44,810 nucleotides of DNA from Streptomyces nanshensis (GTDB taxonomy: Bacteria; Actinomycetota; Actinomycetes; Streptomycetales; Streptomycetaceae), in assembly GCF_001751255.1 (NCBI RefSeq), contig NZ_LJGW01000520.1, positions 1-44,810 of the forward strand, given 5' to 3'. The notes beneath the pieces are model-generated. The model made no database searches. It was not told the origin of the DNA and was given only the letters and a program-made list of their open reading frames with translations. Positions 1-44,810 of the stretch are shown piece after piece (positions within the stretch are counted from its first letter, which is position 1; each line of letters opens with the position of its first letter). The translations under genes and the position numbers were made by a program.

Positions 1-2
1 TG

Positions 3-3000
3 AGTTCCTTCGGTTTCGGCGGCGCCAACGCCCATATCGTCCTGGAGGAATACCAGCCCCCGGCCGGTACGCAGACCGATACCGACACCGATCCCTCAAC
101 CACCGCCCACAACAGCCCTGTTGCCGTCCTGCTCTCCGCGCGTGAGCCCGAGACGCTGCGCGCCCGCGCACGGCAGCTCGTCGACTGGCTCGACAAGGGC
201 GAGGCCACCGAGGCCGATCTGCCGCGGATCTCCTACACCCTCCAGGTCGGCCGGGTCGCGATGCCGGAACGACTGGCCTGTGTGACGGAGTCACTGGCCG
301 AACTGCGCGCCCAGCTCCAGGAGTTCCTCGACGGCGAACGGCCCCGTGGCGTACGGACCGGGCGTGCCGAGCGGCGCGGCATCTGGAACGACCTGGCCGA
401 CGACGAGGACATCACCGCCGCGGTCGACAACTGGATGGCCAAGGGCAAGCTCGACCGGCTGCTCAAACTCTGGGTCGCGGGCGCCGAGTTCGACTGGCGG
501 CGGCTGTGGGGCGAACACCCCCCGCGGCGTATCCCGCTGCCCGCCTACCCCTTCCGGCTCCAGCGCTACTGGATCGCCGACGGCACAAGCGGCCGGTCCA
601 CACGGCGGCCGTCGACCGCGCGCGAGGGAACGCCGTACGAAGGCACCCCGCGGGACGCGGAGTACCGCGAACTGCTGCGCGGCGACGAGTACTTCCTGCG
701 TGACCACCGTGTGGGCGGCGTGCCCACGCTGCCCGGTGCCGCCTGTCTGGAACTGGTCCGCGCGGCCTGGGCCCACGCCGACCGTGCCCCCGACACCGCC
801 CCGCTGCGGCTGCGCGACGTGCTGTGGCTGCGTCCGCTCCAGGTCACCGCGCCCCGTACCGTCGCCGTCGCCCTCGACCCGGCCGACGGCACGTACGAGG
901 TGCGCGCCGTGGACGGCGACGAGCGCGAGGTGTACGCACGCGGCACCGTCACCGCCGACGGCCCCGACACCGCCGGCAGCGACCGCCCGGACGGGACCGC
1001 CGAACCGGCGGAGCCCGTACCGGCACACGACATCGCCGCCCTGCGCGACCGCTGCCTCCACCGTCTCGACGCCGACGGCTGCTACGACCGGTTCGCGGAC
1101 CTGGGCCTCGCCTACGGCCCGGCCCTGCGCGCCGTCGAGACGCTGCACTACGGCGCGGACCTGGCGCTGGCCCGTCTGGTGCTGCCGGAGGCGGCGGCCG
1201 GGGAACGGGCGCTCAACCCGAGCATGCTGGACGCCGCCTTCCAGACCACCCTCGGCGTGCTCCTCGGCGAGCAGGCCCAGGCCCAGGCCCAGGCGGTGGA
1301 CGGCGGCCCCGCCGGTGCGGACGGTACGAAGGACGTCGCGGCGCTGCCGTTCGCCGTGCGCGAGGTACGCATCCTCGCCCCCACCCCCGCCGAGGGCTGG
1401 GCCGTGGCACGCGCCGCGGAGGGCGACCGGCCCGGCGGGACGGTACGCACCCTGGACATCGACCTGTGCGACACCTCCGGGCGGGTCTGCGTACGCCTCA
1501 CGGGGTTCAGCACCCGTACGGTCCCCGAGGACGGTGCGCCCCAACTCCCCGGGGAGCCGCCCGTGTTGATGATCGAGCCCGCCTGGCGCGAGGCGGAGGC
1601 GGCCTCCGTGGCGGCCATGCCGGAGGACCACCGGGTCGTGCTGTGCGAACTGCCCGGCGTGGACGCGGCCGAGCTGGCCGGCTCCCTCGGCGGCGACTGC
1701 GAGACCTGGCAGGCCGAGGGGGACGTCGCCGCCCGCTACACCGAGTACGCCCGGCGGCTGCTGGAACTCCTCCAGGAGGAGGCCCGCAGCCCGGCCCCGG
1801 CCCCGGCCCCCGGCGGGGTTCCCGGCGGGCGGCTCGTCCAGCTCGTCACCCCGTCCTCGGCACCCTGGCTCGGCGGTCTGAGCGGCATGGTGCGCACCGC
1901 CCGCCAGGAGCACCCCAAGCTCCTCGTCCAGTGGATCGAGGCCGAAGACGACTGCTCCGCCCACGAGTTGGCGGTGCTGCTGCGCGGCGACGGCGCCGAC
2001 CCCGCCGAGGTGGCGGTACGGCACGGCGGCGGACGGCGCAGGGTCTCGCGGTGGCGGGAGACGCCGCCGCCCGCGCCCCGCGTCCCCTGGCGCGACGGCG
2101 GGGTCTATCTCGTCACCGGCGGCTCGGGCGGTCTCGCCGCGCTGTTCGCCAAGGACGTGGCCCGTCGCGTACGGCGGCCGTCGCTGGTCCTCTGCGGACG
2201 CGGCGCGGCCGGTCCCGAACAGCGGGAGCTGGTCGCGGAGTTGGAGGCGCTGGGCGCCCGCGCGGAGTACCGCGTACTGGACGTCTCCGACGCCGGGGCC
2301 GTCAGCGCGGCGGTCCGGGAGGTGGTCGCCGCACACGGCGCCCTGCACGGCGTCGTCCACGCGGCGGGCGTGCTGCGGGACGGCTTCCTCGCGCGCAAGA
2401 GCGCCGAGGAGTTGCGGCAGGTCTTCGCGGGGAAGGTCGCCGGGCTGCGCCATCTCGACGAGGCCACGGCGGACGTGGAGTTGGACTTCCTCATCGCCTT
2501 CTCGTCGATGGCCGCCTTCGGCAACGCCGGGCAGGCCGACTACGCCGCCGCCAACGCGTTCCTCGACGGCTACGCCCAGCACCGCGAAGCGCTCCGCGCG
2601 CGCGGCGAGCGCCACGGGCGGACCCTCTCGGTGAACTGGCCGCTGTGGGAGAAGGGCGGCATGCGCGGCGGCGCGGGCACCGAGGCCGTGCTCCAGGGCG
2701 TGGGCATGCGCCCGATGCGGGCGGAGACGGGGCTCGACGCCCTGTACCGGGCGTGGGCGTGCGGTCTGACGTCCGTCCTGGTGCTGGAGGGCGACCACGA
2801 GCGGATGCGCTCCCGGCTGCTGCCGGAGCAGCCCCCGCTGCCCGAGGCCCCGCACCGGCCGGATGCACAGAAGCCGCTGGACGCACAGAAGCCCCTGGAC
2901 GCACCGGAGTTGCCGGACGCGGCGAGGGCGGGCGGCGGCGTGCCGGTGCGCTCCGGCTCCGCGGACGTCGCCCGTCGGGTCACCGCCGTCCTGGCGGACC

Positions 3001-4283
3001 TGCTGGAGATCGACGCGGAGTCCCTGCGGCCTGACGTGCCGCTGCGCGAGTACGGACTCGACTCGATCTTCCTCACCCAGTTCCTCGGCACGGCGCGCAA
3101 GGAGTTCGACCCGGCGCTCACGCTCGACGTCATAGCGGGCTGCGAGACGCTGACGGACTTCATCGACGCGATCGAGCGCGCCGCCGCCCCGCCGGCCGCC
3201 ACGCCTCCGGCGCCCGCATCCGCGTCCGCACCCTCACCCTCGTCCGGTACGGAAGGGAAACCGTCAACGCGCCCCGCCCCGGAGCCGGATGGCGTACCGG
3301 TGGTGCGTCCCGTCGCCAAGGCACCCGAGGAGTTCCCCGAGCTGATCCCCATGAACGCCGTACGGGAGGGCCGCCCGGTCTTCTGGGTCCACCACGGCAA
3401 CGGCGGAGTCGAGTCGTACGCGGCGGTGGCCGAGCGCTGCGGACGCCCCTTCTACGGCATCCAGCCCCGCGGCTGGACGGGCTCGGAGGACATCCTCACC
3501 GGCCAGGAGGCCATGGCCGCCTATTACGTGGACATCATCCGCGCCGTCCAGCCGGAGGGCCCGTACGACGTCGGCGGCTTCTCCCTCGGCGGTCTGTTCG
3601 CCTACGAGGTCGTACGCCAACTCCAGCTCCAGGACGCCACGGTGGACACCCTGGTGATGCTGGACACCCTCGACGCCGCCTCGACCAACCTGGCCAACTC
3701 CCTGATGACGGGCGGCCGTCAGGACGACGCCGACGTGGTGGCGAAGGTCAGCGCCTTCCGCGCCGTCAATCTGATGCTGGGCAACGACAGCCTCGACGCG
3801 CGCGAGGGCACCTCGTCCGTCCTGCACCGGGACGAGGTGGACACCGCGCTCGACCCGGACGCCTTCCTGGACTACCTCGTGGAGGCCGCCGTCGCCCGCG
3901 GCATCCACAAGACCCCGGCCCAACTGCGGACGCGCGTACGGCAGTTGGCGCGGTACTTCGACGCGGTGCACGGCGAGCGGCACGTGGTGCACCCGCTGCC
4001 GCGGCGCGAGGAGGTGCGCTGCTACTACCTGCGCAACGCGGGCGGGCAGTTCTTCGGCCCCTTCGAGGAGTACATGGTCCTCTTCCCCGAACCGGACCTC
4101 CCGGCGGTGGACGGCACCCCGTACTGGCGCGAATGGGCCGACGCCGTCGACGACTTCTTCGTCATCGACGTCGACACGGAGACCCACGCGCAGGTGATGA
4201 CGGAGCCCGCGGCGCTGAAGAAGGTGCTGCGGCTGTGCGACCGGCTGTACGCGCCGGAGCAGCACGCGCAGGGAGGCCGGTGA
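3..4283 (+). CDS. Trans-AT type I polyketide synthase, terminal module (5' partial)
   Basis: The reading frame is open from base 3 and the start lies upstream of the window, leaving about 1426 visible residues. The order of domains is: the last strand of a ketosynthase (FGFGGANAHIVLEE, with the conserved NAH histidine); a post-KS linker ending in RIPLPAYPFRLQRYW and no acyltransferase; a dehydratase (HxxxGxxxxP with His codon at 705, and DAAFQ near 1230); a ketoreductase (TGGSGG near 2115, LRD motif suggesting B-type stereochemistry, catalytic Tyr at 2541 in YAAAN); an ACP (GLDSI, phosphopantetheine Ser codon 3063-3065); and a thioesterase (GGFSLGG, Ser codon 3582-3584). KS-DH-KR-ACP-TE without an in-cis AT marks the last module of an AT-less assembly line, so the chain is reduced and dehydrated to an alpha,beta-unsaturated acyl unit and then released. 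The downstream discrete AT fits. The polyketide product cannot be read from this piece. Confidence 0.93.
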   Translation, partial: SSFGFGGANAHIVLEEYQPPAGTQTDTDTDPSTTAHNSPVAVLLSAREPETLRARARQLVDWLDKGEATEADLPRISYTLQVGRVAMPERLACVTESLAELRAQLQEFLDGERPRGVRTGRAERRGIWNDLADDEDITAAVDNWMAKGKLDRLLKLWVAGAEFDWRRLWGEHPPRRIPLPAYPFRLQRYWIADGTSGRSTRRPSTAREGTPYEGTPRDAEYRELLRGDEYFLRDHRVGGVPTLPGAACLELVRAAWAHADRAPDTAPLRLRDVLWLRPLQVTAPRTVAVALDPADGTYEVRAVDGDEREVYARGTVTADGPDTAGSDRPDGTAEPAEPVPAHDIAALRDRCLHRLDADGCYDRFADLGLAYGPALRAVETLHYGADLALARLVLPEAAAGERALNPSMLDAAFQTTLGVLLGEQAQAQAQAVDGGPAGADGTKDVAALPFAVREVRILAPTPAEGWAVARAAEGDRPGGTVRTLDIDLCDTSGRVCVRLTGFSTRTVPEDGAPQLPGEPPVLMIEPAWREAEAASVAAMPEDHRVVLCELPGVDAAELAGSLGGDCETWQAEGDVAARYTEYARRLLELLQEEARSPAPAPAPGGVPGGRLVQLVTPSSAPWLGGLSGMVRTARQEHPKLLVQWIEAEDDCSAHELAVLLRGDGADPAEVAVRHGGGRRRVSRWRETPPPAPRVPWRDGGVYLVTGGSGGLAALFAKDVARRVRRPSLVLCGRGAAGPEQRELVAELEALGARAEYRVLDVSDAGAVSAAVREVVAAHGALHGVVHAAGVLRDGFLARKSAEELRQVFAGKVAGLRHLDEATADVELDFLIAFSSMAAFGNAGQADYAAANAFLDGYAQHREALRARGERHGRTLSVNWPLWEKGGMRGGAGTEAVLQGVGMRPMRAETGLDALYRAWACGLTSVLVLEGDHERMRSRLLPEQPPLPEAPHRPDAQKPLDAQKPLDAPELPDAARAGGGVPVRSGSADVARRVTAVLADLLEIDAESLRPDVPLREYGLDSIFLTQFLGTARKEFDPALTLDVIAGCETLTDFIDAIERAAAPPAATPPAPASASAPSPSSGTEGKPSTRPAPEPDGVPVVRPVAKAPEEFPELIPMNAVREGRPVFWVHHGNGGVESYAAVAERCGRPFYGIQPRGWTGSEDILTGQEAMAAYYVDIIRAVQPEGPYDVGGFSLGGLFAYEVVRQLQLQDATVDTLVMLDTLDAASTNLANSLMTGGRQDDADVVAKVSAFRAVNLMLGNDSLDAREGTSSVLHRDEVDTALDPDAFLDYLVEAAVARGIHKTPAQLRTRVRQLARYFDAVHGERHVVHPLPRREEVRCYYLRNAGGQFFGPFEEYMVLFPEPDLPAVDGTPYWREWADAVDDFFVIDVDTETHAQVMTEPAALKKVLRLCDRLYAPEQHAQGGR

Positions 4284-4284
4284 G

Positions 4285-6609
4285 ATGGAGGCGGTCGTCT
4301 TTCCCGGGCAGGGCGCGCAGCGCCGCGGCATGGGCCGCGAGCTGTTCGACGCCTTTCCCTCGCTCACCGAGCAGGCGTCCGACGTCCTCGGGTACTGCGT
4401 ACGCGAGTTGTGCGTGGCGGACCCCGAGCGCCGGCTGCGCAGCACCGAGTACACCCAGCCCGCGCTGTTCGTCGTCGGCACCCTCGCGCACCTCAAGTGG
4501 CAGGAGGAGACGGGGCGTTCGGCCGCGTACTTCGCCGGGCACAGCGTGGGGGAGTACACCGCGCTGCACGCCGCGGGCGCCTTCGGCTTCGAGACCGGGC
4601 TGCGCCTGGTGCAGCGGCGCGGTCTCCTCATGTCGCAGGCGGAGGGCGGCGGCATGGCGGCCGTACTCGGCCTCGGCGCCGGGGAGTTGACGGAGCTGCT
4701 CCGCGAGGGCGGCTTCGTCTCCCTCGCCCTCGCCAACGACAACACGCCCGATCAGCAGGTCGTCTCCGGCGCCGCGCACGAGATCGACGCCCTGGAGGCG
4801 TATCTGTCCGCACGCGGCGTGCGGGGTGTGCGGCTGAACGTCTCGGGCGCCTTCCACTCGCCGCTGATGCTGCCCGCGCAGGAGGAGTTCGCCGCGTACG
4901 TACGGGACTTCACGCTCGGCGACCCGGAGACGCCGGTGATCTCCAACGTCACCGCGCGGCCCCATCCGCCGGGCGGTACGGCCGAGTTGCTCGTACGGCA
5001 GATCTCCAGCCCCGTGCGGTGGACGGAGAGCGTGCGCCATCTGCTCGACCTCGGCGTGGAGGAGTTCACCGAACTCGGCGGCAGCGTGGTCGCGAAGCTC
5101 GTACGGCAGATCCGTGAGGCGCACCGCAGGGACGCGGACGCCTCCGGCCCGGCGCCCGCAGCGCCCGCAGCGCCTGCGGCTCCCGTACGGCCCGAACCCG
5201 CCGCACCCGCCGCACGGTCCGCGCTCGGCAGCGCGGTCTTCCGCGAGCGGCTGGGGCTGCGCCATTCCTATGCAGCGGGCGGCATGTACCGGGGCATCGC
5301 CTCCCCGGCCATGGTGGTGCGCCTCGCCCGCGCCGGGATGCTCGGCTTCCTCGGCACGGGCGGCCTGACGCCCGAGGCCGTCGAGGAGCGCATCCTCCAG
5401 GTCCGGCGGGAGCTGCGCGAGGGCGAGCCGTTCGGCGTCAACTTCCTTGCCGACCACGACGATCCGGCCGCCGAACGCCGCGTCGCCGAGATGCTGATGC
5501 GCCGCGGCGTGACCGTCGTCGAGGCGGCGGCCTTCATCGGCATGACCCCGGCCCTCGTCCTCTACCGCGCGCGCGGCATGCACCGCGGACCGGACGGCGC
5601 CCCGCGCTGCGCCCACCGCATCGTCGCCAAGGTCTCCCGCCCCGAGGTGGCCGGCGCCTTCATGGCACCGCCGCCCGGGAAGGTGGTCGACGGCCTGCTC
5701 CGGGAGGGCGCGATCACCGGCGAGCAGGCCGAACTCGTACGGCAGGTCCCCATGAGCCACGACATCACCGTCGAGGCGGACTCCGGCGGCCACACCGACG
5801 GGGGCATCGCCACCGTCATGCTGCCCGCGATGCTCGGCCTCCGGCGGCAGGCCCAGCGCAGCCACGACTACGCGGAGCCGCTGTGCATGGGGCTCGCCGG
5901 CGGCCTCGGCACCCCGGAGGCCGTCGCCGCGGCCTTCATGCTGGGCGCCGACTACGTCCTGACGGGCTCCGTCAACCAGTGCACCGTCGAGGCGGACACC
6001 AGCGACGCCGTCAAGGACATGCTCCAGACCATCGACATCCAGGACACGGGCTACGCGCCCGCGGGCGACATGTTCGAGATGGGAGCCCGGGTCCAAGTGC
6101 TGCGCAAGGGCGTCTTCTTCCCGACCCGGGCCAACAAGCTGTACGCGCTCTACCAGCACCACGACGGCCTCGACGACCTGCCCACGAAGACCCGTGCCCT
6201 GCTGGAAAGGTCGTACTTCCACCGCACCTTCGACGAGATCTGGACGGAGGTACGCGAGCACTACCGCGCCAAGGGACAGCCCGAGGTCACCGACAAGGCG
6301 GAGCGGCAGCCGAAGGTGAAGATGGCGCTGGTCTTCCGCTGGTACTTCGCCTACTCGGCACGGCTGGCACTGACCGGGCAGGACGGCGACAAGGTCAACT
6401 TCCAGATCCACACGGGGCCCGCGCTCGGCGCCTTCAACCAGTGGGTCAAGGGCACGGCCTGCGAGTCCTGGCGCGCCCGGCACGCCGACGCCATCGGGCT
6501 GATGCTCATGGAGGGCGCGGCCGAACACGTCGCGGCGGCCTGCGAGTCGTGGGGCGGTACCTCCCGCTTCGCCCCCGCGGAGGAACGCGCCCTGGCCGCC
6601 CGCACCTGA
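4285..6609 (+). CDS. Discrete malonyl acyltransferase-enoylreductase (AT-ER, PfaD-type) fusion
   Basis: This 774-aa protein starts one base after the PKS stop, with a GGGAGG ribosome site inside the PKS end, so the two are translationally linked. Residues 1-300 are a malonyl-CoA:ACP acyltransferase: FPGQGAQ near residue 6, the nucleophile in GHSVGE (Ser87) and the later GAFHS histidine motif. An Ala/Pro-rich linker follows near residues 285-310. Residues 310-774 are a flavin-dependent trans-acting enoylreductase of the PfaD/2-nitropropane-dioxygenase-like family, including a GLAGGLGTPEAVAAAFMLGADYV segment typical of the FMN barrel. In AT-less systems such proteins load malonyl units onto all modules and reduce selected enoyl intermediates in trans. 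Bidomain AT-ERs are known from several trans-AT clusters. Confidence 0.92.
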   Translation: MEAVVFPGQGAQRRGMGRELFDAFPSLTEQASDVLGYCVRELCVADPERRLRSTEYTQPALFVVGTLAHLKWQEETGRSAAYFAGHSVGEYTALHAAGAFGFETGLRLVQRRGLLMSQAEGGGMAAVLGLGAGELTELLREGGFVSLALANDNTPDQQVVSGAAHEIDALEAYLSARGVRGVRLNVSGAFHSPLMLPAQEEFAAYVRDFTLGDPETPVISNVTARPHPPGGTAELLVRQISSPVRWTESVRHLLDLGVEEFTELGGSVVAKLVRQIREAHRRDADASGPAPAAPAAPAAPVRPEPAAPAARSALGSAVFRERLGLRHSYAAGGMYRGIASPAMVVRLARAGMLGFLGTGGLTPEAVEERILQVRRELREGEPFGVNFLADHDDPAAERRVAEMLMRRGVTVVEAAAFIGMTPALVLYRARGMHRGPDGAPRCAHRIVAKVSRPEVAGAFMAPPPGKVVDGLLREGAITGEQAELVRQVPMSHDITVEADSGGHTDGGIATVMLPAMLGLRRQAQRSHDYAEPLCMGLAGGLGTPEAVAAAFMLGADYVLTGSVNQCTVEADTSDAVKDMLQTIDIQDTGYAPAGDMFEMGARVQVLRKGVFFPTRANKLYALYQHHDGLDDLPTKTRALLERSYFHRTFDEIWTEVREHYRAKGQPEVTDKAERQPKVKMALVFRWYFAYSARLALTGQDGDKVNFQIHTGPALGAFNQWVKGTACESWRARHADAIGLMLMEGAAEHVAAACESWGGTSRFAPAEERALAART

Positions 6610-6675
6610 CCCCGTACCGGCCTCGACGGCGGAAGCCCGACCACCCGCACCGGACCGTCCGGACCACGTACCCCG

Positions 6676-6712
6676 GCCACGGCCCACGGCCCACGTACCA
6701 CGGCCCACGGCG
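6676..6712. repeat. Short CCACGGCCCACG repeats in the AT-ER/P450 gap
   Basis: The 208-base gap between the AT-ER and P450 genes holds three imperfect copies of a CACGGCCCACG unit in a row. No open frame with coding character crosses it. It could be simple expansion in GC-rich spacer DNA; I see no clear regulatory meaning. Confidence 0.4.
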
Positions 6713-6817
6713 TGAAGTCCGCGTCGGCGCAGGCCGGTTCACGTTCATGACAGCCCCCGCACACGCACCACCACCGCACCGGATACCGCGCCGCACGGCG
6801 CCATGAGAGGACACGCA

Positions 6818-8059
6818 GTGACCACCCACCTCACCACCGACATCGACGAGATCGTCACGGACGTCTTCCAGTCCACCGAGGGGAAGAAGAACCCCTACCC
6901 CCTGTACCGGCGCCTCCAGGAGCTGGGCCAGGTGCACCGCTCCGAGCAACTGGGCTGGGTCGCCACGGGATACGACGTGTGCAGCGCCGCGCTGCGCGAC
7001 CCCCGCGTCATCAAGGGCCCCGAGCAGATCCAGCCGGGCCGCCCCGACCCCGCCGAGCACTCCGCCGAGGCGTTGCTGCGCGGCACGATGCACCGGCTCG
7101 ACCCGCCGGACCACACCCGGCTGCGCCGCCTCGTCAACGGCGCCTTCACACCGCGCAGCGTCGCCGCGCTGGAGCCGGACATCCAGGAACTGATCGACGA
7201 CCTGATCACACCGGCCGTCAAGAAGGCGGAGGCGGGCGAGCCCGTCGACATGATGAGCGGCTTCGCCTTCCCGCTCTCCGTCGCCGTGATCGGCCGCATG
7301 CTCGGCGTGCCCGCGTCCGACTGGCACCGCTTCCACGACGTCGTGCTCGACCTGTCCTCCATGGTCGAACTCGGCTTCACCGGCGACGAGTTGCCCAAGG
7401 CCGACGCCGCCGCGGACGAACTGATCGCCTACTTCCGCAAGTTGGGCGCCGAGCGCATGCGCAACCCCGCCGACGACCTGACCTCCACGCTCGCCAACGC
7501 GACCGAGGCCGGTGACCGCCTCACCGAGCAGGAACTCGTCACCATGCTGATCCTGCTGTTCATGGCCGGTTTCGAGACGACGACCCACTCCATGGGCAAC
7601 GGCATGTTCGCCCTGCTGGAGAACCCGGAGCAGACGCAGTGGCTGCGCCGCAACATGGACGCCATGCCCGCGGCCGTCGAGGAGCTGATCCGCTACGACT
7701 CCCCGGTGCAGTTCATCGCCGGCTACACCAAGGAGCCCGTGGAACTGGCGGACGGCACCGCCGTCCCCGCGGACGAGTATCTGTTCCTGATGATCGGCGC
7801 GGCCAACCGCGACCCGCGCGTCTTCTCCGACCCCGAACTGCTGCGTCTGGACCGCGGTGAGGCCGCGCCGATGAGCTTCGGCGGCGGCATCCACTACTGC
7901 CTCGGCGCGGGCCTGGCCCGGCTGGAGATCCGGAAGATCTTCACCTCGCTGCTCACCCGCTTCTCCGCGATCGAACTGGCCGAGCCCGAACCGGAACGCC
8001 GCAGCGGACTCGCCCTGCGCGGCTACGCCCGCATCCCGATGTGGCTCACCCCGGCGTAA
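6818..8059 (+). CDS. Cytochrome P450
   Basis: A soluble bacterial-type P450 of 413 aa, counted from a GTG at 6818 that has GAGAGG seven bases upstream; an in-frame ATG at 6803 has no such site. Diagnostic motifs are the I-helix AGFETT (about residues 250-255), ExxR in EELIR (about 289-292) and the heme loop FGGGIHYCLGAG with the thiolate ligand at about Cys361. It lies downstream of and in the same direction as the PKS and AT-ER genes, so it is most likely a tailoring hydroxylase or epoxidase of the polyketide. Electron partners (ferredoxin, reductase) are not encoded nearby. The family call is secure; the substrate is inferred from context only. Confidence 0.93.
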   Translation: MTTHLTTDIDEIVTDVFQSTEGKKNPYPLYRRLQELGQVHRSEQLGWVATGYDVCSAALRDPRVIKGPEQIQPGRPDPAEHSAEALLRGTMHRLDPPDHTRLRRLVNGAFTPRSVAALEPDIQELIDDLITPAVKKAEAGEPVDMMSGFAFPLSVAVIGRMLGVPASDWHRFHDVVLDLSSMVELGFTGDELPKADAAADELIAYFRKLGAERMRNPADDLTSTLANATEAGDRLTEQELVTMLILLFMAGFETTTHSMGNGMFALLENPEQTQWLRRNMDAMPAAVEELIRYDSPVQFIAGYTKEPVELADGTAVPADEYLFLMIGAANRDPRVFSDPELLRLDRGEAAPMSFGGGIHYCLGAGLARLEIRKIFTSLLTRFSAIELAEPEPERRSGLALRGYARIPMWLTPA

Positions 8060-8090
8060 CCCGCCCCGCCCGTGACCGTACGAAGGCTCC

Positions 8091-8125
8091 CCGCCCCGTT
8101 CCGCCTCTCCCGCGGAACGGGGCGG
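8091..8125. terminator. Convergent hairpin terminator
   Basis: A perfect 14-bp stem (CCGCCCCGTTCCGC at 8091-8104 against 8112-8125) with a 7-base loop lies between the P450 stop and the end of the oppositely oriented phosphopantetheinyl transferase gene. It has no T-run, as is usual in Streptomyces, and would serve both strands. Confidence 0.8.
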
Positions 8126-8185
8126 ACGCGTACGGGACCGGGAACGGTGAGGTGACGCGAGCGGCAGGCGGCGCGGCCGGAAGCG

Positions 8186-8905
8186 TCAGGCGCCAGGCGG
8201 TAGATGAGCGGCCGTCCCGGCCCCTGTCCCGGTGCTGTCGCCCGTCGCCGGACGCGTCCCCAGAAGGACGGCGGTGGCCAGCAGCCCCCGCCGTGCCGCC
8301 CAGCGGCCGGTGAAACCGCGCAACCGCTCGCCGCCGAGCACCGGCCCCTCCACCAGGAGCCGAGCGGAGAACGTGCCCGCGTCCGCGTCGATGGTGATCT
8401 CGGCCTCGGAGAAGTCGAGTTCGCGTGAGGTGAGCGGATACCAGACCTTGAAGACGCTCTCCTTCGCGCTGAACAGCAGGCGGTCCCAGGCCACTTGGGG
8501 ATGCGCCGCCGCCAGCGCGCGCAGGTGTTCCCGTTCGGTGGGCAGGGAGATCACGCCCAGAACGCCGTCCGGCGTCGGCTCTGCGGGTTCGGCGTCGATG
8601 CCGATGCCGACCGCGTCGGTGCCGCGCGCGACGGCCGCCGCCCGGTAGCCGTCGCAGTGCGTCATGCTGCCGACGACACCCTCCGGCCACTGCGGGGCCC
8701 CCCGGTGCCCCGGCACCAGCGGCACGGGCGCCACACCCAGCCGCCCCAGTGCACTCCGCGCACACGCCCGTACGTCCGCGAACTCCCGCTGCCGCTTGGG
8801 CACCGCCCGGGCCACGGCGACCCGCTCCTCGGGAAAGAGCCCACTCAGCGTGTCCTCCTGCCCACTGACGAAGATCTCCTCGGTGCTCACCCACCCCGGC
8901 AACAT
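8186..8905 (-). CDS. 4'-phosphopantetheinyl transferase (Sfp/EntD type)
   Basis: This enzyme moves the phosphopantetheine arm of CoA onto ACP serines, which the neighbouring PKS needs. From the ATG at 8905 it is 239 aa. Visible motifs are the N-terminal HRGAPQWP and GSMTHCDGYRAAAVA segments (EntD-like), the magnesium-binding GIGIDAE (Asp104, Glu106) and FSAKESVFK (Lys148, Glu149). A GTG at 8917 or starts up to 9025 are possible, but the extra sequence is Arg-rich and unlike the family. It faces the P450 across a hairpin terminator. Its position at the end of the PKS cluster suggests a dedicated activating enzyme, though such enzymes often serve several pathways. Confidence 0.9.
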   Translation of the reverse strand: MLPGWVSTEEIFVSGQEDTLSGLFPEERVAVARAVPKRQREFADVRACARSALGRLGVAPVPLVPGHRGAPQWPEGVVGSMTHCDGYRAAAVARGTDAVGIGIDAEPAEPTPDGVLGVISLPTEREHLRALAAAHPQVAWDRLLFSAKESVFKVWYPLTSRELDFSEAEITIDADAGTFSARLLVEGPVLGGERLRGFTGRWAARRGLLATAVLLGTRPATGDSTGTGAGTAAHLPPGA

Positions 8906-9149
8906 CCGCCCGATCACCGCCGGCCCCCACCGGCGACGCCCCGTCCCTGCTCCATCAACTCGCCTTCTCCCACGGCCGTTTGAGCCACGCCGTACGGCTA
9001 CGGCCACTCGCGCGGCACAGTACACGGCACGAACACGGGAGCCTGCGGCCTGTAACAGACCATGGGCGACCGAGCCGTGGCTGGCGCCTGGATCGCTTGA
9101 CCAAGAAAGCGAGTTGCTCGTCGTGGTGGCATTCCTGGGTGACGGGACG

Positions 9150-10088
9150 CTAGACGTTCAGGCGAGCCGCGGCAGTGCGGGATGTGGCGCGGAACCGGCC
9201 GGGCGGTATGCCTCGTGCGCGGCTGAAGGCGCGACTGAAGGCGTACACCGAGGTGTAGCCGACCTCCTGGGCGATCTGCTCGAGGGAGTCGTCGGTGTCG
9301 CGGAGGCGTCGTGCTGAGAGGTCGAGGCGTCGTCGGGTGAGGTAGGCGGCGGGTGTCTCGCCCAGGGCTGCGGGGAAGCGGCGGGCCAGAGTCGCGCGCG
9401 AGACGTCGGTCGCGCGGGCGAGTTCCGTGGTCGTCCAGCCGCGGCCGGGCTCCCCGTCGATCAAGGCCATCGCCGTGCTGACGACGGGGTCGCGGAGGGC
9501 GTGCAGCGGGGACGCCGAGCTGTCGTCGTCGCGTTCGAGCCAGTCGCGCAGCGCCTGCACCAGCAGGACGTCGACGAGGCGGGCGAGGACGACCTGGCTC
9601 CCCGGCCGTGGCGAGGTCAGCTCGCGCCCCACGAGGCGGACCGTCTCGGCGAGTCCGCCGCCGTCACCTCGGCTGCGGAGCAGCACGGTCTCGGGCAGCG
9701 CCGCCAGAAGGGACGCGGAGGCCGTGGGATCGTGCGTGTAGTGCGCGCAGAGGATGTGCGTGTGCACCGGCCCGTGTCCCATCTGCACCGTGCCGTCGCC
9801 GGCGATCGTGTAGGTGTCGGAACGCCCGGGCGAGGTGCGGGCGATCGCCTCGGGGCCGCTTGCGAGCGCGTGTGCGTGGCCGCCCGGGAGCAGGAGGACA
9901 TCGCCGGCCAGGAGTTGCAGCGGATCGGAGCCCTCGGGGGCGATCCACACCGTGCCCGAGGTCACCGCGTGGAACGCGGCCCCGGGCCCCTGCGCCGACC
10001 ACCACCCCCAGTCGTCCCCGGCGGCGATCCGAGCGCCGAGGACGCCGCGCACCGCCTGCGCGTCGATGAGTCCAGTCAGAGCATCCAT
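9150..10088 (-). CDS. AraC-family transcriptional regulator
   Basis: A 312-aa protein. The N-terminal half looks like a cupin-type sensor domain (beta-rich, with SGTVWIAPEG and GDVLLLPGGHAHAL). The C-terminal ~100 residues carry two helix-turn-helix motifs of the AraC/XylS type: TTTELARATDVSRATLARRF and the GYTSVYAFSRAFSRARGIPPGRFR signature. It is divergent from an SDR gene 94 bases away, an arrangement in which this type of regulator commonly controls its oxidoreductase neighbour, probably in response to a small electrophile or aromatic compound. The 94-bp spacer contains a dyad. The inducer is unknown. Confidence 0.9.
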   Translation of the reverse strand: MDALTGLIDAQAVRGVLGARIAAGDDWGWWSAQGPGAAFHAVTSGTVWIAPEGSDPLQLLAGDVLLLPGGHAHALASGPEAIARTSPGRSDTYTIAGDGTVQMGHGPVHTHILCAHYTHDPTASASLLAALPETVLLRSRGDGGGLAETVRLVGRELTSPRPGSQVVLARLVDVLLVQALRDWLERDDDSSASPLHALRDPVVSTAMALIDGEPGRGWTTTELARATDVSRATLARRFPAALGETPAAYLTRRRLDLSARRLRDTDDSLEQIAQEVGYTSVYAFSRAFSRARGIPPGRFRATSRTAAARLNV

Positions 10089-10134
10089 GCTCTCAGCATG
10101 CCTCCCAAGTGAGCGGTATGGATATGGAATTGAG

Positions 10135-10149
10135 TCAATGTGTCATTGA
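10135..10149. promoter_or_regulatory. Operator-like dyad between araC-type and SDR genes
   Basis: TCAATG-TGT-CATTGA is a perfect 6-bp inverted repeat in a short AT-richer stretch of the divergent spacer, about 35-45 bases before the SDR start. The flanks (GAG to the left, GACTC to the right) extend it imperfectly. The placement suits a regulator site overlapping the SDR promoter. Binding by the adjacent AraC-type protein is inference. Confidence 0.45.
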
Positions 10150-10182
10150 GACTCGCATTATGCGCGCCCTACGGTAGCTGCC

Positions 10183-10854
10183 ATGAACATCGAAGGAAGC
10201 GTTGCACTCGTCACCGGCGGCAACCGCGGCATCGGCCGGCACTTCGTCCAGCAGTTGCTGGAGCGGGGTGCGGCGACGGTGTACGCCGCCGCCCGGAACC
10301 CACAGACAGTCGACGTGCCCGGCGCGATTCCGCTGGCACTCGACATCACCGACCCCGACTCGGTGACCGCTGCTGCGGCCGTCGCCGCCGACGTGACCCT
10401 GTTGGTCAACAACGCCGGCACCGCCACGGGAAGCGACCTCGTCACCGGTGACCTTCCCGCGATCAAGCGGGAACTCGACACGAACTTCTACGGCCCGCTT
10501 GCGATGATCCGCACGTTCGCGCCGGTCCTTGCCCGCAACGGCGGTGGCGGCATCCTCAACGTGAACTCGCGTATGTCGTGGCTCTCCTACCCGGGAGCCA
10601 ACGCCTACGCCGCCTCGAAGGCCGCCGCATGGAGCATGACCAACGGGGCGCGCCTGGAACTGGCCCGGCAAGGCACCCAGGTCACCGGCCTCTACCTCAG
10701 TTCGACCGACACCGACATGATGGCCGCCTGGGACGTCCCCAAGAACGATCCGGCCGACGTCGTGACCGTCGCGCTCGACGGCCTGGAAGCCGGCGCGCCG
10801 GAGGTGCTCGCCGACCAGGAGACCAAGGAGACCAAGGCGTCTCTCGCCACGTGA
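10183..10854 (+). CDS. Short-chain dehydrogenase/reductase (SDR)
   Basis: A 223-aa NAD(P)-dependent oxidoreductase of the classical SDR fold. It shows TGGNRGIG for cofactor binding, NNAG, the catalytic Ser in NVNSRMSWLSYPG, and YAASK with the catalytic Tyr-Lys pair. It is slightly short for the family (usually about 250 aa) but has all catalytic elements. It is divergent from the AraC-type regulator and probably under its control. The substrate cannot be deduced. It is unlikely to belong to the polyketide cluster, from which a separate regulatory unit divides it. Confidence 0.92.
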   Translation: MNIEGSVALVTGGNRGIGRHFVQQLLERGAATVYAAARNPQTVDVPGAIPLALDITDPDSVTAAAAVAADVTLLVNNAGTATGSDLVTGDLPAIKRELDTNFYGPLAMIRTFAPVLARNGGGGILNVNSRMSWLSYPGANAYAASKAAAWSMTNGARLELARQGTQVTGLYLSSTDTDMMAAWDVPKNDPADVVTVALDGLEAGAPEVLADQETKETKASLAT

Positions 10855-10912
10855 ACCGATGCCGGACGCCGTAAGAGCAACGACAGCCCTCACGCGAAGG
10901 GTTGATACGACT

Positions 10913-11160
10913 GTGCCTCGTGCGCCACTGCACACGGCGCTTGTCACCGGGCCGACGAGCGGCATCGGTCGAGCGACCGCGCTCGCGCTCAGCAGGGCCG
11001 GCCTGCACGTCGTCGTGCGAGGCAGAAGACCGCATTGGCCGGCTCGACGTACAGGTCGACAACGCGTTCCCGTCGCAGCAATACGTGCCCGGCGCGCAGA
11101 ACGTGGGAGCCGACCTCGACCGGTCCGTCGCTGTGACGGGCCGAGCGCTTCTTCGGCGTG
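10913..11160 (+). pseudogene. SDR remnant (internal deletion and frameshift)
   Basis: From the GTG at 10913 one frame reads LHTALVTGPTSGIGRATALA, a clean SDR nucleotide-binding motif, and continues to about 11015. Another frame then picks up GRLDVQVDNA near 11036, the region that is normally GRLDVLVNNAG some 60-70 residues after the first motif. The intervening coding sequence is missing and the frame is shifted. The catalytic YxxxK part is absent. This is a decayed second SDR directly behind the intact one, possibly a former operon partner. Confidence 0.65.
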
Positions 11161-11268
11161 CACTCGCCCTCCTGGCGCACACGGCCGACGAGACTCAGAC
11201 TCATGCCGGGCCGGCAGAGGACTCTTGATCGAGCTTGGCCGGTGGCAGTCGCCGGGGCCGGCGGCCCG

Positions 11269-11472
11269 TCAGGCGGCGACGAATGTGCCGAGGGCCGCGG
11301 GCAGGGCGGTGGTGTCCTGGTCCGTGCCGGCCCAGGCGACGTGTCCGTCGGGGCGGATCAGGGCGGCGCGGACCTCGCGCCGGGCGGCTGGGGCCTGGTG
11401 GTTGTCGAGGGCTGCGCGTGGTGATCTCTCCGCCCGTGGCGCACCCGCCACCCGCCGACAGAAGCGGGTCAT
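11269..11472 (-). pseudogene. C-terminal fragment of a flavin-dependent aromatic hydroxylase
   Basis: The minus-strand frame ending at TGA (11269) reads REVRAALIRPDGHVAWAGTD and then a helix ending LPAALGTFVAA. The RPDGHVAW block is the usual end of FAD-dependent phenol/polyketide hydroxylases (the C-terminal thioredoxin-like domain). No FAD-binding GxGxxG domain lies upstream, so only the last ~60 residues remain. Recognition rests on one short motif. Confidence 0.5.
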
Positions 11473-11516
11473 CGCGCTCTGAATCGTCTGGAGGCACCCG
11501 CAGGTAAGGTCCCCCT

Positions 11517-12026
11517 ATGTGGCTGACCCACTTCACCGTCATCGCGCTGCCTCTGCTACTGATCCCCACAGCAGCGCTGCTCGCCTGTGCCAAGTGGGGG
11601 ATCGCAGCCCTCGCCGGCGGAGTTCCCGCTGATGTGAAGGCTTTGCTGCCCGAGTTCACCGCTGCGGAGCGCCGACGCGGTGCCGTCTTCTCCGCGATCT
11701 TCCTGGTCACGCTGCTCGGCGCGGTGTTCGTCGCCACCTACACCTGGATCGACGGCGCCGACGCGTCGGGGCTCTTGCAAGCGTTCGGGATGGCGTTCGC
11801 CACGTTCTTCGCGTTCTGCCTGATCGACCTGGTGGTCATCGACTGGGGCCTGGTGTGCTGGTGGCGACCGTCCTGGATCGTGATCCGCGGAACCGAACAG
11901 GCCGAAGGGTGGGGCGACTACATGTTCCACGTCCGGGAGCAACTGAGCCCGAAAGGCTTGGCGGCGATGTTCGGACTGCCCGCCGTGATCGCCGGCGCAG
12001 CAACGGTGACCCGCCTCCTGCTGTAG
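11517..12026 (+). CDS. Hypothetical four-helix membrane protein
   Basis: A 169-aa protein with AGGTAAGG a few bases before the ATG. Hydrophobic segments near residues 5-28, 58-80, 88-112 and 150-168 suggest four membrane spans, with a charged loop (DVKALLPEFTAAERRR) between the first two. It contains a WWRPSWIVIRGTE segment and a GWGDYMFHVREQL amphipathic stretch. I do not recognise the family. The next small ORF overlaps its stop by one base. Confidence 0.75.
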   Translation: MWLTHFTVIALPLLLIPTAALLACAKWGIAALAGGVPADVKALLPEFTAAERRRGAVFSAIFLVTLLGAVFVATYTWIDGADASGLLQAFGMAFATFFAFCLIDLVVIDWGLVCWWRPSWIVIRGTEQAEGWGDYMFHVREQLSPKGLAAMFGLPAVIAGAATVTRLLL

Positions 12027-12337
12027 TGCGCAAGCGGCTCCTCCGCCACCTGGAAAGCGTCGACGGGCCCGACGCGGACTTGGTCCGCGACATCGACGAA
12101 CGACGGGCCGAACTCCGCGCGGAACGCGACAGACTGCAACGGCAACTCGACGCGCTCCAAGAGACGACCGATGCAGTGGCACAGACGAGCCGAGGTGCAG
12201 CGGTCACCTCACTGGACTCTCGAAGGCCGGCCAAGATCACAAAGGAGGACGAGATGAAGCCTGCTGCTGAGACCTCACCGCGTCATCCTTCTGTGTGGTG
12301 CCCCCGGCAGGATTCGAACCTGCGACACCCGCTTTAG
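12026..12337 (+). CDS. Small coiled-coil ORF running into the tRNA scar (doubtful or truncated)
   Basis: A GTG overlaps the previous gene's stop (TAGTG). The product begins VRKRLLRHLESVDGPDADLV and is a charged, probably coiled-coil segment (RRAELRAERDRLQRQL). It then degenerates, and its last residues (CPRQDSNLRHPL) are simply the tRNA fragment read through. An internal ATG at 12254 has a strong AAAGGAGG site but also runs straight into the tRNA scar. The coiled-coil part could be the tail of a serine recombinase or an independent small protein cut by an integration event. Low certainty. Confidence 0.3.
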   Translation: MRKRLLRHLESVDGPDADLVRDIDERRAELRAERDRLQRQLDALQETTDAVAQTSRGAAVTSLDSRRPAKITKEDEMKPAAETSPRHPSVWCPRQDSNLRHPL

Positions 12338-12340
12338 GAG
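12296..12340 (-). other. 3' half of tRNA-Arg(CCU): attachment-site scar
   Basis: Read on the minus strand, this is an anticodon-loop CTCCTAA, then AGCGG, GTGTC, the T arm GCAGG-TTCGAAT-CCTGC, acceptor strand CGGGGGC, A and CCA. The expected 5' half (acceptor, D arm, 5' anticodon stem) is absent: the bases before the loop do not pair with AGCGG. A tRNA sequence intact only from the anticodon loop to CCA is the classical product of integrase-mediated insertion into a tRNA gene. The 5' half would lie to the right of the scar in this orientation, so the element should extend rightwards, with the intact tRNA at its far end. Confidence 0.8.
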
Positions 12341-12732
12341 TGGGATCAAATCCATGCTGACGGGTGCCTGTTGATGCTGGGTGATTCTGTCTGTGCAGGT
12401 CAGCTTCATCCAGCATTTCTCCTGATCCGGCTCGTGATGGTCAGTGCTCGACCGTCCGCTCACGCGTCGCTCACGCACAATTCGCCCCCACGCAGGGGCG
12501 ACCACCGAGTACACGATCTTGCTACCCCTCGCAAGAGGCGATGAGGACCGGCCAATCCCGGCATAACTGCTGCGCGCGGGCATGCGGCCCTACGACGGAC
12601 CTGGCACGGCACGCTGAGGCGGCTGGCTCGGAGCCGCCTGTGGCGGCGAAGTGGTGCGAGACGCGCGGCTTTCACGCCGCGTGGCCGCGTCCAACTCCCC
12701 TCCGGCCGAAGGCGGCAGCAGAGAGTCGCTCC
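12341..12732. other. Gap right of the tRNA-Arg scar, no supported gene
   Basis: About 390 bases with no convincing gene. The minus-strand frame here merely reads through the tRNA scar (SQVRILPGAP). Two tandem GCTCACGC units separated by GTC occur at about 12459-12477, the sort of short repeat seen at integrase arm sites, but nothing else supports that. Confidence 0.4.
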
Positions 12733-13983
12733 TCAGCCCTGAGAAGGCTTCCTGTCAGAGGTTTGGTGGTGCATGCGTCGGCGCCGCACCTCGCGGAGCA
12801 CCTCCTCGCGGGGGGCTGAAAGCCCAATGACATGGACTACGTCGTCGTCCACAGCGACTTCCTCAATGGTCACAAAGCCTGCGGCTTCTTCCACGGTGAT
12901 CGGCTCGTGCGCGAAGAACGACTCCAGACGCTCCAAGCGGTCGAAGCCCGGAGCGTTGCTCTGGCTCAGCGACTGGACGACTTCGGACAGGGCAACACCT
13001 GGGGCGGAGTCGTGCCAGGTTTCGGTCCAACCCCCTTGCGGGAGATGCCGGGCGGTGGCCCCCTGCCGGTATCCAGACATCTGATCCAGAACGTGCCGCT
13101 CGACGGTAAGAGCTGCCTCACGGTTCGGGACAATCACCGTTTCGATCAAGGAGCCGCCCCGAGCCAGGTGCGCCTTGATCCTGTCGTGGCGACGGCCCTC
13201 GGTGTTGGTGATCCCAACCTTGGTCAGCTCCAACTCTGCGAAGTGGATGAGGTACACGAGGTGGGGAAGGTCGGGGTCAACCGCCTCGGCGCACCGTGGG
13301 CACGGCGACGCATTCTGGGCCAGTGCCGAGAGGGAGACCTTCCGTTCCGTTCCACAGCCCAGGCAGACGGCCGGGACTGGTTGCGTGAGCTTCGCGTAGC
13401 CGTCGAAGTTTCTCGCTAGGCCGTGAGCGGCGAAATACTCGGTGTGCTGGCGGACGAGACCCGCCCAGTCCAGGTGAGGGCAATGGTCCCCACCGCGCCA
13501 TGAACTGGCCAGCACATGAACGACGCTTCGCCGAAACTGCTCGCCACAGGTTGCGCAGCGCACGTCCACCATGTCCCACACGTCCGTGAGCATGGCCGCA
13601 GCCGCTTCCCCGCCCACCGTCTCACCGGCCGTGCCCATCATGGTGTAGCCGGCCTCGCGGAGCACCGCTACGGCGTCCTGCGTTGTTGTCACCCAACGCT
13701 CCGGATCGTGTTGCAGGCCTGCCTCGTAGACCTCTCTGAGTGAACACGGCTCGCAGGCCGAATAGCTTTGATTGCGAATCTGGTTGTATGCCACCGATCC
13801 TGTCCGCCCGCACGCCAGGCATCGGTACTCGCGCAGGGCTGTCGGGGATTGGTGAGGCTCGCACGGCCGGACGCCGACGCGTCGGAACTGCTCATCAATG
13901 CACTCGCGGCAGGGGCCGGGCTTGCCCATCCGGTTGGCACTCTCGTTCCGGCCACATTTCGAGCAAGCGCGCATGGCAGCCAC
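12733..13983 (-). CDS. Multi-zinc-ribbon protein with GIY-YIG-like nuclease domain
   Basis: The best start is a GTG at 13983 with GGAGA six bases upstream, giving 416 aa; longer starts lack a ribosome site. The N-terminal two thirds hold four CxxC...CxxC or CxxH pairs: CSKCG...CREC, CLACG...CEPC, CATCG...CPH and CLGCG...CPRC. The last two resemble the zinc ribbons found in Vsr-like and other endonuclease proteins. A GIY-YIG-like core follows: LVYLIHF...KVGIT, an Arg in RRHDRIKAHL and a Glu in AALTVERHVL, in the expected order. The last ~90 residues are acidic then basic and unrecognised. It may be a DNA-targeting nuclease (defence or homing-like). The zinc sites are plain to see; the nuclease call is a motif-level judgement. 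Confidence 0.7.
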   Translation of the reverse strand: MAAMRACSKCGRNESANRMGKPGPCRECIDEQFRRVGVRPCEPHQSPTALREYRCLACGRTGSVAYNQIRNQSYSACEPCSLREVYEAGLQHDPERWVTTTQDAVAVLREAGYTMMGTAGETVGGEAAAAMLTDVWDMVDVRCATCGEQFRRSVVHVLASSWRGGDHCPHLDWAGLVRQHTEYFAAHGLARNFDGYAKLTQPVPAVCLGCGTERKVSLSALAQNASPCPRCAEAVDPDLPHLVYLIHFAELELTKVGITNTEGRRHDRIKAHLARGGSLIETVIVPNREAALTVERHVLDQMSGYRQGATARHLPQGGWTETWHDSAPGVALSEVVQSLSQSNAPGFDRLERLESFFAHEPITVEEAAGFVTIEEVAVDDDVVHVIGLSAPREEVLREVRRRRMHHQTSDRKPSQG

Positions 13984-14257
13984 AGCAGTTCTCCGTGAGG
14001 TCATCATGGTCAGCGACGAGCCTAAGGCTGGCCACTGACAAGCCCCGAGGCCGAGCAGCGGACGCGCTCGTAGAGTTTGTCGTGGAAGGTCAGAGCGCCT
14101 CCACAGAGGAGGTACGCGCGTCCCGTTGAGCCCCACCATGAGCGCTCACGCATGGGGGCAGGCACCGCCACCGCTGGTACGCGTGTGCCTGCCCTGTGCT
14201 CCGAGGCTGATTGGCCCTGCTGCCGCATTGGGTGGCTCGTGCTGGAAGGCTTGGTGC

Positions 14258-15412
14258 GTGACGTACGCGGTGACAGTGGACACGAGCATCCCGAGCGGTG
14301 CTCCCCAGATGGATGAGTTGCAACGGGCCGGTGCCGGGGCTCTGTTGGAAGAAGGTCTCAGCGCGATCGAGTCGCTCGAAGGGCCGGACGGGGTCGAGGT
14401 GGAAGTCGACGACACGTTCGTGGGTGTCTATCCCGGTGGGGCCCTGCTGAAGGTGTTCGTGGATGCGTCGGCGCTGGAGTTCGCCGAGCAAGCGGTCCGT
14501 TCGCTGGTGGAGGAGGTCCTCGAACGTTCGGAGCCTCTTGCCGATTGGACAGTGGAGCGGTGCGAGGTCGAACTGCACCCGGAGTTGGCGAAGGAGAGCC
14601 TTGAGGCAGCTGATGGTCCGGCGGCACCCCCGGTCGATATCGCTGCCCGGCGTGCCCAGCTGGCTGAGTCGGCTGCCGGAACCCCCGCCGACCCTGCCCG
14701 CATAGCTGCCGAGTCGAAGGCAGCGGAGACCAGGATGCGCGCCATGGCTGCCCAGTTGCGGGCTTTCGGACCAGGGATGTTCGGCGCAGTCGACGAGGAA
14801 GACGAAGACTACGACCCGGAACCCTCCTATTCTGCGGTGTCGCCCGAGGATGCGGAACTGGCCGCCGGGGCGCTGGTCTGGGCCTCGGATGTCCTTCTGG
14901 ATGAGCTTTTCCAGGACGCTTTCACCTTGGCCCAGCGGAAGACCAATGTCGCTGAGTGCGAGGAGCCCCTGTGGCTGCTTGAGGACTTGCCTCCGCGCTA
15001 TGCGCTAAAGTACGACGCTCGTTTCGCCCGCAGGTTTTTGGTGACGGCCGTCGCCCTCACCACACGTTTCACCGAGGGCAGCTTCGAGCAGCTGAGCTGC
15101 GTCGCGGAGGAGCTGACCTTGAGGCTGCTGCTGACCACGACCGAGGTCACGTTGGAGACGTTCGGGCTGCTTGATCCGGGGGTCGCGGAGGCGTTGGTGT
15201 GCTTCTCCGACCTGATCTACGAGGACATGGACCACGAGTGGCTGTACGACGACTCGAAGGACGGCATCGAGGAGAGTCCGGTGGGTGAGTATCTCGGTGT
15301 CGCGCCCATGGGCCTAGAGAGTTGGTTCAAGCCGTTCAACGAGGGCCGGTACGTCCATCCGTACGCTGCCGACGAACTGCGCGACGATCCGGACGGACAG
15401 TCGGCCACCTGA
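14258..15412 (+). CDS. Hypothetical acidic protein
   Basis: A GTG at 14258 has GGAAGG nine bases upstream and gives 384 aa; earlier starts add Cys/Pro-rich sequence that looks non-coding. The protein is strongly acidic (runs such as DEEDEDYDPE near the middle) and lacks a signal peptide or membrane segment. Residues 1-110 look like a compact alpha/beta domain, followed by an Ala/Glu helical linker and an all-helical C-terminal half (ARRFLVTAVALTTRF...LRLLLTTTEV). I do not recognise a family. It is divergent from the GIY-YIG/zinc-ribbon gene with a 274-base spacer. Confidence 0.7.
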   Translation: MTYAVTVDTSIPSGAPQMDELQRAGAGALLEEGLSAIESLEGPDGVEVEVDDTFVGVYPGGALLKVFVDASALEFAEQAVRSLVEEVLERSEPLADWTVERCEVELHPELAKESLEAADGPAAPPVDIAARRAQLAESAAGTPADPARIAAESKAAETRMRAMAAQLRAFGPGMFGAVDEEDEDYDPEPSYSAVSPEDAELAAGALVWASDVLLDELFQDAFTLAQRKTNVAECEEPLWLLEDLPPRYALKYDARFARRFLVTAVALTTRFTEGSFEQLSCVAEELTLRLLLTTTEVTLETFGLLDPGVAEALVCFSDLIYEDMDHEWLYDDSKDGIEESPVGEYLGVAPMGLESWFKPFNEGRYVHPYAADELRDDPDGQSAT

Positions 15413-15902
15413 CGTCGCTTCGCCCGCCCAGGCGTACCGGCCCTCTGAACCCCTCGCGAATTCGCGGAGCTCGACCGGGAGGCGGGGCGTGATGCTGGGA
15501 CGGCGATGCCGAGTATCTCACCAGCCGGCCCGCAGGTCGGCGCGGCGGACATGCGACATCAGGTAAGGGTTGAGACCGGTCGGGGGAGCAGCAGTGCACG
15601 AATCGAACGCTCGTGGCCGCGACGTATAGGACTCCGCCCTCGACGAAGGGCTCCCCTGGATCGCCTGATCCAGCGCAGCTCTGCCTGCAACAGCTACTTC
15701 CCCGTTTCCGCGTCCCACTCGAGAAGGACGGCACTGACCGCGCTGCCCACCGCGAACCCGCGTGGCTGTGAAGGCACCCCTCCCGGACCTGTGAGGCCAT
15801 TGGGCGGTCAGTCGCCGTCGCCAACTGCTTCTGCAACCAGCTCAGAGGAGTCTGCTCGACAGGAAAGTCCCACTCCCGTCGCCATGGGAAGGAAAGGATC
15901 AT
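15413..15902. other. 490-base gap, no supported gene
   Basis: Both strands have open frames here but none with a start, ribosome site and coherent protein-like composition. Minus-strand frames read short blocks that look like a shattered gene (for example EWDAETGK then LLQAELRWIRRS after a stop), without a recognisable family. The right end supplies the GGAAAGG ribosome site of the next gene. Confidence 0.4.
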
Positions 15903-17558
15903 ATGCAGATGGAGCAGGGGCAGAGTCGCGGGGATGTACTGGTCACCGTCCGGGTGGAGGCCGCGCTCACAGGACCCGTCGAACACCGGACAACCGCCCA
16001 AGCATCGTTCGAGCAAATGGGTTGGGAAGTACTGCACGCTGAAGAGACGGACCCGGCGCTTCGCACCCCGGGCGGAGTTCTCCCGGACGAGGCGATCCAC
16101 ATCTCGTTCTACACGCTTGACATACCCGTCGGCCGTGATGCCCGTCGACCGGAGCGGTGGGCGGTCCAAGAGGTTAAGGACCTCGCAGACAATGCCCACC
16201 TGGACCTACGACCGGTGAGCGCGCGGATGCTACGCAGACAGCGTCGCCAGGAACCCCACTGGTTTGTTTGTACACCGCGCAGTACGCACTCGTATCCGTG
16301 GGTCCGGTGGCTGTTCAATCTGGAGCGGAGCATGGGGTTCCACGACACCGGGACAGTGCTGTTCGGTCCCTACGAGGAGGCTCAGCGACGCGCAGGTGAG
16401 GGACGGGTGCGTCCCCCGTTTCCGCGACGGGTGCAGGCCCATGACGAGTTGCGCCGGACCAGGGTTGGGGAAGGCCGCAGGCGGGTGCTGAGGGCAGTGG
16501 CGCTGAGCTGGGCGGCGGGCATACTCGGCCTCCCAGTGGCGGCGGGCCCCTGGTGGCTGGCTCTGCCTGCGCTGGCGACCTGGGCGTTGCTTACTTGGTG
16601 GTGCGCCACCGTCATGCTTCCCCTCGCCCGCCAACGTCACACGGTCCAACGTCGCCGTACCGACTCTCCGGCGCTGGATAGTGGTCGCACGACAACCGGG
16701 GACGGGAACCTTGCCCAGCCGGACGAGGACGAAGAAGTAATTGTCTACCGGCACCAGCGGGCGCGCGCATGGCTGGCAGCGGTGGCAGTCAGCGGAGTGT
16801 TCTTCGCGGTCACCGCCTGGATGACCTGGAATACGAATCCAGCGAGCGCTGTCGCTTGGCACCTACTCCTGGCAGGCACGGTATTCGTAACGCCTGGCAT
16901 CCGACACCTGGCTCGCGCCGGCAGCCGGAGGCCGTTTCTCGTGGCGTTTCTCGTGGCGCTGCTCCCGGTGGCCGTTCCAGCACTTGGCGGGCTCAGCCCT
17001 GTCCTCTTCACGTTCTATGGCGCCGCGTTTCATACCCGTGCCGAGGAGATAGACGTTTCTAACGTTTGGCAGTTCCTGGCCTCGACGTACGTGCTCGGCA
17101 TCTCTACAACGCTGAGTCTCGTCTTCCTCGCCAGTTGGGGCTACCTGCGACCGCTGTTTCGCGACCGTACGCTGCGCCCATTCCTTCCAATCGTCGCCAT
17201 CACCGGGGCCATGGCACTCACCCTGGCCTGGGCAACGACCGTACTGGATACTGCCTCGGCGGCCGGCGATAAAGCGGTTCGGCAATGGCGATCCGGCCAA
17301 GTACCAGACCACTATTACGGCGCCAACCCCCAACCAGTCTGTGTGACTCCGATCGGTCCCTTGGACGAACTCCCCCTGGACGGACACCAGCTTGACCCTG
17401 AACAGGTGTACGGCAGCTTTGGTGCAGTCGGTGGTCAGGTAAATCTGTGGGATCCCACGTCGGGTGACGCCTTCCCGGTGCCTTCCGATGCGGTGCAGGT
17501 GCTCCCAGCCGGGGACAGCGAGCCCGGTGGTTCGATACCCCGAGCTTGCCCCTCCTGA
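15903..17558 (+). CDS. Hypothetical multi-pass membrane protein
   Basis: A 551-aa protein with a GGAAAGG site five bases before the ATG. Residues 1-190 are cytosolic-looking and Arg-rich, with possible alpha/beta structure (VTVRVEAALTGP...FEQMGWEVLHAEE). About seven hydrophobic segments follow between residues 195 and 445, with an acidic loop (PDEDEEVIVY) after the second. The last ~100 residues are hydrophilic and carry two Pro-rich blocks, possibly outside the membrane. No family is recognised. A long soluble N-domain before a membrane bundle is compatible with a sensor/effector role, but nothing in the sequence proves it. The nuclease-repeat gene follows 118 bases later in the same direction. 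Confidence 0.75.
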   Translation: MQMEQGQSRGDVLVTVRVEAALTGPVEHRTTAQASFEQMGWEVLHAEETDPALRTPGGVLPDEAIHISFYTLDIPVGRDARRPERWAVQEVKDLADNAHLDLRPVSARMLRRQRRQEPHWFVCTPRSTHSYPWVRWLFNLERSMGFHDTGTVLFGPYEEAQRRAGEGRVRPPFPRRVQAHDELRRTRVGEGRRRVLRAVALSWAAGILGLPVAAGPWWLALPALATWALLTWWCATVMLPLARQRHTVQRRRTDSPALDSGRTTTGDGNLAQPDEDEEVIVYRHQRARAWLAAVAVSGVFFAVTAWMTWNTNPASAVAWHLLLAGTVFVTPGIRHLARAGSRRPFLVAFLVALLPVAVPALGGLSPVLFTFYGAAFHTRAEEIDVSNVWQFLASTYVLGISTTLSLVFLASWGYLRPLFRDRTLRPFLPIVAITGAMALTLAWATTVLDTASAAGDKAVRQWRSGQVPDHYYGANPQPVCVTPIGPLDELPLDGHQLDPEQVYGSFGAVGGQVNLWDPTSGDAFPVPSDAVQVLPAGDSEPGGSIPRACPS

Positions 17559-17676
17559 GCTGACGTAGATCTCCCAGCGATGTGGCCAGAGAGGCCACCG
17601 GCCACTCGGTCAGCGTTCACTACGGTCTGCGCCAGGTCGCACTCGAACCTAACAATCCGGTGCGTACGCCGACATA

Positions 17677-20600
17677 ATGTGGAGTATGACTCATTCCGGC
17701 TCGGATTGTCCCGATCCCTTGAGGCCTTCGCAGGCGACTGGCGACGAGGTTGGCTTGGTGACAGATGCGTGGGCGGCATACTCGGCCGATCCGCAGCTGC
17801 GGCAGCCGCCCGACCCAGGCTCGCCCGGGAATCAACCGCCGGGGGAAGACCTGAACTTGAACATCGGCTGGGAACGCTTCGAGAAGCTGCTGCTTGCGGT
17901 TTCGCGTAGTGTTCTTGGTCTTCGAGGTATCAAGTTCCGTCGCTACGGCATCCAGGGGCAGGAGCAACACGGGATTGACCTCGCCGGACGTGAGGCGGAC
18001 GGCCGCTACACCGTGATCCAATGCAAGGACTATCAACAGTTCACCGCCGGAAACCTACGGGCAGCTGTCGAGAAATTCACCACCGGACTTCGGCCCTTCA
18101 ACGCCTATCGCCTGATCATCGCGACCTCGGCCTCTGCCCAACCCACGCAACTCGCCGATGAGTTGGCCAAGCTTCAGGACGAGAATCCTGATCTTGAACT
18201 GGACCTTTGGGGCTCCGAGAAGATCAACCAGCACCTCCGCTACCACGGCGATGTCGTTGCTCAGTTCTGGACCCGCGAGACAGCCAAGGTGTTCTGTACT
18301 GGGGCACCTCTCCCAGGGGTACCAGCACCGCTTCCGGATCGCCACGAGCAGGCGGAGCGAATCCTCATCGGTCCCCTCAAGACCGCTGATGTGAAGCCGA
18401 TCTTGCGCGAGGCGGACTCCAAGCGGGCAGGGGCTCCGGCAGAGTCCGCCGTTCTGTATGGCGACCTGGCGGTCCGGTTGCAGGAAGCTGGCCATCGCGG
18501 ACATGCGATTGTGCTGCGTCACAGACAACTCGATGCCCTACGGGAGGCCGGGCTCTTCGATGAAGCAGCGGGACTCGCGGCTCTTCTGGCTGTGACTGCG
18601 CTTTACCACGGTGATCGGTACGAACCGCGGAAGCTAGTTCGCCTGCTCGGGGAGTTGGCACGTGATGCCGAGTCGACGGGTACCGAGGAGGCTGCGACAA
18701 CCAGGCGGCATGCCGAACTTGTCCGAGCGGCTGTAGACAACGCTCTGCACCCACTTGGCGCCGGCAAGCCCGACCTCCAGCTGGCGGAGAGCGATGTGGA
18801 CTTGGGGTATTGGCCCCTGCTGGTCCTGATTCTCGCTGAGTATCGGCTGGCCACAGATCCGCACCAGCTTGAGGAACTGGATCACCTCATCAGCGTTGCG
18901 GTCACAGAAGCAGACGAGCGGCCGATCGCAGGCCTCGGAGAAGACCTCGCCATACGCCTGCGACTCGTGCGTGCCGAGTACAACTCCCTCGTAAGAGAGG
19001 AACTCCTGAGAGCAGCGAGGCGACACCTGGTCCATGGCCGACACTCGGCACTGATCAGCGCGCGCGAAGCTCGGCGATGCTGTCTCGAAGATCGGGCCGA
19101 GGAAGCGTTGGAAAGCTGGAGGGATGCCGTTCAAGACGCTATCCACGCCGGATTGGCTGAGGACGCCGCCGACTGGCTCTACGCCATCCGGTCACTGAAT
19201 GTTCAGTACGGCCCCTGGTCCACAGAACTCGACGACGAGCATCACCTTGCCCAGGCTCTCGGCGCAACAGGAACGGGCCGATTGTTGGATCGCATTCGGG
19301 ACCCAAGGGCGCAGGCGATGTCAGCTGTGCTGCGCAAGAAGCCCATCGAAGCCGTGCTGTCAGCTCGACGTTGGCTCACTGACAGTGTCGTGACGGGAAG
19401 CTGGGCCGATGAGAATGAGGCACTCAGCTTCCTTGGAGACCTGTACCGCGACAACAACGAGCCCGCCCTAGCCTCCACGTACTACCAACGCGCGGGGAAC
19501 GCCAAGAGACTCGAAGAACTTTCCACGAGTGTCGGCGACCTCTTGTTGCCGGTGGGGCAACTCAGGGACGAACCATGGTGGGTCCTCCGCGCCCGAGCGA
19601 CGCTCATCTCAGCGCAGGCAGATCTGATCGAAGACCACACGGTGGGCACGCTGCTCAGCGATCTCACAGATTTGGCTGCGCGAGGCAGGGCAGGTGAGCT
19701 CAGTGACTCACCAACACAGGCCCTCACCCTGCAAGCCACAAAGAGCGCCTGCACGCTGGCGTCAAGGGGAACTCCCGAACAGGCTGGCACCCTCCTTGAG
19801 CTGCTGGCCTCCGACGTGGTTCGTGAGCCCAACCACTACCGGCACACCGACGATGAACATGCGGCCGCATGCGTCGAGATCGCCTTTGCACACCCGGACC
19901 TCACCATGGCTGCCCTAACCAGGCTGTTCGACCTCGCAGAGTACGACACCCACAAGGCGCTTGAGCTCCTGGCAAGTCACAGGGTGCTCGAACTACTGGC
20001 GGCACGGGAACATCGCAAAGACCGTCTCGGTAAACCAGGCGACGCCGGAATGCTGACCGACGACGAACAGACCACACTTCGCGCTCGGGCGATCCAATTG
20101 GCGCAGCAGGGAGGTTACTTGAGCGACGTCATGTGCTCCGAAATTCACCCCATCCATCCTTCAGTACGCGACCGCGCGGAACAAGCTCGTGATCGAATCC
20201 TGAACCGACCCGCCCCTAAACCTGGGCACGCTGAACTCGGGACCGCCATGGTTACCGACTCATATCTGGCAAGCAGTCTGGCCGATGAAGACCAGGAGGC
20301 CTGCCTTAGGAAACTTCTGGATGTCGCTGGTGACCCACGTGAGGTGGCCTCGACCCGGCAGGACGCGCTCATCGGGGCCAGCAATCTAGTGCTTGAACAA
20401 TCCCCGGACGTGAAACACGAAACCTTCCAAAAGAGCAGGGCATTTGTGCTCGGCGAACAAGACGGTAGCCATCTTGACGATGAGCTGACCGGCGATTCTC
20501 ATCCACTCAGCTCATTCAGGATCAACGGTGGACCTGCCTCGCTCTGTGGTCACGGACTACGCCTGGCCGCAGCTTCGGCCACGACGATCGAGGAACAAGA

Positions 20601-20967
20601 GTGGGTGCGAGATCAGGCGCTTGGTTTCCTACGCAGCGACGAGCGCTCCATCCTCCAGACCGCCGCCAGGACACTCAACCAACTCCCACGAGAGGTCACC
20701 AGCAACATAGACACCAGTCTCCTGGCCACGCACAACCATGTCGGTGTCCGCCAACTCAGCGCCGTGCTGTGTATGCAGAACCCTGAACGCTGTCTGGATA
20801 CGGCCATGCGCCTCGCCGGCGACAGTGACGGCCGTGTGCGACGCACGCTGGCCGAAGCAGCGGCCTACCTTGCGCCGGACCCTCCCGAATCAGCCACCGC
20901 GATCCTGGAAGCCCTCGCTCAGGACCCACGCCACAGCGTCCGTGTAGCAACGCACCTCCACACCTAG
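17677..20967 (+). CDS. Mrr-like restriction endonuclease-fold domain fused to long TPR/HEAT-like repeat region
   Basis: Up to 1096 aa. The annotated start is the 5'-most ATG; an ATG at 17686 or a GTG at 17758 preceded by GAGG are plausible. Residues 60-200 match the PD-(D/E)XK Mrr-like pattern: WERFEKLLLAVS, YGIQGQEQHGIDL (Asp101) and TVIQCKDY (Gln115-x-Lys117), then a helix AAVEKFTTG. The remaining ~850 residues are almost all helical, with repeating 35-40-residue units (TPR-like around 280-700, HEAT-like near the end, for example DSDGRVRRTLAEAAAYLAP). No P-loop ATPase was found, so this is not an Avs/STAND protein in the strict sense. The layout, a nuclease effector on a repeat scaffold, suggests a phage-defence role with the repeats sensing a target. 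Function is inference. Confidence 0.75.
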   Translation: MWSMTHSGSDCPDPLRPSQATGDEVGLVTDAWAAYSADPQLRQPPDPGSPGNQPPGEDLNLNIGWERFEKLLLAVSRSVLGLRGIKFRRYGIQGQEQHGIDLAGREADGRYTVIQCKDYQQFTAGNLRAAVEKFTTGLRPFNAYRLIIATSASAQPTQLADELAKLQDENPDLELDLWGSEKINQHLRYHGDVVAQFWTRETAKVFCTGAPLPGVPAPLPDRHEQAERILIGPLKTADVKPILREADSKRAGAPAESAVLYGDLAVRLQEAGHRGHAIVLRHRQLDALREAGLFDEAAGLAALLAVTALYHGDRYEPRKLVRLLGELARDAESTGTEEAATTRRHAELVRAAVDNALHPLGAGKPDLQLAESDVDLGYWPLLVLILAEYRLATDPHQLEELDHLISVAVTEADERPIAGLGEDLAIRLRLVRAEYNSLVREELLRAARRHLVHGRHSALISAREARRCCLEDRAEEALESWRDAVQDAIHAGLAEDAADWLYAIRSLNVQYGPWSTELDDEHHLAQALGATGTGRLLDRIRDPRAQAMSAVLRKKPIEAVLSARRWLTDSVVTGSWADENEALSFLGDLYRDNNEPALASTYYQRAGNAKRLEELSTSVGDLLLPVGQLRDEPWWVLRARATLISAQADLIEDHTVGTLLSDLTDLAARGRAGELSDSPTQALTLQATKSACTLASRGTPEQAGTLLELLASDVVREPNHYRHTDDEHAAACVEIAFAHPDLTMAALTRLFDLAEYDTHKALELLASHRVLELLAAREHRKDRLGKPGDAGMLTDDEQTTLRARAIQLAQQGGYLSDVMCSEIHPIHPSVRDRAEQARDRILNRPAPKPGHAELGTAMVTDSYLASSLADEDQEACLRKLLDVAGDPREVASTRQDALIGASNLVLEQSPDVKHETFQKSRAFVLGEQDGSHLDDELTGDSHPLSSFRINGGPASLCGHGLRLAAASATTIEEQEWVRDQALGFLRSDERSILQTAARTLNQLPREVTSNIDTSLLATHNHVGVRQLSAVLCMQNPERCLDTAMRLAGDSDGRVRRTLAEAAAYLAPDPPESATAILEALAQDPRHSVRVATHLHT

Positions 20968-21035
20968 CCTGAGCGTGCTTACCTCTTCGAGCGGTACCTA
21001 GAGGTGTCGCCGCCTGTCCGCACCTGCTCAGTCAT

Positions 21036-21458
21036 CTATCGGTGCAGTGTCGGGCGTACGGCAGGGCTAATGCGTGTTTCAGCTGACTCGCTGACAGCAC
21101 GTAGTAGCTCATCCCAGTCGGTGTAAAGAAGCCACTCTTTCCCCATGAGATGGGCTGTCCACAGCACGAGGTCTGCCCAGCTTCGACAGCGATGGACCTC
21201 TATGGCGTACGCGTTGGCGTCAGGAGCCGAGTCGCAGGAGGCGTGGTCAACGCGCCAGCGCGCAGGAGTGGGATACGAAAGGAGGCTCCCACCCGAGAAC
21301 GTCACGGCCCCACCCTCCTGAGGCTCAGATTCGAGCTGTTCCCACGCACGTTCGTTCACAGTGACCTGCTCAACTTCCGCCATGTCCACCCACAGATTGC
21401 CCTCGCCATCGGCCACGACTCGCTTGCAAACATCGCATATCGCTACAAGCTCATGCAT
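21036..21458 (-). CDS. Hypothetical small protein with Cys pairs
   Basis: A 140-aa protein with a strong AAAGGAG site five bases before the ATG. It opens with ICDVCKRVVADGEGNLWVD, a possible half zinc site, and has another Cys in HASCD and one in HRCRSWADLVLW. The C-terminal part (LMGKEWLLYTDWDELLRAV) looks like a folded alpha/beta domain. I do not recognise the family. It faces the nuclease-repeat gene 68 bases away with no obvious hairpin between them. Confidence 0.7.
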   Translation of the reverse strand: MHELVAICDVCKRVVADGEGNLWVDMAEVEQVTVNERAWEQLESEPQEGGAVTFSGGSLLSYPTPARWRVDHASCDSAPDANAYAIEVHRCRSWADLVLWTAHLMGKEWLLYTDWDELLRAVSESAETRISPAVRPTLHR

Positions 21459-21576
21459 GCCCGCTCCTTTAGATCAAGCCCAGTGAGATAGGTGTTACTT
21501 GCCAACCATGTCTTGCCGAGGCACCGGACGTGTGCTCCAGGGGCCGCCACCCACGTCCAGAATCGCGGCGGGGGAA

Positions 21577-21845
21577 GGTCGGTGCGTCCAGTAGCAATCC
21601 CATCGTCGCGCCGACGGCTTGGGCAACGAATCCAGCCGGGCTTCTGCCCAAGACGCGCGTCCCGGCTTCACTTACCTGCAGTTTCGCGTTCCCATCCGCG
21701 AGGTCTTGCCGGTCGAGGACTGTCGGCACGTATGCGTGGCAGGCCGTGTTGAAGAACACGGCAGAGGTACCGCAGGCCATCGCCCGCGATGAAGAGGTGT
21801 GCGATCGTCAGTCGAGCCAGCCCGCGACCGGCACAGAGGTCTGCC
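21577..21845 (-). pseudogene. MFS transporter remnant
   Basis: Minus-strand frames read SVPVAGWL, then after a shift LTIAHLFIAG, then after another shift ACGTSAVFFNTACHAYVPTV-LDRQDLADGNAKLQVSEAG-TRVLGRSPAGFVAQAVGA-LLLDAPTF. This is helices 3-6 of a drug-export type major facilitator (the usual text is VFFDVAYQSYLP...GNAKLQ.SE...GP..AG.LVQ..GA). At least two frameshifts are evident, and both termini are missing. It cannot make a transporter. Confidence 0.75.
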
Positions 21846-21970
21846 CGAGTCGGACAGGGCTATAGCTGCTCGCTGGCCTTGGCGGGCAGCTCACTTGGAG
21901 AGATGCACTCGATCGTGTGTAGTCTCCGTCCCGAGCGCCTTCTGCCGCCGGCCCTGCCTAGCCTCGCACC

Positions 21971-22645
21971 GTGTCTAAGAAGTCTCCCGTGGGATCGAAG
22001 ATCTACAAGGTGCTTGCCGAGGCCCGCACAGTTGAGCCGTACCCAGTTTGGATGACCTGGGAGGGCGTTGCTCGCCAGGTCTACGGCTACTCGTTCGAGA
22101 CTCGAAACGCGCAGCAATGCGTGGGTCGTCTGTCCTCGGTCGGCGTGCTGCGGTACAGCAATGGTCGTACGGCGGGGCCGAGGATCTGGCCCACGCCTGC
22201 CGAGTCTTGGATGCTACGGCAGACGGGGAAGGTGTTCTCCGACGTCATGCTTCCCGTGGATAGCCCGAAGTACCGGCCACCGACGCGCGAAGAGGTCGTG
22301 GAAGCCTTCGTCAACGGCATCCATGACCCCAAGGTGCCGCTGAATCTCGGTGAGGTCGCTGCCCTGGTCAATCAGTACTGCAAGACGTCGTTCGACGTCG
22401 CCGAAGTGATGTGGTGGCGCCTGGGCCTGGAGAGGCGTCGTGCACAGCAGCGAGAAGTCTGCCTTACCCGGCTCGGTGTCGCGATGGGCAGACTCCTGGC
22501 GGCAAGGGACCGGCAGGAGATTGAAGCGCGCAAGGTGTGGCTCGGCCCATGGCGGGTCGATCCCGAGCAGTTGACCGAGTGCCCCTGTTGCCAGCAGGAG
22601 ATCGTGTCGGCTTCGGTGCTCTCGCAGGGCGTACGAACTGGATGA
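21971..22645 (+). CDS. Hypothetical protein with C-terminal CPCC motif
   Basis: A GTG start gives 224 aa. No clear Shine-Dalgarno precedes it. The N-terminal ~75 residues look like a winged-helix module (MTWEGVARQVYGYSFETRNAQQCVGRLSSVGVLRYSNG). The middle is helical with a region resembling a regulatory HTH (LNLGEVAALVNQYCKTSFDVAEVMWWRLGL). Near the end is TECPCCQQEIVSAS, a probable zinc-binding knuckle. It could be a DNA-binding protein of an integrated element; no family is recognised. Confidence 0.65.
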   Translation: MSKKSPVGSKIYKVLAEARTVEPYPVWMTWEGVARQVYGYSFETRNAQQCVGRLSSVGVLRYSNGRTAGPRIWPTPAESWMLRQTGKVFSDVMLPVDSPKYRPPTREEVVEAFVNGIHDPKVPLNLGEVAALVNQYCKTSFDVAEVMWWRLGLERRRAQQREVCLTRLGVAMGRLLAARDRQEIEARKVWLGPWRVDPEQLTECPCCQQEIVSASVLSQGVRTG

Positions 22646-22801
22646 GGCGGCGCCCAGCAGACTGAGCGGGGGGAGGACGGGAACAGGATCTGATGTTCCT
22701 GTCCTCTTTGCTCGTCGCATCGTGTGGCGGCAGCTCGGTTGCCGGAACACGGCCGCGCGACCTCCTTCCCGCTAGTCACCGTGCGGGGAGATATCAGGCG
22801 T

Positions 22802-23023
22802 TTACTCCGGTAGGACCCGCAGTATGAACTGTTCGACAACGGCTGCGCCCACGGCGCCATGTTCTCCATCATCGAGAAGGCGCTGTGCTGCCGTGCAAAC
22901 TGCCAGCACCGTGTTCTGCTCGTCACGCCGGGGCAGGGGCGCCAGGTTGTTGTGGAGGTCCCGCAGACGCCCAGCGTCTGCGGCGTGGGCCTGGTGTTTG
23001 GGGGTGGGGCGTGGACCGAGCAC
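22802..23023 (-). CDS. Possible small protein downstream of the trypsin-STAND gene
   Basis: An open frame just past the stop of the protease-NTPase gene, in the same direction, encodes from a GTG at 23023 a 73-aa product with a helical, protein-like segment (DLHNNLAPLPRRDEQNTVLA, then AAQRLLDDGEHGAVGAAVVE). The start is uncertain: the frame is open upstream into the preceding gene, and the nearest GGAG is about 16 bases away, so translational coupling or a different start is possible. The composition is much more convincing than the opposite-strand frames. It may be an accessory component of the system; the family is unknown. Confidence 0.4.
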   Translation of the reverse strand: MLGPRPTPKHQAHAADAGRLRDLHNNLAPLPRRDEQNTVLAVCTAAQRLLDDGEHGAVGAAVVEQFILRVLPE

Positions 23024-23042
23024 CTGTCGTCTGACGGGCTCC

Positions 23043-26000
23043 TCACCTCGTGAGCGGCAGCCAAGCCACGGCGACGTTGGGTGCTCGTAGGGCGTAGTCC
23101 AACGAGTCAGGAGTGACTGACGAATCCGGCAGCCCCGAGGAGAGCACGATCGGCACCCCGCCTTGCTGCGCGATCTCAACTCGTACCTGCTCGGTCACGG
23201 GAGCTTCCCACTCCTCGATGCCGAGCCTCAAGGTCAACACTCTTGCACTCAGAACTGCGGTCCCCTGAGCGGCGCGGATAGGTTCATCACGAGGCACGAG
23301 GCCAAGGTCTCGGCGATAGTCGGTGACGCCCACCCACCAACCGTCCCGGTCACGATTCGGAGGCACGAAGTCGATGGACTCAAGGTGTGGATTGACCAGG
23401 ATGGCCACGGGAGTTCGATCGTCTATGCGGAGCAGGCTGGTCTTGACCGCGATCGCGCGCCAGCTGGCCAGCGCGCGCGAAGTACCAATGACCGTCATCA
23501 CCCCGTGCCGTCGGTCTCCGGCCGGTCCGTCGGTGTCTACCCAATCGGGATAGCGGCACATGCCCAGATGGTTCAAGGTTGCAGTCGCCTTGCCGGGCTG
23601 CTCGAACACCCGCAGCGCGGGAACTCCATCGTCAAGAGAACCCCCGCAGTACTGGCAGTCAATCGGCCACAACAAGGCCATTGCTTTCTCGAGTTGCCCT
23701 GGAGCTAGGTGACGTTCGGTGCTCCCACTGACTGCGACGGCTGACAGGCCCGGCTGCCCCTCTGCCGCATGGACGATCCGCCAGTCCGGCATCAGCATTG
23801 GGGCGCGCTGCCGAGCTCGGCGTAGCCAGAGCTGAGCGATATCGAGCTGGCCACGCAGAGCCAGGACAGTGCCCAGCGTGATCATGGCATCGGGGTCGCC
23901 GGACTCCGCACGCAATAGCGCGCCGTCGTGGGCCCGCTGGATATACAACGTTGCTTCGTCCGGGAGTTCGCCGAACGCCAACGTCCCAGCATAAGCAAGA
24001 GCCGCAGCAGGCAGTCCGTGATCAGCTGCGCTCACCAGCCACTGGGCGCGGTTGCCCATGAGGTTCATGTTCCGCCGTAGCCAGTCGCCATACCTGACGG
24101 CACATTCGGCGTCTCCCCACTCAGCTCCTCTGAGCCAGAACTCCCGAGCCGCCTCCTCATCCTCATCATCCAGAGCAAGGTCACCGAGCACCCGCAACGC
24201 GCGTGCCTCACCCGCCCGCACCGCCGCCTCAAGCCACCTTTGGGCTCTCTCGCCGTCCTCCGCTTCGGCAAGCAGTGCACCTAGGTGGCACATAGCCGCA
24301 CCATCGCCTCGATTGGCTGCGTCGCGCAGCCACCGCTCCCCCTCCTGCCGGCTCGATACTTCCCCTTGGTCGATGAGCAGGCCCGCGAGCTCTGTCATCG
24401 CAGCGGTATCCCCCGCCTGTGCCGCCGGACGGAGTGCCCTGAGTGCGATATCAGGACGATCTGCCAACTGAGCGTTCCAGGCGAGCAGTGAGAGGTTTGG
24501 CCCATCGACGAGTCGCACGGCCTCCTCCCATGCCGCATCGGCCACTGGAGTCACGCCAGCCGCCCACGAGTCTTCAGCCACCAGATAATCGAAGGGTTGC
24601 CAGCCGCACTCATCGTCTGGCACGAGGAGGCTTGTCGCTCCGAGTAGAACCTCCGAGGCCCAGGCCCACGCCTCCTCCAGGGACTCCGGCCGCAGTTTGG
24701 CGCCGCCCGCACGCTTGAGGTAGGCGTGATGCAGCCGCTCCAATGCTGCGCCCGGCAGTGGTCCCGCAAGGCCAGTTCTGGCCAGGTCGATCCCCGCGGT
24801 CACTAGAGCCGCCCCACGGGGATGCCCTCCATCCACTCCGAGCGACCCAACGGCCGCACGCAGCCGCTCCATCAACTGGGGTCCCCCCGCGAGGTATTCC
24901 GGCAGGCCGTAGTCGTCACCGGCCGCAAGTGCTTCGACCAGACGGGGGTCACCGGAGCCAGCAGCGGCCGCACGTTCCCCATCGCTCCAGATCCGGTCGA
25001 CGGGGACGAGCGCAGCGCGCCGAAGCACAGCCTCGGCAAAAGTCGGCCCGTCGAGCGCCTCGCCTGCGCCGCGCCGGGCGCTTCGGTTCACGTACCGGTC
25101 ATACAGTTGAGAACGCAAGGTGGCGAGGACAACCGTCCCGCTCCTCTGCAGCCCGGTCAGCAGTTCACCGGTAAGCCCTTTGGGATGCAGATGGCGCTCT
25201 AGATCATCCAGCCAGACCACCCGGTACCTGCCTGGTTCCCGACAGTCGTCTGTAAGCCCACTGAGATCGGTCGCTGGATCAGGGCAGCAGACCTGCCACT
25301 CACCGAGCGTCCGCCGCATCGCCTCAAATGCGGAACGCGTTTTTCCTACCCCCGAATTTCCCGTCATCAAAACGAAGCCGCCCTGGCGCGCCGCCGCCCG
25401 CAGGCGTCCGTCGAGCCTTTCGTCAAGATCCCGCGAAACGTACGGCACAGTTTCAGGCAGGCCATCGACCTCACGCACAGGATGGGTACCGTAACCAACC
25501 GCCTCCGCCCCAGCGACCGCCTCCCACGCAAAGCGCCGTTTGCGTCGGATCCGCTCCAGGGCTGGCCGCACTCCGGTGTGCCGCTCCACGAGTTCGAGAA
25601 ATTCCTCGTTGGCGAGGAGCGTCCTTGCCGGAACCGCCTCCAGGCGACCGTGCGCCCAGCCATTCGGATCATCGACTGCCACCCCGACCAGGTAGTCCCC
25701 CAGGAAAGCGGCTGCGCCAGACATTCCCCGCCATGGCGAGCCGTCTCGCGATGTCTGCGGGGCCGAGTGCGCACTGTCGATCACATAGCGCCCGCGCAGT
25801 ACTGACGAGCCGGGCTTGAGTGTGCCGACCAGCTGCTCAGAATCAGGCCGACGGCCCGTCCGCTGGGCGTGGGGAAACCCGATGACCTCGCAACCGGACC
25901 AGACCGACGAACCTTCCAGCTCACCCCAGCGCACCGGCGGGGTCGCCTCCGGCTCAATTAGGTCGGCATCCGCCAGCAGCAGCGCCGCGTCGCACGCCTC

Positions 26001-26183
26001 GCCCACACCCCGCCAGAGAACTTTGCAGTCCTGGAGCCCGGAGCCACCCGGGACACCAGCCCGTGCGTCACTGGCACTGACCACATGACGGGCAGTCAGG
26101 ATCAGCCGTGCGCTCAGTAGCCAGCCGCTGCCCTGCGTACTTCCCTCGACAATCACGATGCGCCACCGCATAGCCTCCCCCAT
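23043..26183 (-). CDS. Trypsin-like protease - STAND P-loop NTPase - Sel1/TPR repeat protein
   Basis: A 1046-aa protein. Residues 1-200 are a chymotrypsin-fold protease with the triad His33 (LTARHVV), Asp65 (ACDAALLL) and Ser155 (GSPWRGMSGAAAF); GMSGA replaces the usual GDSGG. A STAND-type NTPase follows, with Walker A GNSGVGKT at 275-282 and Walker B RVVWLDDLE around 321-329. Residues about 555-800 show Sel1/TPR-like repeats (GDTAAMTELAGLLIDQGEV, GDGAAMCHLGALLAEAEDGE and similar). The C-terminal ~200 residues are an unrecognised domain with CQYCGG and a third Cys in MCRYPDW. The ATG has a GGGGGG site upstream and lies 20 bases after a Trypco2-like gene. Known analogues are conflict systems in which a repeat-bearing STAND NTPase senses a trigger and activates its protease. 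The domain calls are strong; the biological role is inferred. Confidence 0.9.
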   Translation of the reverse strand: MGEAMRWRIVIVEGSTQGSGWLLSARLILTARHVVSASDARAGVPGGSGLQDCKVLWRGVGEACDAALLLADADLIEPEATPPVRWGELEGSSVWSGCEVIGFPHAQRTGRRPDSEQLVGTLKPGSSVLRGRYVIDSAHSAPQTSRDGSPWRGMSGAAAFLGDYLVGVAVDDPNGWAHGRLEAVPARTLLANEEFLELVERHTGVRPALERIRRKRRFAWEAVAGAEAVGYGTHPVREVDGLPETVPYVSRDLDERLDGRLRAAARQGGFVLMTGNSGVGKTRSAFEAMRRTLGEWQVCCPDPATDLSGLTDDCREPGRYRVVWLDDLERHLHPKGLTGELLTGLQRSGTVVLATLRSQLYDRYVNRSARRGAGEALDGPTFAEAVLRRAALVPVDRIWSDGERAAAAGSGDPRLVEALAAGDDYGLPEYLAGGPQLMERLRAAVGSLGVDGGHPRGAALVTAGIDLARTGLAGPLPGAALERLHHAYLKRAGGAKLRPESLEEAWAWASEVLLGATSLLVPDDECGWQPFDYLVAEDSWAAGVTPVADAAWEEAVRLVDGPNLSLLAWNAQLADRPDIALRALRPAAQAGDTAAMTELAGLLIDQGEVSSRQEGERWLRDAANRGDGAAMCHLGALLAEAEDGERAQRWLEAAVRAGEARALRVLGDLALDDEDEEAAREFWLRGAEWGDAECAVRYGDWLRRNMNLMGNRAQWLVSAADHGLPAAALAYAGTLAFGELPDEATLYIQRAHDGALLRAESGDPDAMITLGTVLALRGQLDIAQLWLRRARQRAPMLMPDWRIVHAAEGQPGLSAVAVSGSTERHLAPGQLEKAMALLWPIDCQYCGGSLDDGVPALRVFEQPGKATATLNHLGMCRYPDWVDTDGPAGDRRHGVMTVIGTSRALASWRAIAVKTSLLRIDDRTPVAILVNPHLESIDFVPPNRDRDGWWVGVTDYRRDLGLVPRDEPIRAAQGTAVLSARVLTLRLGIEEWEAPVTEQVRVEIAQQGGVPIVLSSGLPDSSVTPDSLDYALRAPNVAVAWLPLTR

Positions 26184-26203
26184 GTCATAGCCCCCCGGCG
26201 ACG

Positions 26204-26542
26204 TCAGTCCCGCATGTTCCCGAAGTCGTCCAGTTCAGCTGGGTCCGGGTTACCGATCAGCCAACTCGTGCTGTCCGATGAGCGCCTGGGTTCCAAGGTC
26301 AGCGCAATCCGGTGGGCCTTGTGCTGCGCGGCAGCGGCACTGACGTCCCCGGACACAACCCAGGCTTTGAAACCCGCCTTAGCCTGAGCGTCCCTGCGGA
26401 GCTCTACGGAGAACTCAAGGGTGATATCCCGGACATCGAACCGCAGTTCCTCGCCATCGCCCGCGACGGCGGCGTCGAGGAGCTGCTGCCTCACGGCCGC
26501 CACGGCCTGTGTGAGTTCGATCTCATGAAACGCGTCCGTCAC
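26204..26542 (-). CDS. Trypco2-like small protein (trypsin co-occurring), copy 1
   Basis: A GTG at 26542 follows a GGGGGG stretch and gives 112 aa. The pattern is that of Trypco2, a family named for its genomic association with trypsin-like proteases: an N-terminal helix (ELTQAVAAVRQQLLDA), then strands (EELRFDVRDITLEFSVELRR), then KAGFKAWVVSGDVSA and HRIALTLEP. It is immediately upstream of the protease-STAND gene, so the two form one transcription unit. It is expected to act as an adaptor or substrate of the protease module. The last ~25 residues extend past the core and differ from copy 2. Confidence 0.82.
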   Translation of the reverse strand: MTDAFHEIELTQAVAAVRQQLLDAAVAGDGEELRFDVRDITLEFSVELRRDAQAKAGFKAWVVSGDVSAAAAQHKAHRIALTLEPRRSSDSTSWLIGNPDPAELDDFGNMRD

Positions 26543-26645
26543 GTCGCCCCCCCGCAACCGCAGACTGGAACTAGCAAGGATAGGAAGGCCGCCACGCGCC
26601 CGGCATGGGGGTCGCGCTCACTGTAGTTGTCCCCGCCGGGTTGCG

Positions 26646-29126
26646 TCAGGTCCCGGGCCACCAGACAAGCAGGGCGCAGGTCATCAGGGCGATGGGGACA
26701 GCGGTGATGAGGAAATACTTCTGGAGTTCGTGAGCCTCCAGGTAGTCATGCAGAACTTCCCATTGCCGGCGTACCACTCTTCCCCCGCCCGATGCTCTCG
26801 GCACCGGTGGTTCATTGGTCAACCGTCGTGCCGTGGCCCTCCCGTGGTGGCTGGAGACAACGGATGCCGGCAGCGTCATGTCATCCGGGCCAGAGGCGTG
26901 CGATGCGGTAGCGGTCGGCTCTGACGGAAGGACAGCCGATGGGAGGGGTGCCTCCCCGTCTTCGTGTGGTGGGGGTTCCCCGGGGCTGTCGGCCGGCTGT
27001 GGCTTGAGTTCACCGGCTACCTGCACCAAGTCGCCTAGCAGTGCTGAATCTTCGCGGAGCTCGACCTCCGCGTTCTCGATGGTGGCGAGCCACACTTCCC
27101 GTTCTGCAGCAGGAAGTTGCTCGGCGACTACGGCGGCGGTCTCCTTCAGCATGCCTGGGTGGGAGGCGATCACACCTGCAGCACTGTCCGCCAGAAGGTC
27201 TTGGGTGGGGGCAGCGCGGGTGAGGATCGTCAGGCAGCGTCGCCGCTGGCTGCCTGTGAGCGCGGGGGAGGTGAGAACCTGCTCAAGGAACTCTTCACCA
27301 CTGGAGGTATTCAACTCGTCGATGAGCGCTGCATTTAGGGCGTCGGGGCCAAGACCGCCGAAGTAACCCTCGTCAAGGGCCGGGTAGAGGTCTCGGAGTA
27401 AGCGCCGCAGCGTCAGGATGGTGTCGGGTGGCAGCGGCGGAGGGACCTCGAACTCGCGGTAGTAGAAAAGCCAGGCGGCGGTAATGACCCCCTTGGCGTC
27501 GTCCTTGTGGGCGGCACCAGCCATGCTCTGCACAGCAACGAGGGCACGTAGCAGATCCGGGTCGACGTCCAGACGCTCGGCGTCGACACCGCGCTGGCAG
27601 TACTTCATCTCATGCTCCAGCAGCACTGCGGTGGCCGCTGGCTTCTCGTCGAGCGCCTGGCGGGAGTGGAGCAGCACGTCGGCGAGTGCGTCCATGTGGA
27701 CGGTTAGGGGATGATCAGGGTAGGGGAGCTCCGACAACCATTCCTGGTCGATCTCGCCGTCTTCCTCCAGGCGCTCGGCCGCCTCGTCAGGGTTCCAGTC
27801 ATCAGGTACGCCAGCCCGGTGGAGAGCGGCTATCTGCCGATTGAAGGCGAGTGCGGCGACCTCCTGTACCTGGGCCCGGGTCAGCTGCCGGTAGAGCGCC
27901 TCGGGGACAAGCTGAATTATCTCCCCTCTGGTCGCGGCAGCGTGCCGGATGCGCAGCCGTTCCCACCACTCACGGGTGGAGCGTGCCAGCAGCAGGAGGC
28001 GCACCGGGCGGCCGGGCGGCCGGTGTGCCGCCAGCGCATTGAGCACCTGTTCGACCTGCTGGGTGCGTGACTCGGCGTAATCGATGATGATCAGTACGGG
28101 CCGGACGAGGTGACAGAAGTCGGCATACGCCTCGGAACGCTGCTCGGGGACGTCGGAGAGGAATCCGGCGCACCAGGGTATGTCCGGGTTCTGCGGGAGG
28201 TGCTCGGCGTCGGGGCGTCGTTCAGAAAGGCGGCGTGCCAGCTCCACGGCCAGCCGGGTCTTTCCGATTCCGCCGGGGCCCTGCACGACAGCGGAGTCCA
28301 CGGTCCGCCCGCTGGCGCACCAATCGAGCAACGTGGTCAACTCGGCGTCGAGACCAGTGAAGTCCACGATCTCCGAGCGAGGTGAGAGCAGGTAGGACGC
28401 TGCGGCCGCGGGCTGCGGCGGACAGTCGAAGAGCCGTGCGAGATCGGCAGCCTCCAGCCGTGGCCGCGCCTGTGAAGCCTGCTCCACCAGGTCGCAGAAT
28501 CCCCGGTCATCCAGCAGCCGCCGCACCGGAAGGGCTTCCAGACGGCCACTGTTCCACCCTGCAGGCTCATCTGTGATCACGCCCAGCAGCAGGTCCTGAC
28601 AGAACACCCCCGCTCCAGACATTCCGCTCCACGGGGAACCGGTTGTTCCGCTGGAGGACTGTGGGGGTTCCCCAGCTACCTGCAAACTGTAGGTGCGAGA
28701 GGCGTTGTCAATGACGTTGATGCGGCCGACCGCCACATGGGGCGCACGGTATTCCCAACGATCATCGGCAGCGACATCAGATCCTCGCCGTACTGCTGCG
28801 CGAGGAAGTCCCACGGCAGTGCATTCGGGGGCCGAAGTAGGCCTGGTGCAGGTGAGTTCGCCCCACCGCACTGGCGCAAACGCCTCTTTCAGATCTTGAG
28901 GCCGGCACCGCAGCAGCGCTGCATCCCCACGGCGCCACGCAAGATCTGCGACCACCTGGGGGCCCTGCACTCCGTCGTTGAGTAATCGGACGAGGCGAGG
29001 CGCATCTCCAAAGCCAACTGCCACTTCCACCAGGTGGTAGGCCGTCAGGATCAGGCCAGGTGCGACCACAGTGCCCGCGCCTACGCGTCCCGCGTACTCC
29101 ACTGAGGCAGCACGATTCCATCCCAT
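26646..29126 (-). CDS. Trypsin-like protease - STAND P-loop NTPase with C-terminal membrane anchor
   Basis: An ATG at 29126, 13 bases after the upstream gene's stop and preceded by AGGGGG, gives 826 aa; a longer frame would overlap that gene. The protease triad is His31 (LTAYHLV), Asp68 (RGDAALL) and Ser170 (GSPWSGMSGAGVF). The NTPase has Walker A GPGGIGKT at 283-290 and Walker B VLIIIDYAE around 344-351. The region after about residue 450 is helical with no clear Sel1 units. A Pro/Ser-rich low-complexity stretch (about 690-770) leads to one hydrophobic helix near the extreme C-terminus (YFLITAVPIALMTCALLVWW, about 804-823). It is paralogous to the 1046-aa protein but tail-anchored, probably facing the cytosol, so protease activity may act at or near the membrane. 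Confidence 0.9.
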   Translation of the reverse strand: MGWNRAASVEYAGRVGAGTVVAPGLILTAYHLVEVAVGFGDAPRLVRLLNDGVQGPQVVADLAWRRGDAALLRCRPQDLKEAFAPVRWGELTCTRPTSAPECTAVGLPRAAVRRGSDVAADDRWEYRAPHVAVGRINVIDNASRTYSLQVAGEPPQSSSGTTGSPWSGMSGAGVFCQDLLLGVITDEPAGWNSGRLEALPVRRLLDDRGFCDLVEQASQARPRLEAADLARLFDCPPQPAAAASYLLSPRSEIVDFTGLDAELTTLLDWCASGRTVDSAVVQGPGGIGKTRLAVELARRLSERRPDAEHLPQNPDIPWCAGFLSDVPEQRSEAYADFCHLVRPVLIIIDYAESRTQQVEQVLNALAAHRPPGRPVRLLLLARSTREWWERLRIRHAAATRGEIIQLVPEALYRQLTRAQVQEVAALAFNRQIAALHRAGVPDDWNPDEAAERLEEDGEIDQEWLSELPYPDHPLTVHMDALADVLLHSRQALDEKPAATAVLLEHEMKYCQRGVDAERLDVDPDLLRALVAVQSMAGAAHKDDAKGVITAAWLFYYREFEVPPPLPPDTILTLRRLLRDLYPALDEGYFGGLGPDALNAALIDELNTSSGEEFLEQVLTSPALTGSQRRRCLTILTRAAPTQDLLADSAAGVIASHPGMLKETAAVVAEQLPAAEREVWLATIENAEVELREDSALLGDLVQVAGELKPQPADSPGEPPPHEDGEAPLPSAVLPSEPTATASHASGPDDMTLPASVVSSHHGRATARRLTNEPPVPRASGGGRVVRRQWEVLHDYLEAHELQKYFLITAVPIALMTCALLVWWPGT

Positions 29127-29139
29127 CCCAGCCCCCTGC

Positions 29140-29448
29140 CTAGGCGAACGGGCGCCCGCCCGGGGTCTCGCCCAAGTGGCCCTGATCACTGATCGGCCTC
29201 AGACTGGCTCCCTCCAACTCCAAACTGACGGTCATGCGGTGCGTCTGTGCAGTGGAGCGCTCTCCGCGCGCTTCACCAGAGACGACGAACGCCTTCATGC
29301 TGCCGCCGGCCGAACTTGTCTTGCGCAGCTCGATTCCCAGGTCCAAGACGACATCCTTCACCCTGAACCGAAGATCCGAGCCTGCACCGTCTCGCTGCGC
29401 GGCCTCCAGGCCCTCCCGTACGGCTTTGATTGCTTCGGACAGCTCCAT
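29140..29448 (-). CDS. Trypco2-like small protein, copy 2
   Basis: An ATG at 29448 gives 102 aa beginning MELSEAIKAVREGLEAAQRD, the usual Trypco2 opening; a TTG three codons earlier is possible. The strands follow as GSDLRFRVKDVVLDLGIELR, MKAFVVSGEARGE and HRMTVSLELEG, matching copy 1 in order and spacing at clearly lower identity. It is the first gene of a four-gene run (Trypco2, protease-STAND, Trypco2, protease-STAND) all on the minus strand. The spacer from here to 29643 (about 195 bases) should hold the promoter. Confidence 0.85.
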   Translation of the reverse strand: MELSEAIKAVREGLEAAQRDGAGSDLRFRVKDVVLDLGIELRKTSSAGGSMKAFVVSGEARGERSTAQTHRMTVSLELEGASLRPISDQGHLGETPGGRPFA

Positions 29449-29643
29449 ACCGTCCAATCCATTACCCCCTCAAGTCATCATCGTGGCAAGACAGTTGGGC
29501 ATGCCTCCGCTCACGATAAGGCTCTGCACTTCGCCAGTTCCGAGAGGTCCGCTGTCCTGGCCTGTTCTCACCTCCTGCGCGCAGACTCTTCACGGCAAGA
29601 GAGTGGTTCACAGGTCATTTGCGGGCGGGAGACGGGCGGGAGA

Positions 29644-29991
29644 TCAGACGGTGGCCCGTTGGGCTGACGCAGTCAAAGCCTGCAACTGTGCGTGCATGCC
29701 GGTGGCGAGATCCACTGTGGGCTGCCATTCGAGGGTCGACTGAGCTCGGCGAGAGTCGGCACGGGTGGTCAGAACATCGCCGTTGCGTGCGGTGGCCGCC
29801 TGAAGCTGGATCTCGCGACCCGTAAGGCTGTTGGCGATGTTGATGACGTCGATCAGTGACGCGTTGGTGCCACCGCCCACGTTCACGATGCTGGTGTCGG
29901 GCGGGGCACCTGCGGCGGCGATGGTGGCTGCCACTGCGTGATCGATGTAGGTGAAGTCCCGGCGTTGGTGACCGTCACCGAAGAGGCGCAA
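29644..29991 (-). pseudogene. C-terminal remnant of an NAD-dependent sugar epimerase/dehydratase
   Basis: The frame reads FGDGHQRRDFTYIDHAVAAT, then NVGGGTNASLIDVI and DSRRAQSTLEWQPTVDL. This is the sugar-substrate half of GalE/WbiI-like extended SDRs (GxGxQxRDFxYVDD...NVGGG...L...EW.P). The Rossmann domain and catalytic YxxxK that should precede it are missing; the sequence beyond 30000 is unrelated. About 115 of some 310 residues remain, so it is inactive. Confidence 0.8.
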
Positions 29992-30089
29992 CGGGTCACC
30001 CCTCAGAGCGGAGTGCAGGGCGGTCGCAGGAGCCGCCGCAGTTGCCTGCTATGTCTCCAAGTCAGAGCACCAGCCGCATGCCCTCTGGT

Positions 30090-30831
30090 TCAGTGGGGGA
30101 TGCCTTCGATGATGTCGCGGGCGTCCTGGCGGAGGAGTTCGGCGCACACTCGGCTGCCGAGTGTGGCGGGGTCGTTGGAGGTCTCGTCCCAGATGTGGGC
30201 GTGGGCGAACTTCGAGCCGTCGCGGGAGAAGACCATGCCGCGCAGGGAGAGTTGGCCGTCCGGTTCGGTGGTGCAGTATCCGGCGATCGGTGAGTTGCAG
30301 TGGCCTCGCAGGCCGTGGAGCATCACACGCTCGGCGGTGGCCTCGGTCTGGGTCTTGGGGTGGTTGAGGCGTTCCAGCAGTGCGGCCACCGGGGCGTCGT
30401 CGCGGCGGCACTCCAGGGCGAGGACGCCGGCGCCGACGGCGGGCAGCATCTCGTGCACGGTGAACTCGGCAACGATGCGGTGGGTCAGGCCGAGGCGTTC
30501 CAGGCCGGCGCGGGGCAGCATCCCGGCGAAGATCAAACCCTGCGACATGGGCTGGTCGCCGGGGACGTCCTTGAGGCAGTGAATCGCCGCGTCGATGTCG
30601 CCGCGCTGCAACTGCTGGTCGATGGCTTTGACGAACGGTCCCTTCCCGCCCAACTGGGCAAGGTCGCCTTGCCCAGTTGTCGGCTTCGGTGACGGTGGGC
30701 ACGGCCTCGACCTTGAGGGACGGCTCCAGCTCGTGCAGCAGGGCGGTGACGTGCTCGGTCTGCGCGAGTGCCATGGGCGAGTTGCGGGTGCCGATGCGAA
30801 GGGTCCGGTCGGCGAAGTCGGTCAGGCTCAC
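30090..30831 (-). pseudogene. hemC: hemC-like hydroxymethylbilane synthase, frameshifted and internally deleted
   Basis: A GTG at 30831 with GGAGAGG upstream opens LRIGTRNSPMALAQTEHV, a typical HemC start. After EADNW the frame is lost: an extra G in the C-run at 30672-30674 shifts it. The following text in the right frame is QGDLAQLGGKGPFVKAIDQQ...AIHCLKDVPGD. A second lesion follows: FAGMLPR joins directly to AGLERLGLTHRI, skipping about 75 residues that normally carry the VRRKAQL and RGNVNTRL substrate-binding segments. The cofactor Cys is still present (GHCNSPIAGY). Neither lesion is compatible with a working porphobilinogen deaminase. A functional hemC is presumably elsewhere. Confidence 0.82.
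30651..30679. repeat. Perfect 13-bp palindrome inside the hemC remnant
   Basis: CAACTGGGCAAGG (30651-30663), TCG, CCTTGCCCAGTTG (30667-30679). The extra base that breaks the hemC frame lies in one arm and is what makes the palindrome perfect. Confidence 0.85.
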
Positions 30832-30889
30832 GGGACGGTGGTCCTCTCCTCGGTGCGGATCTCACGGTCGACGGGCAAGCGGGGGCTTC

Positions 30890-31295
30890 GTGTCGCGGCG
30901 TCGAGGCGGGCGCGATAACCGGATGCAGCAGCTCGTGAGCCTGCACGGGAGGGGCCCAGAGGAGCGCGTCAAGTTCTGTGCGTTGAAGCCGGAAGTCGTA
31001 GCAGTCGTCGTCCAGTTCGGGCCCCGTGAAGAGGAAGACGAACCGGTCACGGTGTCGTGGGCGGGTTGCTTGCAGCCACTCCACAGCCAGTAGATCCGGC
31101 GGGCGGACGGCGAGGGCCAGGCCCAGCTCCTCGCGTACTTCGCGCTCCGCCGCCGCGGCCGGTGATTCGCCCGCTTCGATCAGCCCGCCGGGAAGCTGCC
31201 ACGGCGCGTCGTCCTTGGCGGGGTGCACGATCAGGACGTCGCCGCGATGGTCTGTGATCAGTACCTGGGAGTTGCGGGGTGCCCGTACGCGATCT
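30890..31295 (-). pseudogene. Nudix hydrolase without proper ends
   Basis: A complete Nudix box is visible (GLIEAGE, seven residues, REVREELGL) within RNSQVLITDHRGDVLIVHPA ... ELDALLWAPPVQAHELLHP. The frame has no start codon near the expected N-terminus (the bases before RNSQVL read TGT GTC CCA GGA and continue open). At the other end it runs without a stop into the hemC remnant, the sequence after HELLHPVI being Pro/Arg-rich. The core may be recent, but both ends are lost. It lies immediately upstream of hemC in the same direction. Confidence 0.65.
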
Positions 31296-31339
31296 TCTCC
31301 TGGGACACAGGCACGCTTCGGAGGGCGGCAGCCGGTCAA

Positions 31340-32602
31340 GTGGGCGCCAACATCCCCCAGGTGGGTGAAACTTTGCGGGTGGTTCCTGACTGGAAAGTAA
31401 AGCTGATCACGTGCGCGGTGCTGGCCGCCCTCTGTGCCCTGCTCGTCGCTATGCGCTTCGTATGGCTCCGGTACGTCTGGCCGTTCGTTCGGAGACATGT
31501 CGTCCTGCGAGTGCGTCACGAGTTTCGGCGGTTGACGAGCCGGTTGACCGCTCGCGTGGTTGCCCCGATGCACTCTGTCTTGCCCGGCATCGTGACCGGC
31601 CTGCCGCCGCACAGGGGCCTAGCCGACCTCTGCGTCTCGCGGTGGGCCCGAACCTTCCTGAGGGGCATACCGGTACGGGCATTTTTGCTGGCCGCACTGG
31701 TAATTGCGGTATGGAACGAGGCCGTCATCCGAAGGGAGTGGACTGAGACGAATCCCGCGCCGCAGTCCGCCGATCCTCTCGAAGCTTTGATCGGCGGATG
31801 CGTGGATGCAGCGCAGTGGACCATTTTCATACTCCCCTTGGAACTCCCCGGGACGGCGGTCCGGATCTGGGAGCATCCGACGGAGGTGGTCGGGTTGCTG
31901 CGAACCCCTATCGTCGCGGTGCTCCTGTGCTGGGCAGTCCTCATGTTGCTTCCCGGCTTCCTCGTGCTCGTGGGGCTTCGTCCCCTTCTGCCTCGGACGG
32001 ACCAGCGGCGCATCGAAGCCGAATCCGAGACGCGGAACTGGCCGGTCGTGCTTCTGATGCTGTCCGCGGTTCACTGTGGGCGCACTGTTGCCCAGCTCCA
32101 GGAGCTGGGACCGCTCGACCTGCCGGGGCTGTCTGTGCGCAGGGCGGAGCGGGTGATCCGCCGGGCGTGGAAGACGCGACACGGGAAGGTGCGTCGGTAT
32201 CAGCAGCCGGAGCTGAAGACCCATGCCGCGCGGGTTATCAGTGCGCTGCGCAGGGCGGAGGCCCGGCAGTACGAGGATCCCGAAGAGGCGTTGCGGACCA
32301 TGGCAACCCTGTTGGCCACAGTGGCTCACCGGTACGCGGAGGGGCGCACGCTTCAGCTCTTGGACGAACACCAGATGACGGGGGCTGAGCCTGTCGCGGA
32401 TCGCTCGTGGCTGCGCCTGGCGGTGTCCGGGGTCGTGATCGTCGGTGTGTTGGTGGCGCTCTCACGGGTCGATCTACCTGAGATGGCGACCGGCCCGGCT
32501 GTTGCGCTGATCATCACGGCTGTGTTCGCGGGGGTCTATCGCGGGCGCCTCCCCGGCTATCACGACCTCATCGACATCTTCCGCGGCGCCGACCGGCGGT
32601 GA
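31340..32602 (+). CDS. Hypothetical membrane protein
   Basis: The 420-aa length assumes a GTG at 31340; GTGs at 31361 and 31379 are also in frame and none has a strong ribosome site. Membrane segments are visible at KLITCAVLAALCALLVAM, IPVRAFLLAALVIAVW, TPIVAVLLCWAVLMLLPGFLVLVG, and near the C-terminus in LRLAVSGVVIVGVLVAL and VALIITAVFAGVY. Between the third and fourth is a basic soluble stretch (RRAERVIRRAWKTRHGKVRR) followed by helices. No family is recognised. The annotated 5' region overlaps the end of the Nudix remnant on the other strand, so the start is unsure. Confidence 0.65.
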   Translation: MGANIPQVGETLRVVPDWKVKLITCAVLAALCALLVAMRFVWLRYVWPFVRRHVVLRVRHEFRRLTSRLTARVVAPMHSVLPGIVTGLPPHRGLADLCVSRWARTFLRGIPVRAFLLAALVIAVWNEAVIRREWTETNPAPQSADPLEALIGGCVDAAQWTIFILPLELPGTAVRIWEHPTEVVGLLRTPIVAVLLCWAVLMLLPGFLVLVGLRPLLPRTDQRRIEAESETRNWPVVLLMLSAVHCGRTVAQLQELGPLDLPGLSVRRAERVIRRAWKTRHGKVRRYQQPELKTHAARVISALRRAEARQYEDPEEALRTMATLLATVAHRYAEGRTLQLLDEHQMTGAEPVADRSWLRLAVSGVVIVGVLVALSRVDLPEMATGPAVALIITAVFAGVYRGRLPGYHDLIDIFRGADRR

Positions 32603-32976
32603 GGGCGAGCATCGCAGGCGTTTACCCACCGAGTTTTCCGTGCGGGAGGAAATCCCCGCTCTACCGCTCCGCCATCAAGTACGGCCCAGTGGTCGTGCGG
32701 GGTCGTGGGTCAAGGAGCTGGGGCGGCCGGGGTGCCGGCGGGCAGGTCGATGAACTTCGGATACGAGAATCGAACTCGTGAGGGGTTGCCCCCAACACGC
32801 TTTCCAAATGTTCGTCTCGGCGTTCGGGGGTGGGCGGGGGCGTTCTGACCTGCGGTCGGGCTTGCGTCGGTGCGGTGCCTGAACGGCGCTGCACGGGGGT
32901 GAATGCAACCAGAACTGCAACCGCGAATGTCATGCGAGTACCGGCGCGGAGCGCTCCGGACGGTCTGAGAGTCCGG
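32603..32976. other. Gap containing the tRNA-Ser scar, no gene
   Basis: About 370 bases with no supported gene; frames here are short or read through the tRNA fragment. The right part directly abuts the stop of the nucleosidase gene. Confidence 0.5.
32759..32807 (-). other. 3' half of tRNA-Ser(GGA): attachment-site scar
   Basis: On the minus strand the text is TTGGAAAGCGTG, a long variable arm GTTGGGGGCAACCCCTC, T arm ACGAG-TTCGATT-CTCGT and ATCC, after which the expected acceptor end (TCCGCCA) is replaced. The anticodon GGA, the class II variable arm and the T arm match actinobacterial tRNA-Ser(GGA). Nothing resembling the D arm or 5' acceptor lies before it. It is a partial tRNA, not a functional gene, and a second likely integration border. 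As with the tRNA-Arg scar, the missing 5' half implies an element to its right. Confidence 0.78.
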
Positions 32977-34470
32977 TCAGAACCGTTGCTGATCGTGAGG
33001 ATTCCGGAAGCAGTGCATGAGCCTCAGCGTGAGTTCCTCGGCGATGTTCGGCACCGCACCTTCGATGGTTGTGGCGTCCCAAGTCTCGTCGGGCAGGAGC
33101 TGCACCGGACCACCCCGTCCGCCGCGTGCCAGCGGGAAGCTGTTGGAGGTCTTGGCAGAGTCCAAGCTCATCACGGTCAGGATCTCGGCGGGGTCGATGG
33201 CCAGCGCGGGAGCGAAGCGGGTTTGCGGGACGTCGTGGAGACGTAGCAGCAGCCAAAGCAAGTCAGCGATGCGTGCCTGGGCGAACTCTGGATCGAGAAC
33301 CGGCATGAACATGTGACTGGAACGGGGTAGCGACTCCCAACAGCTCCGTTGGCCGGACCGCTTAATCGCCAGACCGATACTGCGACCTTGCCGCGCGTCG
33401 CGGACGTACGCAGCAGTGAAGTCGTCACCGATCACGCTCGATACTTCTTCGGTGGCTGTGAAGAACGACGCTGACCGCCCCAGGGACACGAGGTCCTCCT
33501 TGAGCTGATTCATCTGGCGCATGGACAGCCGGGGGCTTTCCTCCGGCAGCAGATGAAGCTCAATCGTCGCACTTTCGCTTGACCACGGGGGTAGCAGCTC
33601 CCTGCGCCAAGCAACTGGCAACGGCTCGTTGAGCTGCTGACCGGCGACAGCACTGGCCATGACAGAGGTGCCGACGGTCTCGGGGCGTGCGGACGGTTGC
33701 TCAGTCTTCACTGTTCCGGGGAAGGTCAGCGATTTGATGACGGCGATGGTGAGGGCTGCGGCGTTGTCAGCGGCAAGCAGCTGGAAGCCGCCGGTGTCTG
33801 TCTGCTGCTTACTGCCGTCAGCTCGGTCGCTGATGCCACGGATGACCAAGGCCGAAACCTGCTCAGCCATGGAAGCGGCGCCTGAGAAGCCTGCTCCTTC
33901 CGTTTCGATGGCGGCAACACCATTGTAGTGCTCGTCCAGAAGGTCCTGCAGCGTGGACGCCTGGGCGTTCACAACCACCTCGCCGGCCGCGATCGGTTTG
34001 AAGTGGACTTCGGGGATCTCACGGCCTGTGGGAAATAGAGACTCCGCCCACTGCGGATCCAGCACGGCGAAACGGGCTGTCTGCTCAAGCCGGTGTGATG
34101 CTGACCAAGTCACGGGCCGGGTCTTGAATGTCTGTTCCTGCTTTCCCCCGTGGTAGGAGAAAACTTGCGTGGCAACGACGACGTCGCCGAGAGCTACGTC
34201 GCGTTTCATGCCTCCAGCAATGCCCGTGAAGAAGACAGCGTCCGGGCCGATCATTTGGATGGCGCGCTCAGTAAGGACGGCTGCGCCCTGGTTCCCTTGA
34301 CCGACCTGAGCGAGGTACACCTCCCAGTTGGTTCCCGGGATTCGGCCGACCTCGAAAATTGTCCCTGCCGCGTGGTCGACCCGTTGTGGGTCCGCGACCA
34401 GCGCCCGTACCGCTCGATACTCCAGTGGTAGCGCGGCGAAGATGATGATCTTTCCGCTGGACGGACGCAT
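32977..34470 (-). CDS. PNP/MTAN-family nucleosidase with a C-terminal unknown domain
   Basis: A 497-aa protein; ATG preceded by GAGGTG. Residues 1-250 have the nucleoside phosphorylase/nucleosidase fold: IIIFAALPLEYRAV (general-acid-like Glu17), FFTGIAGGM (82-88), AAIETEGAGFSGAA (Glu189/Glu191, ribose-binding) and RGISDRADG (Asp215, catalytic Asp of MTAN-type enzymes). Residues 265-497 form a second domain with strands and helices that I do not recognise (SATIELHLLPEE... ARIADLLWLLLRLHD...). Stand-alone metabolic MTANs are about 230 aa, so the doubling in length and the accessory position argue for a conflict-system role; related PNP-fold effectors are known to deplete nucleotides such as ATP during phage infection. 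It is divergent from a TM protein, which may be its partner. Confidence 0.85.
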   Translation of the reverse strand: MRPSSGKIIIFAALPLEYRAVRALVADPQRVDHAAGTIFEVGRIPGTNWEVYLAQVGQGNQGAAVLTERAIQMIGPDAVFFTGIAGGMKRDVALGDVVVATQVFSYHGGKQEQTFKTRPVTWSASHRLEQTARFAVLDPQWAESLFPTGREIPEVHFKPIAAGEVVVNAQASTLQDLLDEHYNGVAAIETEGAGFSGAASMAEQVSALVIRGISDRADGSKQQTDTGGFQLLAADNAAALTIAVIKSLTFPGTVKTEQPSARPETVGTSVMASAVAGQQLNEPLPVAWRRELLPPWSSESATIELHLLPEESPRLSMRQMNQLKEDLVSLGRSASFFTATEEVSSVIGDDFTAAYVRDARQGRSIGLAIKRSGQRSCWESLPRSSHMFMPVLDPEFAQARIADLLWLLLRLHDVPQTRFAPALAIDPAEILTVMSLDSAKTSNSFPLARGGRGGPVQLLPDETWDATTIEGAVPNIAEELTLRLMHCFRNPHDQQRF

Positions 34471-34624
34471 GTAGCACCTCGCGAAAACCGGCTTGTCTAC
34501 CCGAGCGACCGTGATGCGCAGGGGCGTGAGTCACAGGCTAGCCCTGGGGTCGGACAACGCGGTTCAGCTGCATGGTAGTTGAGTGCACCCCCCGCTCCAG
34601 AACGATCTTTCGAAGGGGAATTTC

Positions 34625-35161
34625 GTGGCCGCTGCTGAGGATGTTACTGAGAGCAAAATACTGCTGGCCGAGTACGATCGCATCAAGGAGGAGCAGAGGG
34701 CTCGGATCGGATTCCGAGACAACCTGCTCTACTTCACTCTCGCTGCGTCTACCGCGGTCCTGGCGATCACCTTCCAGAACAGGCACGCTCAACTATTGCT
34801 CGCTCTTCCCGCCATCTGCCTCGTCCTGGGATGGACGTACTTGACCAACGACGAGAAGATCTCGGCGATCGGCCGTTACATCCGAGACCAGCTGGGGCCG
34901 AGGCTGGCTGAGCTCAGTGGTACTTCCCCTAGCGCCATATTTGGTTGGGAGGTCTACCACCGTGACGACGCCAGTCGCGCTACGCGTAAGCGTCTGCAAA
35001 CCGCAGTCGATCTGTTCACATACTTGGTGTTGCCGACGACGTGTGTGATCACGTTCTGGACCTCTCGCGCTGTCCAACCTTTCCCCTTGATCGTCTCCGT
35101 CACAGAGACGCTCGCCCTAGCCGCACTAGGCTGGCAGTTCTTGCATTACGCCGAGCGCTAG
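34625..35161 (+). CDS. Four-TM membrane protein divergent from the nucleosidase
   Basis: A GTG at 34625 has AAGGGG about seven bases upstream, giving 178 aa. It opens with a charged helix (SKILLAEYDRIKEEQRARIG) followed by RDNLLYFTLAASTAVLAITF, LLALPAICLVLGWTYL, TYLVLPTTCVITFWT and VTETLALAALGW, four predicted membrane spans, with a soluble middle loop (NDEKISAIGRYIRDQLGPRL). The overall pattern resembles the small membrane effectors of bacterial conflict systems (SLATT-like), but I cannot place the family. It shares a 154-base divergent spacer with the nucleosidase. The stop is TAG at the junction with an IS630-type remnant. Confidence 0.78.
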   Translation: MAAAEDVTESKILLAEYDRIKEEQRARIGFRDNLLYFTLAASTAVLAITFQNRHAQLLLALPAICLVLGWTYLTNDEKISAIGRYIRDQLGPRLAELSGTSPSAIFGWEVYHRDDASRATRKRLQTAVDLFTYLVLPTTCVITFWTSRAVQPFPLIVSVTETLALAALGWQFLHYAER

Positions 35162-35735
35162 TGTCCTGAGTCGTTAGTTTGCTTGAGGTTGTAGGGCGGG
35201 GTGATGCCTGGTCCGAAGCCGTTGTCGCTGGAGTTGTCCGATCACGAAGGCCGGGTGCTGCGCGGCTCGTTGCGCAAGCAGTCAGCGTCTCAAGCACTGG
35301 TGCTGCGGTCGAAGATCGTGCTGGCGTGCGCGGAGGGCTGCCGAACGCGCGGGTCGCGGACGATCTGGGCGTCTCGCGAGAGACGGTACGCAAGTGGCGG
35401 TCCCGGTTCGCCGCGAACCGGCTGGAAAGCCTGGCGGACCGACCGCGTTCGGGGCCACCGCGAAGGATCACCGACGAGCCGGTCGAAGCCCTGGTCGTCA
35501 GGACGCTCGGCCAGGCGCCACCGACGGGTGATTCGCACTGGTCAACACGTTCGACGGCCGAGGCGGAGGGCATGTCGCAGTCGGCCGTCTCGCGGATGTG
35601 ACGGGCGTTCGGCCTCAAGCCGCACATCGTGGAGACCTGGAAGCTGTCGACCGACCCGCAGTTCGTGACCAAGGTCCGCGACGTGGTGGGCATCTACCTC
35701 GCCCCGTCGGAGAGCGCTCTGGTCCTGGCGGCAAT
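35162..35735 (+). pseudogene. IS630-family transposase remnant, copy 1
   Basis: Reads GPKPLSLELSDHEGRVLRGS...SQALVLRSKIVLACAEG, then after a 1-base deletion at about 35338 (copy 2 keeps the base) NARVADDLGVSRETVRKWRS, THWSTRS-like text and QSAVSRM, a stop in place of SRIW (35598-35600), then FGLKPHIVETWKLSTDPQFV...VRDVVGIYLAPSE-ALVL. It ends before the catalytic Asp (normally ALVLxVDE). The left end TGTCCTGAGTC abuts a CTAG target. It is a truncated, frameshifted element, not active. Confidence 0.85.
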
Positions 35736-35777
35736 TGACCGACGTCACCGCCCTGAGGAGGTCAGTAGGGTGGGTTC

Positions 35778-37559
35778 ATGCCGAAGCACGAACCGTTCAT
35801 CATCGACGGAGTCACTTACGAGCGCGATTCAGCTCCGGGAGAGGGCGGATCAGCCGTGGTGTGGAGGGCCCGCCGTAAGCCCGACGGTCAGGTGTTCGCA
35901 GTCAAACGGATTAACAAGGACCGCAACGCGGACTCCGCTCGCAACAAGCGTTTCAAGCAGGAGATCGAGTACGGACAGACATCGAGCCACCCGAACGTCG
36001 TGAGTATCCACGCGCGCTCAGAGGACGCGAACTTCTTCTACTACGTCATGGACTTCTACCCGATGACGCTGCGAAACGTGATCAACGACGAAACCAATGC
36101 TGACGTGCTTCTCGATTACGCGCGCCAGCTCTGCGATGCGCTCGCGTACGTGCACGGCGACGGCATAGTGCATCGCGACATCAAACCTGAGAATGTCCTC
36201 GTCGACCCTGATGCGCGCCGGCTCGTCCTGGCCGACTTCGGCATCGCGCATTTTAAGGACTCCTCGCTCACGAATCGCGGGGACCTCTTAGTGAACCGGA
36301 ACTACCTCGCTCCCGAGCAGATGGTGAGGAACAACGCCCTCGATATCGGCAAGCCCGCGGACATCTTTGCGCTCGGCCTCGTCATAACCGAGATGTTCAC
36401 GAAACAGAACGCCCGAGGGCGACGACACGCGCTTGTGCGCGACCGCTACCCCTTCCTGGCCGACCTCGACCCGATCATTGAACAGATGCTGCTCCAAGAC
36501 GAGGCGCAGCGGTTCCGCATCGACACCGTACGCGGCATGCTTCGGGTAACCCTTCAGCGGCTCGACTCGACAATCGAGGAGATCTCCGATGATCTGCGCC
36601 CCAACGAAGCGTCCGCCGACAGCTCGTCCGGCGAGGTGGAGTGGATCCTCGGCCGTGCCGCGAGGGACGTGCTGTCGGCGAAGCATGTCTTCGAGCGGGT
36701 CGCCGACGGAGAGCTCGACCGATTCAACCTCAACTATCACTGCGAGGTTGCGTACCGGGTGAGCACGGAGCTGTTCAATACGTGTGCTCAAGCCGTTGTA
36801 TATGCCTCGTGCAAGGCGAAGTTCGACTATGAGGCCGCCGGGCGGTGGGACGAGAACGACGACGCTCTCGTGTTGTCGGCCGCCAAGCCGGGGCTCCAAC
36901 GCGAGCTGGAGACGATTCTGGCTGATTTCCCCCTCCCTCAGTCTTCGCGCTGGAACGGTCTGCCACGGCGATCGGCTCACTTGTTCCGGTTCTGCAAGGA
37001 CTACCACTGCGAAGAGCTGCTGACGAGCATCCGCGAATCTGTCTACGGTGAAGGCAATGGCTCGTTGCGGGCGAATCTGATCAGCGCCCCGATCCTCTGG
37101 ATCACCGGCTGGATGCGTGCGTATCTGGACACCGACTACCTGGAGTTCGACAAAACCGTTCGCGAGGACATCGGTTTCGAGCGCCACCTCTCGGTGCTCT
37201 GGGACAAGACGCTTCCGTTGGATTCGGCCCGAGAAGCGGTGGGAGTGGATCTGTTGACCGAGCCGCTCAACGCCGACCGCGTCGCCAGCACACTGCAGGC
37301 GCTTGAAGCGAAGTGGGATGTGTCCGTGGGAGAGCTCGTAGACGGTGAGTACTCGGTCATGTTCCGGTCACGCAACACGTACCGCTGCTTCCACGACGAG
37401 GCGCTCGACCTCGCAGAACCGGGCTCAGTATTCGAAGCCGACGTCCTCAATCTGCTCCGCCCTGAGGCGGAGTTCGACGACCTCGTCGCACTCACATGGG
37501 ATCGGGACTTCGACGTGGCCGTCACGCTCGGGAAAATCCTCGGCACCCCCACGCGCTAG
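35778..37559 (+). CDS. Serine/threonine protein kinase with unknown C-terminal domain
   Basis: A 593-aa protein; GGGTGGG a few bases before the ATG. Residues 15-270 are a Hanks-type kinase: glycine-rich GEGGSAVVW (21-29), VAIK-type lysine in FAVKR (Lys43), catalytic HRDIKPEN (Asp134) and DFG (153-155). No transmembrane helix or PASTA domain follows, unlike the common Pkn receptors. Residues about 290-593 are a helical, Trp/Tyr-rich domain I do not recognise (FNLNYHCEVAYRVSTELFNT...). It sits alone between two IS630 remnants. Kinase effectors are known in phage defence, but here that is only suggested by the surroundings. The stop is TAG at an IS junction. Confidence 0.88.
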   Translation: MPKHEPFIIDGVTYERDSAPGEGGSAVVWRARRKPDGQVFAVKRINKDRNADSARNKRFKQEIEYGQTSSHPNVVSIHARSEDANFFYYVMDFYPMTLRNVINDETNADVLLDYARQLCDALAYVHGDGIVHRDIKPENVLVDPDARRLVLADFGIAHFKDSSLTNRGDLLVNRNYLAPEQMVRNNALDIGKPADIFALGLVITEMFTKQNARGRRHALVRDRYPFLADLDPIIEQMLLQDEAQRFRIDTVRGMLRVTLQRLDSTIEEISDDLRPNEASADSSSGEVEWILGRAARDVLSAKHVFERVADGELDRFNLNYHCEVAYRVSTELFNTCAQAVVYASCKAKFDYEAAGRWDENDDALVLSAAKPGLQRELETILADFPLPQSSRWNGLPRRSAHLFRFCKDYHCEELLTSIRESVYGEGNGSLRANLISAPILWITGWMRAYLDTDYLEFDKTVREDIGFERHLSVLWDKTLPLDSAREAVGVDLLTEPLNADRVASTLQALEAKWDVSVGELVDGEYSVMFRSRNTYRCFHDEALDLAEPGSVFEADVLNLLRPEAEFDDLVALTWDRDFDVAVTLGKILGTPTR

Positions 37560-37918
37560 TGTCCGGAGTCCAAAGATCAAGGGCGGTCATAGGACGGGGT
37601 GGTGCCTGCTCCGAAGCCGTTGTCGTTGGAGTTGTCCGATCACGAAGGCCGGGTGCTGCGTGGCTGGTTGCGTAAGCGCACGGCGTCTCAGGCGTTGGTG
37701 TTGCGGTCGAGGATCGTGCTGGCGTGTGCGGAGGGCCTGCCGAACGCGCAGGTCGCGCTCGATCTGGGTGTCTCGCGGGAGATGGTGCGCAAGTGGTGGG
37801 CCCGATTCTTGGCGGATCGGCTGGAGGGTCTGGTGGACCGGCCGCGTTCGGGTCGCCGCGGAAGATCACGGACGAGCAGGTCGAGGTACTGGTTGCCAGG
37901 TCACTGGACCAGGCGTGA
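37560..37918 (+). pseudogene. IS630-family transposase remnant, copy 2
   Basis: Same left end and orientation as copy 1 (TGTCCGGAGTC after CTAG), then PAPKPLSLELSDHEGRVLRGW...ASQALVLRSRIVLACAEG and LPNAQVALDLGVSREMVRKW. A 1-base deletion after DRPRSG throws the frame; in the right frame it continues KITDEQVEVLVARSLDQA and ends at 37918. Only the N-terminal helix-turn-helix part is left. Confidence 0.8.
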
Positions 37919-38272
37919 CGTTAGAAGCGCCGACCAGATCGAGGTTGCCTCGCTCCGTCGATGAGGTCCTGTCGCCGCCCACGGTCACACATGCCTGTGG
38001 GGGCCACGAGCTGGCCGAGTAGGGCGGCTTGTAGGCGCTGGCTGCGCCAGTCTCAAGGATGTTGTGCCCAGGCGTTGCGCCCCGTTGTTCCAGTTGAGTG
38101 GCGACCACCACCGACGGGTTGGAGATGCAGGACAGCGTCTCGCCCGCTCGCCCTCTTGGTGGGTACCACGTCGCTGGGGTACGAGGGGAGAAGGGCCATG
38201 GAGGCGTGACGGTGAAGTCACCGCCAGGGCTCCATGGCTCAGCTCGGGTCGACGGCTGCCGGGTGGGGGCAA
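37919..38272. other. Gap between IS remnant and lanthipeptide operon
   Basis: About 350 bases with no supported gene. I looked specifically for a lanthipeptide precursor (FxLD leader, Cys/Thr/Ser-rich tail) on both strands and found none. Confidence 0.5.
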
Positions 38273-40351
38273 CTACCAGTCGATTGTCAGGCGGGTGTCG
38301 GGTCGCGCGATCTGGGCGCCGGCTTCGATCTGGTCGTCGTCGGTGGCGGCGGGGTAGGCGGTAATGAGGGGTTGGGCGGGGCGTTCCTGGCTCCAGCGGT
38401 GTAGGAGGTCACTGACCTGTGCGGTGAGCTTGTTGGCGTCGGGGCCGTGGGTGGTGATGCCCAGTTCGTCGGCGTCGTCGCTGACGGGACGGGCGGTGAG
38501 GTAGGCGAAGGTGCCGCCGTCGTACAGGGCGGCGCCGGACCAGCGGAGGGCGGGGGCGGCCAGGCCGAGGTCGCGGGCGGCTGGGCCGATGGACAGCTTG
38601 CCGAAGCTCAGGTCGGACTCGATGGTGGCGAGCCAGAGGTCGAGGTGGGCTGCGGGCTCGTCATGGCGCACGTGGATGCCGGTCCATTGCTGGTGGGCGG
38701 GGTAGGTGAGGACGTCTGCCAGTGCGGCTTGGTCCGGCTGGTCGTCGGCGTCGACCTTGAGGATTGCGTTCTCGGCGAGACGGACATGGATCTCGCCCAT
38801 CTCGGCCGCACCGCGCAGGGGGACGAACCCGCACACCGCTGCGTTGGTGCTGACCATGCGGTCGTCTTCGGTGCGGGTGAAGGCGATGGACCGGGTCAGG
38901 CCGCTGCCGTGCAGTCGCAGGGGGACGACGATCCGTCCGCCGGACGCGAGTTGGGACCACCAGGCGGCCGGGATGTCCCAGGCCCCGGCGGTGACGATGA
39001 TCCGGTCGTACGGTGCGCGGTCGGGGTCTCCGAGGGCGCCGTCCCGGCACAGCACGGTGACGCGCTCGTACCCGGCTTCGGTCAGGTGGGTGCGGGCGCC
39101 TTCGGTGAGGTCGTCGTCGAGTTCGATAGTGACCACTCGCCCGCTCTCGCCGACGAGTTCGGCCAGCAGGGCGGCGTTGATGCCGGTGGCTGCGCCGATC
39201 TCCAAGACCCCTTGTCCGGGTGCGGCTTCGAGCTGTTCGAGCATCGTGGCGACGATGTTCGGGCTGGAGGCGGAGGAGATCGCGGTGCTGTCGGCCGCGC
39301 GCTTGGTGACTACCTGCTTGGGTGCGTAGGCCGTAGCGAGGTCCACCTCGGGGAGGAAGACGTGCCTCGGGATGGTGCGGAAGGCGTTCTTCACGGCTTC
39401 GGTGCGGAAGGTGCCGAGGCTGTCGATCTTGGCCACGAGGGCGTCGCGAAGGGCGCGGGGATCAGCGGTCGGCGTAGAGGTGGTGTCCATGGTCACTGGC
39501 CTGACTGTAGTGGGCTGAGCGGGGGTGCCCTCGGAGCTTCGCGGGGCCGTGCTGTGGCTGGGCTGGCGGTGAAAGATGATGCGGCTCGCTGCGCGGGCGA
39601 TTGCGGCCTGGTGCTCCGCGCTGATGCCGAGGCGGTTGAAGGCGAACAGCAGATGGTCGGTGAGGACGGCGCGTATGCCGCGGGTCAGGGATCCGCCGCC
39701 GGCGAGTTCGGCGAGGGCTTTTCCGGCGTCCTCGTAGGCCGTGGGCCATGCGGGAGTCTGGCTGAGGGGGCTGCCAGGGATATCGTCGGCTGCGGTGATG
39801 AGCATCTGAACGCCGGCGAGGGGCGGTGCGGAAGGCTCCGCGGCGTCAGCGGCGCGGTGTTCGGCGACGGCCGTCCAGATGTCGCCTTGCTCGTAGAAGT
39901 CCTGGCCGGCCGCCTGCATCATGCGGGTGGCCAGCCGCAGGCCGATCTCGCGCCGGTGATCCGGCCCGCCGCGGGCGCGGGCGAGGTGCGTGAGGATGTG
40001 GCGGCTGTCGGCGTGGAAGAGGCGGTGGGCGATCTCCATGGCGGGTTCGCCGCCGAAGCGGTAGGTCTCCTGCTCGTACACCACGTCGCAGGCGTGAGCG
40101 CGCAGTTCGGGAGCTTCGGTCATCTGCGTGAAGAGGGCGGCGGTGTCCTCGTCGCGTCCCGGGGCGGGCTGGAGGCGCAGGCGCCAGGTTTCCCGCTTGC
40201 GGATGAACCACCACGAGGAGATCGCTCCATCGTCCTCGGCTTGGGCCAGCAGCGGCAGATGATTGCGGACGGCCAAGTCCTCGGCGGCCTGCCAGGTGTC
40301 GCTGGACAGATTGATCTGCCGCCAGGCGGGGATGGGTTCGTCGCGTGTCAC
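38273..40351 (-). CDS. FxLD-type lanthipeptide methyltransferase (PCMT-like) fused to an N-terminal SpaB_C/thiopeptide-type domain
   Basis: A 692-aa protein, GTG start with GAGGGAAA upstream. Residues 1-270 resemble the stand-alone 'thiopeptide-type bacteriocin biosynthesis' domain, homologous to the LanB elimination domain (AWRQINL, WWFIRKRETWRLRL, YEQETYRFGG, HRLFHADSRHIL). Residues 300-692 are a protein L-isoaspartyl methyltransferase-like enzyme: VFLPEVDLATAYA, SSASSPNIVATMLEQL and the SAM motif GVLEIGAATGINAAL (381-395). This is the architecture of the 'methyltransferase, FxLD system' group; PCMT homologues in lanthipeptide clusters convert a precursor Asp to isoaspartate. It is the last gene of the lan operon, 16 bases after LanC. 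The second SpaB_C domain besides the one in LanB is unusual. Confidence 0.85.
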   Translation of the reverse strand: MTRDEPIPAWRQINLSSDTWQAAEDLAVRNHLPLLAQAEDDGAISSWWFIRKRETWRLRLQPAPGRDEDTAALFTQMTEAPELRAHACDVVYEQETYRFGGEPAMEIAHRLFHADSRHILTHLARARGGPDHRREIGLRLATRMMQAAGQDFYEQGDIWTAVAEHRAADAAEPSAPPLAGVQMLITAADDIPGSPLSQTPAWPTAYEDAGKALAELAGGGSLTRGIRAVLTDHLLFAFNRLGISAEHQAAIARAASRIIFHRQPSHSTAPRSSEGTPAQPTTVRPVTMDTTSTPTADPRALRDALVAKIDSLGTFRTEAVKNAFRTIPRHVFLPEVDLATAYAPKQVVTKRAADSTAISSASSPNIVATMLEQLEAAPGQGVLEIGAATGINAALLAELVGESGRVVTIELDDDLTEGARTHLTEAGYERVTVLCRDGALGDPDRAPYDRIIVTAGAWDIPAAWWSQLASGGRIVVPLRLHGSGLTRSIAFTRTEDDRMVSTNAAVCGFVPLRGAAEMGEIHVRLAENAILKVDADDQPDQAALADVLTYPAHQQWTGIHVRHDEPAAHLDLWLATIESDLSFGKLSIGPAARDLGLAAPALRWSGAALYDGGTFAYLTARPVSDDADELGITTHGPDANKLTAQVSDLLHRWSQERPAQPLITAYPAATDDDQIEAGAQIARPDTRLTIDW

Positions 40352-40367
40352 AGGCGTTTCCCTCGGG

Positions 40368-41645
40368 CTAGTTGATCAACAGGCAGGTGGGCCAGCCGCC
40401 GGTGGTACCGGTGGCGATGCTGTGCAGGGTCAGGGCGGTGCCCGCGCTGCCCTCGATGAGTCCGGGTGCTTGGTCGCGGGCAGTGTCGCGGGCGTGGTCG
40501 AGGAGGCGGACCAGCAGCCGGTCCAGGCTGTGGTCGAGGCTGGTGGTGGCGTCGGCTGCGGCGTGCCAGGCCGTGGCGACGATTCCGGCCCAGCCGTGGC
40601 AGAGGGCGGGGTCGGTGATGCGGGCGAGCTGGACGGGATCGGCCAGGCAGCAGGCGAGGGCGTGCTCGGCCGCCTGCTGTCTGGCGGTGTCGCCCAGTGC
40701 GAGGGCGGCGAGTTGCTGGGCGCGGGCGATGCCGGGGGTGCCGTAGCACCAGGAGGGGCGGGCAGGTCCGTTCCGGTGGGGGCGGCCGTCTTCCATTTCG
40801 TCAAGGGTGATCCGCTCGGGCCACCATGGGCCGGCGACGGACGGTTGTCTCCAGACGTCCAGGTGGAGGCTGATGGTCTCGATGGCGTCGGCGTGCCCGT
40901 CGACGGTGATGCCCTCGCGCATCGCGAGGGCGAGCAGGGCCAGGGGGCCGGTGATGCCGTGGGCCATGCCGAGGTTGGCATGCCCGTGCGCGAACGCAGA
41001 GTCGCGCGAGCTGGCGGGGATGTCGGCGGTCCACCAGCCTGGTGCGCGGCTTCCGGCGGCGTCGTCGGCCGGGAGGGGCCGGGTGAGGCGAACCATGTAG
41101 GCGAGGACGCGGCGGAGCAGGTCACCGCCGGGGTCGCGCTTGAGCAGGTAGGCGCCGAGCCCGGCGAGCCCGCGGGTGACGTCGAACTCGTACTGCGAGG
41201 GCCGCAGTGCGGCATCCATCCGCTCGGCGGCAGGCGTCAGCCGGGTGTGGACGAGTTGGGCGACAGCGGCGTCCAGGCGGGCAAGGGCGCCTTCGTAGCG
41301 CCCGGGGGCGGCCAGGTGGAGGGCGAAGCCGACGGCCGGGGCGCCGAACCAGAGACCGGCCCCTGGCCCGGCGGTCAGGTCGTCGCGGGTGGCGCGGGCG
41401 AGCCATGCGTGCATCGCCTCGGTGCCGCCGAGGCCGTGCTGGGCGCGCAGCCCGTGCAGAACTGCGACGCCTGCGGCGCCTTTGGACAGGGACTGGTCGC
41501 GCCAGCGTGGGCTGTCGGGCCGGACGTCGTCGCCGTAGTTCACGTCCGGCGGGGTGGTCAGGGCGTCGGCGAGTTCGGCGGCGACGGTAGCGGCGTGTTC
41601 GCGCAGGGCTGCTGCCGTGGTTGTCGTGGTCTCCCGCACGCTCAC
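40368..41645 (-). CDS. lanC: Lanthionine synthetase C-family cyclase
   Basis: A 425-aa LanC. It binds zinc and adds Cys thiols to dehydrated residues to close (methyl)lanthionine rings. The ligands are Cys300 (SWCYG) and Cys349-His350 (LCHGWAG), and the active-site His is in GMAHGI (229). The GTG start overlaps the LanB stop (GTGA), so translation is coupled. The length and GH-, CYG- and CHG-motif spacing are normal for the family. Ring pattern and substrate are unknown because the precursor is not in the window. Confidence 0.93.
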   Translation of the reverse strand: MSVRETTTTTAAALREHAATVAAELADALTTPPDVNYGDDVRPDSPRWRDQSLSKGAAGVAVLHGLRAQHGLGGTEAMHAWLARATRDDLTAGPGAGLWFGAPAVGFALHLAAPGRYEGALARLDAAVAQLVHTRLTPAAERMDAALRPSQYEFDVTRGLAGLGAYLLKRDPGGDLLRRVLAYMVRLTRPLPADDAAGSRAPGWWTADIPASSRDSAFAHGHANLGMAHGITGPLALLALAMREGITVDGHADAIETISLHLDVWRQPSVAGPWWPERITLDEMEDGRPHRNGPARPSWCYGTPGIARAQQLAALALGDTARQQAAEHALACCLADPVQLARITDPALCHGWAGIVATAWHAAADATTSLDHSLDRLLVRLLDHARDTARDQAPGLIEGSAGTALTLHSIATGTTGGWPTCLLIN

Positions 41646-44600
41646 TGTGCGCCCGCTCCCTTGTGTTGTCGATCGGGGTGGCGTGCGGAGCTGGCGAGGG
41701 CGATAGCTCGGGCCAGCTTGTAGGTCGTCGCCTCGGAGGTTCCTCCGGGGGAGTGGGCGCGGACGTGGTGCAGGTGCAGCAGCGAGCCGAGCACCGTCGC
41801 CGGAGCGGGGAGCCCGCCGGGGGCGGTGAGGCAGGCGGTGTACTTGGTTGCCGCCCGGGTGCGGGCTGCCCAGGCGGCAGCGAGGTCGCTGCCGCAGGGC
41901 AAGGTCTCCAGCCTCCCGTCGCGGGCGAGTTGGAGGGTGTGGTGGCGCGTCTGGTGGTCCTGGGCGCCGGCCCCGTCGGCGTACTGGGGGTGGTCGAGCA
42001 GCCAGTCCAGCCCTGCCTGTCGGCTGCCGATGACGGCGGCAGTGAAGTCGGCCATGCTCGCGGCGGTCAGCGCCTGCGGCGGGACCTCCTGGTGAGCGGC
42101 CAGGAAGGCGAACTGGGCGAGGACAGCTGCGGAGTCGGTGGCGAATAGGTGCTCGGCAGCCTCCATGGCATCACCCGTGCCGTACCGGCCGGTCTCCGGC
42201 CTGTAGGTGTCGAAAGTGATCTCCCCGGCCAGTCCCGCCTGCCGCAACTTGCCTGCCCAGGCGGCGAGGTGACCTGCGGCCCGCGCGGTGTCGGCGTCCC
42301 GCACCCGCAGCCGCAGGTGAGGGCGGGGGTGCCGGTAGCGGACGAACCACCACGGCGGCGGCTCGGCCCAGCGGGCCAGGAGTGCGGGCAGGTGCCGGGT
42401 GAGGATGTCGTCGATCGTTTCGCTCGGGCCGTACAGCTTCGCGAACACCACTGCGTCCCCAGCCCGGCTGTCGGCCGCAGGTGGCGGGACGCGGGTGAGG
42501 AAGGACGGCGCCGCCGCGGGTGGAGCTGTCGCGATCAGGGGGATGATGATCTCGTGGGCTCGGCCGCCGCACCATCCGTATTCCGCGCCGCTGGGCGCCT
42601 CAGTCACGGTGACCGGCCCGTCGGCGGCGTGCAGGTGGTGGCGCAGCACCGCCAGGTCCATGGCCTCATCCAGGTTCAGCCGTAGACGGCGGTCGCCGTC
42701 CCCGACCGCGACGGTGGCGGGCAGATGGCGGCGGCCGCGGAGCGTCTGCCAGGCCGCCGTCCACTGCCTCGTGGGGGTCTTCGGCCCGGGAAGGTCGGCG
42801 GGGTCGATTCGCCACTGGGCGGGGGCGAGGATGCTGCGGCCGTAGCGCACGCGCGGCAGGTGGGGCAGGCAGGCGGCGGCGCCCCAGTCGAACGCTGTGA
42901 CTGCTGGGTGGGTGGAGCGTGGAATCTCGAACAGCAGCCTCGCCAGATCCGGCATGGTGTGCCGGGCTCCGGCGTGCGGCAGCATCGGCTCCACGACCCG
43001 CCGTTGCGAGCGGGAGACGACGTACAGGCGCGTGGAGTCCGCGGCGACGGCCAGGTCCGTCAGCGGGATATGCCCGTCGCTGTGGCGGTGTTCGGCCAGC
43101 GAGATGACGTGCGGCAGTACGGGCGTCACGCGCAGGACGTTCTCGCTGCCCACGTGCCTCGGAGGGTACGAGAGCTGTGCGGCCAGGCCGCCGGCCATCC
43201 CGGTCGGTGCCACCGGATGCAGGCCGGTGGTTTCATCCCGGTCTCCGTCGTCCAGTACATCGAGGAAGCGCCCGGTAGTGGCCCCGGCGCGGCCGAACCC
43301 GCTCACGACAAGGGTGAACTCTCCTTCGTCGAGGGCTGCTTGGGAGGAGGCGCGAATTTCCGCCGAGAGGTCCGCCGCTGACACGGGCGCCGCGCTGTCG
43401 CGGGCGGGGCCGATCTGTTCCAGCTCGGTCTCCTTGAGGACGATCTCGCTCACGCGGTCGAGGGCGGCCTGTTGGGCGAGGGCGAGGAGGACTTCGTCCC
43501 GTCGTGTGATCTCCCGTCCGGAGGTCGGGGCGGTGAAGTGGCGGGGGTAGCCGAGCCCGCCGGCGGAGTCGGTCAGCTCGGTGACCGGAACGGGGGTTGC
43601 GGGTCCGTATCGGGCCAGGAAGTCGCGGTGGTACTCGCGCCACGATGTGCTTGCTGATGGCTGCGGAGTGAGCCGGATCAGGGCTTGGGCTGCTTCGGCG
43701 GCTTCCATGGCCACCGAGTGGGGCAGCACGAGGTCGGCGTTCAACGAGAGGTCCACGGCCAAGGGCTGGTCGGTGACGCTCGACAGGACCCGCATTCGGT
43801 CCGTGACCAGGCGCCGGTCCGGCTCGCTACTCCAGGCTTCGGCCTGGCCAAGGCTGCTCATCTGGTGGTGAAGGGCGCGGAGTTCTGTGTGCACCGCCGT
43901 CACGTCGGGCATGGCGTCGGCGCCCGCCTCGTCCAGGGCGCCCAGTAACCATCCGAGGGGGTCAGTGCAGGTGCCTGGGGCGCGGAGGCTGCTGATCAGC
44001 ACGCCGGAGGCCATCAGTTGGTCCATCACACCCATCAGCGCGTCGCGCGACGCGCCGGGATGCTCGGCGGCGGCCTTGTCGGCCAAGGCGCCGGCCGGGA
44101 CGGGAGTGCGGGCTGCCTGGCAGATGGTGCGCACGACCGGAACTCGTCGTACGGTCACCTCCGCCACGTCCTCGCCCACGATGCGGACGGCGGCGGCCAA
44201 GTGGGGCTGCCAGGGCACCACCAGCTTCTCTCCGCGCTCGACGGCCACGTTGTTGACGACGACAGGTAGCTGCTCGCGCAGGGACGGGGACGCTTCGAGG
44301 CGGGCGATGATGTCGGCGAGCCAAACGGCGTCGGCCCTCGCACGGGGCCGGTGGTCGTCGTTCCACGACAGACGGGTTCTGTCGTCGAAGTGGAGGGGGC
44401 CGACTCCGGCGAAGGTGCCGAAGGGGGTGGCCCGGCCGCGTAGGCGGATCAGGTACCGGGCCAGGGAAGTGGCCATGTGCCGCAGGTCGGTGACAGCGTG
44501 TTCGCGCCCGCCAAGGGTCTGCTCGATCCGGTCGGCCAGGGCTGGGCTGGCCAGCGTGACGGCTTCGGCGAGAGGGCTGGTCGCCCACACTCTCGCGAGC

Positions 44601-44737
44601 CAGGACCGCCATGAGACAGCGTCGGCCGCCTCGCCGGGCCAGGGTGGCAAGTGCCTGTCCGGTCCGTAGGTGCTCGCCCGCCACATCGCCGCCGTCAGCG
44701 GCCGGTAGTACGGCGTGTACTCGATCGCTGTCACCAT
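41642..44737 (-). CDS. lanB: Class I lanthipeptide dehydratase
   Basis: A full-length LanB of 1031 aa from the ATG at 44737 (GGAGAGG six bases before). The N-terminal ~700 residues are the glutamylation domain, which uses glutamyl-tRNA to activate Ser/Thr (RYLIRLRGRATPFGTFAGVG is a family landmark; also PRHFTAPTSGREITRRDEVL and SQRRVVEPMLPHAGARH). The C-terminal ~300 residues are the elimination domain (SpaB_C: YGPSETIDDILTRHLPALLA, WFVRYRHPRPHLRLRV, TYRPETGRYG). It is the first gene of a LanB-LanC-methyltransferase operon. A palindrome about 50 bases upstream may be an attenuator behind the precursor gene. Confidence 0.94.
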   Translation of the reverse strand: MVTAIEYTPYYRPLTAAMWRASTYGPDRHLPPWPGEAADAVSWRSWLARVWATSPLAEAVTLASPALADRIEQTLGGREHAVTDLRHMATSLARYLIRLRGRATPFGTFAGVGPLHFDDRTRLSWNDDHRPRARADAVWLADIIARLEASPSLREQLPVVVNNVAVERGEKLVVPWQPHLAAAVRIVGEDVAEVTVRRVPVVRTICQAARTPVPAGALADKAAAEHPGASRDALMGVMDQLMASGVLISSLRAPGTCTDPLGWLLGALDEAGADAMPDVTAVHTELRALHHQMSSLGQAEAWSSEPDRRLVTDRMRVLSSVTDQPLAVDLSLNADLVLPHSVAMEAAEAAQALIRLTPQPSASTSWREYHRDFLARYGPATPVPVTELTDSAGGLGYPRHFTAPTSGREITRRDEVLLALAQQAALDRVSEIVLKETELEQIGPARDSAAPVSAADLSAEIRASSQAALDEGEFTLVVSGFGRAGATTGRFLDVLDDGDRDETTGLHPVAPTGMAGGLAAQLSYPPRHVGSENVLRVTPVLPHVISLAEHRHSDGHIPLTDLAVAADSTRLYVVSRSQRRVVEPMLPHAGARHTMPDLARLLFEIPRSTHPAVTAFDWGAAACLPHLPRVRYGRSILAPAQWRIDPADLPGPKTPTRQWTAAWQTLRGRRHLPATVAVGDGDRRLRLNLDEAMDLAVLRHHLHAADGPVTVTEAPSGAEYGWCGGRAHEIIIPLIATAPPAAAPSFLTRVPPPAADSRAGDAVVFAKLYGPSETIDDILTRHLPALLARWAEPPPWWFVRYRHPRPHLRLRVRDADTARAAGHLAAWAGKLRQAGLAGEITFDTYRPETGRYGTGDAMEAAEHLFATDSAAVLAQFAFLAAHQEVPPQALTAASMADFTAAVIGSRQAGLDWLLDHPQYADGAGAQDHQTRHHTLQLARDGRLETLPCGSDLAAAWAARTRAATKYTACLTAPGGLPAPATVLGSLLHLHHVRAHSPGGTSEATTYKLARAIALASSARHPDRQHKGAGAQ

Positions 44738-44788
44738 CAACTGCCTCTCCGCTGTGGCCTGGAGGTTCGGGCGGGGCCCCGGGGTGTC

Positions 44789-44810
44789 CGCGGCGAGGCT
44801 CCTCGCCGCG
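44789..44810. terminator. Palindrome upstream of the lanB gene
   Basis: CGCGGCGAG-GCTC-CTCGCCGCG, a perfect 9-bp stem with a 4-base loop, ends exactly at the window edge. Such hairpins often lie between a highly expressed lanthipeptide precursor and the downstream enzymes and let only part of the transcripts through. The role is inferred, since the precursor is out of view. Confidence 0.6.

What the first reader, a model, noticed from the sequence alone, without database searches (positions are those of the whole stretch)
23043..29448. Tandem Trypco2 / trypsin-like protease-STAND NTPase modules
Seen: four same-strand genes in the order Trypco2-like, protease-NTPase, Trypco2-like, protease-NTPase, with gaps of 13, about 100 and 20 bases. 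Both large proteins keep His-Asp-Ser triads (GSPW.GMSGA) and Walker A/B motifs. Known: Trypco2 is a family named for co-occurrence with trypsin-like proteases, and protease-STAND proteins are implicated in bacterial conflict. Inferred: a duplicated, diverged surveillance system in which each NTPase gates a protease and each small protein is its adaptor or substrate. Two paralogous copies side by side suggest either two triggers or one pathway with two outputs.
Basis: partly seen in the sequence, partly recalled or inferred. Interest (0 to 1): 0.85.

Follow-up and report, generated by a model that had tools for sequence, protein, structure and literature searches.

The report
Two neighbouring protease-switch gene pairs
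A Streptomyces genome carries, side by side, two distantly related copies of a common two-gene unit in which a small helper protein is made just before a protease fused to an ATP-driven switch; it is probably an immune-type alarm, and our comparisons suggest the helper belongs to the protease part rather than to the switch.

Summary
On the minus strand lie Trypco2-B, protease-NTPase-B, Trypco2-A and protease-NTPase-A, with gaps of 13, 103 and 20-32 bases. Both small proteins match Pfam Trypco2 (E 6e-25, 6e-27). Both large ones keep His-Asp-Ser and Walker A/B; B also ends in a hydrophobic, probably membrane, helix. Trypco2 beside a trypsin-like protease is published (Kaur 2020) and routinely annotated.

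Same-genus survey: 99 of 150 genomes have Trypco2. Of 142 Trypco2 genes examined, 104 sit directly before a same-strand protease gene (90 of these with a Walker A motif), 3 directly after one, 21 divergent from one. In two loci where the divergent genes were scanned, trypsin goes with a PknG-like kinase and no STAND match.

"Duplicated" is not supported: A and B fall in separate clades, the same in Trypco2 and protease trees, and are 39/36/21% identical (Trypco2/protease/NTPase). Among 150 listed matches the next same-contig pair is 138 kb apart.

Trypco2 follows the protease even where the NTPase differs, though one comparison is neutral, and is usually more conserved than the protease. I favour a protease-domain regulatory subunit made first, in a two-gene sensor-effector module; cleaved substrate is the main rival. 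No function was shown.

The parts
29140..29448 (-). Trypco2-B (102 aa; TTG start at 29457 also possible)
   Evidence: Pfam PF19631 E 6.3e-25; 66-72% identical to Trypco2 of six plasmid relatives
26646..29126 (-). protease-NTPase-B (826 aa), module B
   Evidence: Trypsin_2 over cut-off; AAA_16 and nSTAND5 below cut-off; triad H31/D68/S170, Walker A at aa 283
28482..29126 (-). trypsin-like domain of B, about aa 1-215
27777..28349 (-). P-loop NTPase core of B, about aa 260-450
   Evidence: Walker A GPGGIGKT, Walker B-like LIIIDYAE; sub-threshold AAA_16/nSTAND5
26658..26714 (-). C-terminal hydrophobic (probably transmembrane) helix of B (aa 805-823)
   Evidence: hydropathy 2.13 over 19 residues; the six plasmid relatives have such a segment (1.88-2.92) within their last 20-131 residues; hydropathy only, no dedicated predictor
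26204..26542 (-). Trypco2-A (112 aa, GTG start)
   Evidence: Pfam PF19631 E 6e-27; clade with the S. griseoruber, S. albus and S. monomycini copies
23043..26171 (-). protease-NTPase-A (1042 aa; 1046 if ATG at 26183), module A
   Evidence: Trypsin over cut-off; AAA_16 and nSTAND3 below cut-off; triad H29/D61/S151, Walker A aa 271, Walker B aa 318
25572..26171 (-). trypsin-like domain of A, about aa 1-200
24972..25433 (-). P-loop NTPase core of A, about aa 247-400
   Evidence: Walker motifs; AF2 block pLDDT 75-77 at aa 251-270 and 69-84 at aa 291-350, but 44-60 at the P-loop itself, aa 271-290; Foldseek second hit is a STAND-TPR protein (6mfv, E 8e-7, TM-score only 0.16)
23805..24461 (-). Sel1/TPR-like solenoid of A, about aa 571-789
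   Evidence: phmmer to 4bwr, 6ork, 6ur7; AF2 pLDDT 78-91 for aa 571-680, lower after
23046..23684 (-). C-terminal domain of A with C839/C842/H868/C872, possible zinc site
   Evidence: motif C-x2-C-x25-H-x3-C; all four residues kept in A and its three aligned relatives; metal binding inferred

Best explanation
These are two separate, independently inherited two-gene modules that lie next to each other in a lower-GC accessory stretch. In each, the large protein is sensor, switch and effector in one chain: a C-terminal part (Sel1/TPR solenoid plus Cys-rich domain in A; probably membrane-anchored tail in B) senses a trigger, the STAND-type NTPase changes state and probably oligomerises, and the N-terminal trypsin-like domain is brought to activity. 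Trypco2, made first from the upstream gene, binds the protease domain as its dedicated regulatory subunit, most likely holding it off or keeping it folded until the switch fires. The released protease cuts host or phage proteins, giving growth arrest or cell death. Shown: gene pairing, intact catalytic and nucleotide motifs, congruent clades, evolutionary linkage of Trypco2 with the protease domain. Inferred: binding, inhibition, oligomerisation, substrate, defence role.
For: Of 142 Trypco2 genes, 104 have the protease gene directly downstream on the same strand (domain start -15 to +268 nt from the Trypco2 stop), 3 directly upstream, 21 divergent with the domains 164-221 bp apart (profile E up to 0.01 in the weakest). 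90 of the 104 have a Walker A motif after the protease. Catalytic H, D and S are invariant in 41 of 41 representative downstream proteins and Walker A GK is at least 90% conserved; their NTPase matches at E up to 0.001 overlap and differ (nSTAND5 18, NACHT 16, AAA_16 16, NB-ARC 1, VMAP-C 1 of 41). In divergent loci, L090 has a 440-aa trypsin followed by a PknG-like kinase and a vWA gene, and L046 a trypsin fused to a PknG-like kinase, with no STAND match. Among locus pairs whose NTPases differ (identity up to 0.26), Trypco2 similarity still follows protease similarity (rho 0.31, 0 of 500 permutations); among pairs whose proteases differ (up to 0.32) it does not follow the NTPase (rho 0.06, reached by 33 of 500). 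Trypco2 identity exceeds protease identity in 90% of the 126 pairs with protease identity over 0.5 (pairs not independent). GC falls to 62-67% over about 12-38 kb, between flanks of 68-75%.
Against: Overall Trypco2 correlates equally with protease and NTPase (r 0.80 each; partial 0.47 each). The 24 pairs with similar NTPase but diverged protease (21 of them involve L077 or L053) have the same mean Trypco2 identity, 0.46, as the 77 pairs of the opposite kind. The five clearest NTPase swaps come from about two independent events. Only two divergent loci had their trypsin gene scanned; others may differ (L047 has a strong, STAND-type-like profile score). No complex could be modelled; the Trypco2 model is poor (pLDDT 57) and matches no solved fold. 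The protease domain of A was not modelled confidently. Twelve of 142 Trypco2 genes had no protease by my profile and two only a distant one; L046 of the twelve has one by Pfam. Nothing read here reports a phenotype for Trypco2.
Confidence: 0.46

Rival explanations
1. Trypco2 is the substrate: a small pro-effector cleaved by the activated protease, as the upstream nuclease is in Hachiman and AVAST nuclease-protease pairs.
For: Same layout: partner gene immediately upstream of a protease fused to varied sensors; PMC12799240 (abstract and first part of Results seen) reports cleavage of the upstream partner and similar gene trees, as found here. Variable C-terminal tails with repeated GFG-type units in a few Trypco2.
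Against: Trypco2 is about 105 aa with no recognisable catalytic residues (invariant columns in 24 sequences are L, R, A, F, L) and no PADLOC, NCBIfam, PHROGs or significant PDB match; the folded domain, not a linker, is what is conserved.
Confidence: 0.25
2. Trypco2 is an adaptor or oligomerisation scaffold linking the protease to a recruited target, like the effector-associated domains of related conflict systems.
For: Called an adapter in PMC10907252 (passages); high conservation relative to partners; occurs with several different partner types.
Against: No Trypco2 with a C-terminal extension longer than 71 aa was seen, so no fused homotypic partner there; N-terminal fusions were not tested systematically. 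Not excluded.
Confidence: 0.15
3. A housekeeping or developmental proteolysis switch rather than defence.
For: 22 of 104 loci share a downstream opposite-strand neighbour that in the one member scanned is ClpC-like (AAA_2, ClpB_D2-small, UVR), which suggests one lineage at a stable chromosomal position; Trypco2 is in 99 of 150 same-genus genomes.
Against: The window modules are in none of the 14 neighbour clusters printed; B relatives were found on plasmids; sensors diverge strongly.
Confidence: 0.2
4. The two modules form one pathway with two triggers or outputs.
For: Same strand, 103 nt apart, so possibly co-transcribed; no terminator-like or sigma-70-like site was found between them (that scan suits this genus poorly). 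Clustering exists elsewhere: two pairs with Trypco2 starts 5.7 kb apart on an S. aurantiacus plasmid and two Trypco2 genes 12 kb apart on pSGE.
Against: The nearest other same-contig pair among 150 listed matches is 138 kb apart (many assemblies are fragmented). Eight close relatives of A or B (L184, L185, L188, L191-L195) show one Trypco2 each in the stretches fetched.
Confidence: 0.07

Closest known systems
Trypco2-trypsin association in VMAP (MoxR-vWA) ternary conflict systems, Kaur et al. 2020 (PMC7159879, passages seen)
   Same: Trypco2 gene beside a trypsin-like domain fused to a larger regulatory protein
   Different: No VMAP-C in either large protein and no MoxR or vWA among 24 window ORFs scanned; the regulator is a STAND-type NTPase; two genes only
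Nuclease-protease pairs of Hachiman, AVAST, Lamassu and DRT (PMC12799240, abstract and first part of Results seen)
   Same: Upstream partner gene plus trypsin-like domain N-terminal in varied sensors; partner and protease trees similar
   Different: Partner there is an MBL-type pro-nuclease (HamM 42 kDa); here a 105-aa domain with no enzyme signature found
CARD-NLR systems incl. Caulobacter LypABC (PMC13236601, passages seen)
   Same: Trypsin-like domain plus ATPase domain in one protein; catalytic serine needed for lysis
   Different: CARD-like N-terminal domain and further NLR-like and peptidase-endonuclease proteins; the window proteins have no room for a CARD before the protease, and no such partners were identified beside them (one ORF about 2 kb away, 17677-20967, has a weak Mrr match)
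nSTAND1/EAD8 with trypsin partner, DGR-diversified systems (PMC10907252, passages seen)
   Same: STAND switch with trypsin-like effector; Trypco2 named as adapter at another locus
   Different: Protease on a separate protein, C-type lectin sensors and diversity-generating retroelement

Membership tests
Trypco2 (PF19631) | match over curated cut-off across the model | tested here: met
   94.1 and 87.7 bits vs 24.2, positions 1-78 and 1-77
Trypco2 (PF19631) | neighbouring trypsin-like domain | tested here: met
   both in the window; in the survey 128 of 142 (104 downstream, 3 upstream, 21 divergent)
Trypsin-like serine peptidase | His-Asp-Ser triad and family match | tested here: met
   B over Trypsin_2 cut-off, A over Trypsin cut-off only; triads
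STAND NTPase | P-loop NTPase with Walker A/B followed by helical and repeat sensor | tested here: inconclusive
   Walker motifs present; Pfam STAND/AAA matches below cut-off; model of A ranks a STAND-TPR structure second but with low TM-score; B not modelled
VMAP ternary system | VMAP-C plus MoxR and vWA genes | tested here: not met
   no such match in 24 window ORFs scanned with Pfam; not every window ORF was scanned
AVAST type 1 / nuclease-protease pair | upstream MBL-fold pro-nuclease; Avs1b or LmuA well matched | tested here: not met
   upstream gene is Trypco2; A: Avs1b E 0.017-0.025 and LmuA 2.8e-4, B: LmuA 2.1e-3, all confined to the protease region
CARD-NLR system | CARD-like domain before the protease | tested here: not met
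   the Pfam protease match starts within about 20 residues of the N-terminus in A and B; no CARD profile search was made
Antiphage defence system | protection in a phage challenge | not testable with these tools
   needs an experiment

The most novel reading that the evidence does not exclude
Trypco2 plus its trypsin-like domain is a transferable plug-in: a slowly evolving regulatory subunit, made first, that controls one protease type while that protease is attached to unrelated switches (STAND, NACHT, VMAP, PknG-like kinases), a second solution beside the nuclease-protease pairs, with the protease itself rather than a released nuclease as the killing enzyme.
Probability: 0.33. Interest if true: 0.65.

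Novelty: new variant of a known kind. Interest (0 to 1): 0.45.

Why it matters
Trypco2 was named in 2020, and I found no experimental study of it in the library searched; yet it is in 99 of 150 sampled genomes of this genus. If it is a protease-domain subunit, a minimal two-gene system can be tested directly, and the same test would apply to VMAP and kinase-linked versions. The window gives a natural pair of distantly related modules, one probably soluble and one probably membrane-anchored, for testing specificity of helper and protease.

Tried and rejected
Recent tandem duplication: rejected by identities and trees, noting that the protease of A is the third closest to that of B among the 87 loci. 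VMAP and AVAST1 membership: features not met. A conserved C-terminal Trypco2 motif (hydrophobic-G-D/N): enriched over shuffles in the 104 operonic copies (0.47 vs mean 0.16) but present in under half, and not clearly in the other 38 (0.21 vs 0.12), so not claimed as universal. Fold of Trypco2: low-confidence model, no match. Complex modelling: A, B and the three relatives allowed for modelling are not in one frame with their Trypco2, so no natural read-through fusion existed; I did not build an artificial one. Viral contigs searched with Trypco2-A, Trypco2-B and the A-type protease alignment, and the phage records searched with Trypco2-A, gave no relative. tRNA-Pyl called by ARAGORN at 12296 has no Rfam support. 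Relatives of whole protein B in the genus could not be searched (server); plasmid relatives were used instead. Literature: only two papers of the library hold 'Trypco2', the same two hold 'Trypco'; related searches are. No bioRxiv preprints and few subscription papers are in it, and I did not see the supplements of Kaur 2020, so a prior description of this exact form is not excluded.

Full report
What is there. On the minus strand, in transcription order, lie Trypco2-B (29448-29140), protease-NTPase-B (29126-26646), Trypco2-A (26542-26204) and protease-NTPase-A (26171-23043). Pfam confirms both small proteins as Trypco2 with scores over three times the cut-off; each large protein passes a curated trypsin cut-off in one Pfam family, and the NTPase parts match AAA_16, nSTAND3 or nSTAND5 only below cut-off. 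Catalytic triads and Walker A/B motifs are present in both. A continues into Sel1/TPR repeats (phmmer to solved structures) and ends in a domain with a C-x2-C-x25-H-x3-C element kept in its three aligned relatives. B ends in a hydrophobic helix, and its six plasmid relatives have a comparable segment in their last 20-131 residues.

Modelling. The AF2 model of A is weak overall (pLDDT 48; four sequences). Parts of the NTPase core are better (69-84) but the P-loop itself is not (44-60 at aa 271-290); the Sel1 region reaches 78-91; the protease part is not modelled. Foldseek ranks human SAMD9 first and a STAND-TPR protein (6mfv) second, with TPR and Sel1 structures further down, all at low TM-scores for the query. 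Trypco2-A is predicted as one helix and four or five strands at low confidence (pLDDT 57) with no solved match.

How common. Trypco2 is found in 99 of 150 same-genus genomes. In a spread sample of 149 genomes of the phylum only 3 were positive, all same-genus; of 14 control genomes, Bacteroides ihuae and Methanosarcina acetivorans ring, so the family is not confined to the genus. Named relatives of A come from Streptomyces griseoruber, S. albus and S. monomycini, so the genus is taken to be Streptomyces. A search with whole protein A matched 71 of 295 same-genus genomes, but nearly full length in only 3 (G015, G125, and G070 in two overlapping frames; 40-60% identity); other matches cover only the protease part or only the NTPase-Sel1 part, as expected of a modular protein. 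On plasmids, Trypco2-A has matches in 22 of 72,556 records (Streptomyces 17, Kitasatospora 3, Nocardia 1, Rhodococcus 1) and protein B in 33; of the 20 best Trypco2-A records listed, 18 are annotated 'trypco2 family protein'. No match in phage records.

Neighbourhood survey. From the 150 rows listed I fetched 140 regions; 2 rows are the window, 8 listed rows and all unlisted rows were left out. With the window they hold 142 Trypco2 genes (two further profile hits were second pieces in one ORF): 104 have a protease directly downstream on the same strand, 3 directly upstream (one is the third copy of this genome, L043), 21 a divergent protease with the domains 164-221 bp apart, 2 a distant one, 12 none by my profile. 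Of the 104, 90 show a Walker A motif after the protease; several of the rest have short or interrupted frames. L046, one of the 12, has a divergent trypsin fused to a PknG-like kinase by Pfam. In the divergent locus L090 the genes are a 440-aa trypsin, a PknG-like kinase and a vWA protein; in L133 a vWA and a PP2C gene were scanned. The other divergent loci were not scanned with Pfam. Of the downstream proteins, 41 representatives (chosen at 45% protease identity, at least 650 aa) all keep H, D and S, with Walker A GK in at least 90%; their NTPase matches include nSTAND5, NACHT, AAA_16, NB-ARC and one VMAP-C.

A third gene? I clustered 580 ORFs within 3.5 kb of the 104 pairs (simple ORF calling, blastp). 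Families do recur: the largest (22 loci) is a downstream, opposite-strand gene, ClpC-like in the one member scanned, and most of the next ones follow the same loci, as for one lineage at one chromosomal position. A transporter-like protein (10 loci) and a response-regulator-like protein (11 loci; both names by eye) reach other loci in mixed or distant positions. The printed clusters with a gene touching the pair on the same strand have at most 4 loci, apart from the transporter-like one (101 bp upstream in L091; 3 of 10 on the same strand). So I see no general third component, at the sensitivity of this test. The window modules are in none of the 14 clusters printed.

Are A and B duplicates? 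Not recent ones. They are 39% (Trypco2), 36% (protease) and 21% (NTPase, background level) identical, and 38, 17 and 18 other loci are closer to A; seen from B, the protease of A is third closest among those loci. In trees of 93 sequences that add named relatives, A groups with L091, L158, L184 and L185 (support 0.94 Trypco2, 0.87 protease) and B with the plasmid set and L119 (0.86 and 0.93) in both trees. Among 150 listed matches the next closest same-contig pair is 138 kb apart. An S. aurantiacus plasmid has two pairs with starts 5.7 kb apart and plasmid pSGE two Trypco2 genes 12 kb apart, so clustering occurs but is rare in what I saw. The modules sit in a stretch of 62-67% GC between flanks of 68-75%.

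Whom does Trypco2 belong to? Distances of Trypco2, protease and NTPase correlate strongly (r 0.80 T-P, 0.80 T-N, 0.78 P-N; 87 of the 104 loci plus filters; permutation maxima for the plain Trypco2 correlations up to 0.14). Two of the 87 (L123, L170) had a wrong Trypco2 fragment and were dropped (85 loci). Where the NTPases differ, Trypco2 still follows the protease (rho 0.31, 0 of 500; five pairs, from about two independent swaps, keep Trypco2 at 0.60-0.64 and protease at 0.49-0.55 with NTPase at 0.14-0.18). Where proteases differ it does not follow the NTPase (rho 0.06, 33 of 500 permutations reach it). Against this, the 24 pairs with similar NTPase and dissimilar protease, 21 of them involving L077 or L053, average the same Trypco2 identity (0.46) as the 77 opposite pairs. 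With the kinase-linked contexts of L090 and L046, I read Trypco2 as a partner of the protease domain, moderately supported. Trypco2 is also usually the more conserved part: above the protease in 90% of 126 close pairs, which are not independent, and 66-72% versus 37-55% among B relatives.

Mechanism and literature. Kaur 2020 (passages) named Trypco1/2 as neighbours of trypsin-like domains in VMAP systems; PMC10907252 (passages) calls Trypco2 an adapter; PMC12799240 (abstract and first part of Results) shows a protease fused to a sensor cutting an upstream pro-nuclease; PMC13236601 (passages) shows that a CARD-trypsin-ATPase protein needs its catalytic serine for lysis. By analogy the window proteins are sensor-switch-effectors, and since I found no general third gene, the protease is either the effector or cuts Trypco2. 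I prefer a regulatory subunit made first, because the partner is a small folded domain without a detected enzyme signature and usually more conserved than the protease. This remains inference.

Verdict. A real, intact pair of modules of a known association, in a form (two genes, STAND-type switch, no MoxR/vWA/VMAP among the 24 window ORFs scanned) that I did not find described in the passages seen. Interesting as a test bed rather than surprising.

Noticed in passing
window 17677-20967 (+): 1096-aa protein with weak Mrr-type nuclease and HEAT matches and a PADLOC match to Aga_TIR-PNTD1-PNTD2 (E 5e-6); possibly another defence protein.
   Followed up: partly
window 32977-34470 (-): 497-aa protein with a nucleoside-phosphorylase domain at the N-terminus; PADLOC matches to PDC-M60C and a PN-superfamily effector.
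   Followed up: partly
window 38273-40351 (-): ORF matching PADLOC mad2 (E 4e-19); it overlaps a long ORF on the other strand, so which one is coding was not settled.
   Followed up: no
window 29644-29991 and 30090-30653 (-): Fragments resembling a sugar epimerase C-terminus and part of porphobilinogen deaminase, apparently gene remnants just upstream of module B.
   Followed up: no
window 12296-12367 (-): ARAGORN calls a tRNA-Pyl (CTA), but Rfam finds nothing there at its gathering thresholds; probably spurious.
   Followed up: partly
L090, L133, L046: Trypco2 near a trypsin / PknG-like kinase / vWA / PP2C cluster in part of the genus: a context for Trypco2 without a STAND match.
   Followed up: partly
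L083, L103, L104, L125: Some Trypco2 C-terminal tails carry repeated short units ending in GFG or GLG.
   Followed up: no
window 1-8000: High-GC polyketide synthase genes with acyltransferase and P450 flank the lower-GC stretch.
   Followed up: no
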